A DNA stretch of 64,000 bases from NCBI RefSeq assembly GCF_004152845.1, contig NZ_SEON01000006.1:186001-250000 (forward strand). Direction: 5' to 3'. Source of the stretch: Sphingobium fuliginis (GTDB lineage: Bacteria > Pseudomonadota > Alphaproteobacteria > Sphingomonadales > Sphingomonadaceae). Of this stretch, positions 1 through 64,000 are shown piece by piece. Positions within the stretch are counted from its first letter, which is position 1; every line of letters starts with the position of its first letter. Made by a program: the position numbers and the translations under genes. The notes below the pieces were generated by a model that made no database searches, was not told the DNA's origin, and worked only from the letters and a program-made list of their open reading frames with translations.

Positions 1-1
1 C

Positions 2-2083
2 ATCGCCATTCCGGTCTCGCTGATCGGCACGGCGGCGATCCTGGCGGGGCTGGGCTATTCGCTGAACAATCTGTCGCTGTTCGGGCTGGTGCTGGCCATC
101 GGCATCGTCGTCGACGACGCCATCGTCGTGGTCGAGAATGTCGAGCGCAATATCGAGCATGGCATGTCGCCGCTGGAGGCCGCCCGCGTGTCCATGGATG
201 AGGTGTCCACGGCGCTGATCGCCATCGTCCTCGTCCTGTGTGCGGTGTTCGTGCCGACTTTGTTCATCACCGGCATTTCGGGCGCTTTCTACCAGCAGTT
301 CGCCGTCACCATTTCGACCGCGACGATCATTTCGCTGATCCTCTCGCTCACTCTGTCTCCGGCGGCGGCGGCGCTGTTGCTGAAGTCGAAGCCCCATGCC
401 CAAAATGGCGGGCATGATCTGGACAATGCGCCGCGCTGGCGCCGGTTGGCCGGGCAGGCGGCCGACCGCTTCAATCGCGGCTTCGACCGGCTGAGCGCTG
501 GCTATGCCCGCCTCACCCGCTTCCTCGTCGCGCGGCCCAAGAAGATGCTGCTGACCTATTCGGGGCTGATCGCCGCCACCATCGCCCTGTTCTGGGTGAC
601 GCCCGGCGGCTTCATCCCCGCGCAGGATCAGGGCTATTTCCTGGCCGTGGTGCAGTTGCCCTCCGGCGCTTCGCTGGAACGCACCGACAAGGTGACGCGG
701 GAGGTCGCGGCGAGAATCCTGCCGGTAAAGGGCCTACGCGGCGCGGTGATGTTCGCCGGTTTCCATGGCCCTTCGCAGACGCAGGCGCCCAACAGCGCCG
801 CCATCTACTTCCCGTTCAAGACCTTCGCCGAGCGTCGGCAAGAAGGCGTCACCTATGCCGGGATCATGGAGCAGGCGAACAAGGCCGTCGCCGGTTATGA
901 CAAGGCCCGCATCCTGCTCGTGCCGCCGCCGCTCATCCAGGGCATCGGTTCGGCGGGCGGATACCGCCTGATGGTGCAGGATCGTGAGGATCATGGCTAT
1001 GCCGGGCTGAACAAGGTCGCCCAGGACTTCATCGCCAAGGCGAACCAGACGCCCGGACTCAACATGGTCTATACGCTGTTCGATGTCGGCACGCCCCGCG
1101 TCTATGCCGATGTGGACCGGCGCAAGGCCGACCTGCTGGGCGTGCCGCCGGAGCGCGTGTTCGAAGCGATGCAGGTCTATCTGGGCTCCGCCTTCGTCAA
1201 CGACTTCAACCTGCTGGGGCGCACCTATCGCGTGACCGCGCAGGCCGATGCCGACCATCGCGGCACGGTGGCGGACATTGCCAATCTGAAGACCCGGTCG
1301 AACAGCGGGCAGATGGTGCCCATCGGTTCCGTCTCGACCTTCAGGGACAAGACCGGCCCCTATCGCGTGGTGCGCTACAACCTGCTGCCGGCGGTGGAGA
1401 TCGACGGCGATACCGCGCCCGGATACAGTTCGGGCCAGTCGCTGACGACGATGGAGAAGCTGGCCGATTCCACCCTGCCCGCCGGTTATGGCAAGGAATG
1501 GACGGGCGTCGCCTATCAGCAGGTGATCGCCGGCAATACGGCGGGCGTCGTCTTCGCCATGGCGGTGTTCTTCGTCTTCCTGGTGCTGGCGGCGCAATAT
1601 GAAAGCCTGACGCTGCCGCTGTCGATCATCCTGATCGTGCCGATGTGCCTGTTCGCGGCCATGCTGGGCGTGAACCTGCGGGGCATGGACAATAATATCC
1701 TAACGCAGATCGGGCTGGTCGTGCTGATCGCCCTGGCGGCGAAGAACGCGATCCTGGTGGTCGAGTTCGCCAAGCAGGCCGAAGAGGAACAGGGACTTTC
1801 GCCGGTGGATGCCGCCGTTCAGGCAGCGCAGACCCGTCTGCGTCCGATCCTGATGACCAGCTTCGCCTTCATCCTGGGCGCGGTGCCGCTGGTGATCGCG
1901 AGCGGGGCGGGCGCGGAGCTGCGGCAGGCTTTGGGCACGGCCGTCTTCTTCGGGATGACCGGCGTGACGGCTTTCGGCCTGCTCTTCACCCCCACTTTCT
2001 ATGTCGTGTGCCGCGCATTGGGCGACCGCTTTTCCCGCAAGGGCAAGGGTCAGGCCCCCGCCGCGCTGCAACCCGCCGAATAA
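2..2083 (+). CDS. RND efflux permease, HAE1 (AcrB-like) family, 5' end cut by the window
   Basis: Inner-membrane proton-driven permease of a tripartite multidrug pump. The reading frame is open from base 2, so only the C-terminal ~693 residues are present. Near the left edge is the conserved transmembrane-4 segment with its paired aspartates (DDAIVVVENVER). Further on come the porter-domain loop and a second membrane bundle with LVVLIALAAKNAILVVEFAK, both hallmarks of HAE1 pumps. The stop is followed 8 bases later by a NodT-type lipoprotein gene, so the two form an efflux operon. A membrane-fusion gene presumably lies upstream outside the window. Substrate cannot be inferred. Family call is secure. 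Confidence 0.96.
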   Translation: MAIPVSLIGTAAILAGLGYSLNNLSLFGLVLAIGIVVDDAIVVVENVERNIEHGMSPLEAARVSMDEVSTALIAIVLVLCAVFVPTLFITGISGAFYQQFAVTISTATIISLILSLTLSPAAAALLLKSKPHAQNGGHDLDNAPRWRRLAGQAADRFNRGFDRLSAGYARLTRFLVARPKKMLLTYSGLIAATIALFWVTPGGFIPAQDQGYFLAVVQLPSGASLERTDKVTREVAARILPVKGLRGAVMFAGFHGPSQTQAPNSAAIYFPFKTFAERRQEGVTYAGIMEQANKAVAGYDKARILLVPPPLIQGIGSAGGYRLMVQDREDHGYAGLNKVAQDFIAKANQTPGLNMVYTLFDVGTPRVYADVDRRKADLLGVPPERVFEAMQVYLGSAFVNDFNLLGRTYRVTAQADADHRGTVADIANLKTRSNSGQMVPIGSVSTFRDKTGPYRVVRYNLLPAVEIDGDTAPGYSSGQSLTTMEKLADSTLPAGYGKEWTGVAYQQVIAGNTAGVVFAMAVFFVFLVLAAQYESLTLPLSIILIVPMCLFAAMLGVNLRGMDNNILTQIGLVVLIALAAKNAILVVEFAKQAEEEQGLSPVDAAVQAAQTRLRPILMTSFAFILGAVPLVIASGAGAELRQALGTAVFFGMTGVTAFGLLFTPTFYVVCRALGDRFSRKGKGQAPAALQPAE

Positions 2084-2091
2084 GGAACGGC

Positions 2092-3513
2092 ATGATGATC
2101 AAGACACTCCTCCCCCTTCTGCTCGGCGCGTCGGCCCTGACCGCTTGCGCCGCAGGGCCGGACTATAAGGCCCCGGCTACCCCGACCGCTGCTGCCGGGG
2201 CCTTTATCGGCGCGGCCAGTCCGGCGGCCAGCACAGCAGTCAGCACGGCGCAGGCCGACGAGCATTGGTGGCGGCTCTACAGCGATCCGATGCTGGACGG
2301 GCTGGTGCAGGACGCGCTGAAGGCCAATAGCGACATCCGCGTGGCCGTCGCCCGGCTGGAAAAGGCCCGCGCCCAGTTGCGCGGCGCCCGTTCCGACAGG
2401 CTGCCGCAGACGACCCTGAGCGGTTCGCCCAGCTATGGCCGGGCGTCGGCCGCGCAGACGCTGCCGGGGGCCGACCGCGAGAACTGGACCGTCGATGCGG
2501 GGTTGAACGTCGCCTATGAGGTCGACCTGTTCGGGCGGGTGAAGCGCAGCATCGAGGCGGCGAAGGGCGACGTCAACGCCGCCGCGGCCGACGCCGACGC
2601 GGTGCGCGTGGCGGTGGTCGCGGACACGGTGCGCGCCTATGTCGACGCGACCAGTTCGGCGGAGCGGATCGCCGTGGCGCGGCAGACGGTGGCGCTGCTC
2701 GACAACAGCATCCGCATCACCAATGCGCGGTTCGAGGTGGGCCGGTCGGACCGGCTGGACGTGATCCGCGTGACGGCGCTGCGCGACCAGCAGGCGGCGA
2801 TCATCCCCAGCCTGATCGCGGACCGGGACAGCGCGCTGTTCCGGCTGGCGACGCTGACGGGGCGGACGCCGCAGGAGCTGCCCGCGCCGGTGCAGGACCA
2901 GAAGACGACGCCCGGCCTCAGCCAGCCCATACCGGTGGGGGACGGGCGCGCCCTGCTGGCCCGGCGTCCGGACGTGCGGGCCGCCGAGCAGCGGTTGGCC
3001 GCCGACACGGCGCGGATCGGGGTGGCGACGGCGGACCTTTATCCGCGCATCACGCTGGGCGGATCGATCGGCACGACGGCGGTGGGCGGCGGCGATATTT
3101 TCGGCGGCGGGCCGTTCCGCTGGCTGCTGGGGCCGCTGATCAACTGGGCCTTCCCCAATCAGGAGGCCAATCGCGCCCGGATCGCAGCCGCCAGGGCCGA
3201 TGCCGACGGGTCGCTCGCGGCGTTCGACGGCACGGTGCTGCAGGCGCTGGAGGAAACCGAGACGGCGCTGTCCGTCTATGCCCATGCGCTGGAGCGCCGC
3301 GATACGCTGAAGGCCGCGCGGGAGGCCGCCGGGCGGGCGGCCCGCATCAGCCTTGCCCGGCAGCGGGAGGGGCAGATCGATTTCCTGACCGTGCTGGACG
3401 CGCAGCGGACGCTGGCGGCGGCGGAGAGCGATCTGGCGACGGCGAACCGGGCGGTGGCCTTCGCCCAGGTCGACCTGTTCAGGGCGCTGGGCGGCGGCTG
3501 GACCAGCAGTTGA
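2092..3513 (+). CDS. RND efflux outer-membrane lipoprotein, NodT family
   Basis: TolC-like outer-membrane channel of the RND pump encoded just upstream. I start it at the ATG at 2092, preceded by AAGGAA and 8 bases after the permease stop. An upstream in-frame start inside the permease gene would hide the signal peptide. The N-terminus is a lipoprotein signal with lipobox LTAC, then AGPDYKAP, typical of NodT proteins. The rest is long alpha-helical repeats, including RRPDVRAAEQRLAADTARIG, the conserved efflux-lipoprotein signature. Length (473 aa) is normal. Its 3' end faces a TBDR gene on the other strand 19 bases away. Confidence 0.95.
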   Translation: MMIKTLLPLLLGASALTACAAGPDYKAPATPTAAAGAFIGAASPAASTAVSTAQADEHWWRLYSDPMLDGLVQDALKANSDIRVAVARLEKARAQLRGARSDRLPQTTLSGSPSYGRASAAQTLPGADRENWTVDAGLNVAYEVDLFGRVKRSIEAAKGDVNAAAADADAVRVAVVADTVRAYVDATSSAERIAVARQTVALLDNSIRITNARFEVGRSDRLDVIRVTALRDQQAAIIPSLIADRDSALFRLATLTGRTPQELPAPVQDQKTTPGLSQPIPVGDGRALLARRPDVRAAEQRLAADTARIGVATADLYPRITLGGSIGTTAVGGGDIFGGGPFRWLLGPLINWAFPNQEANRARIAAARADADGSLAAFDGTVLQALEETETALSVYAHALERRDTLKAAREAAGRAARISLARQREGQIDFLTVLDAQRTLAAAESDLATANRAVAFAQVDLFRALGGGWTSS

Positions 3514-3532
3514 GCCCGCAGCGCGGCGGCGG

Positions 3533-6043
3533 TCAGAAGCGCGCCGAAACGCGCCCATAATAAAAGCCGCCGCTCAGCCCGAACGGCGCGAAATTGCCGT
3601 AGGCGCCCGATCCGTCATAGGCGATCACGCCATGGCGGTCGGGATAGACGTCGAACAGATTGTTCGCGCCGACCGACAGCGTCAGCCGATCGCTGATGTC
3701 ATAGCCGACATCGAGGTCCGCGATCCATTTCGCGCCGAAGCGCCGGTCGCCGGTCGCGACATTGCTCGATTCCACATAGCGGCCGAAGCGGGTCAGCCGC
3801 GCCAGCGCATGCAGGCGGCCCAGCGACCAGTCGTTCGTCAGCACCAGCTTCGTGCGCGGGGTCGCGGCGACGAGGTCGCGCTGCGCCTGGCGCCCGAACA
3901 GGGTGACGTTGAGCGAGGCGAGTTCCGGCGGCGTGTCGACGACATGGGTGATTTTCGTGCGGTTATAGCTATAGGCCGCGTTCAGGCGGAAACTGCCGAG
4001 CGCGCCGGTGCGCAGCGTATATTCCGTCACGACGTCGATGCCGCGCGTGCGGGTGTCGATGGCGTTGGCGAAGAATTGGGCGCTGTCGACATCGTCGATG
4101 CCGTTGGCGACCAGGATGGCGCGGATGGCCGCCCCTCCATTGGCCGCCGTGCCGAGGAATTCGGTCTTGACGATGCGGTCGTCCACCGCGATCTGATAGG
4201 CGTCGACGGTGAGGCGGAACGGGCCGCGCTCAAAGGACAGGCCGGCCGTATAGTTGAGCGACTTTTCCGGCTTGAGCGGGGTGGCGCCCAGCGCCTGCGC
4301 GGCGATGCTGCCGACCGGCAGGAATTTCGATGTGGTGCTGACCCGGTTATTGCCGATGATCGTCGCCGTGTTCTGCGTGGTCGAAAAGCCGCCCTGCGCC
4401 AGCGAGGGAGCGCGGAAGCCGGTGTTGACGCCGCCACGGACGGCAAGGCCGGGCGCGAATTCGTAACGGGTCGAGAATTTGCCCGACACCGTGTCGCCCG
4501 CGCTGTCGTCATAATGTTCGAAGCGCCCGGCGACGCCGACGAACCAGCCGGGCGTCAGGTCGGTCGACAGGTCGACATAGGCGGCGATGTTGTTGCGGCT
4601 GAGCGTCGCCTCGTCCGCCGGAGAGGTTCCGGTGAAGGAAACCAGTCCCGGCGATGGCGACCGCCCGCCATAGGCGTTGCCGAAGGGCGTTCCGTCGGCG
4701 GGGATCACATAGCCGCCGTCGCGATAGCTGTCCGGCTCCCCCGCGCGGTTGCGGAACTTCTCCCAGCGATGCTCGAACCCGATGGCCACGTCGAGCGGAC
4801 GGGCCGTGCCGATGTCGTAGCCGCGGGTGAATTCCAGATTGTTGACCCAGAGGTCCTGTATCTGCTTGCCCATGAAGAAGCTTGTCGGGCTGGACGGGCC
4901 GAGCGAAGGGTTGAGGGTGCCTTCGGCGCCCAGCTTCACATGGTCGCGCCCATAGCTGGTGGAGAGGTCGAACGACCAGCCTGCCGTCAGATCGCCGCGC
5001 AGGCCGATGGCGGATTGCCAGTCCCATTCCTTGATGCGCCGGCGCGCCTGGAAGCCGGAGGGATAGAGGCCGGGAAGGGATGTCTGGCCCTGCACATTCG
5101 CCTGCCCGCCATAGCCGGTGGTCGCCGGGAAGATCGCGCCGCGCTTGTCATCGATGTCGCGATAGCTGAGGGTGGAAAAGCTGTAGGCGGTCAGCGCGCC
5201 GAGGGGCAGTTCGGCATTGACCGATCCGTTGACGATCTTGTCCCGGTTGGACCGGCCATAGCCGCCCGCGATCAGATGATCGGCATGGGTTTCGCGCGGG
5301 TCCGGGGCGCCGTTCACGAAAGGATAGACATAGGGCACGGGTTCGGCGGAGCTGTCGGCGCGGTCGTGATACTTCCCCTCCACGGCGATGCGGACGAAGC
5401 CGTCGCCGCTGATGCGGGTGCCGTAGCTTAGCCCCTGCTGCACCAGTGCGCCGCCCTTTTCGTAAAGCTGCCCGGCGGTGGCTGAGAAGGAGCCGCCCTC
5501 CGGCGCGTCGTCCAGCAGGATGTTGATGACGCCGGAAATCGCGTCCGACCCATATTGGGCGGCGGCGCCGTCGCGCAGCACCTCGATCCGGCCCACGGCG
5601 TTGGTGGGGATGAGGTCGATGTCGACCGGGGTGGAACCGCCCGATATGCGCGAAAGGTTATTGATGAGCGCGGTCGTGTGCCGCCGCTTTCCATTGACCA
5701 GCACCAGCAGATAATCGCCCGATAGGCCCCGGATGGAGATGGGGCGCACGCTGGCCGAGGTGCCGCCGCCGCCCAGCGCCGGCATGGTGAGGGAGGGGAT
5801 GATGTTGCCCAGCACTTCCTTGAGGCCCGTGCGGCCGGTGGCCTGCAATTCCTGGGGACTGATGACATCGATGGGCACGGGGCTGTCCGCCACCGTCCGT
5901 CCCCCGCCCCGGCGCGTGCCGGTGACGACGATGGCCGATCCGGCGGCTTCCGCATCGTCGGCGGCGGCAAGCTCCTGCGCGGCGGCGAAGGATGGAAGGA
6001 CGGCGCCGGAAAGTGCGGCGCCGGCGAGAAGCAGGCTTTTCAT
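3533..6043 (-). CDS. TonB-dependent receptor of the sulfonate-uptake unit
   Basis: Outer-membrane 22-strand barrel with plug, energised by TonB. The ATG at 6043 is preceded by GAAGGA and begins a signal peptide (MKSLLLAGAALSGAVLPSFA). A TonB-box-like SAIVVTGTRR follows, then the plug domain with VNGKRRH and VLRDGAAAQYGSDAISGVIN. The barrel ends with a terminal phenylalanine (GRVSARF). About 836 aa, normal for the family. It is the last gene of a leftward unit after a TauD-type dioxygenase and an SsuA-like binding protein, which suggests an organosulfur ligand. Two other receptors here (starts 10572 and 59833) share the VNGKRRH/AAQYGSDAIAGVIN plug style and also sit in sulfur contexts. Ligand is inferred only. 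Confidence 0.93.
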   Translation of the reverse strand: MKSLLLAGAALSGAVLPSFAAAQELAAADDAEAAGSAIVVTGTRRGGGRTVADSPVPIDVISPQELQATGRTGLKEVLGNIIPSLTMPALGGGGTSASVRPISIRGLSGDYLLVLVNGKRRHTTALINNLSRISGGSTPVDIDLIPTNAVGRIEVLRDGAAAQYGSDAISGVINILLDDAPEGGSFSATAGQLYEKGGALVQQGLSYGTRISGDGFVRIAVEGKYHDRADSSAEPVPYVYPFVNGAPDPRETHADHLIAGGYGRSNRDKIVNGSVNAELPLGALTAYSFSTLSYRDIDDKRGAIFPATTGYGGQANVQGQTSLPGLYPSGFQARRRIKEWDWQSAIGLRGDLTAGWSFDLSTSYGRDHVKLGAEGTLNPSLGPSSPTSFFMGKQIQDLWVNNLEFTRGYDIGTARPLDVAIGFEHRWEKFRNRAGEPDSYRDGGYVIPADGTPFGNAYGGRSPSPGLVSFTGTSPADEATLSRNNIAAYVDLSTDLTPGWFVGVAGRFEHYDDSAGDTVSGKFSTRYEFAPGLAVRGGVNTGFRAPSLAQGGFSTTQNTATIIGNNRVSTTSKFLPVGSIAAQALGATPLKPEKSLNYTAGLSFERGPFRLTVDAYQIAVDDRIVKTEFLGTAANGGAAIRAILVANGIDDVDSAQFFANAIDTRTRGIDVVTEYTLRTGALGSFRLNAAYSYNRTKITHVVDTPPELASLNVTLFGRQAQRDLVAATPRTKLVLTNDWSLGRLHALARLTRFGRYVESSNVATGDRRFGAKWIADLDVGYDISDRLTLSVGANNLFDVYPDRHGVIAYDGSGAYGNFAPFGLSGGFYYGRVSARF

Positions 6044-6074
6044 CGGAGATCCTTCGAAATGAAAAAAGAGGGCG

Positions 6075-7088
6075 TCAGTCCCGCCGGGCCAGGGTCGTGG
6101 CGTTGAAGGACGGGTCATAGGCGCCGCGAATGTCGGGCAGCGCGGGGATGATGCCGGCGCGGCGGTAACGGGCAAAGATTTCGGCCTGTTCGCGAACCAG
6201 AGCATCGTTTATCGGTTCCGCCGTGCCGATATAGGCGGTGATGGAGAAGCGGGCGACCTTGAAGGGCAGGCCGGTCTCCTGCGCCAGCGTCCGGGCGAAG
6301 GCGTCGGGATGCGCCGCCGCCCAGCGCCGCGCCCGGCTCAGCCGCGCCAGGAAATCGGCCAGTATCGGCCGCTTGCCGTGGATCGCGGACTCCGATGCCG
6401 CAAAGAAACCCGTCTGGGCGGGAAGGCCGCTGGCATCGGCCAGCACCCGGTCGCCATTTTCCATGACCGCGATGCCGACATAGCTGCCCCAGGTCGACCA
6501 GGCGTCGATCGCGCCGCTTTCCAGCGCCGCTTTGGCCGCGCCGTTGTCGAGATAGGTCCAGCGGACATCGGACGACGCAAGGCCCGCTTGTTCGATCAGG
6601 CGGAGCGCCAGATCCTGCCCGGCCGAACCGCGCACGGTGGCAAGCTTGCGCCCCTTGAGCTGCGCCACGGACCGGACCGGCGAGTCCTTCGGCACGACGA
6701 TGGCGGAGGCGCGGCCAACGCCGGGGCCCTGCGGACGATAGGCGAAGACCGCCTTGATCTTCGCGCCGCCGGCATAGGCGAAGGCGAAGGGCGGAGCGCC
6801 GACGCCCCCCACATCGATCGCGCCCGCCGCCAGCGCCTCCAGCAAGGGAGAGGCTGCCGGAAACTGCGCCCATTCGATCCGGTAGGGCAGATCGTCCAGT
6901 TCGCCGGCGGCGCGCATCAACGCCTGCGCGCCGCCGCGCTGATCCCCGATCTTCAGGACGGGGCGGCCCGGATCGCCCCCGCCATGCGGGCGGAGCGAGG
7001 CGAAGCCGATGGCGGCGAGCGCGATCAGGGCGAAGAGGACGATCCAGGGAAGAAGAACCCTGCGCCGGGAGAGGATGGTGCGCGTCAT
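6075..7088 (-). CDS. SsuA/TauA-type ABC substrate-binding protein (aliphatic sulfonate family)
   Basis: Periplasmic solute-binding protein of the NMT1/SsuA fold, 337 aa. An N-terminal hydrophobic segment (about residues 12-32) is a signal or anchor. The mature part shows the family pattern: LKIGDQRGG, EWAQFPAASPLLEALAAGAIDVG, then KGRKLATVRGSAGQDL and ALESGAIDAWSTWGSYVG. It lies between the TauD-type gene (50 bases upstream) and the TBDR (31 bases downstream) on the same strand, so the three are probably co-transcribed. No ABC permease or ATPase lies next to it, so it must use components encoded elsewhere or work differently. Ligand is probably a sulfonate or related organosulfur compound. 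Confidence 0.9.
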   Translation of the reverse strand: MTRTILSRRRVLLPWIVLFALIALAAIGFASLRPHGGGDPGRPVLKIGDQRGGAQALMRAAGELDDLPYRIEWAQFPAASPLLEALAAGAIDVGGVGAPPFAFAYAGGAKIKAVFAYRPQGPGVGRASAIVVPKDSPVRSVAQLKGRKLATVRGSAGQDLALRLIEQAGLASSDVRWTYLDNGAAKAALESGAIDAWSTWGSYVGIAVMENGDRVLADASGLPAQTGFFAASESAIHGKRPILADFLARLSRARRWAAAHPDAFARTLAQETGLPFKVARFSITAYIGTAEPINDALVREQAEIFARYRRAGIIPALPDIRGAYDPSFNATTLARRD

Positions 7089-7138
7089 GGCGTCTCCGGG
7101 ACCGGCGGCGGCGGCAGCCGCAACCGGCCCGCCAAGGA

Positions 7139-8002
7139 TCAGAGGTTCGCGTAGAGCGGTTCGTCCGCGATCAGGATGCGTTCCAGCACGCGCGGGAAAT
7201 CGCCATAGTTGCGCACGGCATAGTGAACCGCCGCCCGATTGTCCCAGAAGGCGACCGAGTTGGGACGCCAGGAAAAGCGGACCTGATATTCGGGCCGCTT
7301 ATATTGCCGGACGATCTCCTCCAGCAATTCGCGGCTCTCCGCCAGTTCCACGCCCAATATCTGCGGCCGCTGGGTATAGTTGACCCAGAGGATCTTCTGC
7401 CCGGTTTCGCGATGGGTGCGCACGACGGGATGCGCGACGATGGGATAGTCGTGCCCGGCGCCGACCAGAGCTTCCCGGAAGTCATGGGTGACGTGCAGCC
7501 CCTCCAGCCGCGCCTTGACGTCGTCCGACAGCCCTTCATAGGCGAGATGCGCGTCGACCCAGATGGTGTCCCCGCCGACATCGGGGAGGGTGACGGCGCG
7601 CAGCACGGCGCCCCAGGTCGGCACCAGCCGCCAGCTCGTGTCGCTGTGATAGGCGTCGCCCGGCCTTACGTCCCGATGGATGCGCTTTTCATATCGGGCC
7701 GCGTCGGCCGCCGCGATCTTGTGGATGGGCGCGATCCTGGAATCGGCGGTGGTGCTGGGATGGGTGTAGAGCGGGCCGAAGGCCGCGGCGAAGGCGGCAT
7801 GCTGTTCATTGGTCAGCGGCTGGTCGCGGAAGAACACGACCTTGTAGCGCAACAGGGCGGCGCGGATCGCGTCGCGCTGTCCGGGGGAAAGCGGCCTGCT
7901 GAGATCGACGCCGTCGATTTCGGCGCCGATGGTCGGTTGCAGGGGGCGGATGCCGATGATCCCATCGGCGCGGTCCAGAATATCTGCTGCTGCGGAGGAC
8001 AT
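7139..8002 (-). CDS. TauD/TfdA-family Fe(II)/2-oxoglutarate dioxygenase
   Basis: Members hydroxylate carbon next to sulfonate, sulfate ester or aryloxy groups using 2-oxoglutarate and O2, releasing sulfite or sulfate. With the ATG at 8002 (AAAGG seven bases upstream) the protein is 287 aa. The iron ligands are visible as H119-x-D121 (YHSDTSW) and H260 in FWDNRAAVHYAV. R271/R275 are placed to bind 2-oxoglutarate. It is the first gene of a leftward unit with an SsuA-like protein and a TBDR, which supports a role in sulfur scavenging. The exact substrate (taurine, other sulfonate or alkyl sulfate) cannot be told. An upstream in-frame extension lacks a good ribosome site. Confidence 0.92.
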   Translation of the reverse strand: MSSAAADILDRADGIIGIRPLQPTIGAEIDGVDLSRPLSPGQRDAIRAALLRYKVVFFRDQPLTNEQHAAFAAAFGPLYTHPSTTADSRIAPIHKIAAADAARYEKRIHRDVRPGDAYHSDTSWRLVPTWGAVLRAVTLPDVGGDTIWVDAHLAYEGLSDDVKARLEGLHVTHDFREALVGAGHDYPIVAHPVVRTHRETGQKILWVNYTQRPQILGVELAESRELLEEIVRQYKRPEYQVRFSWRPNSVAFWDNRAAVHYAVRNYGDFPRVLERILIADEPLYANL

Positions 8003-8324
8003 ATCATCACCTTTCAAGGTCGCCGGACGATTTCCGTGCAGGACCATTGCTAAGGGATGGATGCGCCATCGGGTTATGATGATTGGTCGGCATGCTTTGA
8101 ATATCCGAATATTATTGGCAATACTCATCCATGTGGAAATACGGGTCCTTCAATATCATTGCCTTGGCGCAACAATTCATCGGCCCTCCTATTCCAATCA
8201 TTCATGGTTCTTCGGGCAGAGAAAATAACTGTTCGCCGTCCGAAGCCTGTAGATCGGAACGGAAGGAGCGTCGCCACATCCGGTCGGGATCGTGGCAATT
8301 GCCGGAATAACGGAGATCGCGCCG
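8003..8324. other. Divergent intergenic region between the dioxygenase unit and the rightward run
   Basis: A 322-base stretch without a convincing gene, noticeably more AT-rich than the flanks around 8090-8240. It must hold the promoters of the leftward dioxygenase/SsuA/TBDR unit and of the rightward exonuclease-like gene. I see short AATAT-rich repeats near 8100-8115 but no perfect long palindrome and no sigma-54 box. Open frames crossing it in both directions look non-coding. Confidence 0.5.
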
Positions 8325-8894
8325 ATGGATTATGTGACGATCGATTTCGAAGCGAGCTGCCTTCCCCGTCATGGCCGGTCCTTTCCCATCGAGGTCGGAA
8401 TAGCCGATGCGAAAGGCGCCCGGTCCTGGCTGATCCGTCCCCTGACCGACTGGCGCGCATGGGACTGGACGCGGGAAGCGCTGGACCTGCACGGCATAAG
8501 CCCGGAGCAGCTGGAGCAGGAGGGCATGCCGGCCGATCGGGTCTTCGCCGAACTCGACCGGGCGGTCGGCGGACGGCGCCTTGTCGCGGACAGCGGCATC
8601 GACGCCTATTGGTGGGATATGCTGGCGAAGGCCGCCGGCCGGGAAAGCGCCCGTCCGATCGAGCATGTCTCCGCCGTGCTCGACGCGCTGGCGGTGACGA
8701 GCGAGGACATATTCGCGGCGCAGCGGCATGCGGACCGGCTTTGCCCGGCCCGCCATCGCGCGGCGAACGATGCGCTGTGGCTGTGGACAGTGTTGGCGAA
8801 GCTGGAACCGCGCGCCGGGGAGTTGCCGCATCCGGCATATTTGCCGTCGCTGCCCAATTACGAGCCGCGCTCAATGGTTTTGCAGAATCGATAA
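8325..8894 (+). CDS. DEDDh-type 3'-5' exonuclease-like protein (RNase T/DnaQ fold)
   Basis: A 189-aa protein starting at the ATG at 8325 behind GGAG. The first exonuclease motif is DFEAS (D7, E9), a second acidic motif lies in the [11 protein letters not shown] stretch (D89/D94), and the last motif is [10 protein letters not shown] with H144 and D149, matching the DEDDh active site. Such proteins trim RNA or DNA ends. Small stand-alone homologues of this kind have unknown cellular roles. It sits between the two halves of the organosulfur island with no obvious functional link. The 3' end is 80 bases before the monooxygenase gene, so they may share transcription. Confidence 0.8.
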
Positions 8895-8974
8895 ATGGGC
8901 GACCATTATGCGTTGGTCGGCCGATGGGCGGAATAATAGACCGGTCCGCGCCAATCATTGAGCGAGAACCGATC

Positions 8975-10312
8975 ATGTCCCAGCACCGTCATATCAAGCT
9001 CGGCTTCATCCTGCACGGCGTCGGCCGCACCTGGAACGACTGGCGGCACCCGGGCCGCGACGTCAATGCCAGCACCAGCCTGGCCTTTTACCAGAAGCAG
9101 GCGGCCACCGCCGAACGCGGCAAGTTCGATTTCCTCTTCGTCGCGGACAGCCTGTCGATCACGGAGAAGTCCAGTCCGCATTATCTCAACCGCTTCGAGC
9201 CGATCACCATCCTGTCCGCGCTGGCGGCGACCACATCCCGCATCGGGCTGGTGGGGACGCTGACGGTCAGCTATTCCGAGCCGTTCAACGTCGCGCGCCA
9301 GTTCGCCTCGCTCGACCATCTGAGCGGCGGCCGGGCGGGATGGAACATCGTGACGTCCTGGCTGGGCGATACCGCCGCCAATTTCAGCAAGACCGAGCAT
9401 CCGCCCCATGCCGTGCGCTACCGCATCGCCGGGGAATATCTGGACGTGGTCCAGGGCCTGTGGGACAGCTGGGAGGAGGACGCCCATGTCGCGGACAAGG
9501 AAAGCGGCCAGTTCGTCGATCCGGAGCGGCTCCACCGGCTGGACCACAAGGGCGAGTTCTTCCAGGTGCGCGGGCCGCTCAACATCAAGCGGACGCCGCA
9601 GGGCCAGCCGGTCATCTTCCAGGCGGGCGCTTCGGACGACGGGCGCAATTTCGCGGCGAAGCGGGCGGAGGTCATCTTCACCCATGCCGAGGACGAGGAG
9701 GCGGGCCGGGCCTATTATGCCGATGTGAAGGCGCGGGCCAAGGGTTTCGGCCGCGATCCGCACCAACTGTTCATCCTGCCGGGAATCGCCCCGATCGTCG
9801 GAGAGACGGACGAGGATGCGGAGGCGCGTTATCGCGAACTGGCGTCGCTGGAATCGATCGATACCGGCCTTGGCTTCCTGTCGCGGACCTTCAACGACCA
9901 TGATTTCCGCCAATATGATCTGGACGCGCCCTTCCCGGACGTCGAGCATATCGGCATCAATAGCCAGCAGAGCGCGACGTTGCGGATATTGGCATTGGTG
10001 CGCGCCGAAAAGCTGACCCTGCGGCAAGTGGCCGAAAGGCTGGCGACGCCGCGCGGCGCCTTCGTCGGGTCGCCCGAGACCGTTGCCGACCGGTTGCAGC
10101 AATGGTTCGAAAGCGGCGCCGCCGACGGCTTCGTCGTGTTCGAGCCGCTGCCCGGACAGCTCGACCTGTTCGTCGACAGGGTGATCCCGATCCTGCAGGC
10201 GCGCGGGCTGTTCCGCACCGAATATGAAGGCACCACCTTCCGCGAACATCTGGGCCTTGCCCAGCCGGACAATCGCTACAGCAGCAAAGCGGCCGAAAAG
10301 AGCGCCGCCTGA
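8975..10312 (+). CDS. NtaA/SnaA/DszA-family FMN-dependent monooxygenase (first copy)
   Basis: Bacterial-luciferase-fold monooxygenase of the class that includes DszA (dibenzothiophene sulfone), SnaA and nitrilotriacetate monooxygenase. It needs FMNH2 from a separate reductase. The ATG at 8975 gives 445 aa, the normal length. Typical segments are the N-terminal [51 protein letters not shown], and [21 protein letters not shown] reading frame continuing further upstream overlaps the exonuclease gene and is not used. It precedes a TBDR on the same strand; a second family member starts at 15292. C-S bond cleavage in an organosulfur compound is likely but unproven. Confidence 0.93.
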
Positions 10313-10349
10313 TCGCCCGCGGGCCGACCGCAGGCCGGGCTTTGACGGA

Positions 10350-10372
10350 GGGGAGCGGCAAGGTCGCTCCCC
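10350..10372 (+). terminator. Stem-loop after the first DszA-type gene
   Basis: Perfect 8-bp stem GGGGAGCG/CGCTCCCC with a 7-base loop, 38 bases past the stop codon. It has no T-run after it, so it may be a weak terminator or an mRNA-stabilising hairpin. Confidence 0.4.
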
Positions 10373-10475
10373 CTTGCCGCCGGTCGGATCGCGAACCGGA
10401 ACGGGATCGATCGTCCGGAAATCGCCCTATATTCCGCACCGTTCCATCTATGACGAAAACTCGATTGCCTCAATA

Positions 10476-10494
10476 ATCTACCGATATAGTAGAT
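10476..10494. promoter_or_regulatory. Candidate operator palindrome upstream of the second TBDR
   Basis: ATCTAC-N7-GTAGAT in an AT-rich patch about 80 bases before the TBDR start at 10572. Perfect 6-bp arms with roughly 13 bp between their centres fit a dimeric activator or repressor site. No regulator gene is adjacent, so the cognate protein is unknown. Confidence 0.4.
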
Positions 10495-10571
10495 AATTCA
10501 GCGCAGGGACGGGGCCGAAGCCATGTCCCGCCCGCGCGGATCATGCGACAAATCATAAGCAGGGGGACTTC

Positions 10572-13145
10572 ATGCATTCGGTGAAAATCTGGGCCGGGGC
10601 CGGCGTGGCCCTGGCGGCGGTGGCGCTTGCCCAAGGCGCGCAGGCGCAGCCCGCCGACAATGCGGCGGCGGCGGCCGCGAGTGAACGCGACGCGATCATC
10701 GTCACGGGTACGCGCCGGACGGATCGCACGGTCAGCGAATCCGCCGTGCCGGTGGACGTCTTCAGCGCCGGCGACCTGGCATCGCAGGCGACCAGCGACA
10801 TCAAGGCCGCGATCAAGAATCTGGTTCCCTCCTTCAACCTTCAGCGCAATGCGCTGTTCGACGGATCGGCCTTCGTCCGGCCGCCGACGTTGCGCGGCCT
10901 GCCGCCGGACGAGACGCTGGTGCTGATCAACGGCAAGCGCGTCCACCGTTCCGCGCTGGTGCAGGTGAGCGGCGGGTCGCTCGCCGCCGGGTCGCAGAGC
11001 GCCGACCTGTCGCAGATTCCCGGCGCGGCGGTCCAGAGGGTCGAGGTGTTGCGCGACGGCGCCGCCGCCCAATATGGATCGGACGCGATTGCCGGCGTCA
11101 TCAACTTCGCGCTCAAGAGCAATGCGGAAGGGCTGAGCCTCAACGCACGCTATGGCGAATATTATGAGGGCGACGGGCGCGACATCCAGTTGTCGGGCAA
11201 TTGGGGATTGAAGCTGGGCAATGAAGGCGGCTTCATCAACCTGACCGGCGAATATATCAACGCCCATGACACCAATCGCGCCGTACAGCGTCCGGACGCG
11301 GTGGTTCTGGAAACGCTGGGCTATGACGTCAAGCAGCCGGTGACGAGGTTCGGCAGTCCCGACACCGAAGCCTATCGCTTCTTCGTCAACGCAGAACTGC
11401 CGCTGGGCGACGACGCGCTCTATTTCTTCGGCAATTACGGCTATTCGGATCAGGTCATCGACTTCAACTATCGGCGTCCGATCGCCGTGACGACGACAGG
11501 GCCGGCCGGCAGCCCCTTCACCTTCGGCAAGTCGATTTCGCTCTATTATCTCGACCGCAATGCGGATGGGACATGGAATGCCGATGGGCGGACCTGGAAT
11601 GACGCCAATATCTTTCCCAATGGCTTCACGCCGCGGTTCCGCAGCACCAATACGGACATTTCCGCTGTCGGCGGCTATAAGGGCGAAATCGGCGGACTGC
11701 ATTATGACGCCAGCATCGGTTACGGCCAGAACCGGATCAAATATTATATCAGCGACACGTTCAACCCGTCGCTGGGGCCGGATTCACCGACCGACTTCTA
11801 TGACGGGTCGCTGGAGCAGCGCGAGCTGAACGCCAATCTGGACCTTAGCTATCCGCTGGAGATCGGCCTTGCCAGCCCACTCAACATTGCGGGCGGCTTC
11901 GAATATCGGCGCGAGAGCTTCCTGATCGGCGCGGGCGACGCGGCGTCCTATACGCAGGGCATCTATGCGTCCCAGACGGTGCGGCGCGCCGACGGTTCGA
12001 CCTTCCTCGTCACGCATCCGGTCGGCTCCAACGGCTTTCCCGGCTATGGCCCGACATCGATCGTCGACCGGTCGCGCGCCAGCCAGGCGGCCTATCTGGA
12101 CCTGGAGGTGGACGTGACGCCGCGCTTCACCCTGGGCGGGGCGGTGCGTTACGAACATTATGACGACTTTGGCGGCACCACCAATGTGAAGGCGACGGCG
12201 CGTTATGCGTTCAGCGACGCCATCGCGTTGCGCGGGGCGGCCAGCACCGGCTTCCGCGCGCCCACGCCGGGGCAGCTTTACCTGCGCAACCTTCAGACCT
12301 CCTTCATCGGTACCAATCCGGTGCCGGTGCAGATCGCCACATTGTCGCCCGAAGACGCCGCCGCCAGATATTATGGCGCGACCGCATTGAAGCCCGAGGA
12401 GTCGGTCAATTTCAGCGGCGGTCTTGTCCTGACGCCCACACCGTCCTTCACCATCACGGCGGACTATTATAATATCAAGGTGACGAACCGCATCGGACTG
12501 ACCAGTCGGGTTTCGGTGACGGATGCGGATCGGGTGCAACTGGCCGCGCTGGGCGTGGTCGATCCCAATTCGCTGGGCGCGGTCCAATATTTCACCAATG
12601 GTTTCGGCACCCGGACCCAGGGCGTGGACTTTGTAGCGAATTATCGGGCGAATACGGGCTGGGGCAAGTTGGGATCGTCGCTGGCGGTCAATTACAACCG
12701 TACGAAGCTCAGCTATCGCCGGACCATCACCTTGCCGGGCGGACGGTCCCTGCAACTGATCGACGACGAGCGCAAGCGCGACATCGAGACGCTGCTGCCC
12801 CGCTGGCGCGGCGTGTTCACCCAGACGGCGGAGGCAGGACCGGTCGATGTCGTCGCCCGCGCCAATTATTTCAGCAAGTTCACCAATAACCAGCTTGCCT
12901 CCAATGGCGGGAACAAGACTTTCGGCGCGGAAGTCTCCTTCGATCTGGAGGTCGGCGTGAAAGTCGCGGACAAGTTCCGGATCGCCGTGGGCGGGGAGAA
13001 TATCTTCGACAATTATCCCGACCGCGAGACCCGGCTGCTCTATCCTTCCACCGGCGCTCCGGCGAGCGGGTTCGTCTATCCCGACGCCTCGCCGCTCGGC
13101 GTGCTGGGCGGCTTCTGGTATCTCCGTGTCTCGGCGGAGCTTTAA
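10572..13145 (+). CDS. TonB-dependent receptor of the amine-oxidase/RidA/DszA run
   Basis: Outer-membrane TonB-gated receptor, 857 aa, starting at the ATG at 10572 behind AGGGGG. A signal peptide ends at GAQAQ, followed by DAIIVTGTRR near the mature N-terminus. The plug carries INGKRVHRSALV and VLRDGAAAQYGSDAIAGVIN. The long beta-barrel shows GFRAPTPGQLYLRN and NIFDNYPDRE. It ends in RVSAEL rather than an aromatic residue, which is slightly unusual for outer-membrane insertion. It leads a tightly packed rightward run (amine oxidase, RidA, DszA-type, AprA-like, AprB-like), so its ligand is probably the substrate of those enzymes, perhaps an amino-containing organosulfur compound. That ligand is inference. 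Confidence 0.93.
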   Translation: MHSVKIWAGAGVALAAVALAQGAQAQPADNAAAAAASERDAIIVTGTRRTDRTVSESAVPVDVFSAGDLASQATSDIKAAIKNLVPSFNLQRNALFDGSAFVRPPTLRGLPPDETLVLINGKRVHRSALVQVSGGSLAAGSQSADLSQIPGAAVQRVEVLRDGAAAQYGSDAIAGVINFALKSNAEGLSLNARYGEYYEGDGRDIQLSGNWGLKLGNEGGFINLTGEYINAHDTNRAVQRPDAVVLETLGYDVKQPVTRFGSPDTEAYRFFVNAELPLGDDALYFFGNYGYSDQVIDFNYRRPIAVTTTGPAGSPFTFGKSISLYYLDRNADGTWNADGRTWNDANIFPNGFTPRFRSTNTDISAVGGYKGEIGGLHYDASIGYGQNRIKYYISDTFNPSLGPDSPTDFYDGSLEQRELNANLDLSYPLEIGLASPLNIAGGFEYRRESFLIGAGDAASYTQGIYASQTVRRADGSTFLVTHPVGSNGFPGYGPTSIVDRSRASQAAYLDLEVDVTPRFTLGGAVRYEHYDDFGGTTNVKATARYAFSDAIALRGAASTGFRAPTPGQLYLRNLQTSFIGTNPVPVQIATLSPEDAAARYYGATALKPEESVNFSGGLVLTPTPSFTITADYYNIKVTNRIGLTSRVSVTDADRVQLAALGVVDPNSLGAVQYFTNGFGTRTQGVDFVANYRANTGWGKLGSSLAVNYNRTKLSYRRTITLPGGRSLQLIDDERKRDIETLLPRWRGVFTQTAEAGPVDVVARANYFSKFTNNQLASNGGNKTFGAEVSFDLEVGVKVADKFRIAVGGENIFDNYPDRETRLLYPSTGAPASGFVYPDASPLGVLGGFWYLRVSAEL

Positions 13146-13149
13146 GGGC

Positions 13150-14667
13150 GTGGCGTCGCTCGACCGGCGCGCCCTGCTCCGGTCGCTGGGCGGCGCCACG
13201 CTCGCGGCGGCGCTTCCCGCTCCGGTCGTTGGTGCGACCCGGACGGACGGGGTGGGGAGCGTCGTTATCCTGGGCGCGGGCATCGCCGGGCTGGTCGCCG
13301 CAAGGGAACTGGAGCAACGCGGCGTCGACGTCACCGTGCTGGAGGCGCGCGAGCGCGTCGGCGGGCGGGTGTGGACGCTGCGCGGCGGCGACAGCTTCAC
13401 CGACACAGACGGGACGACGCAGCGGGTCGGCTTTGGCGACGGGCTGTACCTGAATGCGGGCGCGGCGCGGATTCCCAGCCATCATGACGGCGTTCTGGGC
13501 CTCTGCAGGGACCTGCATGTGCCGCTGGAGGTGCTGGTGAACAGCAGCCGCAGCGCCTTCATCGCGGATGCGGACGGGCCGCTGCGGCTGCGGCAGGCGG
13601 CGAACGACCTGCGCGGGCATCTGTCCGCCCTGCTGGAAAAGGGACTGCGCGCCGGGTCGTTCGACCAGACGATCGATGCGCCGACGCGCAAGGCGCTGGA
13701 AAGCTTCCTCACCGGCTATGGCGACCTTGCGGCGGACGGCCATTATGGCGGCAGCGCGCGGTCGGGGCTGGCGCGCCCGCCGGGCGCGTTCGACGAGGTG
13801 CAGCAGGCGGTGGCGCCGCGAACGCTCGACCAGTTGCTCGCCAATCCCAATCTGGCGGGCCTGCTGTTCGAGGAAGAGATCTACATGCAGGCGACCATGC
13901 TGGCGCCCGTCGGCGGCATGGACCGGATTCCCCGCGCGCTGGCCGCATCGCTGCGCAGGCCCGTCGTCACCGGGGCGGACATAGTGGAGGTCAGGCGGGC
14001 CGGCGCGGGCGTCGGCATCGTCTGGCGCGATGCGAAGGGCGGCGCGCAGGTCGTGCGGGCCGACCGCGCCATCATCACCCTGCCCCTGCCGGTGCTGGCG
14101 GGCATCAAGGGCGATTTCAGCGCGCCCGTGAAGCGGGCGATAGCCGCCGCTCATTATCAGGATACGGTCAAGGTCGCCTTCCAGAGCCGTCCCTTCTGGG
14201 AAGAGCAGCAGGTTTATGGCGGCCTGTCCTTCGTCGGCGGCGAAACCTCCGTCATCTGGTATCCGTCCGACCGTTTCCAGCAGCCGCAGGCGGTCCTGCT
14301 CGCCGCCTATATGGCATTGGACGCGGCGAAGAGCTTTGCCGCGCGGCCGATCCCGGAGCAGATCGCGCTGGCCCGCGCCGCAGTCGATCGCATCCATCCC
14401 GGCCATGGCGCGGACCTGCAATCCCCGGTCGTCGTCAACTGGCGCAAGACGCCCCATAATCTGGGGCCCTGGCTGGACTGGCATGCGGACGGCAACAGCC
14501 TGGACGATTTTCGCCTGCTCAACCAGCCCGATGGCCCTTTCCTGTTCGCGGGCAGCCATTTGTCCCAATATTCGGGCCATTGGCAGGAAGGCGCGGTGCT
14601 TTCCGCCCGGCGCGCCGCCGATGCTCTGGTACCGTCGCCCGCAAACGTCACCCCCCGTCACGCCTGA
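13150..14667 (+). CDS. Exported flavin-containing monoamine oxidase family protein
   Basis: FAD enzyme that oxidises amines to imines with H2O2 release. I use the GTG at 13150, directly after AAGGG and 4 bases past the TBDR stop; a GTG at 13126 is also possible. The N-terminus has a twin-arginine-like signal (DRRALLRSLGGATLAAALPAP), so the enzyme is probably exported folded. The Rossmann motif GAGIAG and the ARERVGGR segment follow. Near the C-terminus is the family FAD-binding stretch GSHLSQYSGHWQEGAVLS. About 505 aa, usual length. It sits between a TBDR and a signal-peptide-bearing RidA, so a periplasmic amine-oxidation step is likely. Substrate unknown. Confidence 0.88.
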   Translation: MASLDRRALLRSLGGATLAAALPAPVVGATRTDGVGSVVILGAGIAGLVAARELEQRGVDVTVLEARERVGGRVWTLRGGDSFTDTDGTTQRVGFGDGLYLNAGAARIPSHHDGVLGLCRDLHVPLEVLVNSSRSAFIADADGPLRLRQAANDLRGHLSALLEKGLRAGSFDQTIDAPTRKALESFLTGYGDLAADGHYGGSARSGLARPPGAFDEVQQAVAPRTLDQLLANPNLAGLLFEEEIYMQATMLAPVGGMDRIPRALAASLRRPVVTGADIVEVRRAGAGVGIVWRDAKGGAQVVRADRAIITLPLPVLAGIKGDFSAPVKRAIAAAHYQDTVKVAFQSRPFWEEQQVYGGLSFVGGETSVIWYPSDRFQQPQAVLLAAYMALDAAKSFAARPIPEQIALARAAVDRIHPGHGADLQSPVVVNWRKTPHNLGPWLDWHADGNSLDDFRLLNQPDGPFLFAGSHLSQYSGHWQEGAVLSARRAADALVPSPANVTPRHA

Positions 14668-14684
14668 AAGAAGGAGTTTCCATC

Positions 14685-15191
14685 ATGTCCCATCCCCTCA
14701 TCCGTCCCCTCGCCGCGCTGGGCCTGCTGGTCGGCGGCGCCGGCAGCGCCCACGCCGCGTCGGAGGTCGTCCGGCATGGCGCCGAGGGCCCATCGCCCAT
14801 ATTGACCGGCGTGACCGTGCCCGCCGGGGCGGAGACGCTCTATCTGAGCGGGCAGGTGCCGCCCGTGGCCGACAAGGCGGCCGACCCCACGACACCCGCC
14901 GCCTATGGCGACACGCGGACGCAGACGGTCGGCATCTTCCGCAAGATCGAGGCGCTGCTGGCGGCACAGGGTTATGGCCTGCAGGACGTGGTCAAGCTGA
15001 CCGTCTTTCTGGTGGGCGATCCCAAGCTGGGCGGAAAGCAGGATTTCAAGGGATTTTCCGAAGGCTACGCCCAGTTCTTCGGCACGGCGGCGCAGCCCAA
15101 CAAGGTCGCCCGGTCGACGGTGCAGGTCGCCGCTCTCGCCAATCCGGGCTTTCTGGTCGAGATCGAGGCGGTCGCCGTCAAGGCGAAATAA
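14685..15191 (+). CDS. RidA/YjgF-family protein with a signal peptide
   Basis: RidA proteins hydrolyse reactive enamines and imines to ketones and ammonia. The ATG at 14685 has an ideal AAGGAG and gives 168 aa, longer than cytosolic RidA (~130) because of an N-terminal signal peptide (MSHPLIRPLAALGLLVGGAGSAHA). The core shows LYLSGQVPP, the ...KIEALLAAQGYGLQDVVKLTV-type helix, and ARSTVQVAAL with the arginine that binds the substrate carboxylate. It lies 17 bases after the amine oxidase. A periplasmic imine-producing oxidase followed by a periplasmic imine deaminase is a coherent pair. Role is inferred from family and location. Confidence 0.9.
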   Translation: MSHPLIRPLAALGLLVGGAGSAHAASEVVRHGAEGPSPILTGVTVPAGAETLYLSGQVPPVADKAADPTTPAAYGDTRTQTVGIFRKIEALLAAQGYGLQDVVKLTVFLVGDPKLGGKQDFKGFSEGYAQFFGTAAQPNKVARSTVQVAALANPGFLVEIEAVAVKAK

Positions 15192-15291
15192 GCGGTTCCG
15201 TTCAGAAGCTTCAAACAGCCTATGAGAAGGCCTCGTTGGTCACTGTCCCACCGCCTGGTCTAGACTTTTCCCATATTCGGAGGATTTGGAC

Positions 15292-16635
15292 ATGGCGGAC
15301 ACGGCGCAGCGGCAATTGCATCTTGGCGCGATATTGGAAGGGGTCGGGGCGGATCATGTCAGTTGGCTCGACCCCGAGCTGCCGGGCGACGCCAGCATCG
15401 ACATCGACTGGTATATCGACAATGCCCGGGCGGCGGAGGCGGCGAAGTTCGACCTGGTCTTCATCGTGGATTCGCCCTTCATCACGCCCGATACCGCGCC
15501 GCATTTCCTGAACCGGCTGGAGCCGCTGACCCTGCTGTCGGCGGTGGCGGCGTCGACGTCGCGCATCGGGCTGGTGGGCACGCTCACCACCTCTTACTGG
15601 GAGCCCTATAATGTCGCGCGGCAATTCGGGTCGCTCGACCAGATCAGCCGGGGCCGGGCCGGATGGAATGTCGTCACCACCGGGCTGGAGGGCGCCGCCC
15701 GCAATTATGGGCGGGAGGAGCATTTCGACCACAAGCTGCGCTATGCCCGCGCCCGCGAATTCGTCGATGTGGTGCAGGGCCTGTGGGACAGTTATGAGGA
15801 CGACGCCTTCCCCCGCGACCGCGAGGCGGGCATTTTCCTGGACAAGGCCAAGCAGCACCGGCTGGACCACAAGGGCGCGCATTTTTCGGTCGCCGGGCCG
15901 CTGGCGCTCAGCCGGTCGCCGCAGGGACAGCCGGTGATCTTCCAGGCAGGGGACAGCAATGAGGGCCGCAACCTGGGCGCGGCCATTGCCGAGGGCACCT
16001 TCACCAGCGCGGAGGATTTCGAGACCGGGCGGGCCTATTATGCGGACATCAAGGCGCGGGCGGCGGCGCTGGGGCGCAATCCCGACCTGATCAAGGTGCT
16101 GCCCGGACTGGCGCCGATCATCGCAGAGACCGACGAAGAGGCGCAGGCCATCGCCGCGGCCGCGCAGGAAGCGCTCGACGTCGGCAAGCTGCTGGTGCAG
16201 ATCGGGCGGGCGTTCAACTATCACGACTTTTCCCGCTACGATCTGGACGCGCCCTTCCCCGACCTGAGCGGCGTCACGCTGAACAGCTACAAGGGCCATG
16301 CCGAACGGATCATCCGCGTGGCGCGGGAGGAAGGGCTGACGCTGCGCCAGGCGGCCTATCGCTTCGGCCAGTGGCGGACGGACTTCGTGGGATCGCCCGA
16401 GACCATAGCGGACGAAATCGAGCGCTGGTTCACCGGGCGCGCCGCCGACGGTTTCCTGCTGCGAGTGACGCGGCCCAAGGATTTCAGGCTGTTCCGGGAG
16501 CGGGTCGTGCCGATCCTGCAGGCGCGCGGATTGTTCCGCGACGATTATGCGCACCGCACCTTGCGCGGACATCTGGGCCTGCCGGTTCCGGAAAACCGGC
16601 ATGCGCGGGAACAGCACGCGATCGCCGCGGAATGA
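15292..16635 (+). CDS. NtaA/SnaA/DszA-family FMN-dependent monooxygenase (second copy)
   Basis: Second luciferase-fold monooxygenase, 447 aa from the ATG at 15292 behind GGAGG. It has the same landmarks as the copy starting at 8975: [49 protein letters not shown] and a FGQWRTDFVGSPETIADEIE tail. The two are clearly related but diverged, which suggests different substrates or successive steps rather than a recent duplication. Its stop overlaps the start of the AprA-like gene by four bases (ATGA), so translation is coupled. A flavin reductase is required and none is visible nearby. Confidence 0.93.
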   Translation: MADTAQRQLHLGAILEGVGADHVSWLDPELPGDASIDIDWYIDNARAAEAAKFDLVFIVDSPFITPDTAPHFLNRLEPLTLLSAVAASTSRIGLVGTLTTSYWEPYNVARQFGSLDQISRGRAGWNVVTTGLEGAARNYGREEHFDHKLRYARAREFVDVVQGLWDSYEDDAFPRDREAGIFLDKAKQHRLDHKGAHFSVAGPLALSRSPQGQPVIFQAGDSNEGRNLGAAIAEGTFTSAEDFETGRAYYADIKARAAALGRNPDLIKVLPGLAPIIAETDEEAQAIAAAAQEALDVGKLLVQIGRAFNYHDFSRYDLDAPFPDLSGVTLNSYKGHAERIIRVAREEGLTLRQAAYRFGQWRTDFVGSPETIADEIERWFTGRAADGFLLRVTRPKDFRLFRERVVPILQARGLFRDDYAHRTLRGHLGLPVPENRHAREQHAIAAE

Positions 16636-18224
16636 CGGAGGAAGGGATCGACCTTCAGGCCGACGTGCTGATCATTGGCGGCGGCATGGCTGCCTGCTGG
16701 GCGGCGATCGCCGCGGCGCAGGCGGGCGCCGACGTGCTGCTAGTCGACAAGGGATTCGTCGGCACCAGCGGCGTCACGGCGACGGGCGGCCCCAATCACT
16801 GGTGGGTCGCCCCCGAACCCGGCAAGCGCGAAGCCGCCGTCGAGGAACGCCATGCGCGCAGCTTCGGACTGGCCGAGCGGCACTGGATGGCGCGCATCAT
16901 CGAGGAAAGCTGGATCGCCCTGCCCACGCTCGCCCGCTATTATCCCTTTGGCGGCGACGGCAGGGGCGGCACCTTCTATCCCGGCGTCCGCGGTCCGGAA
17001 TATATGCGCGCGCTGCGGCGCTACGCGACCGATGCGGGGGTCCGTATCCTCGACCATCATCCGGCGCTGGAACTGCTGGTGCATGACGACGGATCGGTCG
17101 CGGGCGCGGCCGGGCATGGGCGCCTGACGGGGCAATCATGGCGGGCCCGGGCGGGCGCCGTGATCATGGCGACGGGCGGATGCGCCTTCCGTTCCGGGCT
17201 GATCGGCAGCCATGGCAATACCGGCGACGGGCTGCTGATGGCGGCGGAGGCGGGCGCCGCGCTGTCCGGCATGGAATTTTCCGTTTCCTATTCCCTCTCC
17301 CCCGCGTGGAACTCGACACGCACCCTGCCCTATTTCGCCGCGCGCTTCTTCGACCAAGACGGCCGGGAACTGGACATTCCGCCGCCCATAGGCGGGGAAG
17401 GCGCGCATCTGAGGGCACTGGCGAGCGCCATGCTGGCCGGGCCGGTCATCGCCGACCTCAGCGATGCGCCGGACGGGTTGAAGCCGATATTGCGGCGCAT
17501 CCAGCCCGCCTCCCCCACGCCGTTCGAGCGGCGCGGGCTGGATATTTTCCGGGACCGGTTCGAGATCAAGCTGTTCGGGGAAGGCACGGTGCGGGGGACC
17601 GGCGGGTTGCAGGTCGTGGACGCGCATTGCCAGACGAGCCTGTCCGGACTCTATGCCGCCGGCGACAGCGCGACCCGGGAACTGGTCGCCGGGGCGACGA
17701 GCGGCGGCGGCGCGCAAAATGCCGCCTGGGCGCTGACCTCCGGCCGGATCGCCGGTGCGGCCGCGGCGGCACGGGCGAAGCGCGACGGGCGGCGTCTGGG
17801 CGCGGCGGCGCGGGCCGTCGGCCAGGCGGGGTTGCGCCCGGCCGCTTCCCCGCGCCCGGTCGATCTGAAGGCGGTCCTGCCGGTCGTTCAGCATGCCACC
17901 ATCGGTTATGACGACGCCCTTTGGCGCAGCGCGCCCAAGCTGGCGCGGGCGCGTGACGCGCTGGACGGCGCGTGGCGCTTGCTGGCCGATCATGACCAGG
18001 GCGTGGGGCTGGACAGGGGCGGGCTGCGCGAACATGCCGCGATGATCGCCGCTGCGCGCTGGGTGACCGCGGCCGCCCATAGACGCGACGAGAGCCGGGG
18101 CATGCATATGCGTGCGGACCGCCCCGCGACGGACGCCGCGCTTGCCAGCCGCCTGCTGACCGGCGGCACCGACAAGGTCTGGACCCGTTTCGAAACCCCC
18201 GCCTTGCAGGAAGCCGCCGCATGA
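16632..18224 (+). CDS. AprA-like flavoprotein of the fumarate reductase/succinate dehydrogenase superfamily
   Basis: FAD-dependent oxidoreductase, 530 aa. The start at 16632 overlaps the monooxygenase stop. The N-terminal FAD motif is VLIIGGGMAACWAA followed by LLVDKG; TSGVTATGGPNHWW and VIMATGGCAF are the covalent-flavin-free AprA/FrdA style, and LYAAGDSATRELVAGATSGGG is the C-terminal FAD loop. An AprB-like ferredoxin follows with a four-base overlap, reproducing the AprA-AprB order of adenylylsulfate reductase. Sphingomonads are not dissimilatory sulfate reducers, so a different reaction is likely, perhaps on a sulfur intermediate released by the monooxygenases. Family assignment is firm; function is open. 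Confidence 0.85.
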   Translation: MTEEGIDLQADVLIIGGGMAACWAAIAAAQAGADVLLVDKGFVGTSGVTATGGPNHWWVAPEPGKREAAVEERHARSFGLAERHWMARIIEESWIALPTLARYYPFGGDGRGGTFYPGVRGPEYMRALRRYATDAGVRILDHHPALELLVHDDGSVAGAAGHGRLTGQSWRARAGAVIMATGGCAFRSGLIGSHGNTGDGLLMAAEAGAALSGMEFSVSYSLSPAWNSTRTLPYFAARFFDQDGRELDIPPPIGGEGAHLRALASAMLAGPVIADLSDAPDGLKPILRRIQPASPTPFERRGLDIFRDRFEIKLFGEGTVRGTGGLQVVDAHCQTSLSGLYAAGDSATRELVAGATSGGGAQNAAWALTSGRIAGAAAAARAKRDGRRLGAAARAVGQAGLRPAASPRPVDLKAVLPVVQHATIGYDDALWRSAPKLARARDALDGAWRLLADHDQGVGLDRGGLREHAAMIAAARWVTAAAHRRDESRGMHMRADRPATDAALASRLLTGGTDKVWTRFETPALQEAAA

Positions 18225-18613
18225 TCGCCCATATCTTCGAAGACCGGTGCACCGCCTGCCAGGCATGCGTTTCGGCCTGCCCCACCCATGTGCTGGATGC
18301 CGGGCCTGATGGCGCGCCCCGGATCGCGCGGCTGGACCAATGCCAGACCTGTTTCCTGTGCGAGCTTCATTGCGAAGCCGACGCGATCTATGTCGGTCCG
18401 GACCAGAGGCAGCCCGAAGCGATCTCGCCAGAGGCGATCCTGGCGTCCGGGCATCTGGGGCGGCTGCGCCACGACCATGGCTGGGACCGGGAGCCGGAGC
18501 CGGGCAGCACGGGCCATTTGCATGACTTCTGGCAGCTGGGCCCGCTGCTGCGCGAAGGCGCCGAGATCGCGGCGCGCCGCTATTCCGAACGCCAGGCGTC
18601 CGACAGGGCGTGA
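18221..18613 (+). CDS. AprB-like 4Fe-4S dicluster ferredoxin
   Basis: Electron-transfer protein of 130 aa translationally coupled to the AprA-like gene. Cluster one is CTACQACVSACP; cluster two is CQTCFLCELHCEADA, giving two 4Fe-4S sites. The C-terminal tail after DAIYVGP is long and ends in a polar helix, like the AprB tail that wraps AprA. It probably shuttles electrons between the flavoprotein and an unknown partner. It is the last gene of the rightward run; a strong inverted repeat follows before the convergent peroxiredoxin gene. Confidence 0.87.
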   Translation: MIAHIFEDRCTACQACVSACPTHVLDAGPDGAPRIARLDQCQTCFLCELHCEADAIYVGPDQRQPEAISPEAILASGHLGRLRHDHGWDREPEPGSTGHLHDFWQLGPLLREGAEIAARRYSERQASDRA

Positions 18614-18706
18614 GTGACGGACAGGGCGGGGAGCGATGCCGGCGCATGAGCCGGTTCTGCCGCTGTGAAACGATCGATCCATGACGCCTGAGCAGGCGGG
18701 CCGTCC

Positions 18707-18743
18707 CCTCGCCTTCCCCGCATTGGCCATGGGAAAGGCGAGG
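18707..18743. terminator. Bidirectional stem-loop between convergent genes
   Basis: Arms CCTCGCCTTCCCC and GGGAAAGGCGAGG pair at 12 of 13 positions around an 11-base loop. It lies between the ferredoxin stop (18613) and the stop of the convergent peroxiredoxin-like gene (18751), so it can serve both strands. Confidence 0.6.
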
Positions 18744-18750
18744 CGTTCCG

Positions 18751-19413
18751 TCAGCCGATATGCTGGTCCACATGGTGGAGGACGGTTTCCGCTTCGGGGC
18801 GGTCGAGCCAGTCGGGGCTGACCTGCAACCAGCGCAGCACGCGCCCCGCGCCGACGAGCAGGAAAGCGGGCTGGGGCAGTTCCCAACTGCCCGTGCCCGT
18901 CACTTCACCGATCCAGCCGGCCGGCGGCGGCGAGGGACGATGATCGGGCTGGAAACTGATGTTCAGCAGCCGCGCCAGCGCGTTATCCGCGTCGGTTGCG
19001 ACGAGAAAGGGCAGATCGTGCCGCGTCTTGACCTCCCGCAGCAGCAACGGCGGTTGCGGGCTCAACGCCACGAGCGGAATGCCGCGCTGGCGAAGGCCGG
19101 GGAACAGCGCATCGGCATAATAGGGCAAGGCGATGTTGCAGGCCGGACAACCGGCATAGCGGAAGAAGAGGAACAGCGCGGCGCCGCCTGCCGTGAGTTC
19201 GTCCAGGCCGAGGGTATCGCCCCCCACCTCCACGAAGGACAGAGGCGGCAGCACGGTGCCCGGCTGGGCCACGGCGGCGGGATCGAAACGGTCCAGCAAC
19301 TGCTTGCGTTGCCGGGCATTGCCCTCAAGCTGGGCCGGGGGCCAGCTCCTCTCCCGCTCCGCCTGCAAAGCGACATAGCGAGCCTTGAGCGTTTCGTTGA
19401 CTGTCGTGGCCAT
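18751..19413 (-). CDS. Peroxiredoxin/thioredoxin-fold (AhpC/TSA-like) protein
   Basis: A 220-aa redoxin starting at the ATG at 19413 behind GAAGGAG. The fold core is FLFFRYAGCPACNIALPYY, with a CxxC pair at C89 and C92. This places it nearer the thioredoxin-like redoxins than classical PxxxTxxC peroxiredoxins. No signal peptide, so cytosolic. It is convergent with the organosulfur run. Peroxiredoxins are known to be induced with sulfonate-utilisation genes in other bacteria, and the nearby amine oxidase would generate H2O2; either link is possible. Exact activity not determined. Confidence 0.8.
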   Translation of the reverse strand: MATTVNETLKARYVALQAERERSWPPAQLEGNARQRKQLLDRFDPAAVAQPGTVLPPLSFVEVGGDTLGLDELTAGGAALFLFFRYAGCPACNIALPYYADALFPGLRQRGIPLVALSPQPPLLLREVKTRHDLPFLVATDADNALARLLNISFQPDHRPSPPPAGWIGEVTGTGSWELPQPAFLLVGAGRVLRWLQVSPDWLDRPEAETVLHHVDQHIG

Positions 19414-19625
19414 GATGATCTCCTTCGCCGTGCACCTCCCCCATTTTGGCGGCGACCGGCGACCGCCACCAATGAGACTTGCCCGGCCAATCACGAAGAA
19501 TGATCATAGATCGGTTGCATTCGAGGGGGCCCGAGCCGGCGAACGGGCCGGTTTTCGTGAGAATTTCCCGGTCGGGTGGGCCTGTGCCGGCATGGAGATC
19601 GAAACTGGCCATCGCAGACGGGCCC

Positions 19626-19660
19626 AGGCTCAGGACCCATTACTGGCGGGTCCTGAGCCT
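19626..19660 (-). terminator. 13-bp perfect hairpin overlapping the regulator stop codon
   Basis: Arms AGGCTCAGGACCC and GGGTCCTGAGCCT are perfectly complementary around a 9-base loop. The TAG stop of the PAS-LuxR gene (19659-19661) lies within the base of the stem. There is no T-run, but stem strength makes it a good candidate for a transcript end. Confidence 0.6.
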
Positions 19661-21170
19661 AGGTGACGCCCCGCTGTTCACCGCCCTCGCCGCTCGCCGG
19701 CGTGATCCCGGCGGCCAGGGCGAGCTGAAGCAGTTCGGTCAGGCTGTTCGCGTTCAGCCGATTCATCACCTGGGCGCGGTGCAGTTCGACCGTCCGGGGG
19801 CTGATGCCGAGCTTCTGGCCGATGATCTTGTTGGTCCCGCCGTCGACCAGGCCGACCAGCACCTCGCGTTCGCGGGGTGTCAGTCGCGCGATGCGGGCGC
19901 TGGCGTTTTCGTCCCGCGTTGGCGCCCGCGCCGAAGCCTGGCACTCCGCAATGGCGCCGGCAAGGCTGGCGCGCATCGACGCCTCGTCTCCGGCAAGGAT
20001 GTAGTCGACGGCTCCCGCCTTCATCGCGGAAACCGCGCACGTCACATCGGCACCCGCCATGTCCAGCGCGATGGTGGGTATCGTGATCGCCCGCGCCCTG
20101 AGCTCGCGTGGCACGGACAGCCCCTCGTCCCGCCCCTTGCGCAGGTCCAGGAGCACGCAGCCCGGCGAGAGGACGGGCGCCATGTCGAGAAAGGCGGAAC
20201 CGCTGTCGAACGTCCGTCCGCGATAACCCAGCGCCCGAACCAGCGCGCTCAGCTTGCGCGCCTCGGCCGCCTTGCCGCTCACCACATAGACATGGCGGAC
20301 ATCGTCCTGGGTCAGGTCTTCGGTGATCCCGCCGATCCGGGTCACAGCGCCCGCGTCGTCGAAAATCGGAAAGCTGGTGTCCCGAAGCCAGCGCATGGCG
20401 CCATCGCGGGGCCGCACGATCCGGTATTCGAACTGCACGACGTCTCCGGCCTTCACGGCGGCGAGGGCGTGGCCAACCTGCGGGCGATCCTCGGGGTGCA
20501 CGTCCTTCATCCATTCGGCGAAGTCGCTCGCCGCCTCCTGGCAGGGCACGCCCCAGATCCGCTCATAGGCGGCGCTCCGGTAGATGATCGCGCCGGCGAC
20601 CGGGTCGCCGATCCAGATCAGGTTGCTGCTATGCGCGGCGAAGCTGCGGAATTGCGCCTCGCTCGCGCGGATCGCGGCCTCCGCCCGCCGCTGCGCCGTC
20701 ACGTCGATCGCGGCGCCGATGAACCCGACCGCGCGCCCGTCGGTGAAGCTTGTGCGGCCGGAGGTGGCGATGCGGCGCGTGATGCCGTCTTCTTTCCCGA
20801 TCACGCGATATTCGACATTATAGCTGCCGTCGCCACGGGGATCGACGCAGCGCGCGATCGCATCGCGGACCGGCTGGCGATCGTCGGGATGAATGCCGGC
20901 TTCGAACAGCGTCATGTCGACCGGCGTATCGGCAGGCAGGCCCCACATCGCCCTTAGCCGCTCGTCCCACTCCAGCGATCCGGTGTCCGGGTTCCACGAG
21001 TAGATGCCGATGCCCACCAGTTCGGTCGCCGCCCTCAGACGGGCTTCGCTACTGCGAAGGGCGTCCGCGAACCGCCGCCATTCGCTGGTGTCGCGCGCCG
21101 GCCCGTCGTCGTCGGAACAGAGCGCTTCGCTGCCTTCCCGGGCGGCCGTTGGTCGTAACTCTTGCACCAC
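19659..21170 (-). CDS. PAS-PAS-pseudoreceiver-LuxR transcriptional regulator
   Basis: About 503 aa from the GTG at 21170 (GAGGAG ten bases upstream); the start is not certain. Two PAS_3-type sensor domains occupy roughly residues 40-165 and 170-290 (IYSWNPDTGSLEW, IGAAIDVTAQRRAE, ITEDLTQDD). A FixJ-like receiver-shaped domain follows (VYVVSGK, CVLLDLRKG, SAMKAGAVDYI), then a LuxR helix-turn-helix (LTPREREVLVGLVDGGTNKIIGQ... SPRTVELHR). The receiver lacks the acidic pair and the C-terminal lysine of true receivers. So it is probably a one-component sensor-regulator controlled through the PAS domains. It is divergent from the alcohol dehydrogenase gene, a possible target. Confidence 0.87.
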   Translation of the reverse strand: MVQELRPTAAREGSEALCSDDDGPARDTSEWRRFADALRSSEARLRAATELVGIGIYSWNPDTGSLEWDERLRAMWGLPADTPVDMTLFEAGIHPDDRQPVRDAIARCVDPRGDGSYNVEYRVIGKEDGITRRIATSGRTSFTDGRAVGFIGAAIDVTAQRRAEAAIRASEAQFRSFAAHSSNLIWIGDPVAGAIIYRSAAYERIWGVPCQEAASDFAEWMKDVHPEDRPQVGHALAAVKAGDVVQFEYRIVRPRDGAMRWLRDTSFPIFDDAGAVTRIGGITEDLTQDDVRHVYVVSGKAAEARKLSALVRALGYRGRTFDSGSAFLDMAPVLSPGCVLLDLRKGRDEGLSVPRELRARAITIPTIALDMAGADVTCAVSAMKAGAVDYILAGDEASMRASLAGAIAECQASARAPTRDENASARIARLTPREREVLVGLVDGGTNKIIGQKLGISPRTVELHRAQVMNRLNANSLTELLQLALAAGITPASGEGGEQRGVT

Positions 21171-21305
21171 GGCGCCGGCTCTCCTCAAACGCTTGCCGCC
21201 CAGTCGGCAAAAGCCGCTGACCGGGGAAGGTTCCCTAGGGATCGCCCTTATGGGTTGCGGGCGGGGCGAGCCCCAGATGGGCGCCATCCAACCAAGGAGA
21301 CCGGC

Positions 21306-22481
21306 ATGAAAGCCCTAGTCTGGCACGGCAAGGAGGACATCCGATATGATACCGTATCCGATCCTTCGATCGAAAACCCCCGCGACGCCATAATCAAGGT
21401 TACAAGCTGCGCGATTTGCGGTTCCGACCTTCACCTTTTCCACAATCTGATCCCTGCCATGCTGCCCGGCGACATCATGGGCCATGAGACGATGGGCGAA
21501 GTCGTCGAAGTGGGCAGCGCGGCCAAGGATTCGCTCAAGAAAGGCGACCGCGTCGTCATACCCTTCACGATCCAGTGCGGAGAATGCGACCAGTGCCGGC
21601 GCGGCAACTTCTCGGTCTGTCAGCGGACGAACCGGAAGGGCGGACTGGGCGACAAGGCCTTCGGCCACAGGACGGCGGGGCTGTTCGGATACACCCACCT
21701 GACCGGGGGCTATCCGGGCGGTCAGGCCGAATATCTGCGCGTGCCGTTCGCGGACACCACGCACATCAAGGTGCCCGACGGGATCGAGGACGAGAAGCTC
21801 CTCTTCCTCTCCGACATCCTGCCGACGGGATGGCAGGCCGCCGTTCAGGCCGACATCCAGCCGGGCGATACGGTGGCGGTCTGGGGCTGCGGCCCGGTCG
21901 GCCAGATGACGATCCGGTCGGCCATCCTGCTGGGCGCCGAGCAGGTGATCGGCATCGACCACCTTCCCGAACGCCTGTCCATGGCCGCGGCGGCGGGCGC
22001 CATCACCATCAACTTCGAGGAGGAAAGCGTCGTCGAGCGGCTGAACGAGCTTACCGGCGGAGAGGGGCCGCACAAGTGCATCGACGCCGTCGGCACCGAG
22101 AGCCATGTCAATCTGGGCCAGCCGGACACGCTGATCGACCGCGCCAAGCAGATGCTGATGGTGGAGAACGACCGGCCGCATGTGCTGCGCGAGATGATCT
22201 ATGTCTGCCGGCCTGCCGGCGTCATCTCGATCATCGGGGTCTATCTTGGCTTGGTCGACAAGATTCCGATGGGGCAAGCCATGAACAAGGGCCTGACCTT
22301 CCGCATGGCGCAGGCGCACGTCCCGCGCTGGACGGGCGATCTCCTCCGCAGGATCGAGGATGGCCAGATCGACCCCTCGTTCGTCATCACCCACAAGGTC
22401 GACCTGTCCCAAGGTCCCGAGATGTACGCCACGTTCCGCGACAAGGCGGATGGCTGCATCAAGGTCATGCTCCAACCCTGA
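21306..22481 (+). CDS. Zinc-dependent alcohol dehydrogenase (formaldehyde-dehydrogenase-like MDR family)
   Basis: NAD(P)-dependent medium-chain dehydrogenase, 391 aa from the ATG at 21306 behind AAGGAG. Catalytic zinc ligands are C38 (CGSD) with H60-E61 (GHE). The structural zinc site has C91, C94, C97 and C105 (CGECDQCRRGNFSVC). The Rossmann motif is WGCGPVGQM. The long insert after the structural zinc site and the C-terminal pattern resemble the glutathione-independent formaldehyde-dehydrogenase-like subgroup. Two same-strand genes follow (small membrane protein, DJ-1/PfpI), a set often linked to stress. Substrate unknown. Confidence 0.93.
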   Translation: MKALVWHGKEDIRYDTVSDPSIENPRDAIIKVTSCAICGSDLHLFHNLIPAMLPGDIMGHETMGEVVEVGSAAKDSLKKGDRVVIPFTIQCGECDQCRRGNFSVCQRTNRKGGLGDKAFGHRTAGLFGYTHLTGGYPGGQAEYLRVPFADTTHIKVPDGIEDEKLLFLSDILPTGWQAAVQADIQPGDTVAVWGCGPVGQMTIRSAILLGAEQVIGIDHLPERLSMAAAAGAITINFEEESVVERLNELTGGEGPHKCIDAVGTESHVNLGQPDTLIDRAKQMLMVENDRPHVLREMIYVCRPAGVISIIGVYLGLVDKIPMGQAMNKGLTFRMAQAHVPRWTGDLLRRIEDGQIDPSFVITHKVDLSQGPEMYATFRDKADGCIKVMLQP

Positions 22482-22492
22482 AGGAAGCACCC

Positions 22493-23083
22493 ATGCCTCT
22501 CACCAATCTCACCGGTATCGCGCGCTCCGACGGGGACCCCCGCGTCGAGCAGAAGGGTCCAAGTTCGATGAGCAGTGCCGACCGGCTGGCGCGCGCGCTC
22601 GGCTGGTTCTCCATCGGCCTGGGCATCACCGAACTGGTGGCGCCCGGGCGCATCGCCCGCGCGCTGGGCCTTGACGACAAGGCAGGCCTGATCCGCGCCT
22701 ATGGCGTGCGCGAATTGGCCAGCGCGATCCCGACCCTGTCGGTGGACAAGCCGCTGGGGCTTGCAGCCCGGATCGGCGGCGACGCGCTCGACCTGGCCAC
22801 CCTGGCAACCGGCTTGCACCGCGACAATCCCAAGCGCGGCAATGCCGCGATCGCCATCGCCCTGGTGGCGGGAATCACCCTGCTCGACATCCTCGCCTAT
22901 ACGGGCGTCAAGGCTGTGCACCGCCGCGACCCACATTCCGGGGAGCGGGACTATTCCGATCGGTCGGGCCTTCCGCGGGGACCGCAGGCCTCACGCGGGC
23001 TTGCCCGCGGGGACTTCGACATTCCGCCGGATTATCGGGCGGAGGGCCAGACGGCGGACGCTGTTCCTCACCTGGTCGCCTAG
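22493..23083 (+). CDS. Small membrane-associated protein of unknown function
   Basis: 196 aa from the ATG at 22493, 11 bases after the dehydrogenase stop, with GAAGGAAG upstream. I see two or three hydrophobic segments (GWFSIGLGITELVAPG, then AAIAIALVAGITLLDILAY) and a charged, proline-rich C-terminal tail of about 50 residues. No catalytic motif is recognisable. Close spacing implies co-transcription with the alcohol dehydrogenase. Similar DUF4267-like hydrophobic proteins accompany oxidoreductases in other proteobacteria, but I do not assign a role. Confidence 0.75.
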   Translation: MPLTNLTGIARSDGDPRVEQKGPSSMSSADRLARALGWFSIGLGITELVAPGRIARALGLDDKAGLIRAYGVRELASAIPTLSVDKPLGLAARIGGDALDLATLATGLHRDNPKRGNAAIAIALVAGITLLDILAYTGVKAVHRRDPHSGERDYSDRSGLPRGPQASRGLARGDFDIPPDYRAEGQTADAVPHLVA

Positions 23084-23164
23084 CGTCGCCAATCCCTGAC
23101 CCGGCGAAGGCGTTCGCCGGCGACAGCGGAGCCCGGCCGCACTTTGAACGAATGAGGGATGATC

Positions 23165-23911
23165 ATGGATCGAACCGGCAAAATCCTTATCGTCGTGACC
23201 AATGTCGACCAATATGATCGAGTGGGGTTCAGGACCGGCCTCTGGCTTGGGGAGCTTACCCATTTCTGGGATGCGGTCGAGGAGCACGGCTTCCAAAGCG
23301 AGATTGCGAGCCCGTCGGGCGGCTGGGTCCCGCTCGATCCCCAGGGGCTGATGATGCCCGAAATGGGGCACAACAGCCGCCTTGGCGGCGGCGTCACCCG
23401 CCATTATCGTGACAGGCAGTTCATGGACCGCCTCAACCACAGCCTGCCGCTTGGCGAGGTCAGCGTCGCGGACTATGACGCCATCTATCTGGCGGGCGGC
23501 CATGGCACGATGTGGGACTTCCGCTCGCCCGAGCTTGGCCGCCTCCTTGCCGAATTCCACGACAGCGGGAAGATCGTATCCGCCGTCTGCCATGGCCCGG
23601 TGGGGTTCATGGAGGCAAGGCTGGGCGACGGCCGTTGGCTTGTGCAGGACAGGGACCTGACCGCCTTCTCCTGGGCCGAGGAACAGGCCGACAATCGCGA
23701 AGACATCGTGCCGTTCAACCTGGAGGAAGAATTGAAGGCGCGCGGCGCGCGCTACACCAAGGCTGTCTTGCCGTTCGGCAAGCATGTCGTGGAGGACGGG
23801 CGGCTGATCACCGGCCAGAACCCGGCGAGCGCGCGCGGCGTCGGCGAAGCGGTCGCCCAGGCCCTGCGGAAGTCCGCGCCACCGGTCCACGGGGATGCCG
23901 CCGCCATATAA
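23165..23911 (+). CDS. DJ-1/PfpI superfamily protein (Hsp31-like)
   Basis: 248 aa from the ATG at 23165; an ATG six bases earlier abuts the GAGGG ribosome site, so the later one is better. The nucleophile elbow is SAVCHGPVG with C142-H143, and E30 is placed as the third active-site acid. A GGHGTMWDF stretch is characteristic of Hsp31-type members. These act as glyoxalases (glutathione-independent methylglyoxal hydration) or holdase chaperones. It follows the dehydrogenase and membrane protein on the same strand, fitting a carbonyl-stress unit. Exact activity inferred only. Confidence 0.9.
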   Translation: MDRTGKILIVVTNVDQYDRVGFRTGLWLGELTHFWDAVEEHGFQSEIASPSGGWVPLDPQGLMMPEMGHNSRLGGGVTRHYRDRQFMDRLNHSLPLGEVSVADYDAIYLAGGHGTMWDFRSPELGRLLAEFHDSGKIVSAVCHGPVGFMEARLGDGRWLVQDRDLTAFSWAEEQADNREDIVPFNLEEELKARGARYTKAVLPFGKHVVEDGRLITGQNPASARGVGEAVAQALRKSAPPVHGDAAAI

Positions 23912-24003
23912 GGGTCGAGGAGCCGAAAGAGCGCGCCGGTGGGAACCGGACTGCCGACCGGGCGCAGATCCCCGGCCGCCCGATTGCCTGTTGAGGGTAG
24001 GAC

Positions 24004-25095
24004 ATGATCATCGAACAGATATTCGGCGCGGCGTTGATCCTGCTGTTCCTCGCCGACATCTTCCTGACCGTGCTCTATGCGCGGGCGGGCACCGGGCTGC
24101 TCGCGCCCCACTGGAACCGTGGGATGTGGGCGCTGCTCCACGCCATCGCCGGGCTGTCGGGCAGGCGTCGCGGCACGATGCTCTCATTCGCCGGCCCGCT
24201 CATCGTCGTTTCGCTGATAGGCTTTTGGGCGATCGGCCTTTCGCTGGGCGCTGCGCTCGTGATCCGGCCGGAACTCGGCACCGCGATCCGGCCGTCCAGC
24301 GGCGAGTCCCCGACCGACTTCGTGACAGCGCTTCTGGTCGCGGGGAACAGTCTGTCGATCGTCGGGGGCGGCGATTATTCGCCGCACACGACCGGCACGC
24401 GCCTGCTCTTCCTCATAAATTCGCTGATCGGCGCGTCGGTGCTGTCACTGGTGCTGAGCTATCTCGTCCAGGTCTATTCCGGCCTGCGCGAACGCAATGT
24501 CCTGGCGCTCGCGGTTGACCTGATGACTGACGGAACCGGCGATGCGGCGGTGATGCTGGCGCGGCTCATGCCGGAAGGCGAGGCGAGCAACGCGGCCAGC
24601 GAGCTGGGCAATCTCGCCCGATCGCTCGCCGCGACCAAGGAGGCGCACCATTTCTATCCGCTGCTGTTCTACTTCCGCTTCGAGGAGCCGCTCTACGCCG
24701 TGTCGCGGTTGACCTTCGTCCTGCTCGACGCGGCTACCCTGATCGAAACCGCGCTGGATTCGCGGCGCCATGGCGCTGCGGCGGCCTTCGCCCCGGCCGC
24801 CTCGATGCGACGCGGCGCCCGGCTGCTGCTGGAGACGCTGGATTCGAACTTCCCGACCGCCGACGTCCGCAGCGATGCCGCCGCCGAGGCCCAGCGCCTC
24901 CGCCAAAGCTATCTGCATGCGACCCGGACGCTCAGAAACGCCGGGATCGCGGTGAAGGCGGACGGCATCGAGGCATATGTCGCGGCGCGCCAGGAATGGG
25001 AACCGCTGGTCCGGCGCGTTGCACCGACCCTGGGCTATGCCATGCCCGAGATCGACCGGCGGCCTGCGCGAACGGAGACAGGCGCCGCATATTGA
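24004..25095 (+). CDS. Two-pore-helix/ion-channel-like membrane protein with altered K+ filter
   Basis: 363 aa. Hydrophobic segments lie at about residues 5-27, 60-88 and 132-157, with a pore-loop-like stretch ahead of the last. The loop reads SIVGGGDYSPHT (G121-G122-G123-D124), aligning with the potassium-channel filter T-x-G-Y-G-D but with glycine in place of tyrosine. The C-terminal ~200 residues are cytosolic, helical and unrecognised. It is the last rightward gene of the stress-like group. An ion-channel-family membrane protein is likely; true potassium selectivity is doubtful given the substitution. Confidence 0.75.
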   Translation: MIIEQIFGAALILLFLADIFLTVLYARAGTGLLAPHWNRGMWALLHAIAGLSGRRRGTMLSFAGPLIVVSLIGFWAIGLSLGAALVIRPELGTAIRPSSGESPTDFVTALLVAGNSLSIVGGGDYSPHTTGTRLLFLINSLIGASVLSLVLSYLVQVYSGLRERNVLALAVDLMTDGTGDAAVMLARLMPEGEASNAASELGNLARSLAATKEAHHFYPLLFYFRFEEPLYAVSRLTFVLLDAATLIETALDSRRHGAAAAFAPAASMRRGARLLLETLDSNFPTADVRSDAAAEAQRLRQSYLHATRTLRNAGIAVKADGIEAYVAARQEWEPLVRRVAPTLGYAMPEIDRRPARTETGAAY

Positions 25096-25116
25096 CGCTT
25101 GCGATTTGGGCTGCCG

Positions 25117-25132
25117 ACCGCAATTCTGCGGT
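25117..25132. terminator. Short stem-loop between convergent channel and LysR genes
   Basis: ACCGCA-ATTC-TGCGGT, a 6-bp stem with a 4-base loop, 22 bases past the channel stop. The remaining ~190 bases up to 25319 show no gene. Confidence 0.3.
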
Positions 25133-25319
25133 GAAGATTGGAGACGGTCGTTGTTAGGATCAGAGGCACCCATGGGACCGCCAATGATCGCCCAAAAGGA
25201 CAGGTATCGCAAAAGATAGTGGTGCGTCCGATCTGCCGGCATGAACGTCGTGTAGCTGAAGAACGCCATCCTGTCGCAAGTGACTGGAGCCTTTAGATCG
25301 AAGAGCTGATGGATCGAAA

Positions 25320-26210
25320 TCACCCACGGCGCGCTTCCCCGTTGCCGACGACTTCGCGAAAGAACAAAGCCAGGCGGTCGCGCGTGCCCTGATCGAGAGA
25401 TTGGGAGAGGAACAGCCGCCTCTCCCAGGTGCCGACCTTGACGATCGGCACCAGGCGGTGTTGGCGATCCAGCCTCTGCACAGTGGAATGCAGCATGATG
25501 ACGGCCCCCGCGCCCTGCGTGGCCAGTTCCACGGCAACCTCGTGATGCTGCACCTCGCTGTGCAAAACCGGTTGCATGACTCCGGCCGATGCGAGCATGC
25601 GCAGTTGGTCGCAGGTTCGCAGCGGCGGAATGTTCCAACTGATGAAGGGGAGCGACTGCAAGCCCCTTAGCTTCGCCTGGTCGCGCAGCTCCCGCGTGGC
25701 GAAGACGAAGGCCGGCTCTGCGAAGATCGGTTCGAACCCGCCTTGCGGATCGGATTGCTCGCGGGAAAATATCGCGCAGTCCAGAATGCCCCGCGCCACC
25801 TGGTCGTCGACGTCCGCCCCAGACGCATTGTGGACGAAATCCAGGGCAATGTCGGCATTCTCCATCAGGAAACGCGGCAGCGCGGGCCGCACATATTCGT
25901 TAAGCAGGAAGGTGCCGATGAAGATGCGCAGCTTCTGCGGCGTCGCCCCGCGGAACAGCCGCCCCAGCTCATGCCCCTTCTGGACGAAGGTCTTGACGCC
26001 TTCCTGGAAGCGTTCGCCTTCGGCTGTCAGGCGCATGCTGCGTCCCGCCCTGCGGTGGAACAGGGTGGCGCCGATCTGCTGTTCCAAGGCGCGCATCTGC
26101 TCGCTGACGGCGGCCTGCGATATGCGCAGATTTTCCGACGCCTGACGGAAAGACTGCGCCCGGCCGACCGCCAGGAAGATTTCCAACTGGCGCGGCGTGA
26201 AACGGAACAT
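25320..26210 (-). CDS. LysR-family transcriptional regulator of the sulfatase module
   Basis: 296 aa from the ATG at 26210 behind GGGAGA. The N-terminal winged helix-turn-helix is canonical (LEIFLAVGRAQSFRQASENLRISQAAVSEQ). The C-terminal substrate-binding domain is of the periplasmic-binding-protein fold and carries the usual dimer interface. It is transcribed away from a TBDR and a sulfatase, so it most likely controls them and itself; a T-N11-A type inverted repeat lies in the shared intergenic region. The coinducer may be a sulfur metabolite or the sulfate ester. It ends convergent to the channel gene. Confidence 0.92.
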   Translation of the reverse strand: MFRFTPRQLEIFLAVGRAQSFRQASENLRISQAAVSEQMRALEQQIGATLFHRRAGRSMRLTAEGERFQEGVKTFVQKGHELGRLFRGATPQKLRIFIGTFLLNEYVRPALPRFLMENADIALDFVHNASGADVDDQVARGILDCAIFSREQSDPQGGFEPIFAEPAFVFATRELRDQAKLRGLQSLPFISWNIPPLRTCDQLRMLASAGVMQPVLHSEVQHHEVAVELATQGAGAVIMLHSTVQRLDRQHRLVPIVKVGTWERRLFLSQSLDQGTRDRLALFFREVVGNGEARRG

Positions 26211-26272
26211 GGCCGATCTCTCCCCCTGCTGCTGCCGCGCCTCTGCGGGCGCTGCACCAGGGTATAGGCTGC

Positions 26273-26292
26273 ACCTTGTCACCGGGCAAGGT
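26273..26292. promoter_or_regulatory. Candidate LysR operator between regulator and TBDR
   Basis: ACCTTG-N8-CAAGGT, perfect 6-bp arms, containing T-N11-A spacing typical of LysR boxes. It lies 63 bases upstream of the LysR start and 92 bases upstream of the TBDR start, a usual position for a divergent LysR site. Confidence 0.5.
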
Positions 26293-26345
26293 CGAGCCCC
26301 ATTGTCCTGCCGCCTCCTTATGGCGACAGTGCCCGGAACAAGCGG

Positions 26346-26364
26346 GGCCGACGGATGATCGGCC
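26346..26364 (+). promoter_or_regulatory. Inverted repeat just upstream of the TBDR ribosome site
   Basis: GGCCGA-N7-TCGGCC directly before the GGAGGGGGAG ribosome site of the receptor gene. It could be an mRNA hairpin in the leader or an operator; the sequence alone does not decide. Confidence 0.3.
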
Positions 26365-26383
26365 AGATCATGGAGGGGGAGAT

Positions 26384-28744
26384 ATGAACGGGAAACGACA
26401 TCTGGCGCGCCGCATGCCGAGGCTGGCGCTGCTCGCCGGGCTCTGCCTGCCGGCGATGGCGGCCGCGCAGGACGATGCCGGATCGGCCGGCATCCAGGAC
26501 ATTGTCGTCACCGCGCAGAAGCGCGCGGAAAATGTCCAGGACATCCCGATCGCGATCAACGCGCTGGGCGGAGAGGCCCTGGCCGAACGGCGGATCGCCG
26601 ATCCGACCGATCTGGTCCGGCAATTCCCGAACCTGAGCTTCAAGCAGAGCTCTGCCGTCAATGCCGGCATTTCCATCCGCGGCGTCGGCACCCAGAATTT
26701 CCACCTTACGGCGCAACAGGCGGTGGGCCAGTATCTGGACGAGGTGTCGCTGGTGACGCCTTTCTCCAGCACCTTCGGCCTGTTCGACCTGGAACGGGTG
26801 GAGATATTGCGCGGGCCGCAGAACACCCTGTTCGGCCGCAACACCACCGGCGGCGCGATCAACTATGTGTCGCGCCGGCCCGACGCGGGCGAGGGCTTCA
26901 ACGGCTATGCCCGCATCAATGCCGGGCGCTTCAACCGGATCGATGTGGAAGGCGCGATCGGCGTGCCGCTGACCGATACGCTCGCCATCCGCGTGGCGGG
27001 GCAGGTGCAGACCCGCGACGGCGTGTTCCGGGATGTCGCGACCGGCGAGAAGATCGGATCGACGAAGCGCTATTCCGGCCGCTTCGGCATCGGCTGGCAA
27101 CCCGATGACGACACGGAATTGCTGCTGTCGGGCCATGTCGGCTATAATCGCGGATCGCGCCCGCCGCGCAAGGCGGTCGGCCGCTTCCTGCCCGACGGCG
27201 TCACCCCATGCCCCGCCAACGATCTGGGCGTCGAACAGTTCGAACGCGTCAATAATTGCGTGTCGACCGGCAAGGGCGGCCTGACCTTCAATCCCTCCCT
27301 GTCGCGCTGGCGCGACGCCTATGACGCGGGCAGCAACCTGGCCGATGTCGATTTCGAGGGCGGATCGCTGCGCCTGCGCCATGATTTCGGCGGCTTCTCC
27401 CTGACCGCCATCTCCGCCTTCGACCGCACCAAGGTTCTCTATGCGGAGGAAGGCGGCGGCCTGCCCTACGCCCAGTTCCAGGTGTTCCAGGACGCGCTCT
27501 ACGACGTCTATTCGCAGGAGGTCCGGCTGACCTCCGGCACGGACGGGCCGTTGAAATGGATCGCCGGGGCCTATTGGTCCTATGAAAAGGACAGCCTGGC
27601 CACCATCGTGCGCAACAATTTCGCCGGACCGCCGACGCTGGCGGTGGTGCCGATGGTCGCCATCGACCAGAAGGCGGAGATCGCCTCCTTCTACGGGCAA
27701 CTCGACTATGCGCTGACCGACCGGCTGGACATCAGCGCGGGCCTGCGCTGGACCAATGACAGGCGGCAGGGCCTGCGCGACGTGATCACCGCCCTCGACA
27801 GCGTGACCGGGCTGCCCGGCGCGGCCCGCCTGCCCGCCGACTTCTTCTTCTCGCACGGCTTCTTGACCGGCCTCGCCGCCAATTTCACCCTGCCCTGCGC
27901 GGCCGGCGTGGTCGGCTGCCACGGCCCGCTCACGCCCTTGAAGCAGGATGTCAGCAAGCTGGCGGGCAAAATCTCCGCCAATTATGAACTGGCGACCGAC
28001 GTCATGGCCTATCTCAGCTATTCGCGCGGCTTCAAGTCGGGTTCCTTCGACATCCGCGCCCAGGGCGTGTTCAACGGCACCGGCAACACCCCGGTCCGCC
28101 CGGAAACGCTCAACGCCTATGAACTCGGGCTCAAGTCGCGCCTGTTCGATCGCCGGGTGCAGATCAACGTCGCGGCGTTCCGCTACGACTGGAAGGACCT
28201 GCAGACCTTCGGCCAGGTGCCGGTGCTGGGCCCGGCCTTCATCAACCTGCCCAAGGCGCGGCTGACCGGCGTGGAGGCAGAGGCGAAGATCGCGCCCGGC
28301 GGCGGCTTCGAACTGGACCTGGCGGGCGCCTTCCTCGACACCGAGGTGATCGACGTCGGCGCGCTCACCCCGCAGACCGCGCTCAAGGGCGCGCCGCTCC
28401 AGCAATCGCCGCGCTGGTCGTTCAACGGGACCGCAAGCCAGACCGTCGAGCTGGGCGACAATCGCCTGACCGGGCGGCTCAGCGGCCGCTATGTCGGCGC
28501 GCAATATAATGAACTGACCAAGGCGCGCAGCGGCTATATCGATCCCAGCTTCTTCGTCGACGCCTCCATGGGCTTCGATTTCGGGCGGGACCGGCGGCAC
28601 CAGATTTCCTTCTACGCGGACAATCTGACCTCGGAAAAGACCTGTCTGCGCAAGGAGCCGTTCGACGGCCTCAGCAACACCAACACCTGCGTGCCCAACG
28701 AAGGAACGGTCCTCTACGGCGTGACGCTGTCGACGCGCTGGTGA
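26384..28744 (+). CDS. TonB-dependent receptor of the sulfatase module
   Basis: 786-aa outer-membrane receptor from the ATG at 26384 with an unusually strong GGAGGGGGAG. Signal peptide ends at AMAAAQ; IQDIVVTAQKRAENVQD is the TonB-box region common to sphingomonad receptors, and the plug shows GPQNTLFGRNTTGGAINYVSRRP. The barrel ends in a terminal tryptophan (LSTRW). This is the IVVTAQKR/LFGRNTTGG subtype, different from the sulfonate-linked receptors here. It precedes a secreted sulfatase by 21 bases and is divergent from a LysR regulator, so it probably imports a sulfate ester or its desulfated product. Ligand inferred. Confidence 0.94.
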   Translation: MNGKRHLARRMPRLALLAGLCLPAMAAAQDDAGSAGIQDIVVTAQKRAENVQDIPIAINALGGEALAERRIADPTDLVRQFPNLSFKQSSAVNAGISIRGVGTQNFHLTAQQAVGQYLDEVSLVTPFSSTFGLFDLERVEILRGPQNTLFGRNTTGGAINYVSRRPDAGEGFNGYARINAGRFNRIDVEGAIGVPLTDTLAIRVAGQVQTRDGVFRDVATGEKIGSTKRYSGRFGIGWQPDDDTELLLSGHVGYNRGSRPPRKAVGRFLPDGVTPCPANDLGVEQFERVNNCVSTGKGGLTFNPSLSRWRDAYDAGSNLADVDFEGGSLRLRHDFGGFSLTAISAFDRTKVLYAEEGGGLPYAQFQVFQDALYDVYSQEVRLTSGTDGPLKWIAGAYWSYEKDSLATIVRNNFAGPPTLAVVPMVAIDQKAEIASFYGQLDYALTDRLDISAGLRWTNDRRQGLRDVITALDSVTGLPGAARLPADFFFSHGFLTGLAANFTLPCAAGVVGCHGPLTPLKQDVSKLAGKISANYELATDVMAYLSYSRGFKSGSFDIRAQGVFNGTGNTPVRPETLNAYELGLKSRLFDRRVQINVAAFRYDWKDLQTFGQVPVLGPAFINLPKARLTGVEAEAKIAPGGGFELDLAGAFLDTEVIDVGALTPQTALKGAPLQQSPRWSFNGTASQTVELGDNRLTGRLSGRYVGAQYNELTKARSGYIDPSFFVDASMGFDFGRDRRHQISFYADNLTSEKTCLRKEPFDGLSNTNTCVPNEGTVLYGVTLSTRW

Positions 28745-28765
28745 CCGGACAGGAGGTTTGACGAC

Positions 28766-30172
28766 ATGAAGACATCGATGACCGGCGCGATGACGCGCCG
28801 GGCGGCGCTCGCCGCCCTGGGTTCGGCGGTGGCGGCCCCCGCCGTCGCCCGCGGCGGGCGATCTGGCCCGCGCCGGCCCAACATCCTCTATATCATGGCC
28901 GACGACATGGGCCATGCCGACCTGGGCTGCTATGGCAGCCGCAACATCCGGACCCCGGCGATCGACGCCATGGCCGCGCGGGGCGTGAAGTTCGGCAACG
29001 CCTATGCCAATAGCTGCGTCTGCTCACCCACCCGCGTCGCCCTGCTGACCGGCCGTTACCAGGGGCGGTTCCGCATCGGGCTGGAGGAGCCGATCGCCTT
29101 CAACGGCGCCGAACTGTCCCTGCCCCGCGGCACCAGGACCCTGCCCGGCCTGCTGCGGGATCTGGGCTACACGACCTCGCTGGTCGGGAAATGGCATATG
29201 GGGGAACTGCCGGCCTCCAGCCCGCTCGATCACGGCTATGACTATTTCTTCGGCATAGCGTCGGGCGGCACCGACTATTTCGCCCATGCGACCAGCATCA
29301 ACGGCCATGAGATGGGCAAGCTGTTCGAGAACCGGACGGAAATCGACCGCCCCGGCTATCTGACCGACCTGCTGGGCGCGAAGGCGATCGACCGGATGCA
29401 GCAGGCGGCGAGGAAGGAACGCCCCTTCTTCATCAGCCTGCACTTCACTGCCCCCCATTGGCCCTGGCAGGGTCCCGGCGACGCCGCCCAGGGCAGCGCC
29501 ACCGCCGATCCGCGCCAGATGGACGGCGGCAATGTCCGCGCCTATGCCGCGATGATGGAGAGCATGGACGCCAATGTCGGCCGCGTGCTGGCCGAACTGG
29601 CGCGGCTGGGGCTGGAGGAGGACACGATCGTGATCTTCACCAGCGACAATGGCGGAGAGCGCTTTTCCGACAGTTGGCCGCTGACCGGGATGAAGGGCGA
29701 ATTGCTGGAGGGCGGCATCCGCGTGCCCCTGATCGTCAGTTGGCCCGCCCATCTGCCCCAGGGGCGCGACAGCGCGCAGGTGACCATGTCGATGGACGCG
29801 CTGCCCACGCTGCTGTCGGCGGCGGGCGGCGACCCCGACCGGGTGGAGGGGCTGGACGGCATCGACCTGATGCCCTTCCTGCGCGACGTCGACAGCAGGA
29901 CCGACCGCACGCTGTTCTGGCGCCACCGCGCCGGCGACCAGATCGCGGTGCGCAGCGGCCAGTGGAAATATCTGCGGTCCTACGGGCGGGACTATCTGTT
30001 CGACCTGTCGCAGGATGAGCGCGAACGCGCCGACCGCAAGGCGGCGATGCCCGGCAAGGTCGCCGAACTCAAGGCCGCCCATGCCGGCTGGCTGGCGCAG
30101 ATGCTGCCCTATCCGGAGCATAGCTATAGCGAGGACATGCTGGGCAAGTTCGCAGACCGCCCCGGGGAATGA
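28766..30172 (+). CDS. Secreted type I sulfatase (formylglycine-dependent)
   Basis: Hydrolyses sulfate esters to alcohol and sulfate in the periplasm. 468 aa with a twin-arginine-like leader (MTRRAALAALGSAVAAPAVA). The metal-binding aspartates are in IMADDMGH (D46, D47). The formylglycine signature is C86-S-P-T-R90, followed by VALLTGRYQ. VGKWHMG, FTAPHWPW and IFTSDNGGE carry further active-site residues. Cysteine-type motif means it needs a formylglycine-generating enzyme, not seen in the window. Co-transcribed with the TBDR 21 bases upstream. Substrate may be an aryl, alkyl or sugar sulfate. Confidence 0.93.
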   Translation: MKTSMTGAMTRRAALAALGSAVAAPAVARGGRSGPRRPNILYIMADDMGHADLGCYGSRNIRTPAIDAMAARGVKFGNAYANSCVCSPTRVALLTGRYQGRFRIGLEEPIAFNGAELSLPRGTRTLPGLLRDLGYTTSLVGKWHMGELPASSPLDHGYDYFFGIASGGTDYFAHATSINGHEMGKLFENRTEIDRPGYLTDLLGAKAIDRMQQAARKERPFFISLHFTAPHWPWQGPGDAAQGSATADPRQMDGGNVRAYAAMMESMDANVGRVLAELARLGLEEDTIVIFTSDNGGERFSDSWPLTGMKGELLEGGIRVPLIVSWPAHLPQGRDSAQVTMSMDALPTLLSAAGGDPDRVEGLDGIDLMPFLRDVDSRTDRTLFWRHRAGDQIAVRSGQWKYLRSYGRDYLFDLSQDERERADRKAAMPGKVAELKAAHAGWLAQMLPYPEHSYSEDMLGKFADRPGE

Positions 30173-30188
30173 AGGGCGTTCGCGGCGT

Positions 30189-31856
30189 TCAGCCGCCCGC
30201 CTGCTTCAATCGATAGTCGAGCTGCCGCCGGGACATGCCGAGCATGCGCGCCGCATCCGCGACATTGCCCCCGGCGCGGCGCAGCGCCTCCTCCACCAGC
30301 GCGGCCTCATAATCCGCCAGCAGCAGCGGCGCCCTGTCGATGTCGGGTATCAGCGGCGCGCCGGTGACCGCCAGCCTGCCGTCCGGGCGCACATGCGCCT
30401 GTTCGCGGCTGTCCGGTTCCAGCACGATCGACAGGGTGTCGACGTCGATCCGCCCGCCCGGTTCGGCCAGCAGCACGCCGCGCTCCAGCACATTCTCCAG
30501 CTCGCGCACATTGCCCGGCCAGCGATAGGCGATCAGCGCGCGCATCGCCTGGTCGGACACGCCGCGCACCGGCTTGCCGTGCCGCCGGGTGAGCCGTTCC
30601 ACCAGCGCCTCGACGAACAGCGGAATGTCGGCCGCCCGATCGCGCAGCGGCGGGATGGCGACGGGAAAGGGGTTGAGCCGGTAGAAGAGGTCGGCGCGGA
30701 ACGTCCGGGCCGCCACCGCCGACGCCAGATCGACATTGGTCGCCGCGACGATGCGGACATCGACATGGCGCAGCCTGTCGCCGCCCAGCCGCTCCACCTC
30801 CCCCGTCTGGAGCACGCGCAGCAGCTTGACCTGCGCGGGCAGGGGCAGGTCGCCCACCTCGTCCAGGAACAGCGTGCCGCCGTCCGCCCGCTCGAACCGG
30901 CCGAGCCGCTGCCGCTGGGCGCCGGTATAGGCGCCGGGCTCGACGCCGAACAGCTCGCTTTCGATCAGGTCATGGGGGATGGCGCCGCAATTGATCGCGA
31001 CGAAGGGCTTGTCGCGGCGCGGCCCGTTATCGTGCAGCCAATGGGCGAACACTTCCTTGCCGACGCCCGTTTCCCCGGTCAGCAGGACGGTGATGCTGCT
31101 GTCGGCGGCGCGGCGCAGCAGGTTCATCGACTTCAGGAAAGCGGGCGACTGGCCGATCAGCGATCCGGCCTGCTTTTCCCGCCGCAGGGATGCGCGCAGT
31201 TCCCCGATCTCCTCCGCCATGGCGCGCAACTGGCCGGCGATGTCCTCCGGGTGCATGGCCTTCAGATAGGGGTCGTCCGCCGGCAGGTCGGACGCGATCT
31301 CGCCCACGATGGTGCAATGCGGGTCGCCCTTCGCCTTGCACATCGTCTCCCGGAAGATGACCGGGCGGCCCATGAAGGCGCTGACATAGCCGGAGGCATA
31401 GCCCAACTGGTTCCAGCAGGTGGCGTGTTCGCCGATGCCGAAATGGACTATCTGGCTTTCCGCCTCCCAGCTTTCGGTCCAGCGGAACTCGCCGTGGAAA
31501 CGCCCGGCGTCCAGGTCCAGCTCGCACCGGATGGTCTCCACCTGCACCAGCCCTTCCAGCTTGTGCAGCCGGGGGCCCAGCAGGAAGACCTCCTCATAAT
31601 CGCGGTCGCCCACCATCTTGCGGGCGATCTCCGCATCCTGCATGCCGGATTGATAGCCCATGCGCATCAGCAGCGCGCCGGCCCGGCCTTCGCCCAGCGT
31701 GCGCACCATTTCCGCCCGCAGCGCGCCCAGCGACCCGGCGTGCAGCAGCAGCATCCGCTGTTCGTCCAGCCAGACGGTGCCGGTGCCGGGGTCGAACCGC
31801 AATTTCGACCACAGGTCGATCCGGCCCGATCGGTCGTCGAGCGCCTTGCTCGCCAT
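30189..31856 (-). CDS. dmpR: DmpR/XylR-type sigma-54-dependent activator of phenol degradation
   Basis: 555-aa one-component regulator. Domain order: N-terminal aromatic-sensing XylR_N (about 20-120), V4R-type segment with a CxxxxxxPHC zinc-like cluster (CKAKGDPHC, about 130-195), short linker, AAA+ ATPase (Walker [15 protein letters not shown] loop that contacts sigma-54, Walker [11 protein letters not shown]) and a Fis-type helix-turn-helix ([16 protein letters not shown]). Aromatic binding relieves repression of the ATPase. It lies 69 bases downstream of dmpP on the same strand, and two enhancer palindromes plus a sigma-54 promoter precede dmpK. The GAYTGA variant (Y for F) is functional in other members. 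Symbol by analogy. Confidence 0.93.
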
Positions 31857-31925
31857 CTTTGCCCTTCTCCCCTCGCCGGTCCGGCCGTTTCGCCGCTTTC
31901 AGCCCGATCCTAGCGCAATATCCGG

Positions 31926-32984
31926 TCAGATGCGCCTGAAAAGCGGACTTCGAACCTGCTGCGCGTCTGCGGCGGAGAAGAATTTTTCGGTGTAGATGTC
32001 CTTTTCGAACAGGCGCCCCTGCATCAGCGTGGCAAGGCAGGCCTCGATCATCACCGGCGGACCGCAAAGATAGGCCTTGTGTCCGCGGAAATCATTGTCG
32101 AAAGCCGCCCTGGCGGCTTCGTGGACATAGCCGCGAAAACCCGTCCAGCCGCTGTCCGCCGGTTCGTCCGAAAGCGCGGGGACGTAGCGGAAATTGGCAT
32201 GGGTCCGGGCCAGCGCCTCGAACTCTTCATGATAATAAAGCTCCTCCCGGCTGCGCGCGCCATAGACCAGCGTGATCGGCAGCGTCTCGTTGCGGGCGAT
32301 CAGGTCGAGGATCATCGAGCGGGGCGAGGACAGGCCCGAACCACCGGCCAGGAAGAGCATGGGCGCCTTCGCCGAATGGCGCACGAAGAAGCGGCCATAG
32401 GGGCCGGACAGCTTCACCCGGTCGCCCTCCTTCAGATGCTCATGTATCCATGTCGTCCCGACGCCGCCGGGCACGATGCGGATATTGAGTTCGACGGCGC
32501 CGGGCGCATGGGGATTGCTGGCGAGGGAGAAGGCGCGGGTCAGAACCCCCTCCTCCCCCACCGTCAGGTTCACATATTGCCCCGCCTGGAAGCGGATCGG
32601 GCGATCCAGCGCGACATGGATGCCCCTGATGGTCGGGGTCAGCGGATCAATGCGGGTGACGACGCCCTCGAAATCCTCGACCGGGATTCCCAATGCGTCG
32701 GGGTCTTCCTCTATATCCGCCTCTATGCTGACATCGCTTTCAAGGCGGGCGCAGCAGGCCAGCGCCTTGCCCTCGTCGCGCTCGAAATCCATGAGCGCGA
32801 AGCTGGACGCCTCCCCATGGTCGATTTCGCCGTCCGTCACCTGGATCTTGCAGGTGGCGCACAGGCCATGACAACAGGCATGCGGCAACCAGATGCCCGC
32901 GCGCAGGCAGGCGTCGAGGATGGTCTGCCCCTCCGCCACTTCCACCTCGTCGCCGGTGGTTTCGATGGTCAGCGTGTAGCTCAT
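31926..32984 (-). CDS. dmpP: Phenol hydroxylase reductase component P5
   Basis: NADH-dependent reductase delivering electrons to the hydroxylase. 352 aa. N-terminal plant-type 2Fe-2S domain with C37-x4-C42-x2-C45 and C77. FAD domain with TRAFSLASNP, and NAD-binding domain with LAGGSGLSSPRSM and AYLCGPPVM. Last structural gene of the dmpK-P operon; its start overlaps the dmpO stop by one base. Domain order and length match DmpP. Confidence 0.96.
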   Translation of the reverse strand: MSYTLTIETTGDEVEVAEGQTILDACLRAGIWLPHACCHGLCATCKIQVTDGEIDHGEASSFALMDFERDEGKALACCARLESDVSIEADIEEDPDALGIPVEDFEGVVTRIDPLTPTIRGIHVALDRPIRFQAGQYVNLTVGEEGVLTRAFSLASNPHAPGAVELNIRIVPGGVGTTWIHEHLKEGDRVKLSGPYGRFFVRHSAKAPMLFLAGGSGLSSPRSMILDLIARNETLPITLVYGARSREELYYHEEFEALARTHANFRYVPALSDEPADSGWTGFRGYVHEAARAAFDNDFRGHKAYLCGPPVMIEACLATLMQGRLFEKDIYTEKFFSAADAQQVRSPLFRRI

Positions 32985-33343
32985 CAGATGCCGGCTCCGT
33001 TCAGGCCGTCGCGGCCAGGCGTGCGGAAGCGCAACGCATCCTTGTGGCTGAGGCCATTGGCCGCGATGCTGGCCTGCATGTCGGGGGCGAAGGCTTCGCC
33101 GTTACGGGTCCAGACGGCGCTGTTCCAGTCGATCCCCGCCCAGTCGGGATGCTGGCCGAAAATCTCCGCCATGGGTCCGGCGATGAAGTGCGCGAAGGGC
33201 AGGTCCGGCGGCAACGGCCAGGCATAGGGGCTGGAAAAGAGCAGATGCCCGTCCCAGCCGGCATAGATGACGCAGGCGCCGTGGAAATTTTCAGCCTTGT
33301 CGGCCGGTTCGAATTCATAGGTGTCGATGGCTTTGACGGCCAT
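32984..33343 (-). CDS. dmpO: Phenol hydroxylase subunit P4
   Basis: 119-aa gamma-type subunit of the (alpha-beta-gamma)2 hydroxylase. The start at 33343 has GGAGAGA upstream. Sequence GYxxxSPYAWPLPPDLPFAHFIAGPM and DWAGIDWNSAVW are typical of DmpO/PhN families. It lies between dmpN (51 bases upstream) and dmpP. No catalytic residues are expected; it stabilises the hydroxylase. Confidence 0.94.
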   Translation of the reverse strand: MAVKAIDTYEFEPADKAENFHGACVIYAGWDGHLLFSSPYAWPLPPDLPFAHFIAGPMAEIFGQHPDWAGIDWNSAVWTRNGEAFAPDMQASIAANGLSHKDALRFRTPGRDGLNGAGI

Positions 33344-33394
33344 GATGTCTCTCCTGGAATATGATCCCTTCCGTGAGGGCGGTGTGGCCGGCTG

Positions 33395-34951
33395 TCAGTC
33401 GTTGGCCTTTGCAAGGCCGCGCCACAGGGCGAAGTTCCTTTCATCCGTGGACCCGTTGTGCAGGCCGTTGTCGCGGCCATGTTCGATGCGGAAGAAAGCC
33501 AGCGCCTCGGCGGCGGGATTGAATCCCTCGGCCGTCGGGTCCGTGCCGGGGCGGAAGGCGTTGCCCTTGAAGACCTCATGCCCTGCGATCTTCGACTGGA
33601 TGAATTTTTCCGGCTCATCCTCGAAAATGTCGCGGCAATGGTCGGAGCAGAAATGATATTGCTCGCCCTTGTAGTCGGCATGGCGCTGGCACAGTGTCAG
33701 CGGATCGCCCGGTTCGGTGAACATCATCGGAATCTGGCAGACCTGGCATTGCATCGGCACGGCCGTCGCCTCGAACGGCTTTCCTTCCGCTTCGCACTTC
33801 GCCCAATATTCATAGCGCGGACGGTAATAGCGGTCGAACGTGTCCGGATATTTGGCGGACAGCCAGTCCATGTCCTCCTTCGACGGCAGCCAGACATGGA
33901 AGTCGCTGGTGCCGCGCGCCTGATAGAAATGGCACCATGCGATATGGGACAGGTGGTCGCGCTCCAGCCTGATCTGCTCGACGCAGGGCGGCATGACGAT
34001 GCCGTAGCGGGCGAGATCGCGGAACAGGGCGCCGCAATTCTCCTCGAAATAGATTTCCCACGCCTCCGCCCAGCTCATCACCCGCTTGGGCAGCATGTAA
34101 TCCTGCATCATCGCGACCAGCGTCAGCAGCCGCACGCCGCGCCAGGTCCATTTGTTCAGCCATTTCTGGACGATGGGGACATTGACCGGGTCCTGCTCCA
34201 GCACGAACTTGATGACCTCCAGCCCCAGGGTCATGTGCCGCGCCTCGTCCGACTGGGCGGAAAAGCCGAAGGTCATCGCGCCCATGTCGCCATTATAGGC
34301 CGCGCCCGAAATGAAGGGCACGAAGACGAGGTTGGTGAGCACATATTCGAAGGCGAAGCCGATGGCGACGATGAATTCGAACGGGCCGCCAGTCGCCGCA
34401 TCCTCGAAGAAGCTCTTGGGCACCTGAAGATAGGGCAGATAGTCGTGATGATGGCGGAACTCCGCCATGCCGCTATAATAGCGGTTATAATTGCTGATGG
34501 CGTGGATCTGCGTCTGCGAATGGCGCATTTCGTCCAGCGACTGCATCATGCAGGCGACGCGCGGGCCGACGTCCCGGAATTGCCGCCCGATATGGGCGAA
34601 CCCCCGGTGCGACATATATTCCAGCGGGGCGAAGCCGTTGACGAACAGCTTCACCGTATTGATGTAGCGCGCGTCGGACAGGGTGAGATGGCCGTTGCTC
34701 TGAGCGAAGGCGTCGACGATGGCGTAGAGCTTCCGCTCCTTTTCCGCCTGATATTTCCAATAGGCGTCCATGGTCAGGCGGAACGGGTCTTCCCATGCGT
34801 CCCAGTCGTGGATTTTGATCCCCTCGAACCGGTCCATCGGGAAGATGTCGTCGATCGGCTGATAGCTCGGTTCCCAGCCCAGGCCCCGCGTCATCAGCGC
34901 ATAGCGTTCCTTGAGGCCGAGTTTCTTCTTCTTCGTGACGGGCATGTCCAT
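33395..34951 (-). CDS. dmpN: Phenol hydroxylase large (di-iron) subunit P3
   Basis: Catalytic alpha subunit that hydroxylates phenol to catechol with O2. 518 aa. Carboxylate-bridged di-iron ligands are visible: E111 (PLEYM), E141-x2-H144 (DEMRH), E202 (FEYVL) and E236-x2-H239 (DEARH). The C-terminal YHS-like domain (CQVCQIPMM, HFCSDHCRDIF) is the usual phenol-hydroxylase tail. It lies 3 bases after dmpM. A second methionine two codons in (MPVTKKKK) may be the actual start because the ribosome site is weak. Complete and apparently functional. Confidence 0.96.
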   Translation of the reverse strand: MDMPVTKKKKLGLKERYALMTRGLGWEPSYQPIDDIFPMDRFEGIKIHDWDAWEDPFRLTMDAYWKYQAEKERKLYAIVDAFAQSNGHLTLSDARYINTVKLFVNGFAPLEYMSHRGFAHIGRQFRDVGPRVACMMQSLDEMRHSQTQIHAISNYNRYYSGMAEFRHHHDYLPYLQVPKSFFEDAATGGPFEFIVAIGFAFEYVLTNLVFVPFISGAAYNGDMGAMTFGFSAQSDEARHMTLGLEVIKFVLEQDPVNVPIVQKWLNKWTWRGVRLLTLVAMMQDYMLPKRVMSWAEAWEIYFEENCGALFRDLARYGIVMPPCVEQIRLERDHLSHIAWCHFYQARGTSDFHVWLPSKEDMDWLSAKYPDTFDRYYRPRYEYWAKCEAEGKPFEATAVPMQCQVCQIPMMFTEPGDPLTLCQRHADYKGEQYHFCSDHCRDIFEDEPEKFIQSKIAGHEVFKGNAFRPGTDPTAEGFNPAAEALAFFRIEHGRDNGLHNGSTDERNFALWRGLAKAND

Positions 34952-34954
34952 GGC

Positions 34955-35227
34955 TCAGCGGTCCCAGCTCAGAGTGAAGATGTCGTCGGTCTCGTCCACG
35001 CGGCCCGACAGGGAGATCATGTTGACGTGCAGTTCCTGAAGGTCGAAATCGCGGCCGACCAGCTCTTCGATCGTTTCGCGGCGCACGACCAGCGTGCCCG
35101 GCGCGGTGATGCGCACCATCGCCGGCTGCGGGTCCAGGCTGGCGGCGGGATTGTCCGCCATGATCGCGTCGATGACATGGCGGGTGTCGTCATTGGCCTG
35201 AAGCGCGAGGAAGACGGTGCTGCTCAT
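34955..35227 (-). CDS. dmpM: Phenol hydroxylase regulatory protein P2 (MmoB/DmpM family)
   Basis: 90-aa cofactorless effector that binds the hydroxylase and couples substrate binding to O2 activation. Its ATG overlaps the dmpL stop by four bases. Family features include VFLALQANDDTRHVIDAIMADNP and the RRETIEELVGRDFDLQELHVNMISLSGRV-type core. No active-site residues are expected. Confidence 0.95.
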   Translation of the reverse strand: MSSTVFLALQANDDTRHVIDAIMADNPAASLDPQPAMVRITAPGTLVVRRETIEELVGRDFDLQELHVNMISLSGRVDETDDIFTLSWDR

Positions 35228-36219
35228 GCGCGGACCCCCGCCCTGGCGGCGCGGGCGTCGAGCGCGGCGCACAGTTCGTCCATGACGGCGGCGGACCGGT
35301 CCCCCAGCCCCATTTCGGCCAGCGGACAGAGCGCCGCGGCGGCGCGCGGCGTCCATTTGGCGATCCACTGGCCGATCAGCGCGGCATTGCCCGCATCGTC
35401 GGCACAGGCCGCCTTGATCTGCGCGTCGACCCATTTGCGCGTTTCCGCCGCCCATTCATTCTGGAACTGCGTGACCATCGCCACCGCCGCGCCGCCGCGC
35501 TGCGCCAGGTCGCCGTCGACGATCGTCTGGAAGACCAGGGGATAGAGCAGGCCGTCGAGCACCAGATCCTGCGCTACGAACAGTTCGAACCAGTCCTGCT
35601 CCACGAACAGGTCCTCGACCAGGCGGCGCAGCGATTGCCAGCGCACGTCGTGCAGCCACGCCTCCTTGGCCGCGTCCAGCGCTTCGGGTTCGGCGAGCAG
35701 CAGGCCAAGGCGCGTGTCGAACTGCGCGATGCCCAGCTGGTCCATCGCATAATAGAGCGCCGGCTGGGTGATGCCGGTTCCATAGCCATAGGCGGCGATG
35801 AAATCATTGTTCATCGACGCGCCCCAGGCGACATGGCGCAGCGGCAGGATCAGGTCGAGCGCGAGAGCGCGGATGTCGTCGGGCAAAGCGTCGGCCAGCC
35901 CCCGCGTCTCCACGAAGTCGAAGGCGGCCTCCGCCGCTTCCTGCTGCCTGGCGCGGGCCAGGACGTAGCTGCCGTAATAATATTGGCGCGGATCGCGGAA
36001 GGCGTACCAGTCCGCCATCTTCAGCTTCGTGCGGCTTTCGTCGAAATAATCGTGGGCCGGGTCCCAGAGCGGACGATAATGCTGGTTGCCCGTGGTCTGG
36101 AGGCCGATCGTGCCCTCCTGATAGCGGGACGCCGGCTTGTCGCCGCCGATATGGCGCGCGACATGGCCATAGGTCTGCCGCTGCGGCGCGATGGTGACGG
36201 TGCGCAGGTCCATCTGCAT
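35224..36219 (-). CDS. dmpL: Phenol hydroxylase beta subunit P1
   Basis: 331-aa helical beta subunit of the hydroxylase, without metal ligands. TFxHVARHIGGDKPASRYQEG-type N-terminus, PAHDYFDESRT and DWYAFRDPRQYYYGSYV match DmpL. It lies 23 bases downstream of dmpK and overlaps dmpM by four bases. A role in complex assembly with DmpN and DmpO is known for the family. Confidence 0.95.
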   Translation of the reverse strand: MQMDLRTVTIAPQRQTYGHVARHIGGDKPASRYQEGTIGLQTTGNQHYRPLWDPAHDYFDESRTKLKMADWYAFRDPRQYYYGSYVLARARQQEAAEAAFDFVETRGLADALPDDIRALALDLILPLRHVAWGASMNNDFIAAYGYGTGITQPALYYAMDQLGIAQFDTRLGLLLAEPEALDAAKEAWLHDVRWQSLRRLVEDLFVEQDWFELFVAQDLVLDGLLYPLVFQTIVDGDLAQRGGAAVAMVTQFQNEWAAETRKWVDAQIKAACADDAGNAALIGQWIAKWTPRAAAALCPLAEMGLGDRSAAVMDELCAALDARAARAGVRA

Positions 36220-36242
36220 GGGGTCGGTCTCTCCTCTCTTGC

Positions 36243-36494
36243 TTATCGGGCTTCGCCGGCGAGCACCCGCGCCAGCCGGGCGTCGAAATCGTCCTGCTCC
36301 AGCGGCTGGCCGGTCACGTCGGTCACGCGGTTGACGGCGCAGAATTCCTCGAACGCCGCGGTCGGCATCAGCAGTTCCACGAAGATTTCCGGGGCGCCGA
36401 TGGCGAAGTCGAATTCGATCAGGCCGTTTTCGCGGCGGTTGCGGACGCGCACGAACTTCGCGTCCAATATGTCGGATTGCGGTCGTTCCGCCAT
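36243..36494 (-). CDS. dmpK: Phenol hydroxylase assembly subunit P0
   Basis: 83-aa protein, the first gene of the phenol hydroxylase operon, starting at the ATG at 36494 behind GAGAGGAAG. Contains KFVRVRNRRENGLIEFDFAIG and VTGQPLEQDDF, typical of DmpK. The family protein is needed to make active hydroxylase, probably in iron loading, and is not in the final complex. A sigma-54 promoter ends about 37 bases upstream. Confidence 0.92.
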   Translation of the reverse strand: MAERPQSDILDAKFVRVRNRRENGLIEFDFAIGAPEIFVELLMPTAAFEEFCAVNRVTDVTGQPLEQDDFDARLARVLAGEAR

Positions 36495-36530
36495 CTTCCT
36501 CTCCCGGCTGTTGCCTTGTCCTTTCTGTTT

Positions 36531-36546
36531 AGCAAGGCCCATGCCA
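36531..36546 (-). promoter_or_regulatory. Sigma-54 (-24/-12) promoter of the phenol hydroxylase operon
   Basis: On the minus strand reads TGGCATGGGCCTTGCT. GG and GC are exactly 12 bases apart and the flanks match the TGGCACG-N4-TTGCW consensus at all but one position. Predicted start near 36521, giving a leader of about 27 bases before dmpK. Its position just ahead of a DmpR-regulated operon strongly supports it. Confidence 0.9.
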
Positions 36547-36556
36547 GTTCGACTTT

Positions 36557-36570
36557 CCCGGAAATCCGGG
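36557..36570. promoter_or_regulatory. Perfect palindrome between enhancers and sigma-54 promoter
   Basis: CCCGGA-AA-TCCGGG, 14 bases, 10 bases upstream of the -24 element. This is where a DNA-bending protein or a second regulator would act. It does not match the IHF consensus or the upstream enhancer pair. Confidence 0.4.
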
Positions 36571-36589
36571 CTCTTTCGCGCACGCCGCA

Positions 36590-36605
36590 TCGACAATTTT
36601 GTCAA
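36590..36605. promoter_or_regulatory. Enhancer (UAS1) for the DmpR-type activator
   Basis: TCGACAATTTTGTCAA, a near-perfect inverted repeat about 77 bases upstream of the predicted dmpK transcription start. It resembles the TTGA-N8-TCAA enhancers bound by XylR/DmpR proteins. A second copy starts 29 bases further upstream, about three helical turns away. Confidence 0.85.
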
Positions 36606-36618
36606 GGGCGGGCCGCCG

Positions 36619-36634
36619 TCGACAATTTTGTCGA
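36619..36634. promoter_or_regulatory. Enhancer (UAS2) for the DmpR-type activator
   Basis: TCGACAATTTTGTCGA, a nearly perfect palindrome matching UAS1 at 15 of 16 positions. The two sites together are the usual arrangement for cooperative binding of a XylR/DmpR hexamer. Confidence 0.85.
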
Positions 36635-36659
36635 AATCGCGCCCGCCCCCTTCCCGCCC

Positions 36660-36710
36660 AAAAAAAGGACCGCCCGGACCGGGCTGCGGAGGCGGCCGAT
36701 CCGGACGGTC
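36660..36710 (-). terminator. Rho-independent terminator of the receptor/catechol operon
   Basis: On the minus strand a 15-bp stem with two G-U pairs (arms around 36696-36710 and 36668-36682) is followed by CTTTTTTT. It lies 80-130 bases past the TBDR stop and before the dmpK enhancers, so it separates the two transcription units. Confidence 0.85.
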
Positions 36711-36789
36711 ATGGCAGGCCGCGCGCGGGAACCGTCCCTTGCGCCCTCTGTCCCGCGACGCCCGACCGGCCACGGGAACCCCCTTGTCC

Positions 36790-39339
36790 TCAGTTGCGCA
36801 CGCGCAGGGTCAGGAACCATTCGCGCGGGCGGCTGAATACGCCCGAATAGATCGCCTCCGCATTGGTGTAGCCGGACACGACGGCGCGGCGGTCGGCGAT
36901 GTTGGTGACCCCGGCCTGAATTTCGTAGCGTTCGCCGGGCGCGCGCCAGGTGACGGAACCGTTGAAGAAGCTGCCTGCCGGCGTGGCCAGCACCGGCGTA
37001 TTCGCCTCGTCATTATAGGTCTTGCTGGCATAGGTCCAGTCGACCCGCGGCGTGAAGCTGCCGATGCCGCTGGTCTCGAAAGTGTAGGCGGTGCCCGCCT
37101 GCGCCTGCCATTTGGGCGTGTTCACGAACTTCTCCTTCCCCGTCAGCGGCACGCCGGGCAGGATGCTCTGATATTCCGCGTCCAGATACCCAAGGCTGGC
37201 GTCCAGCGTCCAGTTGCGCACCGGGGCCAGGTTCAGCTCGGCCTCCACGCCGCGGATGCGTCCGTCCCCGCCATTGGCGGTGACCGGGGACGACCCGTTC
37301 TGGAAGGTGAGTTGGATGCTGTTATATTCCGTGTTGAAGGCCGCGACGTTCAGCCGGACGCGGCGGTCGAACAGTTCGGACTTGATGCCGATTTCCGTCG
37401 TATAGGCCTTTTCCGGGCCGAAGGTCGGCGCGGGCAGCTTGACCGGCACGCCGTTGACGACGGTGAAATTGGGCAGCGTCAGGCGCGTGGTCCAGCCGCC
37501 GCCCTTGTAGCCCGTGGCGTAGGAGGCATAGGCCATCACCCGGCGGTTGATGTGATATTCCGCGCCGATCCGGTAGGAGACATTTTCGAACGACATGCTG
37601 TTTTCGCCCAGCGGATAGACGCGGTAGATGTCGTTGGGATCGGGCAGGACGAGCGCGGGCGGCGCCTGGGTCAAGCGCAGGCCGAAGGCGTTTTCGTCCC
37701 GCTGCGTGCCGGTGAAGCGCTTGTCGTCGCGGGTATAGCGGATGCCGAGGGTCAGCCCCAGCCTGTCGGGGATGACATCGATATTGTTGTGCATGAAGGC
37801 GGCATAGGATTTGGTGTCGTAACGGTCGTTCGACACGATCTGGATCATGCCGCCGATAAAGGGCACCCGGTCCGCGTGGCGGCCATATTCATGGAAATAA
37901 TAGCCGCCCAGCACGAATTTCCAGCGGTTTTCCCATATATTGCCGACCAGTTGCACTTCCTGCGAAAGCTGGTTTTCCCAATCCGCGAAGGTGGGCGCGA
38001 GCGCGGAGAAGGGCGCGCCGCCGATGTCGGCGCCGAATTTGGACTTCAGCCGGCGATAGGCGGTGATCGACTTGATCGTCAGCGCATCGGTCAGGTCGTA
38101 ATCGATCTGGCCATTGATGCCGTAATTGTCGATCTTGTTGTAATTGGCGCCGCTGGCGTAGCTGAGATCGGGATTGATGCTGCCGTCCGCGTTGCGGATC
38201 ACATGGCGGTTGTCATAGGGCAGGTTCTGCCCCGCCTGGCTTTCCAGCGAAGGCTGGATGCCGGCCGGCGACCCGGCATTGCCGCGCACGCCCTGGCACA
38301 GGTCGGTCACGCCGGCGGCCGGCACGCCCGCCAGCGCGGCGACCGGCGCGTAGAAGGCCGGATTGCCCGAGATGCAGGTGTTGTAGAGCGCGACATAGGC
38401 ATTCTGGTTGACCGCCAGCAGCGAGAAGGGCGTCGCCTGCTCATCCACGTTCAGATAGTCGCCGATCAGCCGCATGGTGAGCCTGTCATTGGGCGTGAAC
38501 AGGAATTTCAGGCGCACGGCGGTCTGGTTCATGTTGCCCGACCGGTCGGGCCTGTCCTTCGCCGTCGTCGGGAAGAGGATCGCGCCGTCCGTATTGCCGT
38601 TGGCGGGGCCGCCCGACGCGCCGCCGGTCGCCAGCAGCCAGATCGGGTTGTTGCCGGTATCGCCTTCATAGGGAATGCGCTTCTGCCAGCCGTCGCGATG
38701 CTTGGTGGAGAAGGCGAGGCCCATGTGCAGCACGCCCGGCGCCAACGGCGCTTCCAGCGCGCCGCGCACGTCGATGCGATCGTAGCGGCCGGTCGTGACT
38801 TCGCCCTTCACCTTCCATTCGTCGCCCGGATCGGAGGTGACGATGTTGAGCGCGCCGCCGATGGTGTTGCGGCCGAACAGCGTGCCCTGCGGTCCTTTCA
38901 GCACTTCGACGCGCTGAAGGTCCAGCAGGTCGACATTCGCGCCGATGTTGCGGGCGAGGTAGACATTGTCGACATAGACGCCCACGCCCGGTTCCAGGTT
39001 GAAGCCGAAATCATTCTGGCCGATACCGCGGATATAGGTGAAGAGGGTCGAGCTGGACCCGCCGAACGCGCCGGAGCTTTTCAGGGTGACGTTGGGCGCC
39101 TGTCCGGAAATGCTGGCGATGTCGGTCAGCCCCTTGGACTGGAGCGCTTCCGACGTGACGGCGGAAATGGCGATCGGCACCTGCTGCGCGCTTTCGGACC
39201 GCTTCTGCGCGGTGACGACGATGTCCTGGAGGCCGACATTCTCCTGCGGCGCGGCGGCGTCCTGCGCCATCGCGGCCGATGTCGAAAGGACGAGCGCCAC
39301 CGCCAGCGCGGACGCGCCGTTCGAAATTCCAGACTTCAT
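36790..39339 (-). CDS. TonB-dependent receptor inside the phenol/catechol cluster
   Basis: 849-aa outer-membrane receptor. Signal peptide ends near STSAAMAQ; LQDIVVTAQKRSESAQQVP is the TonB-box region and GPQGTLFGRNTIGGALNIVTSDPG the plug signature. Same IVVTAQKR subtype as the sulfatase receptor. It lies 64 bases downstream of catechol 2,3-dioxygenase and is followed by a strong terminator, so it is the last gene of the meta-pathway unit. The likely ligand is an aromatic substrate of the pathway or an iron chelate; aromatic import by TBDRs is known in sphingomonads for lignin aromatics. It ends in RVRN, without a terminal aromatic. Confidence 0.93.
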   Translation of the reverse strand: MKSGISNGASALAVALVLSTSAAMAQDAAAPQENVGLQDIVVTAQKRSESAQQVPIAISAVTSEALQSKGLTDIASISGQAPNVTLKSSGAFGGSSSTLFTYIRGIGQNDFGFNLEPGVGVYVDNVYLARNIGANVDLLDLQRVEVLKGPQGTLFGRNTIGGALNIVTSDPGDEWKVKGEVTTGRYDRIDVRGALEAPLAPGVLHMGLAFSTKHRDGWQKRIPYEGDTGNNPIWLLATGGASGGPANGNTDGAILFPTTAKDRPDRSGNMNQTAVRLKFLFTPNDRLTMRLIGDYLNVDEQATPFSLLAVNQNAYVALYNTCISGNPAFYAPVAALAGVPAAGVTDLCQGVRGNAGSPAGIQPSLESQAGQNLPYDNRHVIRNADGSINPDLSYASGANYNKIDNYGINGQIDYDLTDALTIKSITAYRRLKSKFGADIGGAPFSALAPTFADWENQLSQEVQLVGNIWENRWKFVLGGYYFHEYGRHADRVPFIGGMIQIVSNDRYDTKSYAAFMHNNIDVIPDRLGLTLGIRYTRDDKRFTGTQRDENAFGLRLTQAPPALVLPDPNDIYRVYPLGENSMSFENVSYRIGAEYHINRRVMAYASYATGYKGGGWTTRLTLPNFTVVNGVPVKLPAPTFGPEKAYTTEIGIKSELFDRRVRLNVAAFNTEYNSIQLTFQNGSSPVTANGGDGRIRGVEAELNLAPVRNWTLDASLGYLDAEYQSILPGVPLTGKEKFVNTPKWQAQAGTAYTFETSGIGSFTPRVDWTYASKTYNDEANTPVLATPAGSFFNGSVTWRAPGERYEIQAGVTNIADRRAVVSGYTNAEAIYSGVFSRPREWFLTLRVRN

Positions 39340-39368
39340 GATAAAACTCCCCTTGTCCCTTATGTATC

Positions 39369-39386
39369 GGCCGCCTTGTCGCGGCC
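39369..39386 (-). terminator. Hairpin between catechol dioxygenase and TBDR genes
   Basis: GGCCGC-N6-GCGGCC in the 64-base gap. No T-run, so it more likely reduces read-through or protects the upstream mRNA than ends transcription. Confidence 0.4.
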
Positions 39387-39403
39387 TGTCTTGTCGATGA
39401 CCG

Positions 39404-40336
39404 TCAGGTCAGAACGTTCAGAAAGCTCTCGCGCGGCATATTGTCCTGCGAGAAAGTGGCCTTGCCCAACTGGCTGGTGTCCCAGGTCAGCGTCGGCGTA
39501 TCGGGATAATGGACATAGCCGCCGGTGAAGACTTCATTGCGGTTGCCCGACGGATCGAAGAAATAGATGGTCGCGCCGCGCGTCACCCCATGGCGGTTCA
39601 CCGACACGTCGACCGGGATTTCATATTTGCCGATCAGGTCGCCCGCGTGGAACAGGTCGTTCACCGAATCCAGCAGGAAGGAGACATGGTGGAAGCGGCT
39701 GCCATCCGGTTGCAGGATGAAGGCGATGTCATGCGGCTTGTTGGAGCAGGAAAGGAAGACCGCAAGCCGGGTCTCGTCCCCCTGCGTGACCAGTTCCTCG
39801 CTGACGGTGAAGCCGAATATCCCGGTGAAGATGTCCCTGTTCTCGACGATGTTGGGTCCGCCCAGCAGCACATGGTCCAGCCGCACGCAGCGGAAGCCGC
39901 GAATATAGCCTTCGTCGGGAATGGTGCCGGGGTTGCGGGTCGGCATGCCGTTGCCGATCTTCTCCTTGTCGGCATAGATGTGCATGACATGGCCCGACGG
40001 CAGGGTGAAGCGGATGCGCCGGCCGCTCTTGGGATACACGCCCGGCTCGACATGTTCGACGGCAAGGCCATATTCGGTCAGCGCCGCGGCGAAATGGTCG
40101 ATCTCCGCATCCTCATAGGTGCGGAAGGCGAAATATTCGACGCCGGGCGCATCGGCCTTCTCCAGGACCAGCGAATACCAGTCATGCTCGTCCGCGACCT
40201 TGTAATAGAGCTTGTCGGGGTCGCCCTGATAGGTTTCGATAAGACCCATCCGCTCGCCATAGTGGCGGCGCGCGTCGTCGATGTCGAACACCCTGACGCA
40301 CACTTCGCCGACCCGGAGCAATCCACGAATCGCCAT
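39404..40336 (-). CDS. dmpB: Catechol 2,3-dioxygenase (extradiol, type I)
   Basis: Opens catechol to 2-hydroxymuconic semialdehyde using Fe(II). 310 aa, two vicinal-oxygen-chelate repeats. Iron ligands: H155 (RLDHVLLGG), one of H216/H217 (RFHHVSF) and E268 (NRNEVFTGGY). Closely matches XylE/DmpB in length and motifs. Starts directly after the stop of the HbpS-like gene (TGAATG), and a ferredoxin gene precedes that. Receives the catechol made by the DmpKLMNOP hydroxylase. Confidence 0.97.
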   Translation of the reverse strand: MAIRGLLRVGEVCVRVFDIDDARRHYGERMGLIETYQGDPDKLYYKVADEHDWYSLVLEKADAPGVEYFAFRTYEDAEIDHFAAALTEYGLAVEHVEPGVYPKSGRRIRFTLPSGHVMHIYADKEKIGNGMPTRNPGTIPDEGYIRGFRCVRLDHVLLGGPNIVENRDIFTGIFGFTVSEELVTQGDETRLAVFLSCSNKPHDIAFILQPDGSRFHHVSFLLDSVNDLFHAGDLIGKYEIPVDVSVNRHGVTRGATIYFFDPSGNRNEVFTGGYVHYPDTPTLTWDTSQLGKATFSQDNMPRESFLNVLT

Positions 40337-40783
40337 TCATTCTCTCCCAGAAATATCGTCGCGCAGCATGGCCGCCAGGGCGGCTGCGGCGATGTCCTCG
40401 TCTTCCACTTCGCTGCCGCCCGACACGCCGACCGCCCCGATCAGGCGCCCCTGCACCTCGGCGGGACAGCCGCCCGGAACTTCCGTCAGGCGCGGCCGGC
40501 GCAGCAAACCGTCGCGCACCGGGCGGGGCGCCCGCTCCAGCAGCGCGCCGAAATCGCGCGTCGCCATTGCGAAGCTGGCAGCGGTATAGGCCTTGTCGAT
40601 CGCCAGTTCGCCTGAACTAAGGAACGATCCCGGCATCCGCAGATAGCCCGCGAGATTGCCCGCCCCATCCACGACCGCGACATGCACGCGGGCGCCGATC
40701 GCCTCCGCGCGGGCGCGGCCGGCGGACAGCATCCGCTCCACCGCCTGCGCCGCGGGGGCGCCGATCTCCGCAATCGCGCTCAT
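40337..40783 (-). CDS. GlcG/HbpS (DUF336) family protein
   Basis: 148 aa, translationally coupled to the ferredoxin gene upstream (ATGA) and the dioxygenase downstream (TGA-ATG). Family landmarks: VHVAVVDGAGNLAGYLRMP, ELAIDKAYTAASFAMATR and GGCPAEVQGRLIGAVGVSGG. Members bind heme or act in catabolic clusters with unknown chemistry. Its place between a ferredoxin and an extradiol dioxygenase suggests a helper role in iron or redox handling of the dioxygenase, but this is inference. Confidence 0.88.
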   Translation of the reverse strand: MSAIAEIGAPAAQAVERMLSAGRARAEAIGARVHVAVVDGAGNLAGYLRMPGSFLSSGELAIDKAYTAASFAMATRDFGALLERAPRPVRDGLLRRPRLTEVPGGCPAEVQGRLIGAVGVSGGSEVEDEDIAAAALAAMLRDDISGRE

Positions 40784-41127
40784 GCGGCGCGGCCGACCGG
40801 GGCGGCGCCGAAGGATGCGCGCGGCAACGGCACGGCGCGAATATCGCTCGACGGATAGGCGCGGCAGGCCAGGACGATGCCCGCCTGCTCATCGGCGGCG
40901 CTCACCACGGCGCGGTTCATATGCCCGGTGGAACAGCGGCCCGCCTGTATCCGGATGCGGCAGACGCCGCACCCGCCGCTGCGGCATCCCACGGCCAGCG
41001 CCTTGCGTCCGGACGCGATCATCGCCGCCAGCAGGCTCTGGTCGGCGCGGCAGGGAAAGCGCACGCCCCCTATCTCTATCTGAAACGGCGCCGCTTGGGT
41101 CAGGCCTTCAACATCGCGATCGTCCAT
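40780..41127 (-). CDS. dmpQ: 2Fe-2S ferredoxin, XylT/DmpQ-like
   Basis: 115-aa plant-type ferredoxin from the ATG at 41127 behind AGGAGAG. Cluster cysteines: GCRSGGCGVCRI and the last in LACRAYP. XylT-type ferredoxins reduce the oxidised Fe(III) of inactivated catechol 2,3-dioxygenase back to Fe(II). The dioxygenase gene lies just beyond the HbpS-like gene, which fits. Conserved C-terminal extension after the last cysteine is also seen in XylT. Confidence 0.86.
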   Translation of the reverse strand: MDDRDVEGLTQAAPFQIEIGGVRFPCRADQSLLAAMIASGRKALAVGCRSGGCGVCRIRIQAGRCSTGHMNRAVVSAADEQAGIVLACRAYPSSDIRAVPLPRASFGAAPVGRAA

Positions 41128-41258
41128 CCGATCTCTCTCCTGCCAGTCATTCTGTTCTTTTCACCGATCATAATCATGGGGTGAATTACCGACAAATACC
41201 CTTTCCGCTCGCCTGTGATACTCCATGCGCATCACCCCTGCCCATCATCCTTGGCCCG

Positions 41259-41684
41259 TCATCCGGCGCGCAGCGACGCTTCGGACGCGCGCGCCTCGCT
41301 GGCGGGAACGCCGCCGATGCTCCACAGCGCGGGGGCGACCGGCATCACCGTGCCGCGTATCAGCGACCGGTCGCAGCCCAGATGGCGTTCGACAAGGTCG
41401 GTGAACCCCGCCGCCAGGGCCTGCAACTGTTCTGTCGGGCGGCCTTCGAGGGCGATGCAGGTGAACCAGGGCGCTGCCGCCCCGCCATCGCTGACCAGCC
41501 GGCCGCCCGTCGCCCAGCGATGCGCCGGCACGCTCGTGGCGAAAGCGCGCACCCGCTCCAGGGGCGGCGGCGAAACCGTGGGATAGAGCGCCTGCACATA
41601 GAAGAACGAGGCTGCCTCCAGCAGCGCGGCGACGGCTTCTTCCGGATATTGGTCCGCCACCAGATGGAATTGCACGATGGGCAT
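41259..41684 (-). CDS. Tautomerase-superfamily-like protein with N-terminal proline
   Basis: 141 aa starting MPIVQFHLVADQYPEE, so proline becomes the first residue after methionine removal, the catalytic base of the tautomerase superfamily. The C-terminal half holds RSLIRGTVMPVAPALWSIGG, similar to the second beta-alpha-beta unit of two-domain members such as cis-CaaD. It is distinct from the short 4-oxalocrotonate tautomerase gene in the same cluster. It lies 15 bases after the SDR gene. Function unknown; it may act on an alternative ring-cleavage intermediate. Confidence 0.75.
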   Translation of the reverse strand: MPIVQFHLVADQYPEEAVAALLEAASFFYVQALYPTVSPPPLERVRAFATSVPAHRWATGGRLVSDGGAAAPWFTCIALEGRPTEQLQALAAGFTDLVERHLGCDRSLIRGTVMPVAPALWSIGGVPASEARASEASLRAG

Positions 41685-41699
41685 GCCGCTTCTCCTTCC

Positions 41700-42473
41700 T
41701 CAAGGCAGGCCGCGCCGGCGGCCCGCGTCCAGCATTATCGCCGCGCCCGCCATGGCGTCCGCCTCCGCATCGAGCAGCATCGCCACGGCCCAGGCGACCT
41801 GGCCCGGGGTGGTGAGCGCGCCGATGGCGGATTCGCCGCGCATCGCGTCCAGCTCGTCCGCGACCGAGCCGCCGTTTTCCGAGGCCCGCGCCGCCGCGAC
41901 CTTGTGCAGCCGATCGGTATCGGCGGGGCCGGGGGCGACAAGATGGGCGGTGATCCCCTCCCCGCCATAGGCCCAGCTCATCTGCCGCACCACATTGGCG
42001 AGCGCCGCATTGGCGACCCCGGCGGTGGCGGCATAGGCGGTCGGCTCGAACCCGTAATGGCCGCCGATCGCGACGAGGCGGCTGTGGCGGCGCAGTCGGT
42101 CCTCCACCGCGCGCACCAGCCGGACGAAGCCGCCGACCTTGATGTTGCAGGCCTCCACCAGCGCGTCGGTGGGCGCGGCGCGAATGCCGCCCGCCACCGG
42201 CACGCCGGGCGCATGGACGACCATGGCGACCGGCCGGTCCAGCCGCGCCCGAAGCGCATCGACCGCATCGTCGGACGCGAAGTCGGCCACGACCGGCATC
42301 ACCACGCCCGCGCCATGGCGATCGACCAGCGCCTCCAGCGGCTCGCGCGACCGCGCCACCGCGACGACATGCATCTTGCGCGCCACCAGCCCGGCGACGA
42401 TCGCCTTGCCCAATGCGCCGCTCGCGCCGACGACCACGCAATGGGCGCCGAAATTCCTGCCCGGAACGGACAT
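41700..42473 (-). CDS. SDR-fold protein lacking the usual catalytic lysine
   Basis: 257 aa from the ATG at 42473 behind GGAGTG; a longer frame upstream overlaps dmpG and is rejected. The cofactor motif is VVGASGALGKAI and conserved N110 is present. The expected Tyr-x3-Lys reads Y147-AAT-A151, so lysine is replaced by alanine, and the preceding serine region reads IGGHYG. The catalytic triad is therefore incomplete. It follows dmpG by 29 bases in the meta operon. It may be an atypical reductase or a non-enzymatic partner. Confidence 0.82.
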   Translation of the reverse strand: MSVPGRNFGAHCVVVGASGALGKAIVAGLVARKMHVVAVARSREPLEALVDRHGAGVVMPVVADFASDDAVDALRARLDRPVAMVVHAPGVPVAGGIRAAPTDALVEACNIKVGGFVRLVRAVEDRLRRHSRLVAIGGHYGFEPTAYAATAGVANAALANVVRQMSWAYGGEGITAHLVAPGPADTDRLHKVAAARASENGGSVADELDAMRGESAIGALTTPGQVAWAVAMLLDAEADAMAGAAIMLDAGRRRGLP

Positions 42474-42502
42474 GCTCTTCACTCCGATCTGAAAACCGGG
42501 CG

Positions 42503-43549
42503 TCAGGCCGAAATCAGCCCGCGCTCCTTCGCCATTGTGAGGGCGGTATCCTCTATCATGTCCTCCTGCCCGCCGATCATCTTCAGGCGGCCCAGTTCGA
42601 CCAGCAGGTCGCGGGCGGGCAGGCCATATTTGCGCTCGCAATCCTTGGCCGCGTAGAGGAAGGTGGAATAGACCCCGGCATAGCCCAGCGTCAGGCTGTC
42701 CCGGTCGGCGCGCGGGGGCTTCGCCATCATCGGCAGCGCCCGCTCCTCCGCGACGTCCATCAGGCGGAAGGTGTCGACGCCCGTTTCCACCCCCATCCGC
42801 TCGCACACGGCGGCGAATACCTCCAGCGGGGTGTTGCCGGCGCCAGCGCCGAAACCGGCGGCGGACCCGTCGATCCGGCTGGCGCCCGCCGCCACGGCGG
42901 CCAGCGAATTGGCGATCCCAAGGCCAAGATTGTGATGGCCGTGGAACCCGATCTCCGTCTCCGCCTGCAACGCGCCCTTCAACGCGCCGATCCGCGCCGT
43001 CACATCTTCGGGCAGCATGTAACCGGCGCTGTCGACGCAATAGACGGTCGTCGCGCCATAGCCTTCCATCAGCAGCGCCTGTTCGACCAGCGTTTCGACC
43101 GAGGTCATGTGCGCCATCATCAGGAAGCCCACCGTGTCGAGCCCCAGCTTCCGGCCGAGGCCGATATGCTGTTCGGTCACGTCCGCCTCCGTGCAGTGGG
43201 ACGCGACATGGACGCAGCCCGCGCCGCAATCCGCCGCCATGCGCAGTTCGTCCAGCGTGCCGATGCCCGGCACATGCAGGACCGACACGGTGGCGTTCTT
43301 CATGCGGGACGCGACGGCGGTGATATAGTCGCGGTCGCTATGCGCGCCGCGCCCATAGTTGAGCGACGAACCGCCCAGCCCATCGCCATGCGTCACCTGC
43401 AACAGGGGCACGCCCGCCTCGTCCAGCCCGGTCGAGATGGCGATCATCTGGTCCAGGCTGATCTGGTGCCGCATCGAATGCATGCCGTCGCGCAGGCACA
43501 TGTCATGCAGCTTGACCTTCCGGCCCTTGATCTGCGCCGTCGTCGTCAT
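42503..43549 (-). CDS. dmpG: 4-hydroxy-2-oxovalerate aldolase
   Basis: Splits 4-hydroxy-2-oxovalerate to pyruvate and acetaldehyde. 348 aa. N-terminal [16 protein letters not shown] and the metal-binding [14 protein letters not shown] are diagnostic. Overlaps the dmpF stop by four bases; DmpG and DmpF form a channelled complex in the family. Confidence 0.97.
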
Positions 43550-44436
43550 TGCACGCTCTCCATCATCTCCTGCGCGAACATCTCGCCCGTGCGCGCGGCG
43601 GCGGCGGTCATGATGTCCAGATTGCCCGCATATCGGGGCAGGAAGTCGCCCAGCCCCTCGACCTCCAGGAAGATGGAGACCTTGCGCCCCTCGAAGGTCG
43701 GCCCGTTCTTCAGCCGATAGCCCGGCACATAGCGCTGCACCTGCGCGATCATCTCTTGCACGGATGCGGCGATCGCGTCCCGGTCCGGCTCGTCGGCGGT
43801 CTCGCAATAGACGGTGTCGCGCATCATCAGCGGCGGTTCGGCGGGATTGACGACGACGATCGCCTTGCCCTTCGCCGCGCCGCCCACCTTCTCGATCGCG
43901 GCGGAGGTGGTGCGGGTGAATTCGTCGATATTCTTGCGGGTGCCGGGGCCGATCGACCTGGACGCCACCGTCGCGATGATCTCCGCATAATCGACCGGCT
44001 GGACGCGGCTGACCGCGTTCACCATCGGGATCGTCGCCTGACCCGCGCAGGTCACCATGTTGACGTTGACCGCGCCGTCGCGCGCCTGCTGCGCCAGGTT
44101 GACCGCCGGCACGCAAAGCGGACCGATGGCCGCCGGCGTCAGGTCGATCATCAGCACGCCCAGCTCGTTCAGCTTGCGGCTGTTTTCGGCATGGACATAG
44201 GCCGACGTCGCGTCGAACGCGATCTTCACGCCGTCCCTGGCGACATGCGGCACCAGGCCGTCGACGCCCGCATCGGTGGTCTTCAGCCCCAGCTCCCGCG
44301 CCCGCGCCAGCCCTTCGGACGCCGGATCGACGCCGACCATCCAGACCGGCTCCAGCCTGTCGGAACGCAGCAGCTTGTAGAGCAGGTCGGTGCCGATATT
44401 GCCCGGCCCGATGATGGCGCATTTCACTTTGGTCAT
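43546..44436 (-). CDS. dmpF: Acetaldehyde dehydrogenase (acylating)
   Basis: Converts acetaldehyde, NAD+ and CoA to acetyl-CoA. 296 aa. Rossmann motif [12 protein letters not shown]; catalytic cysteine in [13 protein letters not shown]. Shares one base with the dmpI stop and overlaps dmpG, as expected for the channelled aldolase-dehydrogenase pair. Confidence 0.97.
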
Positions 44437-44639
44437 CAACTTTGTCCCTGCTGCGCCTTTTCGCCGAACGTCACGCCGGCGACGGCATAATGGTCCAAGG
44501 GGGTTTCGTTCAGGATCACGCGCACCTGGTCGGGACGCACGTCCATGGTTTCGACCGTCGCCCTGGTGAGGGCGCGGATGAAGGCCCATTTCTTTTCCAT
44601 CGAGCGGCCTTCGCCAATGACCACGGATATAATCGGCAT
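44436..44639 (-). CDS. dmpI: 4-oxalocrotonate tautomerase
   Basis: 67-aa hexameric tautomerase that isomerises 2-hydroxymuconate to 4-oxalocrotonate. Mature protein begins with proline ([18 protein letters not shown]); the arginine of GRSMEKK and RVILNE sit as in 4-OT. Start chosen at 44639, sharing one base with the dmpH stop; the longer frame enters dmpH. Confidence 0.93.
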
Positions 44640-45424
44640 CAGTCTATCCTCACATTGATGCTGCCCATGTCCTGAAAGCGGGCGCAAACGATGTCGCCTT
44701 TCGCGATCGGCATCGCTTCCGTCGCGGCGCCGGTCAGCACCACCGAGCCGGCGGGCAATATCCGCCCCCGCTCATGGAGCCAGGCGACCAGCATCTGCAC
44801 GGCGCGGGCGGGATGGCCCAGCACCGCGCCCGAACAGGCCAGCGCCGCCGCCTCGCCGTTGATTTCCAGCACGATGCCGATGGTCGCGGGGTCGACATCA
44901 TTGGGCCGCCGCATCCGCCCGCCCATGACGAAGCGCGCGCTGGAGCCATTGTCCGCGACGACGCTCGGCAGGTCGAACCTGAACTTCTCGAACCGGCTGT
45001 CGAGGATCTCGATGGCGGGCTGGATGAAGTCCGTCGCGGCATGGACCTGATCGATGGAAACGGCCGGGCCGGACAGGTCGCGGGCCATGACATAGGCGAT
45101 TTCCCCCTCGACGCGCGGATGGATCAGCCCGGCGGTCGGCACCACGCCGCCTTCCGCATCGCATGTGTCGCGCATCAGCAGGCCGAAGCTCGGCACGTCG
45201 ACGCCCATCTGGATCATCTTGGCCCGCGAGGTGAGACCGGCCTTGTAGCCGATCAGCGCCCGGCCCCGCGCCTGCCAGCGGCGCAGGCATTCGTCCTGCA
45301 CGGCATAGCCGTCATCGACGGTCATGCCCGGATAATCGTCGGTCAGCTTCGCGATGGTGTGGCGGTTCGACTGGGCGCCGTCCACCCGGTTCGCCAGTTC
45401 GGCGATGGCTGCTGCATCAAGCAT
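44639..45424 (-). CDS. dmpH: 4-oxalocrotonate decarboxylase
   Basis: Metal-dependent decarboxylase giving 2-hydroxypent-2,4-dienoate. 261 aa, member of the hydratase/decarboxylase family. [25 protein letters not shown] and [12 protein letters not shown] resemble DmpH; the neighbouring paralogue (45417-46226) is the hydratase, and the two form a complex in the family. Overlaps it by eight bases. Which of the two is which rests on similarity pattern and order (C-E-H-I), so there is a small chance of exchange. Confidence 0.88.
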
Positions 45425-46226
45425 CGGCGGTCCTCCGGCCGAAGGTCAGGGAACAATCGCCGATCCCGCCGATGCGCATGGCGATATGGTCGCCCTCGCC
45501 CACCGGGAACATCGGCCCCAGCGCGCCGGACAGGATCACCTCCCCGGCCAGGAAGGGCATGTCGAGCCGGCCCAGCGTATTGGCGAGCCAGGCGACCGCA
45601 TTGGCGGGCGATCCCTGCACGGCCGCGCCCACGCCCACGGCCACCTGCTCGCCATTGCGTTCCGCCCACATGCCGGCCAGCGCCAGATCCACGTCGCGCG
45701 GATCGATCTTCTCGCGGCCCAGCGCATAGACGCCGCAGGAGGCGTTGTCGGCCACCGTGTCCTGGATGCGGATGTCCCAGTTCGTGATGCGGCTGTCGAC
45801 GATCTCGAAACAGGCGCGGACATGGTCCGTCGCCGCCAGCACGTCCGCCGCCGTGACGCCCGGGCCTTTCAGGTCGCGTTTCAGGACGAAGGCGATCTCC
45901 GCCTCCGCCTTGGGCTGGATCAGCGCTTCGATCGGGACGGTCGCGCCATCGTCATAGGCCATGGCGCTGGTCAATATGCCGAAGTCCGGTTCGAACACGC
46001 CGATGGCGTTCTGCACGGCCCGGGAGGTGACGCCGATCTTCTTGCCGACGACCGTCTCGCCCGCGGCGACGCGCCGCCCGATCATGCGGGCCTGGATGTG
46101 GTAGGCATCGACGATGGTGATGCCCGGCACCCGGTCCCGCAGATTGGGGACAGTCGCGCCGGCGACCAGCGCCTCGTACAGTTCGTCGCCGTGCCGGGCG
46201 ATGGCGGCCGCGTCCAGCACGGTCAC
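45417..46226 (-). CDS. dmpE: 2-hydroxypent-2,4-dienoate hydratase
   Basis: Hydrates 2-hydroxypentadienoate to 4-hydroxy-2-oxovalerate. 269 aa, starting at a GTG that overlaps the dmpC stop. VGKKIGVTSRAVQN, LIQPKAEAEIAFVLKRDLKG and VADNASCGVYALG fit the hydratase. Paralogous to the adjacent dmpH product, with which it is expected to associate. Confidence 0.9.
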   Translation of the reverse strand: MTVLDAAAIARHGDELYEALVAGATVPNLRDRVPGITIVDAYHIQARMIGRRVAAGETVVGKKIGVTSRAVQNAIGVFEPDFGILTSAMAYDDGATVPIEALIQPKAEAEIAFVLKRDLKGPGVTAADVLAATDHVRACFEIVDSRITNWDIRIQDTVADNASCGVYALGREKIDPRDVDLALAGMWAERNGEQVAVGVGAAVQGSPANAVAWLANTLGRLDMPFLAGEVILSGALGPMFPVGEGDHIAMRIGGIGDCSLTFGRRTADA

Positions 46227-47665
46227 AGCTTCACGCAGATGTTGCGCAGCTCGGTATAGAATTCGAGGCTGTGGACCCCGCCTTCCCGGCCGATGCCGCT
46301 ATGCCCGGTGCCGCCGAAGGGCGTGCGCAGGTCGCGCAGGAACCAGCTGTTGACCCAGGTGATGCCCACGTCGACCTCCGCCGCGACGCGGTGCGCGCGC
46401 GACAGGTCCCGCGTGAAGATGGCGGTGGAAAGGCCGTAATCGGTCGCATTGGCGACGGCGATGGCCTCCTCCTCGCTGTCGAAGGGGCGGATGTGGCAGC
46501 AGGGACCGAAAATCTCCTCGTTCCAGACCGACGCCTCGTCCGCCAGGCCGGTCCAGATCGTCGGCTGCACCCAATGGCCGCCCGAAAGTTCCTCGGGCAT
46601 GGTCGGCACGCCGCCGCCGGTCACGACACTCGCGCCCTCCGCCACGGCCTTTTCATAATAGGACAGCACCTTTTCGCGGTGCTCGGCGGAGATGAGCGGG
46701 CCCAAGGTCGCGCCGGGCCTGAGCGCCTCCGCCTTTTCCTTGAGACCCGCGACCAGCGCCTCGAACAGCGGCCGCTCGACCAACACCCGCTCGGTGCCCA
46801 GGCACACCTGCCCGCAATTGAGGAAGACGGATCGGCCCAGCGCCTCCAGCGTCACGTCGAGATCGGCGTCGGCGAAGACGATCGCGCTGTTCTTGCCGCC
46901 CAATTCGAAGGACACGTCACGCAGGCCATGCGCCGCCGCCTGCATGATGGCGGTGCCGGTGCGCGTCTCCCCCGTGAAGGTGATCGCGTCGACGCCCGGA
47001 TGCTGGGTCAGATATCCGCCCGCGCTGTCCGGGCCGAAGCCGTGGACGACATTATAGACGCCCGCGGGCACGCCCGCATCGTTCATCACCTCGCCCAGCA
47101 GGGTCGCGGTGCCCGGCGTCTCCTCCGACGGCTTCACGATCACGCTGTTGCCGCAGGCGAGCGCCGGCGCGACCTTCCACGTCATCAGCAGCAGCGGCGC
47201 GTTCCATGGGCAGATGACGCCGATCACCCCCTTGGGCTTGCGGATCGCATAGTTGAGCGCGCCCCGCCCGTCCGGAGTCGGCGTCTGGAAGCTCTCGGTC
47301 GCGACATTCTTCACAACGTCGGCGAAGATCCGGAAATTGGCCGCGCCGCGCGGGATGAAGGCATGTTCCATCATCGACCGGGGCTGGCCGGTATCGGCCA
47401 TTTCCGCCGCCACGAAATCGTCGAAGCGCCGGACGATGCCGTCCGCGACGGCCCGCATCAGGTCGGACCGATCGTCCACCGTCAGCCTTGCCCAGGGGCC
47501 CTTCTGCGCCGCCCGCGCCGCCTGCACCGCCAGGTCGATTTCGGCGCGGCCGCCCTCATGCACATGGCCGATCAGCGCGCCATCGCTGGGCCGATATTTG
47601 GGGAAAGTCCTGCCGGACGTTCCGTGCGTGAAGGTTCCGTCGATGAAATGCTGGAAATGCGCCAA
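46223..47665 (-). CDS. dmpC: 2-hydroxymuconic semialdehyde dehydrogenase
   Basis: NAD-dependent oxidation of the ring-cleavage product to 2-hydroxymuconate, the entry to the 4-oxalocrotonate branch. 480 aa. Aldehyde-dehydrogenase motifs: FELGGKNSAIVF, catalytic cysteine in NCGQVCLGTERVL, and the general-base glutamate region SFELGGK. The start codon is TTG at 47665 with GGAGAGG just upstream; the ATG nearby is out of frame. First gene of the leftward meta operon and divergent from a LysR regulator. Confidence 0.96.
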   Translation of the reverse strand: MAHFQHFIDGTFTHGTSGRTFPKYRPSDGALIGHVHEGGRAEIDLAVQAARAAQKGPWARLTVDDRSDLMRAVADGIVRRFDDFVAAEMADTGQPRSMMEHAFIPRGAANFRIFADVVKNVATESFQTPTPDGRGALNYAIRKPKGVIGVICPWNAPLLLMTWKVAPALACGNSVIVKPSEETPGTATLLGEVMNDAGVPAGVYNVVHGFGPDSAGGYLTQHPGVDAITFTGETRTGTAIMQAAAHGLRDVSFELGGKNSAIVFADADLDVTLEALGRSVFLNCGQVCLGTERVLVERPLFEALVAGLKEKAEALRPGATLGPLISAEHREKVLSYYEKAVAEGASVVTGGGVPTMPEELSGGHWVQPTIWTGLADEASVWNEEIFGPCCHIRPFDSEEEAIAVANATDYGLSTAIFTRDLSRAHRVAAEVDVGITWVNSWFLRDLRTPFGGTGHSGIGREGGVHSLEFYTELRNICVKL

Positions 47666-47739
47666 CTGTCCTCTCCATGTCGTTGCCTGACCTTCTAACG
47701 AAGGATAGCCTTACCCAATAATACTGTTTTATACGCTTT

Positions 47740-47762
47740 GAGATACCTGTAAGGCATATCTC
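47740..47762. promoter_or_regulatory. LysR-type operator between dmpC and the LysR gene
   Basis: GAGATA-N11-TATCTC, a perfect inverted repeat with the T-N11-A spacing of LysR boxes, 24 bases upstream of the LysR start and 75 bases upstream of dmpC. It sits in a 121-base AT-rich intergenic region with plausible promoters both ways. Confidence 0.7.
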
Positions 47763-47786
47763 GACCAGCATCGAAAGGCGCAAGAC

Positions 47787-48713
47787 ATGTTCGCGAACCG
47801 CATCGACATCCGCCACCTGCGCTATTTCGTGGAGACCGTGCGCCATGGCAGCATCCGGGGCGCATCCCAGGAACTCCATCTGTCCCAGCCGCCGCTGACC
47901 CGCCAGATCCAGTATCTGGAGGAAGTGCTGGGCGTGTCCCTGCTGGTGCGCAAGCGTCATGGCGTCGAACCCACCGCCGCCGGGCAGGCCCTCTATACGG
48001 AGGCGGTCAACATCCTGAACCTGGTGGAGCAGGCCTGCGCCACGACGCAACTGATCGGTCAGGGCGCGCTCGGCCGGCTGGACGTGGGCGTGTTCGGGTC
48101 CGCCGTGCTCGACATCGTGCCGCGCATCGTGCTCGATTTCCGAAAGCGCTATCCCAATGTCGAGGTGATCCTGCACAATATGGACCGCGACACGCAGGTG
48201 AAGGCGTTGCAGGAACGGCGGATCGCCATCGGCTTCAACCGATTCTTCCTGGAATATCCCGGACTGCAATGGGAAACCGTGGTGCACGAGCCGATGATCA
48301 TCGCCATGCCGCGCAACCACAGGCTGGCGGGCCGCGCATCCATCGCCCTGTCGGACCTGGCGGGGGAACCGATGATCTTCTATCCCCGCGCCAGCCAGTC
48401 GGGCGGGTTCAGCAATTTCCTGCTGCGCGCCTTTCACGACCTCAACATCGAACCCAATGTCGTGCAGACGGTCGACGACGTGGTGACGGCCGTCGCCTTC
48501 GTGTCGAGCGGCGTGGGACTGGCGGCGGCGGTGGAATCGGCGCGGACGCTGCAATTGCCGGACGTGGTCTATGTACCGCTGGCCGAAGATGACGGTCCGG
48601 CCGCGTTCGACCTGTGCATGATCTACCGCTCCGGCGACGAATCGCCGCTGATCGACGGTTTCCGGCAGGCGGTGAAGACGGTGACGGAACGGCCGTCCGA
48701 CCACGGCCGTTGA
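47787..48713 (+). CDS. LysR-family regulator divergent from the meta-cleavage operon
   Basis: 308 aa. N-terminal helix-turn-helix LRYFVETVRHGSIRGASQELHLSQPPLTRQ, followed by a substrate-binding domain with GVFGSAVLDIVPRIVLDF. Belongs to the CatR/BenM/ClcR-like aromatic branch by general pattern. It probably activates dmpC-E-H-I-F-G and downstream genes through the GAGATA-N11-TATCTC site. The inducer could be a muconate-type intermediate. This gives the lower pathway a control system separate from the sigma-54 circuit of phenol hydroxylase. Confidence 0.92.
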   Translation: MFANRIDIRHLRYFVETVRHGSIRGASQELHLSQPPLTRQIQYLEEVLGVSLLVRKRHGVEPTAAGQALYTEAVNILNLVEQACATTQLIGQGALGRLDVGVFGSAVLDIVPRIVLDFRKRYPNVEVILHNMDRDTQVKALQERRIAIGFNRFFLEYPGLQWETVVHEPMIIAMPRNHRLAGRASIALSDLAGEPMIFYPRASQSGGFSNFLLRAFHDLNIEPNVVQTVDDVVTAVAFVSSGVGLAAAVESARTLQLPDVVYVPLAEDDGPAAFDLCMIYRSGDESPLIDGFRQAVKTVTERPSDHGR

Positions 48714-48729
48714 TTTCCGGCGGGGCCCT

Positions 48730-50469
48730 TCATCCGCCCCGCCGCCCCTTCCAATATTGCACCTGCGCGCGCGTCATGCCCAGCGCGGCGGCGGCGGCGC
48801 TGACATTGCCGCCGCTGCGGCACAGGGCGGCCGCAATCAGTTGATCCGCGATCTGTTGCTGGCTGAGTCCGCTGTCGAGCAGCATCGCGCCGACATCCTG
48901 CTCAGCGCCCCTGCCATGCTGGCGAAAACGGCGCGCGACGAAATCGCGGAACGGGTCGGGCACGAAGCCGTCTGTCCGGTTGCCCACGCCCAGCGTCAGA
49001 TGGTGCAGGCCGATCGCCTCCCCGTCCGCCGCCAGGATGACGCCCCGCTCCACCAGATTCTCCATCTCGCGGATATTGCCCGGCCAGCCATAGTCGTGGA
49101 AGGCGCGGACGACCTCCGCCTCCAGGCGCAGCAGGCCGCGGCCGTGCCGCTGGCAGAGGCGGGCAAGGAAATGATTGGCCAGCACCGGGATGTCCGCCCG
49201 GCGCTCCCGCAGCGGCGGGATATAGACGGGAAAGGGACTCAGCCGGTGGAACAGGTCGGCGCGGAAACGGCCCGCCTCCATCTCGGCGCGCAGGTCGGCA
49301 TTGGTGGCGGCGATCAGGCGGACGTCGGCGGTCAGCGTCTTCGTCCCGCCCACCCGCTCATAATCGCCGTCCTGCAAAACGCGCAGCAGCTTGCCCTGCG
49401 CGGCGAGGGACAGCGTGCCGATCTCATCGAGGAACAGGGTGCCGCCGGCGGCCCGCTCGAACCGGCCGGGGCGTGTCGCGACAGCGCCGGTGAAGGCGCC
49501 CTTCTCCACCCCGAACAATTCCGCCTCCAGCAATGTCTCCGGAATGGCGGCGCAATTGACCGCGACGATCGGCCTGTCGGCGCGCCGGCTGCGCTTGTGC
49601 AGTTCGCGCGCGAACACTTCCTTGCCGACGCCGCTTTCGCCCAGGAACAGCACGGGCGCCATGGTGGGCGCGACCTTGTCCACCAGATGCAGCACCGTGT
49701 TGAAGCCGGACGACGCGCCCACGATCGCGCGCGCGCCCATATGCAGGTCCACGTCCACCGGCCCTGCGCTGTCCGGCGGCACCGGTCGACGGCTGTAGGT
49801 GTCGGCGCGGAACCAGCGCAGTTCGGCGTCGGCGTCCGGCCATTCATCCGCCGGCCGCCCGACCAGATAACAGCGGTCATGCCCCATCGCGATGCATTCC
49901 AGTTCGCGGAACACCATCGGCCGGCCGAAGAAGGTGGAGGCATAGCCCGATGCATATCCCGCCTGCTGCCATCCCGCCGGATGCGCGCCGATGCCCATTT
50001 CCTGCACATGGGACGCGCATTCCGCCGAATTGTGCCAGACATATTCGCCGTAGAAACGCCCGGCCTCGAAATCCGCCTCGAACGCCAGTTCCTCGACCTG
50101 CACGGCCCCCTTCAGCGCATGGAATTGCGGACCGGCGCGATAGATGTCCTCCAGGCTGCCGCGATGCCGCAATTCCTGCGCGAGCTGCGCATCCGCGACG
50201 CCGGTGCCATAGCCGATGCGCGACATCAGCATGCGCGCGCTTTCATAGCCTAGCGCGCGCACCAGTTCGCGCCGCAACTGGCCCAGGACGATGTCGTCGA
50301 CCAGCAGCATCCGCCGCTTGCCCAGGCGGATCTCCGCGCTTGCCGGGTCGAAATGGAAGCTGTCGCGCAGGTCGGCAAGGTCGCGGTCCCCGGTGGGCGC
50401 GACTCCGCCATCGTGAAATGCGGTCCCCAGTCCCGACTTGCCCGATGTCGATCCGCCTGCCCGCGCCAC
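48730..50469 (-). CDS. Second DmpR/XylR-type sigma-54-dependent activator
   Basis: 579 aa from the GTG at 50469, preceded by AGGAG; the longer frame runs through the Rieske gene and is rejected. Domains: XylR_N (about 35-135), V4R with [17 protein letters not shown]+ ATPase with GESGVGKE, an intact GAFTGA loop and [10 protein letters not shown], and a C-terminal Fis-like helix-turn-helix ([16 protein letters not shown]). Paralogue of the regulator at 30189 but clearly divergent in the sensor, so probably a different aromatic effector. Divergent from a Rieske oxygenase preceded by a consensus sigma-54 promoter, its likely target. It ends convergent with the LysR gene. Confidence 0.93.
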
Positions 50470-50479
50470 GCCCCACTCC

Positions 50480-50495
50480 TGTCGATTATTCGACA
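50480..50495. promoter_or_regulatory. Candidate enhancer palindrome for the second activator
   Basis: TGTCGA-TTAT-TCGACA, 16 bases with perfect 6-bp arms, just upstream of the regulator ribosome site and about 155 bases upstream of the Rieske sigma-54 promoter. The distance suits a XylR-class enhancer, and binding could also repress the regulator gene itself. Arms equal those of the dmpK enhancers in reversed order. Confidence 0.6.
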
Positions 50496-50523
50496 ACCAT
50501 AGGGGAAGAAGCAGATGATTTTC

Positions 50524-50540
50524 AACAGTCCGATCCTGTT
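50524..50540. promoter_or_regulatory. Second inverted repeat in the Rieske control region
   Basis: AACAG-N7-CTGTT, 5-bp arms, about 110 bases upstream of the sigma-54 promoter. Weak alone, but it lies in the expected enhancer zone. Confidence 0.3.
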
Positions 50541-50649
50541 CCACCCCCATACAGGTGGTCGTGCGCGGCATGTCCTTCCCACCCCTTGTCCGGGAAGAAC
50601 GGGATTTCGGCCCGCTTATGCGGAACGGACGGGGCGGAGACGCGCAATC

Positions 50650-50665
50650 TGGCACGCTGCTTGCT
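50650..50665 (+). promoter_or_regulatory. Consensus sigma-54 promoter of the Rieske oxygenase gene
   Basis: TGGCACG-CTGC-TTGCT matches the -24/-12 consensus exactly, with GG and GC 12 bases apart. Expected start about 12 bases downstream, giving a ~42-base leader to the ATG at 50719. Confidence 0.93.
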
Positions 50666-50718
50666 GAACGATCCGCATCAGCCGCCATCCGTGCGGCGAC
50701 CATGGGAAAAGGATCATC

Positions 50719-51792
50719 ATGTCTGCAAAGAGCCTGTATCTCAAGCGCGCCTGGTACGTCGCCGCCCTCTCCAGCGAAGTCGATGCGACGCAGCTTTTCC
50801 ACCGCCGGATATTGGGCATGTCGATCCTGATCTACCGCGATGCGCGGGGAGAGGCGGTCGCCCTTCAGGACCGCTGCCCGCACCGTTTCGCCCCGCTTTC
50901 CATGGGCAGCCGGGTGGGCGACGCCATCGCCTGCCCCTATCATGGACTGCGGTTCGACGCGGGCGGGCATTGCGTCCACAACCCGCACGGCCGCGGCCAA
51001 TTGCCCAAGGGACAGGTCGTGCGCAGCTTTCCGCTGATCGAACGGCACGGTTTCCTGTGGATCTGGATGGCGGAGGAGGCCGCCGATCCCGCGCTGCTGC
51101 CCGACTTCGCGCCGCTGGACGAGGGCCATGCCAACGGCGTCGGCCACACCTATATGAAGTTGCCGGTCGATTACCGGCTGATCCTGGACAATGTCATGGA
51201 CCTCAGCCATGTCGACTACGTCCATGGCGAGATCATCACGACGCGCGGACAATTGTCGCCGCTGATCCCGCAGGTGGAGGAAACGGACCACAGCGTTTCG
51301 GCCAGTTGGGACTACAGCCAGACCCCGCCCATCGGAATCTTCGCCCCCTTCCTGCCCCGCCCGGAGGAGACGGCGCGGCACAGCATCCGCGTCACATGGA
51401 CGGCGCCCGCCAATATCCAGTTGTCGATCGCGGCCGCGCAGGACGATGTGCCCTTCGAACAGGGCGTCAGCCAATATGACCTGCACAGCTGCACGCCCGG
51501 CGACGAGAATGAGACCCATTATTTCTTCGCCACGCGCCGGAACCATGCGGAAGAGGATGGAGACTATAACAGGTTCAAGACGGCGGCCATGCACGCGGCG
51601 TTCGAGACGGAAGATGGCCCCATCATCGCCGCGAGCCAAAGGGAGATGGGGGGCGAGGAATTCTTCGACCTCAAACCCATGCTGCTGTCCAACGATCTGG
51701 CGGCCGTGAAGGTACGCCGACAGCTGCAACGGGCGATAGATAATGAAAATGCGACTTCAAGTGGATGGGGCCGCGCCGTTGCCCGGTCCTGA
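50719..51792 (+). CDS. Rieske non-haem iron oxygenase, VanA-like
   Basis: 357-aa oxygenase. Rieske 2Fe-2S ligands C53-x-H55 (DRCPHRFAP) and C72-x2-H75 (CPYHG). Mononuclear iron site in [13 protein letters not shown] (N157, D160, H163, H168). Short length and pattern resemble vanillate O-demethylase oxygenase and related aromatic demethylases or dealkylases rather than ring-dihydroxylating alpha subunits. No reductase is adjacent, so it uses one encoded elsewhere. Under a sigma-54 promoter and next to an aromatic-responsive activator. Substrate is probably a methoxy- or carboxy-aromatic; not certain. Confidence 0.92.
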
Positions 51793-51873
51793 ACCAAAAT
51801 AGTCGGGCGGCGCCGGGATTTCGCGCTTCATCGGCAAGAAGCGCCGGGCGTCAGGCGCGAAAACAGGTCGGCA

Positions 51874-52890
51874 TCAGGGATTTACTTCCGGGCGGGCGGC
51901 AAGTTCGCCTTCCCCTGCCGGCAGGGGCGGCGGCATCAACTCCCGGATCACGCCCCAATAGCTCTGCGTGACGTGCGCTTCCGCCGCATAGACCGGATCG
52001 GTCATCAGATGCGCGTGCAGCCGGCGCAGATTGGGCCAGGGCACCGACGGGAACAGATGATGTTCCAGGTGATAGCTCACGTTGAAGGGCGCGATCAGGA
52101 ACCTGTCGAGCAGGGTGGGGATGACCGTGCGCGTGCCCTTCAGCTCGCTTTCGTCGGAGACGCCGTTATGCTCCGCCATTGCCCGGATCCGATTGAAGAC
52201 ATTCGCCCAGATGAACTGCGGGATCAGCAGGAGCCCCAATATCTTCCAGCGATAGGGCGACAACAGGATCAGGCCGTAGAAGAGCAGCGCCCACAGCACA
52301 TAGCGGATGCGCAGGCCCAGGGGAAAATCATAACCGAAGCGCCGGGGATTGTGGAAATTGGCGAAGGGCGCCCAGACGCGGCTGTCCCGCGCCATGCGAT
52401 AGAGGTTGAGGCCGGTCACGCTGCGGACCAGCAGCCAGGCCATGGCAGCCGCGCTTTTCGGGAAATGCTGGTCGGGATCCCGCCGTTGGACACGATAATC
52501 GCGGTCGCGCAGCGTGTTGGTGTAGCGGTGGTGATGCAGGTGATTGGCACGGTACAGGTCGACGCTGAAGCCGAGCGGATAGGCGACGAATATGTCCCCT
52601 ATCAGGTCGTTGAGGCGCCGGTTGCTGAACAGCATGCCGTGACATGCATCGTGCATCATCACCGCCAGGCACTGAATGCGCGTTCCGATGACGATGCCGG
52701 CCAGCAGGTAAACCGGAATTCGGTCGACATGGATGGCGATCGCCCCGGCGCCGATCGCTATTGCCCATTGGAGGACGAGCAGCAGAGCGTTGCGGCGATC
52801 GTCGATGACGGAAAGATCGCGGATCAGCGCCAAAGTGCCCCGCCGCGAATATCGATAGCCGGGGGGACGCTCCTTGGCGCTTTCTTCCAT
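51874..52890 (-). CDS. Fatty-acid-desaturase-family membrane di-iron protein
   Basis: 338 aa with four to five membrane segments. Three histidine boxes: HDACH (H80, H84), HLHHH (H117, H120, H121) and HLEHH (H274, H277, H278). These bind a di-iron centre that desaturates or hydroxylates acyl chains or other hydrophobic substrates. Similar proteins include acyl-lipid desaturases and carotenoid or alkane hydroxylase relatives. It ends convergent with the Rieske gene (81-base gap). Context does not define the substrate. Confidence 0.88.
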   Translation of the reverse strand: MEESAKERPPGYRYSRRGTLALIRDLSVIDDRRNALLLVLQWAIAIGAGAIAIHVDRIPVYLLAGIVIGTRIQCLAVMMHDACHGMLFSNRRLNDLIGDIFVAYPLGFSVDLYRANHLHHHRYTNTLRDRDYRVQRRDPDQHFPKSAAAMAWLLVRSVTGLNLYRMARDSRVWAPFANFHNPRRFGYDFPLGLRIRYVLWALLFYGLILLSPYRWKILGLLLIPQFIWANVFNRIRAMAEHNGVSDESELKGTRTVIPTLLDRFLIAPFNVSYHLEHHLFPSVPWPNLRRLHAHLMTDPVYAAEAHVTQSYWGVIRELMPPPLPAGEGELAARPEVNP

Positions 52891-53111
52891 GGGAGTAGGT
52901 CTCCGAATGCAACATCAAACCGTCGCGGACGCTATGATCGGTGCGATCCGGCGTCAAGCTCGCTCCTGATGCGGGCGCTCGCGCAGCGCATCGGATCGCC
53001 CGCCGCCGCGGGCCAGTTTTCCTGAAGGGCGGACAACCGGTCCATCGCGCCCGTTCCACAAAAGGTCGGCGCGGCGATTGCCGCCATGCCGGATGGTGAT
53101 AAGGATGGCTT

Positions 53112-54374
53112 ATGCCCGCCTCTGAACCACTTGACCGCCGTTCGCTCACCCTTGCGGCGCTGTCCACCGTGGTCGAATGGTATGATTTCACCCTGTTCCT
53201 CTACCTGGCCACGGTGCTTGCGCGCGTGTTCTTCGTGGGCGGGAATGCGATGCTCACGACGCTGGCGGGGTTTGCGGTCGCCTATCTGATGCGGCCGCTG
53301 GGCGCGATGGTGTTCGGGCATTTCGGGGACCGGCATGGGCGAAGGGCGACGCTGCTCCTGTCCATGGCCTTGATGACGGTGGCGATGCTGCTGAGCGCCC
53401 TGCTGCCGACCGTGGCGCAGATCGGCCCGCTCGCCGGGATATTGCTGCTGGCCCTGCGGTGCGTGATGGGATTTGCCGTGGGGGGCGAATATACCGGCGT
53501 CGTCGCCTATCTGCTGGAAGGCGCGGCGCCGCATCGTCGCGCGCTCGTCACGTCGATGGCGGCGGCGACCAGCGAGGTCGGCGGGTTGCTGGCCGCGGGC
53601 GCGGCGGCGCTGACCGTGAGCCTTCTTCCCGCTCCGGCGCTTGAAAGCTGGGGCTGGCGATTGCCGTTCCTGTTCGGCGCGGCGCTGGCGGGCACGATCC
53701 TGGTGGCCCGCGCGGCGATGCGGGAATCGCCCGAGTTCGCGCTTCATCGCGCGGCAGGGACGCTGGTGAGCAGGCCGCTCGGTCATGCGGTATCGCGCCA
53801 TGGAGCAGGCGTGGCGAGGGGCTTCGCCATCTCGGCCCTGGGATCGATCACCTATTATGTCGGCATCACCTACCTGCCGATCCATCTGGTCTCGTCTGGC
53901 GGGCTCGGCGAGGCGGAGGCGCTCAAACTGGCGACCGTCGCGGCGGTCGCCGTGATTGTCGTGACGCCGTTTGTGGGCCTGGCCGCCGACCGGTTCGGGC
54001 GTCGCCCGGTGCTCGTCGCCCTGGCCGTCCTGTCGGCCGCGCTGCCCTATCTGTCCTTCCGACTGCTCGCCGGAGCGGGAACGTCGTCGGCGCTGGCCGG
54101 CGCCGTGGTGCTCGCCGCTTTAGCGGGCGGCGTCAGTGCCGTGGGCGCGGTGACGACGGCCGAACAGGTTCCGGCCGCAGGGCGGCTGAGCGGGCTAGCC
54201 CTTGGCGCCACGACCGCGACCGCATTGTTCGGTGGCCTGACGCCGTGGCTCGCACAACTGCTGACGGAGCGAACAGGATCGACCGCAGCGCCGGGCATCA
54301 TGATCGCGCTGGTGTCGCTGGCGGTGCTTCCCGTGCTGCTGACGCTTCCCGAGACGCGGCCGCCACGAGGCTGA
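53112..54374 (+). CDS. MFS transporter, metabolite:H+ symporter (MHS)-like
   Basis: 420 aa with about twelve hydrophobic segments. The N-terminus STVVEWYDFTLFLYLATVLA and the loop GHFGDRHGRRATLL are typical of the MHS branch; the second half repeats the loop as DRFGRRPVL. MHS members import organic acids and small zwitterions. Followed by a fumarylacetoacetate-hydrolase-family gene, so a catabolic acid may be carried. Start ATG at 53112 behind AAGGATGG. Upstream 220 bases to the desaturase gene hold divergent promoters, nothing specific seen. Confidence 0.9.
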   Translation: MPASEPLDRRSLTLAALSTVVEWYDFTLFLYLATVLARVFFVGGNAMLTTLAGFAVAYLMRPLGAMVFGHFGDRHGRRATLLLSMALMTVAMLLSALLPTVAQIGPLAGILLLALRCVMGFAVGGEYTGVVAYLLEGAAPHRRALVTSMAAATSEVGGLLAAGAAALTVSLLPAPALESWGWRLPFLFGAALAGTILVARAAMRESPEFALHRAAGTLVSRPLGHAVSRHGAGVARGFAISALGSITYYVGITYLPIHLVSSGGLGEAEALKLATVAAVAVIVVTPFVGLAADRFGRRPVLVALAVLSAALPYLSFRLLAGAGTSSALAGAVVLAALAGGVSAVGAVTTAEQVPAAGRLSGLALGATTATALFGGLTPWLAQLLTERTGSTAAPGIMIALVSLAVLPVLLTLPETRPPRG

Positions 54375-54541
54375 GCCTCAGAGACCGAAGCGCACCTTGG
54401 CTTAGGGCCGTCCAGAAATTGCAGGCCGTGAAGCTGGCCTTGGGGTGCCCCTGCCCGCGAAAAACCTTCCCAATGCCTTTCGCGACAGCAGGGCTATTGC
54501 CTGATCGGGGGCAACTGTGCTCATCGGGGGCAGCGCGCCAT

Positions 54542-54560
54542 GGGAGGATCGCATCCTCCC
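54542..54560 (+). terminator. Perfect short-loop hairpin between MFS and FAH-family genes
   Basis: GGGAGGAT-CGC-ATCCTCCC, an 8-bp stem with a 3-base loop, 168 bases after the MFS stop and 36 bases before the next start. It can end the MFS transcript or act as an operator for the next gene. The other ~200 bases of this gap show no gene I can support. Confidence 0.45.
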
Positions 54561-54595
54561 GCTTTCGTCGGCGCCCGGCAGAATGAGGACTGGCC

Positions 54596-55273
54596 ATGCA
54601 TGCGATCCCGAAGCTTTCCCCCGCAACCATCGCCATAGAAGGATCGCAGGAGCGCTTTCCCATTCGCAGGATATTCTGCGTCGGTCAGAATTACGCGGAC
54701 CATGCGCGGGAAATGGGGTCCGATCCGGACCGGGCGCCGCCCTTCTTCTTTTCAAAGCCGTCCGACGCCGTCGCGGCGAATGGATCGCGCCTTCCCTTTC
54801 CGCCTTTGACGAGCGATCTGCATCATGAGGCCGAGCTTGTGGTGGCGCTTGGTTCGGGCGGTGCGAAGATCGGCGCCGAACAGGCGAGCGCGGCCATCTG
54901 GGGTTGGACCGTCGGCCTCGATCTCACACGCCGCGATCTGCAGTCGGAGGCGAAGAAGGCGGGCCGCCCCTGGGACATGGCCAAGGGGTTCGACGATTCC
55001 GCACCCGTCGGAGACCTGCGCCCCGGTCTGCCGCCGTCGTCGGGGGCTATTTCGCTGGCTGTCAACGGAGAGCTTCGCCAGTCCGGCGACCTGTCCCAGA
55101 TGATATGGTCGGTGCCCGAAATCATCGCCAATCTTTCGACCTATGTGGCGCTCGCCCCCGGCGATCTCATCTTCACCGGTACGCCCGCTGGAGTGGGGCC
55201 GATAGGAAGAGGCGACAGGCTGGTCGCGTCCATCGCCGGATTGCCGCCGCTGGAAATCTCCTTCGAGGATTGA
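54596..55273 (+). CDS. Fumarylacetoacetate hydrolase (FAH)-family protein
   Basis: 225 aa. FAH-fold landmarks: IRRIFCVGQNYADHAREMG, metal-binding DLHHEAELVVAL (E78, E80), GLDLTRRDLQ and the C-terminal LIFTGTPAGVGPIGRGD. Family members include fumarylpyruvate hydrolase, acylpyruvases and oxaloacetate decarboxylase; at this length it is closest to the fumarylpyruvate-hydrolase type, which acts in gentisate-type ring cleavage. No gentisate dioxygenase is in the window. The exact substrate is open. Confidence 0.9.
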   Translation: MHAIPKLSPATIAIEGSQERFPIRRIFCVGQNYADHAREMGSDPDRAPPFFFSKPSDAVAANGSRLPFPPLTSDLHHEAELVVALGSGGAKIGAEQASAAIWGWTVGLDLTRRDLQSEAKKAGRPWDMAKGFDDSAPVGDLRPGLPPSSGAISLAVNGELRQSGDLSQMIWSVPEIIANLSTYVALAPGDLIFTGTPAGVGPIGRGDRLVASIAGLPPLEISFED

Positions 55274-55401
55274 ATGCAGGCCCGCGCCCGCTGCGCATCC
55301 GTTCGCCGGCCTAATCGACCGCATAGGGTTTCAACCGGGCGCAAGTCGATGCGCGCATCGTCCGGCACCCGCTCAACGGACAGCCACCGACAAGGAGAGG
55401 A

Positions 55402-55422
55402 GCGCGGCGGACACAGCCGCGC
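55402..55422. terminator. Stem-loop between convergent FAH-family and aldolase genes
   Basis: GCGCGGC-N7-GCCGCGC, perfect 7-bp stem, 20 bases past the stop of the leftward aldolase gene (stop at 55443). On the minus strand it is followed by a pyrimidine-rich TCCTCTCCTT. Confidence 0.5.
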
Positions 55423-55442
55423 ATCCTTCCTGCGCCATGCCC

Positions 55443-56234
55443 TCAGGCGTCGAAGCCGGGCGACTGGCGCTGCGCCTTGCGGAGCGCGGCCTCCCAGACG
55501 AGGTCGTAATGCGATCTGGCGCCTTCCACCGGCTTGCGCTCGCGGCTCATCTGGCGGCGGACTTCCTCCTGCGCGGCTTCCGGGGCGATCAGCACCCTGT
55601 CGCGGCCCACGGCAAGGCTGCGGACCTGCGCCTTGCAGGCTTCCTCCAGATGATAGATGCCGCTGAACGCCTCGCCCGGCGTCGAACCCAGCGCCAGCGT
55701 GCCGTGATTGCGCAGCAGCATGACATTGGTGTCGCCCAGGTCGGCCACCAGCCGTTCGCGTTCGTCCAGATTGAGCGCCACGCCTTCATAATCATGGTAG
55801 GAAAGGCGCGGGATCAGGGCCAGGGCGCGCTGGTTGAGCGGCAGCAGCCCTTCGGCATAGGCCGACACCGCCATGCCGTCGGCGCTGTGGAAATGGGCGA
55901 TATAATGGGCATCGTCCCGCGCGCCGTGGATCGCGCTGTGGATCACATATCCGGCATAGTTGATGCCATAGTCGCTTTCCCCGATGACATTGCCGTCGAG
56001 GTCGACCTTGACCAGGCTGGAGGCGGTGATCTCATCGAACATCAGGCCGAAGGGGTTGATCAGGAAATGATGCTCCGGCCCCGGCACGCGCGCCGAGATA
56101 TGGGTGTAGATGAAATCGTCCCAGCCATAGAGGGCGGACAGGCGATAGAAAGCGGCAAGATCGACGCGGACCTTCCATTCCGCTTCGCTGATGCCCGACT
56201 GGCGGAAGCGGTCGTCCTTCAAGACTGTGGCCAT
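55443..56234 (-). CDS. Class II aldolase/adducin-family protein
   Basis: 263 aa. Metal ligands: H114-x-H116 (IAHFHSADG) and H177 (RNHGTLALG). N-terminal YTHISARVPGPEHHFLINPFGLMFDEI is typical of this branch, which has aldolases, dehydratases and decarboxylases. A cytosolic enzyme. It lies at the 3' end of a leftward organosulfur operon, 82 bases after an SsuA-like gene, so it may act on a carbon skeleton left after desulfonation. This last point is inference. Confidence 0.88.
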   Translation of the reverse strand: MATVLKDDRFRQSGISEAEWKVRVDLAAFYRLSALYGWDDFIYTHISARVPGPEHHFLINPFGLMFDEITASSLVKVDLDGNVIGESDYGINYAGYVIHSAIHGARDDAHYIAHFHSADGMAVSAYAEGLLPLNQRALALIPRLSYHDYEGVALNLDERERLVADLGDTNVMLLRNHGTLALGSTPGEAFSGIYHLEEACKAQVRSLAVGRDRVLIAPEAAQEEVRRQMSRERKPVEGARSHYDLVWEAALRKAQRQSPGFDA

Positions 56235-56296
56235 GGCGCTGCTCCTTTGCGCGGTATTTTAGGGAGGCGGCGGGACACCGCCCAATGAGAATGACT

Positions 56297-56309
56297 TATC
56301 GATCGATTG
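56297..56309 (-). promoter_or_regulatory. TATCGAT-type motif upstream of the class II aldolase gene
   Basis: TATCGATCGATTG in the 82-base gap ahead of the aldolase. It resembles TATCGATATGATTG upstream of the TBDR gene (59871). Either copy could be a regulator site or part of a promoter. Confidence 0.3.
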
Positions 56310-56316
56310 GCGGCGC

Positions 56317-57276
56317 TCATGCGGGGAACAAGCCTGCGTCCACGATCGAGGCGACGTCGATATGGGCCGGCAGCTCGCCATCGGCATGGAAGCGGTCGAC
56401 CACCCGTTGCAACGGCTTCACCACCGTCGCGTCAGGCGGGATCAGCAGCGGGTTCTGCCGTTCCACGATCAGGGCGGCGAGTTTGGGGTCGACCTTCGTC
56501 TGCCGGACGAAGATACGGGCGTAGTCGGCGGGATGCGCCTGCGACCACAGGCTCGCCTTGCGGAGGCGGGCGAGGACGTCGCGCAGGGCTTCGCGCTTCG
56601 CCGGGTTGTCGAGCGCCGCTTGCGACGCGGCGATCAGGGTCAGGCCGCTGTTGATCCCCTCCCCGTTGCGCAGCACGCGCGCGCCGCGCTGTTCGGCCGC
56701 GAGCTGATAGGTGCCGAAGGTCGCCCATGCCTCTATCTGCCCGGCGGCGAAGGCGGCGGCGGCGTCATTGGGCAGCATGAAGCCGATGTCGACCTTTCGC
56801 CGGTCGAGCTTCGCTTCCTTGAGCGCTTCGAGCAGCAGATAATGGGATATGCTGCCCCTCGCGCTCGACACGATCACGCGCTTGCCCGCAAGGCCCACGA
56901 CGGACCGGATCCGAGAGTCGCCGGGCACGAGAATGCCGATGTCCTTGGTCGATGAAATCGAACCCGCGATGATCTTCAGCGGCACGCCGGCCGAGGCGGC
57001 CAGCACGACCGGCAGGTCGCCCGCCGGAGCGGTGTCGACCGCCCCGGCGTTAAGCGCCTCCAGCAGCGGCGCGGCGCCGACGAAATTCGCCCATTGCACG
57101 TCATAGGGCAGGTCGTTCAGGGCGCCCGCCGCCTCCGCCTTCGACTCCAGCAGATGGACCTGGTCGCCCAGCACCAGTTTCGTGCGGCCGCTTTTCCCCG
57201 CGCAGGCGGCGAGGCCGAGGGCGGCCGCCCCCGCCAGGAAGGTGCGGCGATCAGAAAGCAAGCGCGATCCGTCCAT
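56317..57276 (-). CDS. SsuA-like ABC substrate-binding lipoprotein
   Basis: 319 aa. The leader SDRRTFLAGAAALGLAAC has twin arginine and a lipobox ending in C25, so it is probably a periplasmic lipoprotein. Mature sequence shows the sulfonate-binding pattern VQWANFVGAAPLLEALNAGAVD and RVIVSSARGSISHYLL, AAGQIEAWATFG. It overlaps the TBDR gene by 26 bases, a strong sign of co-expression. It is the third SsuA-type protein here. No permease is adjacent. Confidence 0.9.
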   Translation of the reverse strand: MDGSRLLSDRRTFLAGAAALGLAACAGKSGRTKLVLGDQVHLLESKAEAAGALNDLPYDVQWANFVGAAPLLEALNAGAVDTAPAGDLPVVLAASAGVPLKIIAGSISSTKDIGILVPGDSRIRSVVGLAGKRVIVSSARGSISHYLLLEALKEAKLDRRKVDIGFMLPNDAAAAFAAGQIEAWATFGTYQLAAEQRGARVLRNGEGINSGLTLIAASQAALDNPAKREALRDVLARLRKASLWSQAHPADYARIFVRQTKVDPKLAALIVERQNPLLIPPDATVVKPLQRVVDRFHADGELPAHIDVASIVDAGLFPA

Positions 57277-59833
57277 AATAATAGCCGCCTGCGGGGTTGA
57301 AGGGCGACGGGCCGTAATAGCCCTGCCCGGTCTGGGGATTGCCCGGCCCGTTGGTTTCCGGGCGGACGTCGAACAGATTGGTGGCGCCCACCGAAAGCGT
57401 GGCGAATTCCGTCACCTTCGCGCTGACGCTGGCGTCGGTGATGACCTTCGCCCCGAACTGACGGTCGTCGCCCGCCGCCGTGCGCTGCGTATATTTGCCG
57501 TAGCGGGTGGCGGTGAGGCTGAAGCCGAAAATGCCCTTGCTCCAGTTGAGCGTGCTGACCAGTTTCGTGTGCGGCTGGAGCACTTCCAGCTCACCGATCT
57601 TGTCGCCGCCGAAGAAGACCGAACCCGCCCCCAGCAGCGAAGCGCCGGTGGGACCGAAGAGTTGCGACGGGGTGGCGACGACGTCCGTCACCTTGGTCTT
57701 CGAATAGTTGAAGGCGAAGGTCAGGCCCAGCTTGCCCAGATCGCCCAGGTTCCTCGAATAATCGGCCACCAGGTCGAAGCCCTTGGTCGTGGTGTCGGCG
57801 GCGTTGATGAAATATTCGGCCTGTTCGATGTCCGACAGGCCATTGGCCGCGAGGATGGCGGAAATGCCGGGCCCGAACAGGCGCCCGGTGCGTTCGATCC
57901 GGTTCTTGATGCGGATATAATAGCCGTCCAGCGTCACCGACAGGGACGGCGTGGGCGTAAAGACGAAGCCCAGCCCGGCATTCCAGGTCTTTTCCGCCTT
58001 GAGCGGCTTCGCGCCCAGCAGCTGGCCGACGGCGGAATCCGCCGTCACCAGCTTGGCGACGGTGGGCCGCAATTCGGTCTGCCCGGTCTGCGCGTTGAAG
58101 AAGGAGGAAGTGCGCCCATCGGTCTGCGCATAGCCGATCTGCGTCAGCGACGGCGCGCGGAAGCCGGTGCCCACCGTGCCGCGAATGGCGAAGGTGGGGC
58201 TGACCTCATAACGGCTGTTGAGTTTCAGGCCGACCGGACTGCCCGAACCGTCGCTATAATGTTCGGCGCGGATCGCGGCGCCGATATACCAGGCGTCGAG
58301 CGGATAGATGCCGAGATCGACATAGCCCGCATAGACCTTGCGGCTGATGTCGGCTTCATCGGCGGGGGAGAGGACGATGCCCCCCTGCACCACCGGCGAG
58401 GCGGTGACGCCGACATTCCAGTCATATTGCTGGTCGCCGGGACGGAAGCTGTATGTGGCCGGTTCATAGGCCAGCGGATCGCCCGCGAAGGTGCGGAAAC
58501 GGTCGAGCCGATATTCGCCGCCGATGGAGATTTGAAGCGGTTGGGCCAGGCCGATCTCAACCTCCCGATGCAGATCGACATTATGGGTCCATTGCCGGAA
58601 CTCGAAATTGGCGAGATTGGGCCAGCTCGTCGGGCTGGTCGGTCCCAGCGAAGGACGAACGGACAGCTTCGAATATTGATGGCTGTAGTTGCGGCCGAAG
58701 GAGGAGCTGACATCATAGTCCCAGCCCCAGAGCGTTCCCCGAAGACCGCCGACGAACTGGAAGTCGTTCTCGTCTATATTGTTGAGCGGATAATAGCCGT
58801 CCGGGAAAAGCGCGGTGAAATTGGCGGTGCTGTTGGGGCGGCGGAAATTATTGCCGATCTGGGCGTCGCGCTCGCCATAGGTGCCGAAGCTGTAGAGGGT
58901 GACATTCTCCGTCACCGGCAGTTCGGCATTATAGGAGAGGTTGAACGCCTTGATCTGCGGGTCGCCATTATGCGCGCCGTCGCGGCTCCATTGGGCGTTG
59001 CGGGCATTGGCGGCGGCGACATTGGCCAGCACCTGATCGCGGGTGAGGCCGCTGGTCGCCGCCACCTGGTCCACCGTGCGGTTGGCGGGAAGGCCGTAGA
59101 TGTTCGCGTCGGTCGCGGGCAGATTCCACCAGGCGCCGCCGCGCTTGCGGATGTCGCCGCTCAGGGTCAGGAAGCCGTCCTCCCCGATCTTCGTGCCGTA
59201 GCGGATCGTCCCCTTCCAGCTGTCCGGCCTGCCATTGGCGTCGTAGAGCGTGCCATAGGTGAAATCGCCGCTCAGCCCTTCCTTCTTGGCCAGTTGGATA
59301 TTGATGACCCCGGCTATGGCGTCCGTGCCATATTGGGCGGCGGCGCTGTCCTTCAGCACCTCGATCCGGTCGATCGCGCTGGTGGGAATGAGGTCGATGT
59401 CGACCGGGTTCGCGCCCGAGGTGTCGGCGGTCGAATTGTTGAGGAAGGCGCCATTGTGCCGCCGTTTGCCGTTGACCAGCACCAATGTGTAGGCGGGCGC
59501 CAGGCCGCGATTGGTGACGGGGCGCCCGATGGAGAAGACGCCCGCATGGGTCGCGCCGAAATTGAGCGAGGGCAGCAATTTGGACAGCGCTTCGCCAAAT
59601 TCGGCCGAGCCGGTGGCCTGCAACTTCTCCGCGCCGACCACATCGATGGGCGCGGGGCTTTCCGCCACGGTGCGGGGCGCGCCGCGTACGCCGGTCACGA
59701 TGATGGCGCTCGAATCGGCCGCCTCGGCATCCGCGCTGTCAGGCGTTGCAACGGTCTGCGCGAGCGAGGGCGCGGACGTCAGAAGTACCGCGACAAGCGC
59801 GGTCGAGCACAGATAAAGGCGGTCAAGGTTCAT
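57251..59833 (-). CDS. TonB-dependent receptor of the ssuD/ssuA operon
   Basis: 860-aa outer-membrane receptor. Signal peptide ends near SAPSLAQ; SAIIVTGVRGAPRTVAE is the N-terminal TonB-box region, and the plug has VNGKRRHNGAFL and VLKDSAAAQYGTDAIAGVIN. Terminal phenylalanine (GRIALAF). Same subtype as the other two sulfonate-linked receptors (3533 and 10572). It overlaps the SsuA-like lipoprotein gene downstream, and ssuA/ssuD lie upstream on the same strand. Organosulfur uptake is therefore likely. A TATCGAT-type motif about 38 bases upstream may mark an internal promoter. Confidence 0.93.
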   Translation of the reverse strand: MNLDRLYLCSTALVAVLLTSAPSLAQTVATPDSADAEAADSSAIIVTGVRGAPRTVAESPAPIDVVGAEKLQATGSAEFGEALSKLLPSLNFGATHAGVFSIGRPVTNRGLAPAYTLVLVNGKRRHNGAFLNNSTADTSGANPVDIDLIPTSAIDRIEVLKDSAAAQYGTDAIAGVINIQLAKKEGLSGDFTYGTLYDANGRPDSWKGTIRYGTKIGEDGFLTLSGDIRKRGGAWWNLPATDANIYGLPANRTVDQVAATSGLTRDQVLANVAAANARNAQWSRDGAHNGDPQIKAFNLSYNAELPVTENVTLYSFGTYGERDAQIGNNFRRPNSTANFTALFPDGYYPLNNIDENDFQFVGGLRGTLWGWDYDVSSSFGRNYSHQYSKLSVRPSLGPTSPTSWPNLANFEFRQWTHNVDLHREVEIGLAQPLQISIGGEYRLDRFRTFAGDPLAYEPATYSFRPGDQQYDWNVGVTASPVVQGGIVLSPADEADISRKVYAGYVDLGIYPLDAWYIGAAIRAEHYSDGSGSPVGLKLNSRYEVSPTFAIRGTVGTGFRAPSLTQIGYAQTDGRTSSFFNAQTGQTELRPTVAKLVTADSAVGQLLGAKPLKAEKTWNAGLGFVFTPTPSLSVTLDGYYIRIKNRIERTGRLFGPGISAILAANGLSDIEQAEYFINAADTTTKGFDLVADYSRNLGDLGKLGLTFAFNYSKTKVTDVVATPSQLFGPTGASLLGAGSVFFGGDKIGELEVLQPHTKLVSTLNWSKGIFGFSLTATRYGKYTQRTAAGDDRQFGAKVITDASVSAKVTEFATLSVGATNLFDVRPETNGPGNPQTGQGYYGPSPFNPAGGYYYGRIALAF

Positions 59834-59870
59834 GAATATATCCCCCGGTTTCCGGGGACCATCTATTTAC

Positions 59871-59884
59871 TATCGATATGATTG
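59871..59884 (-). promoter_or_regulatory. TATCGAT-type motif upstream of the TBDR gene
   Basis: TATCGATATGATTG in an AT-rich 124-base gap between ssuA and the TBDR. It suggests a separate promoter or operator for the receptor. Similar to the site at 56297 and, less closely, to the palindrome at 10476. Confidence 0.35.
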
Positions 59885-59957
59885 AGAAATGACTTCGCTA
59901 GCCGATTCATGAGTAAATCTGAATTTTAGATATGCTTGGCGGCGACGAAGCTCAGCT

Positions 59958-60917
59958 TCATCCGCCGGTGCCGAAGCTGCGGTCGAAGGCGTCGGCCACC
60001 GGGCGCTTGCCCTCGGTCAGACCGGCTCTCTGGAAGCGCTGCGTGATGTCCTGCTCATGCGCGACGATCTTGCCGTCGATGGGCCGCGCCACGCGGTTGT
60101 TGCGCTCGAAACTGGCGCGGGCGATGTCGAGCGGCAGCCCGGTTTCCTTGGCCAGCACCTGCGCGAACTCGTCCGGGTGCGCGCGGGCCCACTCGACGGC
60201 CTTCGCCTCCCGCCGGAGGAAATCGGCGAGCAGGGCGCGCTTGGGGCCGATGGAATCGCCATGGGCGATGTCGATATAGACCGGCAGGCCATAATCCTTC
60301 GCATCGACGACGGCCCGCGCGCCTTCCTTGATCGCCACATTGGTATAGGGCGTCCAAATGGACCAGGCGTCGATGGCCCCGCTGTCGAAGGCGGCCTTGG
60401 CGTCGCCGGGCGGCAGGAAGGTGACGCGCACCCGATCCGCCGGAACATGCGCCCGCTCCAGCGCCTGGAGCAGCAGGTGATGGCCGATCGATCCGCGCGT
60501 CGTGGCGACCGACTTGCCGATCAGATCCTGTATCGAATGCGCGGGCGATCCGTTCTTCACCAATATGGCCAGCGCTTCGCCAGCCTGGGCGAAGGGCGTC
60601 TGGATGCCTATCGCCTTGACCGGGCTGCCGCTCTGATAGGCGAAGATGAAGGGCGCGTCGGCGGCAAGGCCGAGGTCCGCGGCGCCGCCCCCTACCGCTT
60701 CCAGCAAGGGCTGGGCGGCGGGAAATTCCGACCATTCGACCGTGTAGGGCGCATCCTTGAGAACGCCCGAGGCGATCATCATGGATTTGACCTGCCCCTT
60801 CTGGTTGGCGACGCGCAGCACCTTGTCGTCGCCGCCACCGAATTTCGCGGCGGCAAGGCCGAAGCCCGCCACCGCCACCAGCGCCACCGCGATGATCGCA
60901 CCCCTGTTCTTCGCCAT
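59958..60917 (-). CDS. ssuA: Aliphatic-sulfonate ABC substrate-binding protein
   Basis: 319 aa from the ATG at 60917, one base after the ssuD stop. A signal-anchor (IIAVALVAVAGFGLAAAKFG) is followed by VEWSEFPAAQPLLEAVGGGAADLG, IGKSVATTRGSIGHHLLLQ and DSGAIDAWSIWTPY, all typical of SsuA. Pairs with the monooxygenase ssuD upstream, as in sulfonate operons. The truncated gene at the right window edge may be the transporter ATPase, but this is not verified. Confidence 0.92.
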   Translation of the reverse strand: MAKNRGAIIAVALVAVAGFGLAAAKFGGGDDKVLRVANQKGQVKSMMIASGVLKDAPYTVEWSEFPAAQPLLEAVGGGAADLGLAADAPFIFAYQSGSPVKAIGIQTPFAQAGEALAILVKNGSPAHSIQDLIGKSVATTRGSIGHHLLLQALERAHVPADRVRVTFLPPGDAKAAFDSGAIDAWSIWTPYTNVAIKEGARAVVDAKDYGLPVYIDIAHGDSIGPKRALLADFLRREAKAVEWARAHPDEFAQVLAKETGLPLDIARASFERNNRVARPIDGKIVAHEQDITQRFQRAGLTEGKRPVADAFDRSFGTGG

Positions 60918-60918
60918 G

Positions 60919-62007
60919 TCAGCCCGCCAGCGCCAGTTCGGCCTTTTCGCGCTCGGCCACCTTGCGCCGCACGACGGGGAGCAGTTCCCGGCCATAGAGG
61001 ATGGAATCCGCCAGCGGATCGAAGCCGCGGATCAGGAAATGGTCGATGCCGATGTCATAATAATCGAGCATGGCGTCGGCCACCTGCTCGGGCGTGCCGA
61101 CCAGCCCCGTGCTGTTGCCCGATGCGCCGGTCAGCGCGGCGATGCCGGTCCATAGCCGCTTGTCGCGCCGGTTGGCGCTGGCGGTTTCAAGTAGGCGGAG
61201 CGACCCCGCATTGGGCGGACGGTGGCCGGTCAACGGCAATCCGGCGGCAATGCGGTTCTCACGCACCTGCTCCTCGATCTCTGCCGCGCGCTTCCACGCC
61301 GCTTCCTCCGTATCCGCGATCACCGGGCGCAGCGACAGGGAGAAGCCGGGATCGCGGCCATAGCGCACCGCCGAGCGGCGCACCTGCCGAACGGTGTCCT
61401 GCACCGCCTCCAGCGTTTCGCCCCAAAGAGCATAGACATCGGCATGGCGCCCCGCGACCTCGATCGCCTCGGGCGACGAGCCGCCGAAGAAGACCGGCAG
61501 ATTGTCGGGCTTGACGGCGCTGAACGCCTGCTTGACGTCGTAGAACCTGCCCTGATGGTCGAAGGGCTGGGCCGCCGTCCATTCCTGTCGCAGGATCGAC
61601 AGATATTCGTCGGTGCGGGCGTAGCGTTCCGCCTTCACGCTTCTGGTGTCGCCGTCCCGCGCCATTTCCTCGTCGGCGCCGCCGGTTATGATGTGGACGG
61701 CGACGCGGCCGCCCGACAATTGATCCAGCGTCGCCAGTTGGCGCGCCGCGACGGTGGGCTGGGTGAAGCCGGGCCGGTGCGCGACCAGGAAGCCCAGCGT
61801 CGAAGTGATCGCCGCCGCATGGGCCGCGACGATCTGGCTTTCCGGACTGTTGGAGCTGAAGGGGATCAGCACGCGGTCGAAGCCGCCCTCCTCCTGCGCC
61901 TTCGCCGCCGCTTCGACATAATCCCTGTCGAGCGCGCGGCTGCGCACCGCCGACTGGATTTCGGAGCTGTTGTTGAAGCCGATATAGCCGATGAACTTGA
62001 CGCTCAT
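60919..62007 (-). CDS. ssuD: FMNH2-dependent alkanesulfonate monooxygenase
   Basis: Luciferase-fold enzyme that cleaves alkanesulfonates to aldehyde and sulfite with FMNH2 and O2. 362 aa. SsuD-like segments: IGYIGFNNSSE, FLVAHRPGFTQPTVAARQLATLDQLS, VHIITGGADEEMARDG and DHFLIRGFDPLAD. It lies between a triple-rhodanese gene and ssuA in a compact leftward operon. A flavin reductase (SsuE) is not visible. Related SfnG/SsuD enzymes share this pattern, so dimethylsulfone-type substrates are possible. Confidence 0.92.
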   Translation of the reverse strand: MSVKFIGYIGFNNSSEIQSAVRSRALDRDYVEAAAKAQEEGGFDRVLIPFSSNSPESQIVAAHAAAITSTLGFLVAHRPGFTQPTVAARQLATLDQLSGGRVAVHIITGGADEEMARDGDTRSVKAERYARTDEYLSILRQEWTAAQPFDHQGRFYDVKQAFSAVKPDNLPVFFGGSSPEAIEVAGRHADVYALWGETLEAVQDTVRQVRRSAVRYGRDPGFSLSLRPVIADTEEAAWKRAAEIEEQVRENRIAAGLPLTGHRPPNAGSLRLLETASANRRDKRLWTGIAALTGASGNSTGLVGTPEQVADAMLDYYDIGIDHFLIRGFDPLADSILYGRELLPVVRRKVAEREKAELALAG

Positions 62008-62024
62008 GATCGTTTCCTTCCCGA

Positions 62025-63287
62025 TCAGATCACGAAGAAGCCGTGGGTGCCGTCGCGCTCCAATTGGGCGACGAGGCCATATTCCCAGTCGAGATAGGCC
62101 TGCATGGCGGCGGCCTTGTTGTCGGTGCCTTCATAAGGGCGTTTGTAGCGGCCCTCCGGCCCCCGCGGGCCGGGCGCGCCATCCGGCCCCTTCTCCAGCG
62201 TCACGGCGGACCAGTCGACGTCGAGCACGAAGACCTCCCACCCCAGTTGCGCGAGCCAGGAGGCGGTCATGTCGGCGCGGGGACCGAGGTCGTCGGTGAC
62301 GACGATGCGCGCGCCGCGCACCGGGGCATTATGGTCGGTTTCCTGCACCAACTGGCCGCCCTGCGCGTTGCGGAAGCCGGGGAGATGGCCGCCCTCATAT
62401 TCGCGCGGCTGGCGCACGTCATAGAGATAGAGGGTGCGGGCCTTGTCCGCCTTCAGCTCCTCCAGTTCGTCCCAGCCTATACGCTTCACCCCGGCGCGAT
62501 AAGCGACATCGCGGGCATGGGCGCGGGCCTCCTCCGCCGAGCGATTGTCCACCTCCGGCGCGACGCGGGTCTGGCCGGTCTCCAGCTCCTGCCCGGCCAG
62601 CGTCCAGCCGATCGTGCCGTTGCGCAGCGCGAAGATGCGGTTGGGCAGGCCCGCATTGACCAGCGACTGCGTGCCGATGATCGACCGCGTCCGGCCGGCG
62701 CAGTTGACGATGATCGTCGTATCGGGATCGGGCGCGATGGTCCGGGCGCGCAGCACCAGTTCGGCGCCGGGCACGCTGGTGCCGGTCGGAATGCTCATCG
62801 TGTTATATTCGTCGTAGCGGCGGGCGTCGAGGATCGCGATGTCGGCCTTTTCCCGGATCAGCGCCTGCACCTCCTCCGCTGCCAGCGAGGGCGTATGGCG
62901 ACGATGTTCGACCAGTTCGCCAAAGGCCTTGGAATAGCTGTTCACATCCTCGAACAGCTCATAGCCCGCCTCGCGCCAGCCGGTGAGGCCGCCTTCCAGT
63001 TCGCGGACGTCGGTATAGCCCAGCCCCTCGAACCGCACGGCCGCCTTGCGCGCCAGACCTTCGCCATTGTCATAGACGACGATCGGCGTGTCGAGCCGGG
63101 GGATGCGCCAGCGCGCTTCCTCGTCGATACGGCGCAGCGGTATCTGGGCCGCGAAGAGGGGGTGGCCCTGCGCGAATTCATGCTCCTCGCGCACGTCGAT
63201 CAGGGCGATCTCGCTGCCCACCAGCAGGGCGCGGCGAATATCCTGCGGCGTGGCAGTCTGAATACGGTCCAGCGTATCGGTGGTCAT
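62025..63287 (-). CDS. Triple rhodanese-domain protein (sulfurtransferase)
   Basis: 420 aa. Three rhodanese-like repeats at about residues 15-115, 135-240 and 270-380. Only the middle one has a catalytic cysteine, C196 in IIVNCAGRTRS; the first reads VVYDNGEGLA and the third IVVTDDLGPRAD at the same place. So one active sulfurtransferase with two structural or binding repeats. It starts at 63287, overlapping the stop of the cysteine-dioxygenase-family gene by four bases, and precedes ssuD by 17 bases. A role in handling sulfite, sulfide or persulfide from desulfonation is likely but unproven. Confidence 0.9.
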   Translation of the reverse strand: MTTDTLDRIQTATPQDIRRALLVGSEIALIDVREEHEFAQGHPLFAAQIPLRRIDEEARWRIPRLDTPIVVYDNGEGLARKAAVRFEGLGYTDVRELEGGLTGWREAGYELFEDVNSYSKAFGELVEHRRHTPSLAAEEVQALIREKADIAILDARRYDEYNTMSIPTGTSVPGAELVLRARTIAPDPDTTIIVNCAGRTRSIIGTQSLVNAGLPNRIFALRNGTIGWTLAGQELETGQTRVAPEVDNRSAEEARAHARDVAYRAGVKRIGWDELEELKADKARTLYLYDVRQPREYEGGHLPGFRNAQGGQLVQETDHNAPVRGARIVVTDDLGPRADMTASWLAQLGWEVFVLDVDWSAVTLEKGPDGAPGPRGPEGRYKRPYEGTDNKAAAMQAYLDWEYGLVAQLERDGTHGFFVI

Positions 63288-63910
63288 GCGTTTCTCGATC
63301 TGTCCCAGAGGTTGGGGATCACGCCGTTGGCGTAACCCGATATGAAGGTCTTGGGCGTGCCGTCGGCGGCATAGGTCGCCCGCTCGACCGCGCCGATATT
63401 GGCGCCGTAGACATGGATGCTGATCGACGGCCGGTCGGGCAGGCCATTGGTCACGCGATGAATGTCGCCGATGCGGGGGGAGACGGCGTCGACTTCGCCC
63501 TCGCGCAGAAATTGTTCGCCGTGCGGGATCAGCCGGCCATCGGGCGACTGACGGAAGCGCTCGACCTTTTCCACGCCGCGCAGCACGCCGACCAGGCCCC
63601 AGACGGTATGATCATGGATGGGGGTCGACTGGCCCGGCCCCCAGACGAAGCTGACGACGCTGAACCGTTCCCGGCTGTCGCAATGGAGCAGATATTGCTG
63701 ATAGCGGTCGGGATGCGGGCGGGTGAATTGCTCCGGCAGCCAGTCGTCCCTGGCGATCAGGCGGCTCAGCAGGGCGCGTCCGCTTTCCAATATCGCCCCT
63801 TCATCGCGGGTCGCCGCCAGCAGGTCGGCAAAGGCGGTGACGAAGCCGCGCAGGCGGCCGATATCCGCAGCGCCCTCGACGGGTCGTTGCAGGGTCGAGA
63901 CAGCGTTCAT
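63284..63910 (-). CDS. Cysteine-dioxygenase-family (thiol dioxygenase) protein
   Basis: 208-aa cupin. Iron ligands H99-x-H101 (PIHDHTVWG) and H151 (GDIHRVTNG), a 3-His site, with a SISIHVYG stretch giving the Ser-His-Tyr motif. Bacterial members oxidise cysteine or 3-mercaptopropionate to sulfinates. Start at 63910 overlaps the stop of the upstream truncated gene. First complete gene of the organosulfur operon. Could supply sulfinates or act on a thiol produced by the pathway. Confidence 0.88.
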   Translation of the reverse strand: MNAVSTLQRPVEGAADIGRLRGFVTAFADLLAATRDEGAILESGRALLSRLIARDDWLPEQFTRPHPDRYQQYLLHCDSRERFSVVSFVWGPGQSTPIHDHTVWGLVGVLRGVEKVERFRQSPDGRLIPHGEQFLREGEVDAVSPRIGDIHRVTNGLPDRPSISIHVYGANIGAVERATYAADGTPKTFISGYANGVIPNLWDRSRNA

Positions 63911-64000
63911 TCGGCTGCCTCGGCAATGGGCGCGAAAGGAACGACGCCCTCGCCATGATCCTCGCCCCCGAGATAGGAGAGCAGTTTTTCGCGCAGCCGC
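63907..64000 (-). CDS. C-terminal end of an unidentified gene, cut by the window
   Basis: Only about 30 codons are present, reading RLREKLLSYLGG and ending PIAEAAE before a TGA that overlaps the start of the thiol dioxygenase gene. The amphipathic RLREKLLSYLGG is compatible with the C-terminus of an ABC transporter ATPase (SsuB-like), which would suit the operon, but the fragment is too short to name. Confidence 0.6.
   Translation of the reverse strand, partial: RLREKLLSYLGGEDHGEGVVPFAPIAEAAE

Follow-up and report, generated by a model that had tools for sequence, protein, structure and literature searches.

The genes between positions 8975 and 18613 of the window (the whole stretch of Sphingobium fuliginis DNA analysed, 64,000 nucleotides) are best explained, with reasonable confidence, as a sulfur-scavenging island into which an amino-acid-oxidation module was inserted. 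LLM2-AsfA-AsfB would constitute a desulfonation unit and receptor-oxidase-RidA a separate unit. As judged from its sequence relationships, LLM2-AsfAB probably releases sulfite from sulfonates, the substrate probably being aromatic. The two enzyme sets sit apart in most of the relatives examined, and the cluster is probably for the most part ordinary, a sulfonate-sulfur set beside a separate amino-acid-oxidation set. The initial annotation, which had proposed a single undescribed organosulfur pathway, is partly supported. Its organosulfur theme is borne out by the NtaA/DmoA monooxygenases, the AsfAB-like pair, the TauD and SsuA-like genes next door and the sulfite dehydrogenase genes SorAB beside orthologues. 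That the parts are undescribed is not supported: an AsfAB-like redox pair stands beside an oxidase and RidA of the known lao-ridA type.

Organisation of the locus

The genes of the cluster and its neighbours are as follows.

3533..6205, - strand: TonB-dependent receptor TBDT0 of the TauD-SsuA-like unit (PF00593, PF07715)
6075..7088, - strand: SsuA-family sulfonate-binding protein (TIGR01728 191.6 bits, cut-off 163.5)
7139..8128, - strand: TauD-family dioxygenase, divergent neighbour and member of the sulfur island (PF02668, 216 bits)
8975..10312, + strand: LLM1, NtaA/DmoA-family FMN-dependent monooxygenase (TIGR03860 557.6 bits, cut-off 279.7)
10572..13145, + strand: TonB-dependent outer-membrane receptor TBDT1 (PF00593 and PF07715)
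13126..14667, + strand: amine oxidase, flavin enzyme of L-amino-acid-oxidase type (PF01593; twin-arginine motif)
14685..15191, + strand: RidA-family protein with Sec-like leader, likely an imine deaminase (PF01042)
15286..16635, + strand: LLM2, NtaA/DmoA family (TIGR03860 498.7 bits, cut-off 279.7; likely start ATG 15292)
16632..18224, + strand: AsfA-like flavoprotein, earlier called AprA-like (FAD_binding_2; 43.5% to the CHR2 protein)
18221..18613, + strand: AsfB-like 8-Cys ferredoxin, earlier called AprB-like (Fer4 domains; two 4Fe-4S motifs)
18751..19494, - strand: AhpC/TSA-type redoxin, convergent with AsfB (PF00578)

All seven genes that had been placed on the + strand from 8975 to 18613 are present, and the four-base overlaps described between LLM2 and the AprA-like gene and between the AprA-like and AprB-like genes are both seen in the sequence. 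LLM1 is separated from the receptor gene by 259 bases, the receptor and oxidase genes overlap by 20, and 17 bases lie between oxidase and RidA. LLM2 follows RidA after 100 bases, and the two 4-base overlaps come next. Because of these distances, the tight packing ascribed to the run holds only within each of two modules, receptor-oxidase-RidA and LLM2-AsfA-AsfB, and fails at the looser joints between modules. These joints are the sites where the modules part in relatives.

In pattern scans, terminator-like sites were at chance level (5 found against 5.8 expected), and promoter-like sites, being consensus matches only, numbered 4 against 1.4 expected (sd 1.1). One such consensus match lies at 10450-10477, in the gap 5′ of the receptor gene; the same scan gave no promoter-like site in the RidA-LLM2 gap. 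Family model searches of the genes from 8975 to 18613 revealed no regulator and no ABC gene, and the nearest PF00528 match on the contig is about 46 kb off, past the right edge of the window. Inspection by eye showed a twin-arginine motif for the oxidase and, for RidA, a Sec-like leader; both proteins may thus be exported. The AhpC/TSA-type redoxin also adjoins LLM1-LLM2 in two relatives (G026 and G048) where AsfAB is absent.

Conservation of the LLM2-AsfA-AsfB unit

Of 16 sphingomonad loci, 15 have LLM2 directly upstream of the AsfA-like gene, and the sixteenth is a remnant; LLM2 is in the row in 10 of 11 orthologue loci, plus one remnant. Among 94 genomes of the genus, LLM2 and the AsfA-like gene occur together in 11, the AsfA-like gene alone in 1, LLM2 alone in 6 and neither in 76 (raw counts, kinship ignored). 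The genomes with LLM2 and no AsfAB become 7 when an incomplete copy in G048 is counted. A scan of genome contigs with a single protein query yielded only two close relatives. Plasmid records with an AsfA-like protein were opened for 6 of 60, and that of Cupriavidus metallidurans CHR2 by accession. Outside the sphingomonads, ABC transporter genes are in the stretch at 12 of 14 AsfAB loci, whereas the window unit is without them; L043 and the window were left out of the runs with ABC-transporter queries.

The receptor-oxidase-RidA module is absent from 13 of the 16 LLM2-AsfAB loci. No description of an LLM2-AsfA-AsfB unit was found among the titles and abstract starts in the searched part of one open-access library, and the portion of PMC8557817 searched for asf gave none.

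The receptor-oxidase-RidA module

The nearest solved relative of the oxidase is the L-amino acid oxidase 2jae (E 1e-68, aligned over 40-497), and those of RidA are the Rid proteins PSPTO3006 and PFL1385. A lao-cccA-ridA cluster is described in part of PMC5053998, and the clustering of Rid proteins with amine oxidases, together with imine hydrolysis, in a section of PMC4433059. As in the lao-cccA-ridA cluster of Gluconacetobacter diazotrophicus, an L-amino-acid-oxidase-type enzyme with a twin-arginine leader (PF01593) lies beside RidA (PF01042), here at 17 bases. Unlike in that cluster, a TonB receptor takes the place of the cytochrome c gene (cccA). By sequence the two genes match the known lao-ridA pairing, and L-amino-acid oxidation in the periplasm is the putative role of the oxidase.

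The wider family was sampled at 25 oxidase places besides our own, of which 19 were fetched; G808, G739 and G778 (match within 4 kb of the contig start) and G782, G889 and G906 (the weakest) were left out. RidA accompanies the oxidase in 18 of the 19 fetched loci. A TBDT1-type receptor adjoins oxidase and RidA in G080, G026, G035 and G068.

Linkage between the two modules

Of the loci examined, those with the oxidase module next to LLM2 are in the window genome and G080, where the order is contiguous, and in G068, where one extra gene (PF08883) lies between RidA and LLM2. G077, a genome without AsfAB, keeps a remnant of receptor and RidA ahead of LLM2. Close oxidase orthologues lie beside LLM2 (own genome, G080, G068) or SorAB (G026, G048) in five of six genomes of the genus. 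The co-occurrence of oxidase and LLM2 is 5/6 in oxidase genomes against 12/88 in the others (p 6e-4, kinship ignored). On a Ketogulonicigenium plasmid (L080) an LLM gene lies beside an oxidase-cytochrome-RidA run; this was one of the three annotated oxidase-relative plasmid loci opened (of 65 records), and the other two, L079 and L081, have no such adjacent gene.

Such contacts, in five of six genomes and in Ketogulonicigenium, are more than separate modules need. They argue for one pathway, in which an amino-organosulfur compound (e.g. an L-amino acid that is sulfonated or S-substituted) would enter through the receptor, be converted to a 2-oxo acid by the periplasmic oxidase and RidA, and be cut at its C-S bond in the cytosol by LLM2 together with AsfAB. 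Against it, the module of G035 stands in a 20 kb stretch that gave no match to LLM, AsfAB or SorAB, LLM1-LLM2 are located elsewhere from the module in G026 and G048, and the module is missing at most LLM2-AsfAB loci, as given above. In addition, LLM1, LLM2, AsfAB or SorAB were found in the stretch at 0 of the 19 wider-family oxidase loci, G606 has LLM2-AsfAB and the oxidase genes on different contigs, and the cluster is without an inner-membrane importer. The one amino-organosulfur pathway of the initial annotation is weakly supported and appears unlikely, the modules being apart in most loci examined. In its favour, close orthologues of the oxidase adjoin LLM2 or SorAB in five of six genomes of the genus, in two different arrangements.

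Because the module is linked in two ways, once to LLM2 and once to SorAB, its recruitment in Sphingobium into organosulfur use could also be proposed, although we regard this as doubtful. The periplasmic oxidase would then open a sulfur-containing or sulfonated L-amino acid, for which cysteate, cysteine sulfinate and S-substituted cysteine are tentative candidates. In an equally tentative next step, LLM2-AsfAB might desulfonate the product, or SorAB might oxidise the sulfite derived from it. If true, the recruitment would represent a new sulfur route split between periplasm and cytosol. The receptor gene of G026 is preceded by a SorB-like gene with a marginal haem-domain match (25.5 bits against a cut-off of 25.2).

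The flavin monooxygenases LLM1 and LLM2

Both LLM1 and LLM2 exceed the TIGR03860 cut-off by a wide margin and are thus of the NtaA/DmoA family. Against solved structures, LLM1 scored 545 bits with YtnJ and 329 with DszA, its nearest solved relative being YtnJ/MoxC; LLM2 scored 455 bits with 3sdo, 426 with YtnJ and 251 with DszA. The label 'DszA-type' is too narrow, reflecting superfamily likeness, and these bit scores rule out DszA as the nearest solved relative of either protein. The family is shared with YtnJ/MoxC, 3sdo, DszA and DmoA, and the subfamily and substrate of LLM1 and LLM2 are putative. Monooxygenase and AsfAB-like genes stand in one run, as here, on plasmids of Pararhizobium gei and Paracoccus yeei (L055, L056), but with ABC transporter genes between them. 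The monooxygenases of these runs are 62-65% identical to LLM1 (65% for Pararhizobium) and only 52-55% to LLM2.

The higher scores against YtnJ, which we take to be CmoJ, than against DszA are consistent with LLM2-AsfAB and LLM1 acting on thioethers or S-alkylcysteine derivatives, in a YtnJ/CmoJ-like salvage, and not on sulfonates. A portion of PMC10863075 reports that alkylcysteine sulfoxides are cleaved at the C-S bond by CmoJ, which is homologous to YxeK and DszA. Such salvage seems rather improbable, as mutant data from Pseudomonas putida tie asfA to aromatic sulfonates and the SsuA-like and TauD genes lie close by.

Identity of the redox pair

From its sequence, the redox pair belongs with AsfA/AsfB, the reductase and ferredoxin of aromatic desulfonation. 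The AsfA-like protein is 43.5% identical over 517 residues, and the AsfB-like protein 44% over 90 residues, to a pair of C. metallidurans CHR2 proteins, which are themselves named by interpolation as Rmet_4334/5. Locus tags for AsfA/AsfB (Rmet_4334/5) and for six TauD genes are given in part of PMC2864759. Six TauD matches on CHR2 follow the order and spacing of the published tags, the last one lying beyond the record start. Interpolation by hand from Rmet_4136 at 710 kb to Rmet_4409 at 1004 kb placed Rmet_4334 near 923 kb. The CHR2 pair, at 928-930 kb, is about five genes off and was taken as AsfA/AsfB because its position fits. No further 8Fe-type ferredoxin motif was found from 904 to 948 kb. 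Of the 19 open frames listed around the pair, 18 were checked and included no LysR gene (asfR).

All eight Cys are invariant across 16 aligned AsfB-like proteins. The AsfB-like gene adjoins the AsfA-like gene in 30 of 30 loci examined, with the order A then B in 29 (reversed in L098). As in asfRABC of P. putida S-313 and asfRAB of C. metallidurans CH34 (the CH34 pair named by interpolation, at the identities given), a flavoprotein and an 8Fe ferredoxin are encoded by adjacent genes in sulfur-gene surroundings. Unlike asfRABC, the window unit is without asfR and an ABC transporter, which are features of the cluster and not of the two proteins, has a monooxygenase gene joined to asfA by a four-base overlap, and lies near TonB receptors.

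The term 'AprAB-like' had captured a superfamily resemblance. That the pair is a genuine APS reductase, or an enzyme processing the released sulfite, is very improbable and was rejected on family scores. A profile of 23 AsfA-like proteins does match the PAPS reductase alpha subunit (8a8o) along almost the entire chain, but complex II and fumarate reductase chains outscore 8a8o, AprA ranks below both with 72 bits over part of the chain, and the AprA family model NF005331 gave 43.9 bits against a cut-off of 557. Fumarate reductase/succinate dehydrogenase was likewise rejected, as the NRLGG stretch of 7d6v, whose Arg is presumably catalytic, does not align with its counterpart but faces another part of the AsfA profile, aisGgG. 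An AlphaFold2 model of the AsfA-like protein from a three-row alignment had a mean pLDDT of 39.2, too low to be of use.

Proposed function of the island

According to a passage of the review PMC4267179, P. putida S-313 with a mutated asfA could no longer use aromatic sulfonates but had not lost aliphatic ones. Because asfA is required there for aromatic sulfonates, an electron role is proposed for AsfAB. In the preferred reading, an island with a separate inserted module, LLM2 would cleave the C-S bond with FMNH2 from a reductase encoded elsewhere, giving sulfite for assimilation; the AsfA flavoprotein and AsfB ferredoxin would supply electrons to this step, and the genes would be controlled by sulfate limitation. 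The receptor may serve outer-membrane import, after which the periplasmic oxidase would convert an L-amino acid to an imine and RidA would hydrolyse it. Against this reading stand the naming of the CHR2 pair by interpolation, a window unit without asfR and ABC genes, and the occurrence of LLM2 also without AsfAB.

The tempting misreading as an APS-reductase-like pair plus DszA is thus corrected, and the locus points to a compact sphingomonad desulfonation unit with a monooxygenase gene joined to asfAB-like genes. Parts of PMC4267179 and PMC9694294 use asfA to mark soil bacteria capable of aromatic desulfonation, and LLM2-AsfAB is a candidate sphingomonad version of this system. The only description so far of what AsfAB does is electron transfer, for which a three-gene unit that includes a monooxygenase would offer a simple test system. 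LLM1, TauD and the SsuA-like protein may handle other organosulfur sources. TBDT0 recurs with TauD, the SsuA-like gene and LLM2 in G007 (locus L083).

Gene organization of the cluster

The observation was found to be sound: all the genes listed in the initial annotation are present at the following positions.

8975-10312, + strand, LLM1, NtaA/DmoA-family FMN-dependent monooxygenase
10572-13145, + strand, TonB receptor
13126-14667, + strand, amine oxidase
14685-15191, + strand, RidA
15286/15292-16635, + strand, LLM2, NtaA/DmoA-family FMN-dependent monooxygenase
16632-18224, + strand, AsfA-like protein
18221-18613, + strand, AsfB-like protein

Four-base overlaps between LLM2 and the AsfA-like gene, and between the AsfA-like and AsfB-like genes, were confirmed in the sequence. 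The LLM1-receptor (259 bases) and RidA-LLM2 (100 bases) joints are looser. The cluster shows no flavin reductase; the three PF01613 genes of the genome are all on other contigs. On this contig, the nearest ABC permease falls just outside the right edge of the window. A sulfatase-family gene, a TonB receptor and a LysR regulator occupy 25320-30172, and phenol hydroxylase and meta-cleavage genes with an XylR-type sigma-54 activator (30189-47665) form a catabolic neighbour to the sulfur genes.

LLM2, AsfA-like and AsfB-like genes

The pair had been called AprAB-like. AprA was rejected, as the NF005331 model gave 43.9 bits against a cut-off of 557. When a profile built from 23 AsfA-like relatives was matched to solved chains, complex II and fumarate reductase chains ranked best (116-110 bits), followed by PAPS reductase alpha (100 bits) and aspartate oxidase (97); the AprA match scored 72 bits and covered only part of the chain. 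The relevant relative is AsfA/AsfB, the reductase and ferredoxin of aromatic desulfonation.

A single strong AsfA-like match, with an adjoining ferredoxin, is seen at 928.3-929.8 kb on replicon CHR2 of Cupriavidus metallidurans. PMC2864759 places asfRAB on CHR2, assigns AsfA/AsfB to Rmet_4334/5 and gives tags for six TauD genes. The six TauD matches on CHR2 fit these tags in order and spacing, provided that the last is located shortly beyond the start of the record. Hand interpolation, anchored on Rmet_4136 (710 kb) and Rmet_4409 (1004 kb), puts Rmet_4334 at ~923 kb, about five genes off the matched pair. No second 8Fe-type ferredoxin motif was found in 904-948 kb, and Pfam annotation of 18 of the 19 open frames listed in 918-938 kb revealed neither a further ferredoxin nor a LysR regulator. 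By interpolated position the CHR2 pair was taken as AsfA/AsfB; against this naming, asfR was not found in 18 of the 19 listed frames around the pair. According to a review (PMC4267179), asfA mutants of P. putida S-313 lost aromatic, not aliphatic, sulfonates.

LLM1 and LLM2 both score far above the TIGR03860 cut-off. Designating them DszA-type is too narrow; DszA as the nearest relative was rejected, since YtnJ scores higher for both. The monooxygenase of a Pararhizobium LLM-ABC-AsfAB run is closer to LLM1 (65% identity) than to LLM2 (52%).

Strong AsfA-like matches (61-100% identity) occur in 12 of 94 genus genomes, S. fuliginis included, in 10/397 other genomes of the phylum sample (E 1e-50 or better) and in 1/396 of the family sample (G606; E 1e-80 or better). 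Scoring LLM2 as present at an identity of at least 75%, and G048 with its incomplete LLM2 as without, 11 genus genomes carry both genes, one AsfA-like alone, six LLM2 alone and 76 neither (Fisher p 2e-9, kinship ignored).

Thirty AsfA-like loci were examined, among them those of CHR2, G606 and six plasmid records. Each has an adjoining AsfB-like gene, which follows the AsfA-like gene in 29 loci and precedes it only in L098. LLM2 is the constant partner in sphingomonads, directly upstream in 15 of 16 loci, with a remnant in the 16th (G015, L042). ABC permease and ATPase matches were present in 12/14 non-sphingomonad loci (exceptions L057 and L090) and in 2/14 sphingomonad stretches searched for them (L049, L104). 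In a tree of 27 AsfA-like proteins, built without L104, L105 and L106, the 13 sphingomonad rows group together (support 100/100). LLM2-AsfA-AsfB is probably a variant arrangement of a known desulfonation system.

A PF08883 (DOPA 4,5-dioxygenase family) protein lies near LLM2 or AsfAB in three genomes, with a twin-arginine leader by eye in L042 and L048.

L042 (G015), 1921-2601, PF08883 protein
L048 (G068), 6401-7213, PF08883 protein
L046 (G014), 6179-6856, PF08883 protein

The oxidase module and its association with sulfur genes

The oxidase carries a twin-arginine motif and its nearest solved relative is L-amino acid oxidase 2jae. RidA has a Sec-like leader, its nearest relatives being the Rid proteins PSPTO3006 and PFL1385. 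The pairing of the two is already known. PMC5053998 describes a lao-cccA-ridA cluster in G. diazotrophicus, which shares with the window both the pairing and the twin-arginine leader of the oxidase; PMC4433059 reports that Rid and amine oxidase genes cluster, and that imine hydrolysis was measured. Oxidase-cytochrome c-RidA is the order at two of the three plasmid loci opened (L081, and L080, where an LLM gene adjoins); the third (L079) has oxidase-receptor-RidA. Both blocks are of known kinds, and the term undescribed finds no support as far as the parts are concerned.

Close oxidase orthologues (identity ~78% or more) occur in 6/94 genus genomes. The orthologue adjoins LLM2 in S. fuliginis, G080 and G068, and in G026 and G048 (L074, L076) SorA-SorB, the sulfite dehydrogenase genes, have methionine-salvage genes on one side and the oxidase/RidA module on the other; the module lacks the receptor in G048. 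In G035 the orthologue adjoins none of these. LLM2 is present in 5/6 oxidase genomes versus 12/88 others (p 6e-4, kinship ignored). The two different sulfur linkages, LLM2 and SorA/SorB, suggest that the association is real, though seen in few lineages. SorA of G026 and G018 scored 662 and 669, above the NCBIfam equivalog cut-off of 600. SorAB adjoins LLM2 in G018, a receptor and RidA remnant precede LLM2 in G077, and in S. fuliginis SorA/SorB are on a different contig, without the oxidase module. The oxidase gene is broken in G068 (L048) and incomplete in G048; RidA matched full length in both.

In the family sample, the oxidase was found at 25 places in 24 other genomes (E 1e-100 or better), of which 19 were fetched. 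RidA lies in the stretch at 18 of these, at 11 of them separated from the oxidase by a TonB receptor; the one place without RidA, L108, has a weak match to LLM3, the alkanesulfonate-monooxygenase-like gene of a second cluster. These relatives, 46-56% identical, may have a different substrate.

A single amino-organosulfur pathway through all the genes is possible, and the five genus genomes with the oxidase beside LLM2 or SorA/SorB are in its favour. It is not the favoured reading; none of the 19 family stretches matched LLM1, LLM2, AsfA, AsfB, SorA or SorB. A cluster with parts of known kinds is favoured instead. The oxidase-module and AsfAB blocks have been inserted or lost at joints visible in the window, because G026 and G048 show the order LLM1-LLM2-redoxin with neither block in between.

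A second sulfur-scavenging cluster

The window holds a second sulfur-scavenging cluster at 55443-63910, with an ABC ATPase and permease at and past the window's edge.

55443-63910, LLM3 (alkanesulfonate-monooxygenase-like), two NMT1-type binding proteins, TonB receptor
within 55443-63910, protein with three rhodanese stretches

In G538 (L090) and in Novosphingobium (L104), LLM3 and the rhodanese protein are neighbours of AsfAB-like genes.
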